Virus record (IMG/VR): IMGVR_UViG_3300025168_000870
Span: 1-20,519 of that record
Source: a virus
Reading direction: 5' to 3' (one strand)
Length of the DNA: 20,519 nucleotides
In this document: in pieces, positions 1 to 20,519 of the stretch
How the letters are laid out: every line of letters starts with the position of its first letter
Numbering within the stretch: position 1 is the stretch's first letter
Notes under the pieces: generated by a model
The model's input: only the letters and a program-made list of their open reading frames with translations
Told to the model about the DNA's origin: nothing
The model's database searches: none
Translations under genes and position numbers: made by a program

Positions 1-224
1 TAGTGGTATCCAGCGGGTGCAGCTTGTCCTTGTACACCAACACGAGCGGCTTGTCCCCGTGGATCAACGGGGATAATTTGTCTCTGCATAACAGTAGGAG
101 CAGTTTGTACTTGCATAACAGTAGGAGCAGTTTGTACCTGTGGGCCAACGGGGGCGGCTTGTCCCTGTGGGCTTGTAGTAGTTTGAGTAGGAGTAGTAGG
201 TGAACTTGTGTTATGATATGACAT
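1..224 (-). CDS. Gln/Ala/Pro-rich 9-residue repeat protein (N-terminal part, cut by window edge)
   Basis: A reading frame opens at an ATG at 224-222 and stays open for 74 codons to the left edge, so only the N-terminus is visible. Residues 1-18 are Ser/Thr/Pro-rich low complexity. From residue 19 to 72 the protein is six tandem 9-residue units of the pattern xQxQxAPxx, for example PQVQTAPTV, MQVQTAPTV and VQGQAAPAG. I see no signal peptide or membrane segment in the visible part. The start lies 13 bases after the stop of the preceding gene in the same direction, and the leader contains AATAAATAA and no Shine-Dalgarno sequence, as for the other genes here. I do not recognise the family. Its place after the giant tail protein makes a virion-associated or fibre-like role possible, but this is inference. 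The opposite strand is also open here, but it lacks this gene-like spacing. Confidence 0.62.
   Translation of the reverse strand, partial: MSYHNTSSPTTPTQTTTSPQGQAAPVGPQVQTAPTVMQVQTAPTVMQRQIIPVDPRGQAARVGVQGQAAPAGYH
9..170 (-). repeat. Six tandem 27-bp (9-codon) repeats
   Basis: Six in-frame 27-bp units encode the 9-residue repeats of the protein at the left edge. Two units are almost identical at DNA level: the same 26 bases occur at 85-110 and again at 112-137. The outer units are diverged, for example QRQIIPVD and RGQAARVG. Near-identity at nucleotide level suggests recent duplication by slippage or unequal recombination. Confidence 0.85.
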
Positions 225-237
225 ACTTTGTTATTTA

Positions 238-624
238 TTATTTACTACTTTCTGTTGTTTGTAATCCAACAGAAAATAATTCAATTGCAGAAGTTGAGTC
301 GTTGACAAAGTCAATTTCAGCAAAATAGCCTTTTAAACTGGCTGTATTTGCTTTTCTATTTTTAGCAAACATTAAAAAATCACTAACCACCGGACCTGTA
401 ACAATACTTTCATCGTAAAGCACAACTAATTTATTTCCTTCAAATGCTTCGTCCTCAGTTATTATATTAATAATTTCTCCTAAAAAAAGTATATTTCCAT
501 AAATACTAGAACTAAACGTATTGTTAGTTGATCCAACAGGTGTAGTTGGTACGTAAAAAGCTAAATCCCCAACTTGAACCGATGTGTTAATAGGGGTATC
601 ATATGTTATTAGTAATGTTTGCAT
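238..624 (-). CDS. Small hypothetical phage protein, 128 residues
   Basis: This complete frame runs from an ATG at 624 to TAA at 238-240. It sits 21 bases after the giant tail gene and 13 bases before the repeat-protein gene, so it belongs to the same right-to-left operon. The protein alternates short hydrophobic beta-like stretches (QTLLITYD, VGDLAFYVP, NILFLGEIINII, KLVVLYD) with polar turns, and ends in a Ser/Thr tail. A segment FAKNRKANTASLKGYFAEI followed by VNDSTSAIELFSVG looks like a conserved core of small proteins that I recall next to tail genes in marine phage contigs, but I cannot verify this. There is no signal peptide, no membrane helix and no Cys. It could be a small beta-barrel tail or fibre accessory protein. 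Function unknown. Confidence 0.75.
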   Translation of the reverse strand: MQTLLITYDTPINTSVQVGDLAFYVPTTPVGSTNNTFSSSIYGNILFLGEIINIITEDEAFEGNKLVVLYDESIVTGPVVSDFLMFAKNRKANTASLKGYFAEIDFVNDSTSAIELFSVGLQTTESSK

Positions 625-645
625 AATTTATGTTATTTAATAATA

Positions 646-3600
646 TTAATCGGTAGTATATGATATATGGTCAAACGGTAAATGACCTGGCACCATTCCA
701 CCTGAAAAAATTTCTAGTGGATAGTGCTTGTCTTTACCCCATGCCGTTTGTATTGGTCCTCCTACTTTACCAAGTGGATCATTTGGATCATAAGGAGCGT
801 GAGCCGCAAGAGAATCACCAAATCCTCCCCCATAATGAGTCCACCCACTAGTAGGTGATGCCGCTAAAGTTCCATTTGCATCAACACCCCCAGGTATCAT
901 GTTTGTTTTTGCATAGTCTACTGTACCGACTATATAAAACTCTAATTCTCTATTTTCCTCTATGCCCCCCCAATTTGGATATCTCATATCTTGCGAGAAC
1001 CAGTCTTTTGATAGAAATGCTTTGCCACTATAATCATTTCCACTACTAGCATCTTCCCAGCAACCAAGTGTATTATTTCCCGGAAACGCAACGTACTGCC
1101 CTTCATGAGCCTGCAAATCCACAAACTGAGTTGGCCCCCAGGACGCTATTGGCATATCAAACTCTTTCCAATATATTCTAAACAATGGCTTATCAGGGTA
1201 TACTTCTTTTGAATAAGGACTATATCCACTTAAAGTATGTAGTTCTGGGAAATCAAATATTATTTTTTCAATATCATCACCCTGAACATGATACCCCTCT
1301 TGTGTTATTGTTACGCCATTATGGTTTACCGGATACGCATATACACAATCAGCAGGATTACCGTATGTAACAGCTGGGTCATAATTAAGTGCTTGAACAT
1401 TTGAACACCCAGCGTTATATGTACAACCATGTGTTTGAGCGCCAGTACCTCCGGTCTGTAAGGATGGGTACTCAGGATGATATATGTTTGCTGATGCATC
1501 ATAGTTGTTTGCATACGGATCAGTGCATCCAAAGTATGAACCATTAGGTATAGTAATTGATACAGGATATAAAGTTCCAGATGGATCGGCAGTGTGTTTT
1601 AAATCAGCGGTTATTACCCACTCCTTATTAAAAACTCCACTTTGTAAGTTTGAGGAGTTAATTTGATTACTTATGCCTGAGAAAAATAGATAGTTATCAG
1701 TAACGTTATAATCATCGATAGGATCAGGTTCGTAAAGATCTCTAAATTGAGGATAACCATTGGATTGCCCGCCTTTAATAAATATCATATTTCCTACTTT
1801 CCAATTTCCAGTAGCAAAATTTGGTGCTTCTAAAAAATTATACTGAACCATGATCTTATGATTACCTTGTCCTAACGCTCCATAATGAGGGACAACATGA
1901 ATAGATGGTGAATTAAACTCACAACAACTATTATCACCATTACACGGATTAATCGCGTTAGGAGCAAAATTATTAGCAGCATATCCAAGTATATTACCAA
2001 CGGCTGGCCATCCTGGATTCCAGGTAAAATTAGAGGAAGTAGTATAAATATTTCTATAAGACATTGTTGTATCCATACAACCTTCATACACACAAGAACC
2101 ATCATCTGTTATAGCGTATAAACTTGCATTATAGTTAGATGCTATAGGATCTGTACATCCTCCTTGAGAATAATACTGAGTTCCTGTTATTGGTCCGCAA
2201 GTGTAGGCATCCGCTCCGTTAAGCATGCCAACACTATCAAGTGTCCAAGTGTAATCTCCAGCAACTTGAGTGCCAAAGGCAGCAAGATGTTCAGCTAATT
2301 CAGAGGCTTCCCAGTGTCCAGCAACTCCATTATAAGAATTTTCGCAACTTTGAGCCCACATCCAATTTCCATAGCCAGGATGGCAATTATTTCCAAACCC
2401 ATCTTGTGAATTATAAGGTTGATAGGATGTAGTGTGGGTGGTAATGCCATCTGGAGCTGTAATGGTAATAGTGTAAAGGCTATGCTTACTAACGTGTGAC
2501 CAATCAGCAATTACACTCATTCCTGAAGCATTTATACGTATTTGTGGTGTTCCTATAAAGCCAGTGCAATCACCATAATCACAACTAGTATCCATTGTGT
2601 TTGCAGTAGAATCATAATTATTGGCTAATAAATTACCAGCTAAAGTTGTATTTCCATAACTGGGGAAGTGGTAGTTGGTACCGGTACTGTGAAGAGGTCC
2701 GTCCGTACACCCATAAGCTATAGCAATACAAGGATCTGTAGAATCAACCGAGGAAGTCTGTTGAATAGTTGCCGAAGAGTCATAATTAAACATTGTAGGA
2801 TCCATACAACCATAAATTCCAAGAGTTATACAAGCAGCTGGATCACTTCCTAACCAAGGACCACCACTACCATCAGTAACAGCAACCTCCCCATAAGCAT
2901 GCCAACAAGTATCGCAAAATTCTAGATAATTAGAATCCGTACACCCAGAGCAAGCGTCGTAATAACAAGAACTATCATCACTACTGGCCCAAGAATCATA
3001 ATTACAAGCTCCCCAACTACCTAATGGATTACTAGCTCCAGTATTATCCGTGCACCCAGGACCTGCACAAGAAGTATTACGGGAAGCTGCAAACCAATCT
3101 GTGTAAAATGTTCCTCCAACACTAGTGTCATTTACACCTCTAATTCTAATATTATAATACGTGCAAGCTACAAGTCCTGTGACCCAAAAATCATCTTGAT
3201 TATAAGGTGGTAAACCTTGAGCGATAGCGGGAGTGTAAGTTCCTGTCCCCATTGTTGATTGATTAGGATCCCAAATACCCCCGCCCCAACCAGAACCAGG
3301 AGCTACACCTTGCCATTCTATTTCGTAATAATCAGGAGCTGTTTCTCCTGCACCAAAACAGTTATGACAAAGAGCCATTAATCCAAGGGAAGTTGGCGTT
3401 TGGTACGGAAGTGTTAATGTCAGAAAGCCAGAGCCCCAATAGTTACATGCTCCACCGTTCATTCCAACATTATTAACACCAGGATATGCATTAATTTCAT
3501 CGCATTGTGCTGTAGTCGCACCATCATAATTTAACGCTGTAGGATCATCACAATACACACAAGAACCATCATCCGCAATTTGATTGTATCCCGCTGGGAT

Positions 3601-6600
3601 CCCATCATTCATATTAACGCCCCCATTACCATTAGACATAAGCCACCAGTAATTACACGGGTAAACATTATTTTGTGTGCCAAAAATTGTGCAAGCAAAG
3701 AAAGGGATCTCGCAAGTACCATTATCCGTATTAACATCAACAGCCGTATCATTAACGATAGGTATGAAATTAGATGCTAAAGAATTAGTACATCCTAAAA
3801 TTGATGCAATACAAGATCCATCATCAGTATTAGCTGTAGAGCTATAGTTGTAGAAGGAATTATAATTTTGTTGAATTGTGATAGTATTGTCAACACTATT
3901 ATCTGGAGTCGCATCAACTGAAGTCATGTAAGTACCTATGAATTGAGAAGAATCTGTACAGCCGAGTATGGTATTAATACAACTACCATCACTAACCGTA
4001 GCAAGTGGATTGCAATTAAGAGTATTGTTATAAGTGATTCCATCATCTATGAAAGTTCCGCAATCTATACAACCAGCTAAATAACAAGAACCATCATCAG
4101 TATTTACTAATGGATCATAATTAGTTTGAGTTAGATCCATACATCCATAAATAAAAGGAATACATGTCCCATCATCAACAACAGCGGACGCGTTATAGTT
4201 AAAAGAACCATCATCCGTACAACCATAAACACTACCTATAGCGGGTTGATTCGTAATACTACCTATGCCCTGTACATCAAAACTGCTCGTATCAAAGCCG
4301 CTTGTAATAATATTTACATCATTAACACCTACATTTTCACCTCGTATGTAATTAAACCACTTACCTTCTTTGTTTATGAATTCATCTACACTCCCGCTCT
4401 CTATATCTGTTTTTATATTATTAACATACCATCCGGTTTTAGGATCTAAATTATAATAGTTACTTTCAAGAAAAGTTCCAGTAATAACCGGTGACATTAA
4501 ATCAACACCGTACATGGTATTATAATCTACCATTGCGTTCACTTTAGATTGTGATCCCTCGTAATTTATAGTTGAAAATGATTTTACTGAGCCTGGAGAA
4601 TCACCGATAATAACTTTTAACGATGTTGGAGTAAAATTTTCTTCCCCATAAAACGTATTTCTAAGTTCATTATCATCGTGTTTCCATATTTTTCCTTCTA
4701 ATATAGTATAATAATCACCGGCAACACTAATGCCATATTCTGGATAAAATGATTTAAAACTAACCCAACCTCTTACTCTTTCATTAAAAGATATTGTTTT
4801 TGCAATTGTATCTCCTTTTATTGTAAGATTATAATCTTCTTTATTAGTATCAAAACTACCAATTATTTTATTCCCTAGTTTTAAGTTTTCATTAAACCAT
4901 CCTTCCATGCCATGATCCGAAATTGGGGTTAACCCATCTTGAGATAGTCTTAAAACTTTACCTCTTTGTTTATCAGTAAAATATACTCTAAATGCTTCAG
5001 CAGCAAATGATTCTGGGTTTTTAGAAATACCATAATCTCCGGAAAAAGGCATAGATTGTCCTAAAACTTTGTTAGAAGCTGTTAGGTTCACACTGCTATC
5101 CGCGTTGTATAAAGCATCTTTATTTGCCAGTATTTTCAGGACTTTATCTTCACATAATGCTATTAAATCAGAATCTCTAGCATAAAGTTTTTGTATACTA
5201 CCGTAACCAGGATTTAAATCTTTTGTTATTCCCTCTGCTGTAATAAATTGATTTAAATTGTTAACGTCCGAGGTAGAATTATATATTCCAGAGAATATTA
5301 AACCATGTTTTTTATATTGTTTTGTATAATTATTATTTACTTCAGTATTAACTTTGACACCATTTGATAAAAAAGGTTGATTAAAAGTATCTTTTATTCT
5401 ATTAGATTCAACACCATTTCCATAACTCCAACAATTAAACCAAGGTAAATCAAATGACGCTTTATATAAATTTTTATTTATATGGAAAAACCCTTGAGAT
5501 GTTTGCCCAAAACTACCAAAATAGGTTTTAGCCGTAATATCTGTTTTTAAAATAGTGCCATCTTTTAGTTCCAAGTTAATAATATCACCAACACTTGAGG
5601 TTCCAAAAAGTGTTATGCCACCAAAAATAGATTCATCTCTTTTTACAGTAATTCTATTTGGTGCCTCCCAGTTTATAATTGTGAAAGGAATATTTCTTAT
5701 TGTACCTTTTTGCCCTAGGTAAAATACATCTTTAGAAGTAATTTCGGTTAGTTGGTGCGGTATTGATTGACCAACCTCATAATATAAATTAACATCTGTA
5801 ATAGGTTTTGGTTCAGTTTCAAAAACAGCAGGAGAGTAAACATCTCCAGCTTGCGGATCACTTTCTTTTAAAAACTCTAAAGTATAACCAACAGCTTTTA
5901 ATTGGGTTTGGTTAGGTAAGCCAATCTGCGTCAGGTAATTTGAAGCTGCTGTCGGTGAAAAACCATTACATGTAGCTTGTGTAAACACTAGATCTTGACC
6001 TGAAGTAGGATCTAAAGAATAATCAAGGGGTACAATGTAGTTGTCATATCCTCCAAATCTCACTATATTCCCTGCAACACCTCCCACTTCCTGTATCTGC
6101 TTGACTACAAGCCATTGACCAGGAACGTTTGTTGTACCAATTTTATGCAGTATCATGCCAACAGTAATCTTTGCGGCATTTCCAGTAACAGCGCTAGTTC
6201 CGGTTATTGAAGGAATATGAAGAGCTAAGAGATCTTTATCATTAGTATATTGCCAGTTATGATTAGTACCAGAAGTATTTGCTGTTAAAGTGATTTCTTC
6301 AGCCCCTTGTATTATAGTATTACTGCCTAAAATTGCACCACCAGCAATTGGACTCCAATGTGCATAGTGAGGATCTTGAGTAGAAAACATGAAATTTTTA
6401 CTAAAGTTTGCTGGGTTTGTATAACCACCAGCCTGATGATTACCCCATTTCCATGGCTCATCAAGAGCTCCATCAGGCAATTTTTCATATTCCGCAACAT
6501 TACCCAAAGAAATATTACCGTAACCAGTAGCATATCTAACTCGTTGAGAAACCGTTAAACCCGGTTGAATAGTATGTATTTTTTGAAGAGGATCTTCTCT

Positions 6601-9600
6601 CCATCTAAATTTAGCTCCTGGCATAAAGTTATTTGCAAAACTAGCCTCAGCAATATGGTTTGGATTTACATTAAGATTAAAAAAATCAGAGATAAAGTCA
6701 TATTCCTTGTTACCATAATTAAAATTGAAGTTTTTGCTATGTATTCCACCAAAACCTATATCAAGAATAGTTTTTCCATTTACTAGTGAACTTAAGTTCG
6801 TTTTTCCTTTTGCAGTATGCGCATCCACCGCTGTGTTATAAGGATCTGAAAGTAAATTATTAGAATTGTTGGAGCTAAAATACCTAGCGCAATCAAAAAA
6901 CCAGTAAGAAGTTTCAGGACTATTAAGAAACTCACCGTTATTATCATACATCTTCCAACCACTTTGTTCAGTATCATAATCAATCTTATTATCATTATCT
7001 AAATCTTCAAAACTAAATTCTTGAAACCAAGCTTGATAAAAATTCTTAAACCTACTAAAAGGAGGAGAGGTAAATTCTGAGGCGAAAATGTTTTGTGTAC
7101 TGTAAAAGGCCAACCACTCACCACTAAATATATCATTAATAGTGGCACCTTGAGGAAGGGGATCGGGGTAATGTTGCTGAACAAGATTAGAAAGACTATT
7201 AGCTGGTAGTTCAAAGGCGTCTATAAAATTGGTGTTTGAGCCCTGTGATGAATTCCCCGGAATTCCGGTGGCAAGTCCTCCATTACCAGCGTATGCGCCA
7301 GTAGTTGGCGGAATGCAAGTTTGGTTTAATAAATATATTTTTCTAGAAGCGACAACATCATAATCAACATCATCTCCTTGGTCAATTTTAACGCTTTGAT
7401 TAAAAATATCATCTCCAGCTATTCTAACAAAAAATCTACCATCAAACTCCGGCCTTCCTTTTTCTACATAATTATATACAGACACTGTTACGGTAGAATC
7501 AATATCAACTAAATTGCTAGCTAATATATCATCTAACTCTGCCCCAAGACTTTTCCTCAAAGTTACATTATATCTACTATTAACTGTTGATCCCATCAAT
7601 CCCCCAGCTCCATCCCAATCGCAATGAATACTATTTATCTCATATCTTTCTGTAGTAGATCCTGTTGAAGTATTGGTAAATTCTATGTATAAAATACCAT
7701 CATCAATATCATGCAAATTACCCATTGCCGTGCCGCTTAAGTAATCATAATTCATTTGGAATTGCTTGCTGCCTTTAAGTGGTAGATTAATTGCAGAAGA
7801 AAATAACTGATTAGTTAAATTAATTTCTTCTCCTAACTTAACTTTTTGACGTCTAACAGCGCTTGGAGCTTCGTTTGAAATATCTAAAACTTTATATTTG
7901 TTTTTATCACTAACAGCCCCGTAATCATTTACTCCTTTTTTAAGAATAATAAAACTATCCTCATCTAACTTATTTCTATCAGAGGATTGTATTGAAAGCC
8001 AATAATCATCATTATCTGTTTCATAATAACGATCTAATAATAAGTTATAGTATTCTCCTTCAGTTTCTTTAACATAAAATTTAAAATACTCTGTGTCTAT
8101 AGGTTTTTCCGTTACTGTAAACGCAACGTTTATTTTATTTTTATGTTGAGCAGTTGTCTGATCAAATCTTACCCCACCACTTGCGTGTGAAAACACAGCA
8201 GATTCTCTGTTGTAATTATCAGAATAAGTTAAACCCACTTGATAATCTCTTAGTGATTTTACAGAACTACCAACCCCAACTATACTAGAAGTATTTTGAG
8301 TTACTTCAAATTCAGGTAAATAAGATCTACCATCTAAATATTTTATATCAAATCCACTCGTATAATTTGCATATATTATTCTATTACCTATAACTTCCTG
8401 TGCTAAAGCCGTTAAAGGAACATCATCAGATCCTCTTAGTATTTGATTACTTGGTAGTATACCAGCATTACCACTAGATGTTATTGTAATCTCATCATTT
8501 ATCCATTTAGAATCTCCTCTTGTCAAAATAATATCACTTATTGAACCTATAAATGTTGATTGATTTGTTGAAAGATCTGTTATTAAAAATGTGTTGGTCG
8601 CCCCGGGGAAAGGAATAAAAGAATATGTTGGTTCTATTTTAAATGTTAAACTATGTCTTCCATTTCCACTTATACTTCTCGAACCAATCATATAATAACC
8701 ATCGCTATCTATTAGATCAACTCTAACCTCTCCTTGGCTATAATCCTCTATTAAAAAAGAGTAAGTATAAGTTTCGCCATCTTTTAAATTGGGTATATTT
8801 TCATGTTGTATTGTTTGACCAACGCCATTTCCATCCCAAATAAGTTTATCAAATGCAAATTCTACACTATCTAATGTGATATCATCATAAATATCATTAA
8901 AATTTGGATAAGGTAAAATATTTAAAGGACGCTCAATAAATTCCGTTAAATACACACCTGGCGAATAATCATCCTTATGAATTATTTCTATAGCCGCAAC
9001 ATCTTCGGGCATGTTTTCGCTTATAAAACCCGTAAGGGAAATATATTCAGCGGTATTAGTCATGCTTAAATTATATCCATCTGTTGAAGAATAATTATAC
9101 TGTCCAGGACTAAAAGCTGGTACGGAGAAAGGTGAAAATCCAGAGTATTCCCCATCTAAATACTTATAACGATAACCAAATCGTATAAATTTATCTTCAA
9201 AAATATACTCAGTTTCCATCTTTTTATCAATCACATATTTTAGAATACCATTAGCAGGTGCAACTGGAGGAGTTCCTGAAATAGATAATATTTGTAATCT
9301 TATATCACAATATATTCCATCCGCGACATAACTAGAGTATACTCTTGAATTACCAATTTGTGGAAGTATTACGCATGATATACGTGATCTACTTGTTAAT
9401 AGTGGTAAAGGAGGGATTGATGTTCCGTTAAATTCCTGTATATTCACAACATCTCCTAACCAAAAATCTAAAGTAAAATTTGTATCACCCGCGATGTTTG
9501 TATCTACTCTTACTGTAAAAATATCTCCCTTGGAAAGAGTTGAAAAATCATAATAAGGGGACGTTTGCAAACTAGACGATCCTTGGTTTAAGTTACTTGA

Positions 9601-10581
9601 AATTTGAAATATACCATTATAATCTTTATCATCACTTCTACTTGTTTTTGGAACTACACGCAAAGGGACAATTGGTCTATTTCTGATGACGGTGGTATGC
9701 TTAACGTTTAATGGAGTTGAAGTAGAGCTATTTGAAGTTCCATACTCATTGTTATAATTCAATAATATAGTTTGCTGATTACCGTCTATATTTGTACCCT
9801 GCTTACATCTCGTAATATTTATTTTCTTAGGTTCGTTATAACCGTCTGTCCAAAAAAGTAAATCATCTATAATATTTATAGCTGTTATTTGACTTTCGGA
9901 ATTGAAAGAAAGCGAAGAGACCTCACCCTTAGGTGAAAAAGTCATATAATCAATTATAGAAGTGTCATTGCCTGGGAATAAACTTCCCGGTATATCCTTG
10001 TTTAACTTCCAGTTTGTCCAATAAGGACCAGTATACTGCAAATAAGCGGTAGTTATATCCAAGTTCAAAAATAAATCTTCTCCTTGCTGGTTATAGCAAG
10101 CAACAAGCATTTCAGGACTAATATCCATACCACCAGCTTCATTATGTATTATAATATTTGAAGAGCCATTTGTTAAAAAGGTATCCGGATCTATTAATAA
10201 CGGTTCGTCATCAGAAGCGTAGTCATGTCTAGTTACTCTAACATCGCCATAAGACACTAGTACGGGTGTAACAACCCCGTCTTTGTACTCTAGTATAATA
10301 CTTTTTTGTTTATTATATCTTCTTTTGCTGCATACAAACCAATAAATTGCATTAGTTTTTTCATCAGAAACTGTACCGATACAAATAGGTTCTTCTGGCA
10401 AGAAATTTTGATCACTTATCTCACTGTTTCCTAATATATTTTGTATAACCCCCATATTAGATGTATCCGAAGTAGAAACTTGCACATTCATAGCGTCTCT
10501 ATATTCGCCGTTAGGAACAAGTCTATCATCGAGATCTTTGTTCATTTTTCCCCCAGTAAACTGATGTTTAATATCTGGCAT
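646..10581 (-). CDS. Giant tail hub/stabilisation-like protein fused to a Cys/Asp-repeat adhesin region, 3,311 residues
   Basis: One uninterrupted frame starts 3 bases after the stop of the connector-like gene. Residues 1-60 carry a Gly-rich opening (FTGGKMNKDLDDRLVPNGEY, then AMNVQV) that I associate with large tail stabilisation or hub proteins (P22 gp10 or T7 gp12-like position) of marine and crAss-like phages. Residues 60-2100 are mostly beta-rich, with a conserved-looking FSTINYEGSQSKV block near residue 2005 and EGKWFNYIRG shortly after. Residues 2120-3082 hold fourteen units of the pattern GC[T/M/I]D...NY...DDGSC, interrupted by probable beta-sandwich inserts near 2385-2505, 2673-2805 and 2890-3014. 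Residues 3083-3311 form a unique Trp/Gly/Tyr-rich C-terminal domain. There is no signal peptide or transmembrane helix, as expected for a virion protein. It probably combines the tail nozzle or hub with the receptor-binding part. The hub assignment is by position and remembered motifs; the repeats are seen directly. Confidence 0.78.
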   Translation of the reverse strand: MPDIKHQFTGGKMNKDLDDRLVPNGEYRDAMNVQVSTSDTSNMGVIQNILGNSEISDQNFLPEEPICIGTVSDEKTNAIYWFVCSKRRYNKQKSIILEYKDGVVTPVLVSYGDVRVTRHDYASDDEPLLIDPDTFLTNGSSNIIIHNEAGGMDISPEMLVACYNQQGEDLFLNLDITTAYLQYTGPYWTNWKLNKDIPGSLFPGNDTSIIDYMTFSPKGEVSSLSFNSESQITAINIIDDLLFWTDGYNEPKKINITRCKQGTNIDGNQQTILLNYNNEYGTSNSSTSTPLNVKHTTVIRNRPIVPLRVVPKTSRSDDKDYNGIFQISSNLNQGSSSLQTSPYYDFSTLSKGDIFTVRVDTNIAGDTNFTLDFWLGDVVNIQEFNGTSIPPLPLLTSRSRISCVILPQIGNSRVYSSYVADGIYCDIRLQILSISGTPPVAPANGILKYVIDKKMETEYIFEDKFIRFGYRYKYLDGEYSGFSPFSVPAFSPGQYNYSSTDGYNLSMTNTAEYISLTGFISENMPEDVAAIEIIHKDDYSPGVYLTEFIERPLNILPYPNFNDIYDDITLDSVEFAFDKLIWDGNGVGQTIQHENIPNLKDGETYTYSFLIEDYSQGEVRVDLIDSDGYYMIGSRSISGNGRHSLTFKIEPTYSFIPFPGATNTFLITDLSTNQSTFIGSISDIILTRGDSKWINDEITITSSGNAGILPSNQILRGSDDVPLTALAQEVIGNRIIYANYTSGFDIKYLDGRSYLPEFEVTQNTSSIVGVGSSVKSLRDYQVGLTYSDNYNRESAVFSHASGGVRFDQTTAQHKNKINVAFTVTEKPIDTEYFKFYVKETEGEYYNLLLDRYYETDNDDYWLSIQSSDRNKLDEDSFIILKKGVNDYGAVSDKNKYKVLDISNEAPSAVRRQKVKLGEEINLTNQLFSSAINLPLKGSKQFQMNYDYLSGTAMGNLHDIDDGILYIEFTNTSTGSTTERYEINSIHCDWDGAGGLMGSTVNSRYNVTLRKSLGAELDDILASNLVDIDSTVTVSVYNYVEKGRPEFDGRFFVRIAGDDIFNQSVKIDQGDDVDYDVVASRKIYLLNQTCIPPTTGAYAGNGGLATGIPGNSSQGSNTNFIDAFELPANSLSNLVQQHYPDPLPQGATINDIFSGEWLAFYSTQNIFASEFTSPPFSRFKNFYQAWFQEFSFEDLDNDNKIDYDTEQSGWKMYDNNGEFLNSPETSYWFFDCARYFSSNNSNNLLSDPYNTAVDAHTAKGKTNLSSLVNGKTILDIGFGGIHSKNFNFNYGNKEYDFISDFFNLNVNPNHIAEASFANNFMPGAKFRWREDPLQKIHTIQPGLTVSQRVRYATGYGNISLGNVAEYEKLPDGALDEPWKWGNHQAGGYTNPANFSKNFMFSTQDPHYAHWSPIAGGAILGSNTIIQGAEEITLTANTSGTNHNWQYTNDKDLLALHIPSITGTSAVTGNAAKITVGMILHKIGTTNVPGQWLVVKQIQEVGGVAGNIVRFGGYDNYIVPLDYSLDPTSGQDLVFTQATCNGFSPTAASNYLTQIGLPNQTQLKAVGYTLEFLKESDPQAGDVYSPAVFETEPKPITDVNLYYEVGQSIPHQLTEITSKDVFYLGQKGTIRNIPFTIINWEAPNRITVKRDESIFGGITLFGTSSVGDIINLELKDGTILKTDITAKTYFGSFGQTSQGFFHINKNLYKASFDLPWFNCWSYGNGVESNRIKDTFNQPFLSNGVKVNTEVNNNYTKQYKKHGLIFSGIYNSTSDVNNLNQFITAEGITKDLNPGYGSIQKLYARDSDLIALCEDKVLKILANKDALYNADSSVNLTASNKVLGQSMPFSGDYGISKNPESFAAEAFRVYFTDKQRGKVLRLSQDGLTPISDHGMEGWFNENLKLGNKIIGSFDTNKEDYNLTIKGDTIAKTISFNERVRGWVSFKSFYPEYGISVAGDYYTILEGKIWKHDDNELRNTFYGEENFTPTSLKVIIGDSPGSVKSFSTINYEGSQSKVNAMVDYNTMYGVDLMSPVITGTFLESNYYNLDPKTGWYVNNIKTDIESGSVDEFINKEGKWFNYIRGENVGVNDVNIITSGFDTSSFDVQGIGSITNQPAIGSVYGCTDDGSFNYNASAVVDDGTCIPFIYGCMDLTQTNYDPLVNTDDGSCYLAGCIDCGTFIDDGITYNNTLNCNPLATVSDGSCINTILGCTDSSQFIGTYMTSVDATPDNSVDNTITIQQNYNSFYNYSSTANTDDGSCIASILGCTNSLASNFIPIVNDTAVDVNTDNGTCEIPFFACTIFGTQNNVYPCNYWWLMSNGNGGVNMNDGIPAGYNQIADDGSCVYCDDPTALNYDGATTAQCDEINAYPGVNNVGMNGGACNYWGSGFLTLTLPYQTPTSLGLMALCHNCFGAGETAPDYYEIEWQGVAPGSGWGGGIWDPNQSTMGTGTYTPAIAQGLPPYNQDDFWVTGLVACTYYNIRIRGVNDTSVGGTFYTDWFAASRNTSCAGPGCTDNTGASNPLGSWGACNYDSWASSDDSSCYYDACSGCTDSNYLEFCDTCWHAYGEVAVTDGSGGPWLGSDPAACITLGIYGCMDPTMFNYDSSATIQQTSSVDSTDPCIAIAYGCTDGPLHSTGTNYHFPSYGNTTLAGNLLANNYDSTANTMDTSCDYGDCTGFIGTPQIRINASGMSVIADWSHVSKHSLYTITITAPDGITTHTTSYQPYNSQDGFGNNCHPGYGNWMWAQSCENSYNGVAGHWEASELAEHLAAFGTQVAGDYTWTLDSVGMLNGADAYTCGPITGTQYYSQGGCTDPIASNYNASLYAITDDGSCVYEGCMDTTMSYRNIYTTSSNFTWNPGWPAVGNILGYAANNFAPNAINPCNGDNSCCEFNSPSIHVVPHYGALGQGNHKIMVQYNFLEAPNFATGNWKVGNMIFIKGGQSNGYPQFRDLYEPDPIDDYNVTDNYLFFSGISNQINSSNLQSGVFNKEWVITADLKHTADPSGTLYPVSITIPNGSYFGCTDPYANNYDASANIYHPEYPSLQTGGTGAQTHGCTYNAGCSNVQALNYDPAVTYGNPADCVYAYPVNHNGVTITQEGYHVQGDDIEKIIFDFPELHTLSGYSPYSKEVYPDKPLFRIYWKEFDMPIASWGPTQFVDLQAHEGQYVAFPGNNTLGCWEDASSGNDYSGKAFLSKDWFSQDMRYPNWGGIEENRELEFYIVGTVDYAKTNMIPGGVDANGTLAASPTSGWTHYGGGFGDSLAAHAPYDPNDPLGKVGGPIQTAWGKDKHYPLEIFSGGMVPGHLPFDHISYTTD
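1330..4224 (-). repeat. Fourteen coded Cys/Asp repeat units (GCTD...NY...DDGSC type)
   Basis: Within the giant protein, units begin at about residues G2120, G2146, G2170, G2207, G2263, C2344, G2509, G2546, G2591, G2624, G2808, G2834, G3018 and G3058. The core reads GCTDxxAxNYDxxAxxDDGSCxY. Complete short units (~25 residues) stand at the front, while later ones are stretched by insertions or separated by whole domains. Each unit has a Cys near each end and a run of Asp/Asn, which suits a disulfide-closed or calcium-binding loop. That role is inferred. The type is common in secreted proteins of marine Flavobacteria. The units are diverged at DNA level, so this is not a fresh expansion. Confidence 0.88.
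3058..3440 (-). other. Probable fibronectin type III-like insert in the giant protein
   Basis: Between repeat units six and seven (about residues 2385-2508) lies a segment with the look of an FN3-type beta sandwich. It has an early Pro-rich strand, YYEIEWQG, then a linker rich in Gly/Trp, then ACTYYNIRIRGVND and YTDWFAAS, which match the usual E- to G-strand pattern of FN3 domains (tYxixvRavn...ysdw...). FN3-like domains are frequent in phage tail proteins, where they are thought to bind carbohydrate on the cell surface. The call is by eye only. Confidence 0.5.
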
Positions 10582-10584
10582 ATA

Positions 10585-11451
10585 CTAGTGTTTTATTTGT
10601 TTCGATTTACCTCTTAAGATTTGAGTGATTTCTTCTAATTTAATATTTGACAATCTAAGTTTCGCTTGTCTCGTAGCTGCAAATTTTTCTTTTTTATACC
10701 TCATGATTATATACTCTGGTATATTAATTCTTGTTGATAGAATAGCATGCATTATAGATTTGTACATAGCTTCTTCAGCAAACTTATGTACTTTCATTTC
10801 CGCGTCTGTGCCAAGAGAGTCACTGATATACTTTAAGATTAAAGTTTTTCCGTTAATGTTAGAACTAAAATGTATTTTTCCTGTATTATCGTCTATATAA
10901 AAAGATCCATTAGCTTGAGCATGTTGAGGATCTAATCCAAATCTTGACCCTTCTGCTGGCCAATAAGTATCATCTTGATAATCATCTTGATTTTCAGACG
11001 AAGTTGTTGAATTGTAGTTCTCCCAAGTTGAAGAACTATTATCTGTATTTAATTCGCTGCCTGTAAAAGCATAACTACCATCACTATTTTGGGTGATATC
11101 AGTAGGATTGGATGTTTTTATAGCTGGATATAATACATGCTCTATACCCGCACCATCACTCCAAGATATCTTTATATAATTAACGTAATCTTGTGGGAGT
11201 GTCATTTGAAGAGTTGCAGGTACTACTATCTCTTGTGCTTTTGTAGATTTAAACGTATCAAAAGATAATTCTTGTAAAGCTCTTTGAGCATGAAAAGCAA
11301 CATCTACTTTTTTAATTTTAGATATAATCTTATCCTCTCCAGTGTAAGCGATTACGAATTGATTTACAATATCATTTAATGAAGTAAACTGATAGTTTCC
11401 AAAATCCGTTCCCTGGTAATACGCCTTCTGTGTTTCGTCTAATAATCCCAT
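10585..11451 (-). CDS. Putative tail adaptor / ring (head-tail connector) protein, 288 residues
   Basis: Complete frame with ATG at 11451 and TAG at 10585-10587, only 3 bases before the giant tail gene. Residues 24-65 are helical (SLNDIVNQFVIAY, then FHAQRALQELSFDTF). Residues 75-110 give a strand-rich core with LPQDYVNYIKISW. Residues 125-165 form an acidic Ser/Asn/Asp-rich insertion. Residues 205-288 are helical with VHKFAEEAMYKSI, then PEYIIMRYKKEKF, and a basic C-terminus LRGKSKQIKH. Helices flanking a beta core, together with its position between the capsid genes and the tail hub, fit the T7 gp11/P22 gp4-like adaptor or crAss-like ring proteins. Such proteins form a ring joining portal to tail. 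The assignment rests on context, remembered motifs and size, and I would not choose among the ring-protein subtypes. Confidence 0.66.
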   Translation of the reverse strand: MGLLDETQKAYYQGTDFGNYQFTSLNDIVNQFVIAYTGEDKIISKIKKVDVAFHAQRALQELSFDTFKSTKAQEIVVPATLQMTLPQDYVNYIKISWSDGAGIEHVLYPAIKTSNPTDITQNSDGSYAFTGSELNTDNSSSTWENYNSTTSSENQDDYQDDTYWPAEGSRFGLDPQHAQANGSFYIDDNTGKIHFSSNINGKTLILKYISDSLGTDAEMKVHKFAEEAMYKSIMHAILSTRINIPEYIIMRYKKEKFAATRQAKLRLSNIKLEEITQILRGKSKQIKH

Positions 11452-11455
11452 TTAT

Positions 11456-12142
11456 TTATTGTTTTTCTTGTTGGACTTTGTTTTTTTCCATAGCCATTGC
11501 TGCGCCAGAAATATCTTGTCTATTTAATGTCACACCAGCTAAACCTAATATTTTATATACTAATTCTGCTTGCTCTGATGAGTGAAGTCCAAAATCAGAA
11601 CTTTTAGCGGGATCATACAAAGCCCTTTCACCAACAATAACAAATCCCCATTTCACTTTCGTTGGTTTTTTAATATATTCAATTAAGATTGGTTTTAATG
11701 TAGTTGGATACACATAAATTCCTTTCCTTTCTAAAAAGAAAACTGGTCTATCATCACTAGGTGTTGTTAAAGGAGTTAACAACATTTGCTTTAATTCTTT
11801 TCTATTAACTTCATCTAAAACAGCTCCATCTTCCGCGCTAACAGTTCCTAACTTGTAAACTGTATTTGGTAATGTACCGTAATTACTCGTCATAGTCAGT
11901 TCTTCATCTGTAACTTTTAACGGACTTAATTTTTCATGTAATAAAGATACCATGTTAGAATACTCTGTATTATTACTAAGTGCTCTACCAAATTGGTTTA
12001 TGTCATAAAAATACTGTTCAAGTATTTCGTTTTGCGCTTGGTTAGCGAATAAGTTAAATTCTTGAGGTGTTATATAACCTCTTTGTTCTTTGTTAGCTAA
12101 AGCTAAAACTGTTTGATAAACTGTATCTACACTTACTGCCAT
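11456..12142 (-). CDS. Putative neck / ring protein, 228 residues
   Basis: Complete frame from ATG at 12142, 6 bases after the mini-protein stop, to a TAA whose end is 4 bases before the next gene. The N-terminal 50 residues (VYQTVLALANKEQRGYITPQ, then EFNLFANQAQNEILEQYF) form helices that I associate with small neck or ring proteins conserved near the connector genes of crAss-like and marine podovirus-like phages. Residues 90-160 are beta-rich, with FFLERKGIYVYP and ILIEYIKKP. Residues 185-228 are helical and end in a Lys/Gln-rich tail. The protein probably contributes to the portal-tail junction together with the 288-residue protein. Both have a helix-beta-helix layout and may be distant paralogues; this is a guess. 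There are no Cys residues and no catalytic motif. Confidence 0.62.
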   Translation of the reverse strand: MAVSVDTVYQTVLALANKEQRGYITPQEFNLFANQAQNEILEQYFYDINQFGRALSNNTEYSNMVSLLHEKLSPLKVTDEELTMTSNYGTLPNTVYKLGTVSAEDGAVLDEVNRKELKQMLLTPLTTPSDDRPVFFLERKGIYVYPTTLKPILIEYIKKPTKVKWGFVIVGERALYDPAKSSDFGLHSSEQAELVYKILGLAGVTLNRQDISGAAMAMEKNKVQQEKQ

Positions 12143-12148
12143 ATTTTT

Positions 12149-12316
12149 TTATTTATTGTTATAAGGAAACAATCTATTTAAAGTATCTTTTTTCTGTCCA
12201 CATCCACAATCCTTTTTAGTTACTTCACTTATTTTATCTACAACTTTCTTTATTCCAGTTGCTTTTGTAATTTTTTCTATTGTATCTCCTAATCCTTTAG
12301 ATTTTAGTTTTTCCAT
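12149..12316 (-). CDS. Cys-Gly-Cys mini-protein, 55 residues
   Basis: A short complete frame, ATG at 12316-12314 and TAA at 12149-12151, fills the gap between the 276- and 228-residue genes. It codes for a Lys-rich helix (KLKSKGLGDTIEKITKATG, then IKKVVDKISEV) followed by KKDCGCGQKK and LNRLFPYNNK. It fits its neighbours tightly (6 bases to the next start) and has coding-like periodicity with no rare features, so I take it as a real gene. The C-x-C-G cluster with flanking Lys and the LFPY ending look like a family of tiny proteins found in Bacteroidetes phages and prophages, as far as I remember. Function unknown. Two close Cys could bind metal only as part of an oligomer. A structured RNA element lies just upstream. 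Confidence 0.72.
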   Translation of the reverse strand: MEKLKSKGLGDTIEKITKATGIKKVVDKISEVTKKDCGCGQKKDTLNRLFPYNNK

Positions 12317-12328
12317 ATAATTAAATTT

Positions 12329-12367
12329 TGTAGTTTACGATCGCTCCGTAGAGCGACCGCATCTACA
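12329..12367 (-). promoter_or_regulatory. Stem-loop with cUACGg tetraloop upstream of the mini-protein gene
   Basis: On the minus strand CGGTCGCTC, TACG, GAGCGATCG form a 9-bp hairpin (12338-12359) with one G-U wobble and a C(UACG)G loop, a member of the extra-stable UNCG class. Outside it, TGTAG (12363-12367) can pair with CTACA (12329-12333) across a small internal loop. The 3' side is followed by AAATTTAATT and then the start codon, without a run of T, so it is not a standard intrinsic terminator. It lies between the stop at 12374 and the ATG at 12316. Possible roles are an RNA processing site, mRNA stabiliser or translation control. The role is inferred; the structure is seen. Confidence 0.6.
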
Positions 12368-12373
12368 GTTAGA

Positions 12374-13204
12374 TTAATTTAATCTTTTTTCAATATTGGA
12401 GTAAATCTCCATTCCTTCATCAGTTTTAAACCAAGCGGCTAAAGCTGAATAAGGATGTTCATCAAAAGGAACATTCATTAGTTTTCTATCATTAGATCCC
12501 CAACTGAACGTTCTTTGATCAGAGGATAATTTTAATATCCCCATTTCCGTTGCTTTAATACCAAAGTTTCTAAGTACAACATTTTCATCATTCACTAATT
12601 CTAAGAACAATACTGGATTTCTCTTAGCATATAATAGTAAATCTCTTTTAAGCTCCTTAGAACTCATGTCTGATACTTTGGAGCCAATCTCAACACGCAT
12701 AACAGCTTCAGCCATATCAATGTCTAGGTTTTGAGCAGCATTTAATGCTTCAATTTCCATTTCTAATACATCAATTTCACTAGCCGCCGTAACTTCTGGT
12801 TTCCATTCATAAAATAATTTATCTTTATGTGGATGATATATAGAAAGTAATTTTTGTAAAACCGTTTGTTCTTTTGGAATCATTAAAACACCAGATTTAA
12901 AAATAATGTGTTCTAATCTTTGGTCTCCTTTCATTTCATCTACAAATGATGTTTTCTGGTTTTGACAATACTTAAGTTCTCTTTCATAACCCTTTACTTC
13001 ATCAAACCAATATATGTTAGCTGATTTTATAATGTAAGATAAAGGTTTTTTATTTCCTTTTAAGTGATAAACCCTATCTTTTATTACCCAACTATTTTTT
13101 TCCTTTTTTGGTAATGGTTTTTCCATAACCGGTGTTTCAACTTCTTCGAAGTCTTTTTCTATTAAAGGTTCTACAACCTTTGTTGTTTTTTGTTTTTTTG
13201 CCAT
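12374..13204 (-). CDS. Conserved-looking hypothetical phage protein downstream of capsid, 276 residues
   Basis: Complete frame starting 74 bases after the capsid stop, beyond a terminator. The first 37 residues are Lys/Glu/Pro-rich and likely disordered. Residues 38-130 form a mixed core with WVIKDRVYHLKG, PLSYIIKSANIYWFDE, ERELKYCQNQKTSFVDE and GVLMIPKEQTVLQKLLSIYH. Residues 140-200 are helical (ASEIDVLEMEIEALNAAQNL, then ELKRDLLLYAKRNP). Residues 200-276 end with FGIKATEMGI and FSWGSNDRKLM. The core strikes me as a family placed after the capsid gene in marine phages, but I cannot name a function. There are no catalytic triads, zinc sites or membrane segments. A head-completion, minor capsid or head-decoration role would fit the position. 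The terminator between it and the capsid gene suggests lower expression than the capsid. Confidence 0.8.
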   Translation of the reverse strand: MAKKQKTTKVVEPLIEKDFEEVETPVMEKPLPKKEKNSWVIKDRVYHLKGNKKPLSYIIKSANIYWFDEVKGYERELKYCQNQKTSFVDEMKGDQRLEHIIFKSGVLMIPKEQTVLQKLLSIYHPHKDKLFYEWKPEVTAASEIDVLEMEIEALNAAQNLDIDMAEAVMRVEIGSKVSDMSSKELKRDLLLYAKRNPVLFLELVNDENVVLRNFGIKATEMGILKLSSDQRTFSWGSNDRKLMNVPFDEHPYSALAAWFKTDEGMEIYSNIEKRLN

Positions 13205-13238
13205 AATATAATATATAATAAAATTAATAAAAATAAAA

Positions 13239-13260
13239 GGCCGAGGCCAAAGCCCCGGTC
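13239..13260 (-). terminator. Intrinsic terminator after the major capsid gene
   Basis: On the minus strand GACCGGGGC, TTTG, GCCTCGGCC form a 9-position stem with one mismatch and one G-T wobble, directly followed by TTTTATTTTTATT. It begins 19 bases after the capsid stop codon and ends before the next gene. It is the only strongly GC-rich hairpin with a T tract I saw in this AT-rich window. It would end or reduce transcription after the capsid gene. The upstream side is A/T-rich too, so partial bidirectional action is possible, but no plus-strand gene uses it. Confidence 0.85.
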
Positions 13261-13278
13261 TTTTAAAATAATATGTGC

Positions 13279-14775
13279 TTATTTCATTAACATGAAATTG
13301 TTAGCACCTTGTGTAATTAAACATCTTTCTGATAAGTAATGTACTTGCATTGCATCTAAATCAGATGTAACAGCACCCACGGAGCCAGTGATCCAAGATT
13401 TTAGTTTTCTTGACTCAGTTTGTGAAGCTCTATATCTAACATGTAAGAAAGGACGCTTAAGGTTCTTTCCTAATTGTTGGTCATAAACCGTAGATGTACC
13501 AGCTGGGATAATAACTCCTCTAAGTGGAGCTACAGCATCTCTAGCGTTAATACCACCTCTTGTAGCTTTGTCATTTAAGTATCTAAAGTCAGATTTGTAG
13601 AAATCGTAAGATCCACGTCTGAAACCAGAAAAACCTAAGTTCAACGCCATGTCCTCAGAATTGTCAAATACTCCATAAGAAGTACCTCCAGCACCGTAAG
13701 AATTCATAGAAGCTAACATGTCATCCATCGCTAACGAAGTAGATCTGTTAACAAACATCATGTTTTCTTCAATTGCACCTTGAGAATCAAACTCAGCTAA
13801 GATAGCGTCGAATTCAGCTAAATCAGTAGCAGCATTAACGCCAGTAACACCAGTGGTAACATTACCTCTAGTTTCAATAGCAGCGAATAGTCCCTCAGAA
13901 CCAAAAAGATTTCCAGCAGTACCAACAGTAGAATCAGCAGCGGTTAAAGTTGGAAGACCAACAACACTTTCTAGCATTGACATTTCTAAATAATCTGTAA
14001 AACGCATTCTAGTTTCACCTTCAGCTTTTAAGTACCATAAATAACCATCAGCACCACCATCTTCACCAGTAACCTCAACCCAACCAATTTGAGAAGCATC
14101 AGATCCAGAGATCTCATAGTAATCTTTAAGTATGATTGGTTTGTTGCTAAATGAAGTGTGTTGTGGTTCAGGATTACCAAAACCAGCAGTAGTAGAAGCA
14201 GAAGCACCTTGCCCTTGTCTTCCTTTACCCCATTCAGAACCATAAACTAACACCGTACAAGCTTCAGTTGTTCCTGTACCAAACGCAGGGGTTTGATCAA
14301 TGAAAGTATCTTCATAAGGAATTAACGTAGCTGTAGTAGCAGCAGCAGCTGTACAAATACATTTAATAGTACCTTCAGCAGTAGCCACCATACACATATC
14401 ATTGATACGTATAGCGTGTTCACCTGAAGCAGTTGCGTTACCATCAATATCGAAAGCTGGTGTAAAAACACCATCAGTATTGTTGATTGCACCCGTGTAA
14501 GATATATGTAATCTACCTTGTTCTGACCAAATTACTTGGTCTGAGGACATTGACTCCTCTGCTCCAACTTGAGAAAGAAAACCTGCGATTGTTCTGTTAC
14601 CGAACACTTCAGCTTCTTTTTCCATAAGATCTGGAACGTATTGTTGACCCCAGTCGTTACCGTCTGCGGTAAAATCGATATAATTTGAAATTAGTGTAGC
14701 TTTTTTAGGAGCTGGTACACTATTCAAACTACCGGCGGTTCCTGTATGCCCAGGACCCGGATTTGAAATTGCCAT
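13279..14775 (-). CDS. Major capsid protein, 498 residues
   Basis: Complete frame from ATG at 14775 to TAA at 13279-13281, between the scaffold-like gene and a terminator. Residues 1-70 are a Pro/Gly-rich arm leading to NYIDFTADGNDWGQQYVPDL and a helix. Residues 85-200 are a Thr/Ala/Gly-rich beta region that could be a surface insertion. Residues 205-300 carry KDYYEISGSD and RMRFTDYLEMSMLESVVG, the helical spine region of HK97-like folds. Residues 320-400 form a second alpha/beta part, and the end reads VHYLSERCLITQGANNFMLM. Size, position after portal and scaffold, and isolation by a terminator all fit the main shell protein. The fold is probably HK97-like as in all tailed phages. I see no obvious prohead cleavage site near the N-terminus. 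The sequence recalls capsid proteins of marine crAss-like relatives, from memory only. Confidence 0.85.
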   Translation of the reverse strand: MAISNPGPGHTGTAGSLNSVPAPKKATLISNYIDFTADGNDWGQQYVPDLMEKEAEVFGNRTIAGFLSQVGAEESMSSDQVIWSEQGRLHISYTGAINNTDGVFTPAFDIDGNATASGEHAIRINDMCMVATAEGTIKCICTAAAATTATLIPYEDTFIDQTPAFGTGTTEACTVLVYGSEWGKGRQGQGASASTTAGFGNPEPQHTSFSNKPIILKDYYEISGSDASQIGWVEVTGEDGGADGYLWYLKAEGETRMRFTDYLEMSMLESVVGLPTLTAADSTVGTAGNLFGSEGLFAAIETRGNVTTGVTGVNAATDLAEFDAILAEFDSQGAIEENMMFVNRSTSLAMDDMLASMNSYGAGGTSYGVFDNSEDMALNLGFSGFRRGSYDFYKSDFRYLNDKATRGGINARDAVAPLRGVIIPAGTSTVYDQQLGKNLKRPFLHVRYRASQTESRKLKSWITGSVGAVTSDLDAMQVHYLSERCLITQGANNFMLMK

Positions 14776-14819
14776 AATTTTTAATTTTTAATTTGTTATT
14801 TTTTAAATTTGTTATTTTT
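14776..14819 (-). promoter_or_regulatory. A/T-only leader of the capsid gene with direct repeats
   Basis: The 20-base gap before the capsid start, together with the end of the scaffold gene, has a 14-base direct repeat (AAAAATAACAAATT on the coding strand) at 14806-14819 and 14790-14803, then two copies of AAAAATT just before the ATG. There is no Shine-Dalgarno sequence. A-rich, unstructured leaders support efficient initiation in Bacteroidetes. I infer that this is the strong ribosome-loading site of the capsid gene. Confidence 0.5.
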
Positions 14820-15992
14820 AAACTTAAAATCAGAAGAATTATCATCTAACACTCTTACCTTGATGCCACCCGCTTCAATTTTTCCATGACTTTGTCTTGG
14901 ATTCATATCAACGTTTTTGGCTTTAGCAATACTATTTTTCATAGCATCTGCTTTACCTTGTTCGTAAAAGTGATTAGCAACAGCATCAGCATTCATAGCT
15001 GTATATATAGATTTGTGATAGCCTGACGCATCTTCAAGTTGATTATTTTTATCCAAAAACTTTTTGGTAAAATTGTTTATATCGCTTTGTTGATTTTTAA
15101 CAGCACTAGCATCTTTAATATTAAACCTAAACTTCTTGTCTCCAATGTTATATTCAAAACCTTTAAATTTATCATTAAAAACATTTTCGGTTTTTTTAGT
15201 AAAAGCATCTCTACTTTTTTTATTTATGCTTTTATTTACTTCTGATTCCTTGTTGTATCTATCAAAGAAGTTAACGGCTTTCTGTTGCTCGGTTGTGAGT
15301 TTCGATCCAGCTTTAATATCTTGATAGTATTTAGACTTTTGCCCGTCTAGGTGGCTTTTAGCGCTGGCAACTTGCTCTTTAAGCGCTAATTTTTTTCTTC
15401 GTATATCTCTGTCTTCGTCTACATCTTCGTCGAAAGAGAATTGATCTTCCATAAGGAAGTTAATTTCTTCGTTATCTAAATGAGGTTTTGTTTGCTTATA
15501 GTATTCATATAGTAAATCTTGATCTTCTAATTTACTATAATCTTGATTAAGCTTAACATAATCATTTAAATCTCCACCAGTCTCTTCCATAAAGTTCATT
15601 AACTTTTGGATATTTTCTGGTAATGGTTCACCGTTTTCTAAGTTTTCTTTAATAGCTTCTTCAGCTTCTGTAGCTATTTCTTCTACCTCAGCGTCTTCTT
15701 CTTCGGTAATTTCTTCTAGTACTGGAGTTTTTTGTGTTTCTGCTTCTGGCTGTGCTTCTGCTTTGTCAGTAACCTCTGTCACCGCTTCTTCAGATTTTTC
15801 TTCTGCCACAACTTCAGTTTCAACTTTATCTTCTTGTTGTACTGGTGGTTTGCTTAAATCTACTTTAATGACATCGTCATCTCCAGCAGATTCAAATTTA
15901 CTCTCATCAACTTGAGCCACGTTTTCATCACCTGGATCTTGTTGGTTTTCTTGTGTAGTCTCTTCGACTACTTCTTCTAATTTTTCTTCCAT
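14796..15992 (-). CDS. Putative scaffolding (prohead core) protein, 398 residues
   Basis: Complete frame lying between portal and major capsid genes, the usual place of a scaffold. Residues 1-125 are very acidic and low in complexity, rich in Glu, Val, Thr and Ala (VVEETTQEN, EEEDAEVEEIATEAEEA). Residues 126-180 give a helical segment (LMNFMEETGGDLNDYVKLNQ, then LLYEYYKQTKPHL). Residues 185-265 are charged helix with ERDIRRKKLALKEQ-like character (at 195-207 here DRDIRRKKLALKE). Residues 275-398 are basic, with GFEYNIGDKKFRFNIKD and a Lys/Phe/Asn-rich C-terminus. The acidic N-terminus with a basic C-terminus fits the scaffold pattern, in which the basic end binds the shell. No Ser-protease or other catalytic motif is visible, so it is not a self-cleaving protease-scaffold as far as I can see. 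It could instead be an inner-core structural protein. Confidence 0.66.
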   Translation of the reverse strand: MEEKLEEVVEETTQENQQDPGDENVAQVDESKFESAGDDDVIKVDLSKPPVQQEDKVETEVVAEEKSEEAVTEVTDKAEAQPEAETQKTPVLEEITEEEDAEVEEIATEAEEAIKENLENGEPLPENIQKLMNFMEETGGDLNDYVKLNQDYSKLEDQDLLYEYYKQTKPHLDNEEINFLMEDQFSFDEDVDEDRDIRRKKLALKEQVASAKSHLDGQKSKYYQDIKAGSKLTTEQQKAVNFFDRYNKESEVNKSINKKSRDAFTKKTENVFNDKFKGFEYNIGDKKFRFNIKDASAVKNQQSDINNFTKKFLDKNNQLEDASGYHKSIYTAMNADAVANHFYEQGKADAMKNSIAKAKNVDMNPRQSHGKIEAGGIKVRVLDDNSSDFKFKNNKFKK

Positions 15993-16018
15993 AATATAAT
16001 ATAATAATAATTAATAAA

Positions 16019-18439
16019 TTATCTAGGATCAAACGATCCTAAATCAAAACCACCGCCAAGTATATCATTACCTGAAGACTCAAAGTTTTTAGGTGGTTTG
16101 TCTTTTTTTCTTTGATCTATAAGTTCACTTTGTTGTGAGGCTTGTATTTTTGTTCTTTCATCCTTGCGATCTTCTTTTTCTTTTTCCCTACCCTTGAATC
16201 CCTCAACCTCCATACTTTTTAATCGCAAATTCATTTGAAATTCAAGTTGCATTAATTCTTTTTTATGATGAACTTCTTGTTGCATTTTGCCACTATTCAT
16301 CTCAGCTTTTAATTGTTCTAATTGAGCTTGGCTTTGTAATAATGCTTGATTTTTAAAAACTTCAGCTTTAGCGGCTGCTTCTTGAGTTTGTGCGTTTGCT
16401 TGAGCTTGAGCTTGTATATTTTGCTGTTGTAAAGCTTGATCCATCTTTATCTTCTTTTTTCTACGTATTTTAAGAAGTTGATTTGCAAGTTTTATATTGT
16501 TTATATTTCTTAAATCAATAACATCTTCTAAATCAATGCTATTTTGCTGAATAGCCATTTGGATATTGTTTTCTAATTTAAGTTTTTCTTCTTCGTCTGG
16601 TTGAAGGTTTATGAATATACCAAAGTCATATAAGTTTAAATCGCTTATTTCTTGTAAAGTAGCCATGTTATGAGCACCAATAGCTTGGATAAAAGCTTCT
16701 TTTGTTGGGGAATATTCTATAATATCTGATATTCTAAGTGATAAACATTCTGCTATTTGTGTTGTTAAAAATAAACCGGCGTTCAATATATGTCTTGTCG
16801 CTGTGTTTGAATTTGCCGCCGCTAGCTTTTGCACTCCAACTAATGCGTTTGCATCTGGCATACTACCATCTCTAGCTTCGTTTAATCCAGTTACATCTCT
16901 TATCATTTGAAGATAATAGTTATACGTACCAATTAAAGCCTGCATTTTATTACCACCACTACCACTTGTAATTTCTTGAATAGGTACTTTACCTGGATTC
17001 ATATCACCATCAGAGGTAAACGATCTACCAATAACAGATCCTGTTTGGAAGAACATGTTCAAGGCTTCTTGAGGATTATAATTTGTTCCATTCCCTAAAT
17101 CAATCTCAGCTAAACCATCAGCATCTAAATACACACCATCTGGCACCATGCGTGACATTACTTGTTGAAGTTTTAAGTGTGTTAATTGAATCATATCAGC
17201 AAATCCAGTGATTCTTTTAACTAAAGAGTCTATTTGACCATTATACATTCTAGGAGCTACAATAGCATAATTCATTTTTACTTTTGTATAATCACTTTTA
17301 GGTCGCATCATGTTTTTTGCCATCTCCCATTTAAGTAGCGTATCTGTACCAAGAATAATAGCTCCATCATAAAGACACTCTATAGATCTTGACATTCTAG
17401 AATATCCACCTTCTTTATCTTCTGGAGGATTGAAATTATCATCTTTAGGTATAATCTTTTCAGAACCAGTGAAAGTTTCTTTTATTTTATAAACTTCATT
17501 CATATAAGTTTTATAATTAAAATATAAAACTTGAATAGTATTTTCGTCTTCTTTGTCTGCAGAAAATCTAGTAGTGTTATTATTTCTATTAAAACTCTTA
17601 CTTTTCATTATATCCTCAAGATCAGATTCTGATAAGTGAGGAAATTGTTTTGCTAATTCGTTTACTGGAATAGATTTAACTTCACCAACGTAATATATAT
17701 CATCAAAATAAGGAGAGTCAGTATAAGAGTAAACAAGGTTTGCGGGGTCTACATAATCTATAATAACGCCCTCTGACGTATTGAAAGTAGTTTTTTCCGC
17801 GGCAATACCAATAGTAACTAAATCATAAAACGAACGTTTTTTCGTTAAATTATAATTATTCCCTTCCATTAAAGTTGTTATAGCTTGCTCTTCGGCTATT
17901 TCTATAGATTGCTTATAAGAAATTTGCATATGTAGTTCCAATTCCTCCTCTGTTTCTGGTAATTTCCTTGGATCATTTTCGTAAAGATCAACACCGAAAT
18001 GCTTTATAGCAGCGTCATTAAAATCTTTAGATTTCATATCGTTAACCACCGATTGTACATAAGCCGATCTTTTACTCATTCCATAAGGATCTTGAGAAAC
18101 AGCTTTAACATCATACATTCTATCTGAAATACCATTTACAACGATATCTACAAACTTAGATATAATTGGAACAGGCTTCCAATCTAAATTTAAATAGGAC
18201 AAATCACCATTTATAGATAACTCATCCTTATATTTTTGAATAGACTGTTCGCCTCTAGCGTATAATCTTAACTTATGAAAATCATTGCTATTAGATTTAT
18301 ATCTATTAACACTTCTATCATTATTAAACCATTCTTGTTCTATAGCTTTACCAACTTTTAAACCATACTCATAGCTAAGTTTCTCAGCATCACCTACGGT
18401 TTGACTTGGAAAATAACTTTTAATGCCAGACTCTGCCAT
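16019..18439 (-). CDS. Portal protein with long coiled-coil C-terminal tail, 806 residues
   Basis: Complete frame beginning 5 bases after the terminase stop and ending 26 bases before the scaffold-like gene. Residues 50-110 contain LRLYARGEQS and LNLDWKPVPIISKFVDIVVN, typical of the portal wing start. Residues 175-215 have EEQAITTLMEGNNYN and FYDLVTIGIAAEKT. Residues 400-435 form the long helix QLTHLKLQQVMSRM. Residues 515-552 read VTGLNEARDGSMPDANALVG and then QKLAAANSNTATRH, a stem and crown signature I associate with portals of crAss-like and related marine phages. Residues 610-660 continue with PDEEEKLKLENNIQMAIQQ. From about 665 to 785 the tail is Gln/Lys/Glu-rich, a likely coiled coil (QQQNIQAQAQANAQTQ). 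The portal forms the dodecameric vertex through which DNA is packaged by the adjacent terminase. A long charged tail may reach into the head or bind scaffold; this is inferred. Confidence 0.9.
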   Translation of the reverse strand: MAESGIKSYFPSQTVGDAEKLSYEYGLKVGKAIEQEWFNNDRSVNRYKSNSNDFHKLRLYARGEQSIQKYKDELSINGDLSYLNLDWKPVPIISKFVDIVVNGISDRMYDVKAVSQDPYGMSKRSAYVQSVVNDMKSKDFNDAAIKHFGVDLYENDPRKLPETEEELELHMQISYKQSIEIAEEQAITTLMEGNNYNLTKKRSFYDLVTIGIAAEKTTFNTSEGVIIDYVDPANLVYSYTDSPYFDDIYYVGEVKSIPVNELAKQFPHLSESDLEDIMKSKSFNRNNNTTRFSADKEDENTIQVLYFNYKTYMNEVYKIKETFTGSEKIIPKDDNFNPPEDKEGGYSRMSRSIECLYDGAIILGTDTLLKWEMAKNMMRPKSDYTKVKMNYAIVAPRMYNGQIDSLVKRITGFADMIQLTHLKLQQVMSRMVPDGVYLDADGLAEIDLGNGTNYNPQEALNMFFQTGSVIGRSFTSDGDMNPGKVPIQEITSGSGGNKMQALIGTYNYYLQMIRDVTGLNEARDGSMPDANALVGVQKLAAANSNTATRHILNAGLFLTTQIAECLSLRISDIIEYSPTKEAFIQAIGAHNMATLQEISDLNLYDFGIFINLQPDEEEKLKLENNIQMAIQQNSIDLEDVIDLRNINNIKLANQLLKIRRKKKIKMDQALQQQNIQAQAQANAQTQEAAAKAEVFKNQALLQSQAQLEQLKAEMNSGKMQQEVHHKKELMQLEFQMNLRLKSMEVEGFKGREKEKEDRKDERTKIQASQQSELIDQRKKDKPPKNFESSGNDILGGGFDLGSFDPR

Positions 18440-18444
18440 ATTTA

Positions 18445-20519
18445 TTATTTGATTATTTGTGAATTATTTCCAGTATTAGTATACTTAGAAACGTTTATGT
18501 TTAACTTAGGTTTTTCAACCTTTGCATTTGGAGCGTATAAATGTCTGTTGTTTGCCATGATAGCTAAACCAGAACTTATAGACGCGTCAAACTTTGTTCT
18601 TTTATTTATATCAAATCTGCTCCAATCATTTAACAAAGCATTAAAATATAAATCTCCAAGCGTTCCATCTTGCTTTATTCCAACGTGATCTTGAATGTAC
18701 ATTTCAATAGCAGCAGCATGAGCTTGTTTTATATCTTCGCTTGAATTTGGTATTCCGCCTACTTCTTTTTCTGCAACAGATAATTTGTTCCATATCTTAT
18801 CAGGACGATTCATGCTAAAACCTCTATATCCTCTACGTCTTAAATAGTATAAGAGACGAGGTTTATTGTTCTCTGCGAGTATAGGCATCCCGTAAAATAC
18901 TAAAGCCATGAGAACGTCCTCAAAAAACATCTCAGCTGTCGGTGGTCTTGACAGGTATTCTAAAAAGAAACTATTAGCCGGAGCATCTTCCATTGAGAAT
19001 CTAGTCAGCCCGTGTAAAGCTCCTTTAGAACCCTCTCCGTCTACAGTTCCTGATATATCGTAACTGTCACAACCAAAAGCCCCCATGTGTTCGTTGCCAG
19101 GCCATTTCACTCCATTTTTTAGTACTACTTTATTTTGGATTTGTTGAGGTGGAACCCAACTAACTTTAAATCTTCCTTTCTGGTCTGGGTAAAATATTAC
19201 TTGAGAATCTTTAACGCCATTGACCCACTGAAAATTACCTTGAGTTATCCCTAAGGTATTTGACATTTCTTCATTATAATCTATCTGCTCGTATATCTTA
19301 ACTAAGTTAAAAATAGAGTTTTTACTTTCATCCCTAAATGCATGCTCTGTTGTTCTTGGGAATTGGCGATAGAATTCATTTAAAGCATCGGCATCTCCCT
19401 TTAAACCATCGACTTCATTCTGCCAATTATCTATTACACCTACGTCTATTAATTCACCACTTGGGTCGAACACATCGACGTCAGGAGTAGTGAATACTGG
19501 AATTCCGTGCTCGTCAATAAATCCTTCATAGTTCCACTCCATTGGGACAAACAAAGAGTATAAACCAGATTTTGTTTGGCCGTTTCTATTTCGTTTTGTG
19601 ACATCTGAGGCATTGTATAGTTTTTTAAAATTTTCTCCACCTTTATCTAAAGCATTTGAAGTTGATCCCATCATACACTTTCCAATAATTCTACTACCTA
19701 ATCTTAAACATGTTTTTGTAACTCTCCAGTTATTTAAGATGTTCTCAGGTTTCTCCCATTTCCCGGCTTCATCATGTACTAATAAAGCTAATTTTTCACC
19801 ATCATAACTATTGTCTCCTGTATTCTTCCAGTCAATAGTTGTATCTAACCCTTCTAATTCTTCTAGTTTTTCGTTAACAGTTATCTTTTTTCTAGTAAAC
19901 CTAGTAGATGGAATCCTATATGCTAACTCTGTTTTTGGACGATCCATACCATCTTGGATAGGTTTGAAAAAAAATGGGTAGTTTATACTAATTGGAACAA
20001 TTTTATCAGTAAACATTTTCTTGGCATCTGAACCTGTTTTAGATAACACTCCATATCTACTATCACTTGCGAGAGTGGCTAAGTTAACCGTTTCGGCAGA
20101 TGACATGAACGAAAACCCTGAACGTCTGTTCTTTAGGTAGCACATTCCATAACATCTTTTATCTGCTTTACAAGCTTCCCAGAATATATAGAATAATCTG
20201 TTTGCCTCTCTGAAATCTGGAGCTCCAACATCTATCTTGCTCCATTGCAGGTACATATAGTGAGCACCTGTTATATATGTTGGTTTACCGTTATTTGTAA
20301 ACCAGAACCCATTATCTCTTCTATTGAACTCTTCGTCAATATATTCGAACCATTGTTCTTTTTGATCATCTGGATAAGTTCTCCAATCAAATATACTTTT
20401 TAAACGTTCTAGTTCTTTGGGTTGATCAGTTTTTACCCATTTGTTTTTTTCGTGCTTGAACACTTGCACTGGCACTTTGGGCAAAGCAACACGCAAGTTT
20501 TGGATTTCAAGTATTTCAC
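18445..20519 (-). CDS. Terminase large subunit (5' end cut by window edge)
   Basis: The packaging motor that cuts and translocates DNA into the prohead. The frame stays open to the right edge. An in-frame TTG at 20496 gives a 683-residue product, but about seven more codons (EILEIQN) precede it, so the true start probably lies outside. Counting from that TTG: K122-N-R-R-S-G-F-S129 is the Walker A, LALLVHDEAGKW at 236-247 the Walker B with D242-E243, and GSTSN at 277-281 the coupling motif. The nuclease part has GCDSYD (D477), a candidate second acid around D527 or E542, and RTKFDASISSGLAIMA at 633-648 with D637 as third acid. The Walker A lacks Lys in the usual place and resembles the lambda gpA version, with the Lys at the motif's start. 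ITGAHYMYLQW at 75-85 recalls crAss-like and marine phage terminases. No small subunit is visible in the window. Confidence 0.93.
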   Translation of the reverse strand, partial: EILEIQNLRVALPKVPVQVFKHEKNKWVKTDQPKELERLKSIFDWRTYPDDQKEQWFEYIDEEFNRRDNGFWFTNNGKPTYITGAHYMYLQWSKIDVGAPDFREANRLFYIFWEACKADKRCYGMCYLKNRRSGFSFMSSAETVNLATLASDSRYGVLSKTGSDAKKMFTDKIVPISINYPFFFKPIQDGMDRPKTELAYRIPSTRFTRKKITVNEKLEELEGLDTTIDWKNTGDNSYDGEKLALLVHDEAGKWEKPENILNNWRVTKTCLRLGSRIIGKCMMGSTSNALDKGGENFKKLYNASDVTKRNRNGQTKSGLYSLFVPMEWNYEGFIDEHGIPVFTTPDVDVFDPSGELIDVGVIDNWQNEVDGLKGDADALNEFYRQFPRTTEHAFRDESKNSIFNLVKIYEQIDYNEEMSNTLGITQGNFQWVNGVKDSQVIFYPDQKGRFKVSWVPPQQIQNKVVLKNGVKWPGNEHMGAFGCDSYDISGTVDGEGSKGALHGLTRFSMEDAPANSFFLEYLSRPPTAEMFFEDVLMALVFYGMPILAENNKPRLLYYLRRRGYRGFSMNRPDKIWNKLSVAEKEVGGIPNSSEDIKQAHAAAIEMYIQDHVGIKQDGTLGDLYFNALLNDWSRFDINKRTKFDASISSGLAIMANNRHLYAPNAKVEKPKLNINVSKYTNTGNNSQIIK

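Follow-up and report, generated by a model that had tools for sequence, protein, structure and literature searches.

What kind of protein is encoded by an open reading frame (ORF) in which a phage tail protein appears to continue into an array of cysteine-containing units of the type found in bacterial secreted proteins? We addressed this question for the window, the whole stretch of 20,519 bases that makes up one complete IMG/VR virus record (below, L numbers denote the other loci compared with it). The initial annotation had described a single unbroken chain of 3,311 residues in which a tail hub-like protein is fused to a host-recognition part, and the frame was indeed found to be uninterrupted:

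646-10581, minus strand: single 3,311-residue ORF with an ATG start, muzzle (tail nozzle) plus cysteine-unit array; a fusion also present in 56 of 83 related loci

Gene order around the long ORF

The genes that flank this ORF were assigned from matches to PHROG families and from their positions.

3-224, minus strand: next ORF, truncated where the contig stops; its start is rich in Gln, Pro, and Ala and has short repeats; in relatives, this is the place of tail gene c4
10585-11451, minus strand: structural protein c2 (phrog_13977), placed like a tail-barrel ring protein
11456-12142, minus strand: structural protein c1 (phrog_14543), placed like a tail-barrel ring protein
13279-14775, minus strand: major capsid protein (phrog_13704, also by synteny)
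16019-18439, minus strand: portal protein (phrog_6547)
18445-20517, minus strand: terminase large subunit (phrog_6681), 5' end cut

The order TerL-portal-x-MCP-x-x-x-MUZ is common to the window, Pervagoviridae, and elemoviruses, and two of the x genes before the muzzle (MUZ) are ring-like; in this structural module the muzzle gene immediately follows those for the ring proteins. The ring-like c2 product is ∼290 residues long in the window and in some relatives and ∼450-470 residues in most others (e.g. L006:8624-9994), a difference that corresponds to an optional extension of ∼165 residues.

Residues 1-2108 form a crass-like muzzle

The N-terminal part of the chain was compared with protein families, cultured phages, and structures.

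4258-10581, minus strand: muzzle part, residues 1-2108 (phrog_14478, E 2e-115; tblastn matches to cultured-phage muzzles)
4339-4662, minus strand: PF25729 crAss_MUZ_C, residues 1974-2081 (E 6.3e-7; 30.2 bits, curated cut-off 27)

In tblastn searches, residues 1-2108 matched structural proteins (muzzles) of Cellulophaga phi38:1 (gp97), Calle_1, Maribacter Panino, and Flavobacterium elemo phages, with 28-29% identity between these cultured-phage muzzles and that of the window. The related locus L022 matched a further muzzle family (PF25731 crAss_MUZ, E 5e-14). When the muzzle end of another relative, L021, was modeled and searched with Foldseek, the sole match below 0.001 was 7qol_P from the phicrAss001 tail assembly (E 2.4e-4, probability 0.99), a chain of 1,354 residues, about the length of the muzzle gp44. 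The AlphaFold model used in that search, which included the terminal domain described below, was of low confidence: its core was poor and only the barrel of the terminal domain was confident. The same model gave matches to the LKA1 and phi297 tailspikes over ∼90 columns, with E-values that were not significant and probably from the terminal domain region. Searches of PDB sequences with the whole protein and with the muzzle profile, and of NCBIfam with the window protein, returned no matches.

The Pfam, PHROG, and tblastn matches, together with gene order and Foldseek, thus make the "hub or nozzle" of the initial annotation a crass-like muzzle. From these sequence and model comparisons, we conclude that residues 1-2108 constitute the muzzle of a crass-like phage, the counterpart of phicrAss001 gp44. 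In phicrAss001, six muzzle subunits assemble at the end of the tail and act as a gate for ejection (PMC10172136). In five relatives (L014, L021, L066, L070, and L087) the muzzle is divided between two ORFs, with the break elsewhere, upstream, and the N-terminal part encoded by gene c15.

A degenerate array of cysteine units follows the muzzle

The remainder of the chain differs in composition from the muzzle: 12 cysteines are found in residues 1 to ∼2,108, where there is no repeat motif, and 49 in the rest.

1345-4224, minus strand: degenerate array of 21-residue Cys/Asp units with intervening domains, residues 2120-3079 (motif scan and shuffles)
4084-4224, minus strand: two canonical units, residues 2120-2140 and 2146-2166 (unit pattern; pLDDT about 87-93 over residues 2122-2161)
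646-1344, minus strand: C-terminal domain of the arm, residues 3080-3311, presumed tip; no relative found

The last 1,201 residues contain 13 GCx[DN] unit starts (shuffle mean 0.9) and 6 [DN][DN]G[ST]C closings (shuffle mean 0.02), numbers that none of 5,000 shuffles reached. Fourteen units had been proposed for this region. That count needs correction: the 14th unit, at ∼2344 (CDDPTALNYD), is without its leading G, and the number of canonical 21-residue units is just two; the other units are degenerate, being stretched or broken by inserts of 15-180 residues. Residues 2120-3311, which we term the arm, hold other domains between and after the units, the final one being 230 residues long. A rigid stalk on the outside of the virion had been proposed by the initial annotation; its stabilization by disulfides and calcium would be plausible from the unit.

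The final domain had been called unique, and this description holds: no relative of it was detectable, and a search for related loci by that domain was empty. AlphaFold predictions of the arm were confident for the first few units and for short patches only, and Foldseek searches with the arm model gave no matches. No Pfam or NCBIfam entry for the 21-residue unit was found in the searches made, domain profile searches detected no Por_Secre_tail sorting domain in the window, and a literature search on the motif letters found no relevant paper.

The muzzle terminal domain T lies in the next ORF

In cultured relatives, a conserved G[IL]GxV segment of the muzzle is followed by a terminal domain of ∼110 residues, T. 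In the window, the last conserved muzzle segment is ..QGIGSI, the array starts there, and T was identified as a separate ORF.

238-624, minus strand: T, a 128-residue ORF, displaced muzzle terminal domain

This ORF is co-linear with the C terminus of the Panino muzzle to its end (E 6e-11) and matches the T profile with E 1e-37, the profile having itself included the ORF. In addition, phrog_18548 matches both muzzle residues 1927-2014 and this ORF. The insertion point is fixed, as the alignment stops at GLGxV and is followed by T in cultured phages and by GCTD units in marine ones. Because the array occupies the boundary between muzzle and T, T is displaced into the next ORF. Neither this displaced domain nor an exchangeable site had figured in the initial annotation.

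Two sister loci, joined with 99% support, have the two arrangements. In L021 (MUZ-T) the fused stretch reads ..NINTSLQIGDVIYF.., and in L015 (MUZ-array, then T) the separate T past the array reads ..LNTSLQVGDIIYY... Each locus that extends far enough downstream contains exactly one T, which is fused, right after the array, or at least one gene later. A MAFFT alignment that mixed separate T domains with muzzles misplaced T and was left unused.

Further observations concern the surroundings and fold of T. T and c4 are swapped in L042, L060-L062, L067-L069, L072, L074, L076, L077, L079, and L086, where c4 comes before T and not after it; c4 has a weak match to a distal tail protein family (phrog_1302). 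In L008, a SET-domain protein (19492-19884; PF00856, E 8e-7) lies between the array-bearing muzzle and T. An equivalence between the last hairpin of T and that of gp44 (WAYIKL..EFHDAIIHYF and GYYAEIDF..ELFSV) was considered, as the hairpins are in register by eye and in hhalign over 23 columns; profile tests with controls were not significant, so that the equivalence is tentative.

The fusion is the majority state and has been switched repeatedly

With a profile of the muzzle C-terminal core, at least 452 related loci were detected in IMG/VR. From these, the 80 with the best matches were taken and combined with three further loci, giving 83 (L006-L088), a set that includes a few duplicates of one contig or near-copies. 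The muzzle core and at least two GCx[DN] units share one ORF in 56 of the 83 loci, a proportion that may be biased because all four query sequences carried an array. The muzzle is fused to T, with the array absent, in 7 loci, and neither array nor T is present in the muzzle ORF in 20. The arm, which ranges from none to about 1,300 residues among relatives, is thus not required by all.

The initial annotation had noted that homologs split near residue 2110 would speak against a genuine fusion. Such homologs exist, since the array is its own gene in L041, L054, L057, and L077, but with 56 of 83 loci fused, a stand-alone array gene is one of several natural states. In a quick tree of the muzzle core, 15 changes of architecture were counted, of which at least 5 are forced by well supported forks, which indicates that the arrangement has been switched repeatedly on the muzzle tree. 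In L041 (11167-16306), where the muzzle is short, the array is encoded by two stand-alone ORFs that lie in tandem between it and T; each of the two starts with the junction segment of the muzzle in copy (FDxADSSFQGLG), the pattern of an arm fission plus duplication.

The cysteine unit is shared with secreted proteins of marine Flavobacteriales

Among the relatives, 243 units are exactly 21 residues long and have the pattern GC[TM][DN]..A.N[YF][DN]..A..[DN][DN]G[ST]C. A scan of 84,980 species genomes for the unit gave 247 loci, the best 80 of which were mostly from marine Flavobacteriales metagenome-assembled and single-amplified genomes. Five bacterial ORFs that were scanned have the Por_Secre_tail sorting domain of type IX secretion (T9SS) and signal-peptide-like starts, and some have MAM, fn3, PKD, or reprolysin domains. 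Among the phage arms, 8 of 42 contain fn3 and no sorting domain was found. The second part of the chain had been likened to bacterial secreted repeats, and the 21-residue unit in secreted proteins of marine Flavobacteriales agrees with this.

The arm and terminal domain of L050 are co-linear with a Flavobacteriales protein, L117 (39% identity over 585 residues; 41% over 171 residues with the units masked). This co-linearity implies that a module including the tip passed between host and phage, and on sequence comparison the transfer would most simply have run from host to phage. The capture of a host surface module, suggested by the initial annotation, thereby gains direct support in a relative. 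The tip of the L050 arm (12311-12814) is Lcl_C/DUF1566-like and is shared with secreted proteins of Flavobacteriales; in the close relative L047 the tip is diverged or different (24% identity).

The unit had also been described as known mainly from marine Flavobacteria. It is common there, but it also occurs in tail-fiber-cluster proteins of cyanophages and once in perforin-2, and so is not confined to Flavobacteria. In Synechococcus phages it is found in structural genes beside the short tail fibers, as in the cyanomyovirus tail-fiber clusters of S-CAM4 (NC_031900.1, L179) and S-CAM3 (NC_031906.1, L180). Mammalian perforin-2 (MPEG1; PDB 6u23, chain A, 331-352) contains one nearly exact copy, matched with an E-value of 0.063 by the consensus unit of window residues 2120-2166 and located near a truncated EGF-like linker. 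This part of perforin-2 has been termed MACPF-EGF, and in it a truncated EGF-like module joins two domains (PMC6989145).

The far end of the arm diverges between close relatives

As the window has no close relative, divergence along the arm was tested in the related loci. In close pairs, the far end of the arm was the most divergent part (24-36% identity), with muzzles at 84-95% and T at 85-90%. The identities over the successive thirds of the arm were 67, 56, and 24% in L047/L050 (core 91%, T 90%), 63, 46, and 33% in L069/L086 (core 84%, T 85%), and 67, 35, and 36% in L068/L079 (core 95%, T 88%). The contrasts were weaker in L016/L018, L031/L032, and L007/L008; the tips of the first two of these pairs diverge little, and capsid gene c3 is also divergent (72-75%) in the pairs with low tip divergence.

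Divergence of the distal end between conserved flanks is the signature that would be expected of a host-contacting tip. The host recognition proposed for the arm is thus supported indirectly, by a pattern that is clear in three close pairs and weaker in the others. Because the inter-unit and terminal domains of the window have no relatives, its tip function is argued from the related loci only.

Discussion

The above results show that the window encodes a marine crass-like muzzle and that T is encoded in the next ORF. We consider it probable that the array is an exchangeable adhesin arm and that the boundary between muzzle and T is a plug-in site for receptor-binding arms. The muzzle has taken up this arm of secreted-protein-type cysteine units and linked domains between ..QGIGSI and T. 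Such arms would protrude from the tail tip, in six copies if the muzzle is hexameric as in phicrAss001, and the distal domain may contact the surface of a flavobacterial host or its polysaccharide. Host recognition by the arm could then couple to opening of the gate. As a separate subunit, T may still dock on the muzzle. Tentatively, the muzzle may be a split protein in which T in trans completes or caps the C-terminal fold, freeing the C terminus as a site for the exchange of host-derived arms and so for changes in host recognition; the constant retention and usual adjacency of T favor its rejoining the muzzle in trans. Other adsorption genes are probably encoded elsewhere in the genome.

Generic binding has been proposed for BACON arrays and for Ig-like domains on phages. 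In the same way, the arm might bind generic polysaccharide, mucus, or particles instead of a specific receptor and keep the phage where hosts are dense. The units do accompany MAM, PKD, and fn3 domains in bacterial proteins, and tandem BACON repeats have been linked to the tail proteins of crAssphage (PMC6949934), but the fast turnover of tips suggests specific, changing targets and no glycan-binding domain was recognized in the window, so that we regard generic binding as rather unlikely. We also find it unlikely that the arm, as a passive whisker or spacer, gives the tail tip more length or stability in sea water and leaves receptor recognition to other fibers. Neither the fastest divergence at the far end nor the exchange of terminal domains is expected of a pure spacer, and the range of arm lengths, down to none, also weighs against one, even though the domains of the bacterial proteins, too, are often spaced by cysteine units and fn3 and phicrAss001 has separate tail fibers on docking hubs (PMC10172136).

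The existence of stand-alone array genes in four loci, two of which begin with a copy of the QGLG segment, and the separability of T itself would fit a long ORF that is translated and then cut at the junction, the arm being a separate virion or released protein and the fusion an arrangement for expression only. Neither a protease gene nor a site for one was found, however, and the fusion is the majority state, which makes such cutting improbable. The bacterial character of the array could also have arisen if a muzzle gene and a bacterial gene were wrongly joined during assembly, to which we assign a negligible chance: the same junction, flanked by phage genes, recurs in dozens of metagenome assemblies that are independent of one another, which excludes a join artifact and upholds the initial annotation's view of the fusion as real.

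Comparison with known systems

Crass-like phages rank with the most abundant of all known phages, and their muzzle has been viewed mainly as a gate. The muzzle-array group consists of widespread ocean phages related to crAssphage. If true, an arm on the gate protein would tie contact with the receptor directly to the opening of the gate and would mark the genome region that determines which hosts the uncultured marine members can infect.

In the literature searched, we found no secreted-type adhesin arm at a muzzle C terminus with displacement of the terminal domain, and no marine crass-like muzzle reported to carry a cysteine array. The closest structural counterpart, phicrAss001 gp44 (PDB 7qol; PF25729/PF25731), is alike in its conserved C-terminal muzzle segments, its position after the ring proteins, and the Foldseek match. 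Unlike the window protein, it has 1,371 residues, with the muzzle fold as its last part, and a separate gene for a terminal domain has not been described; the published variation in muzzle length consists of insertions in the crass and IG2 domains, with no C-terminal adhesin array (PMC10172136). The muzzles of phi38:1 (gp97), Calle_1, elemovirus, and Panino are direct homologs in the same module and gene order, but where encoded by one ORF they have 1,324-1,470 residues and 3-4 cysteines, with T fused and the array absent.

The T9SS cysteine-unit proteins of marine Flavobacteriales share the tandem 21-residue unit, often fn3, and, in L050/L117, the terminal domain. They carry signal peptides and Por_Secre_tail, whereas the phage arm has neither and sits on a muzzle. 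In the T4-like cyanophages S-CAM4, S-CAM3, and S-RIM44 (Kyanoviridae), structural proteins of the tail-fiber cluster carry the cysteine unit of the array, but these are separate appendage genes with one to a few units and no fusion to a nozzle. The BACON repeats of crAssphage tail proteins (PMC6949934) are likewise tandem surface-type domains acquired by crass-like tail proteins; they are a different domain and are described as tail-associated, not as an insertion between muzzle and T that displaces a domain. Already known are muzzle proteins, cysteine-unit proteins of Flavobacteria, and arrays of repeats, such as BACON, on the tail proteins of crass-like phages. The movement of a domain to its own gene, making room for an arm, would be an unusual and testable route of tail evolution.
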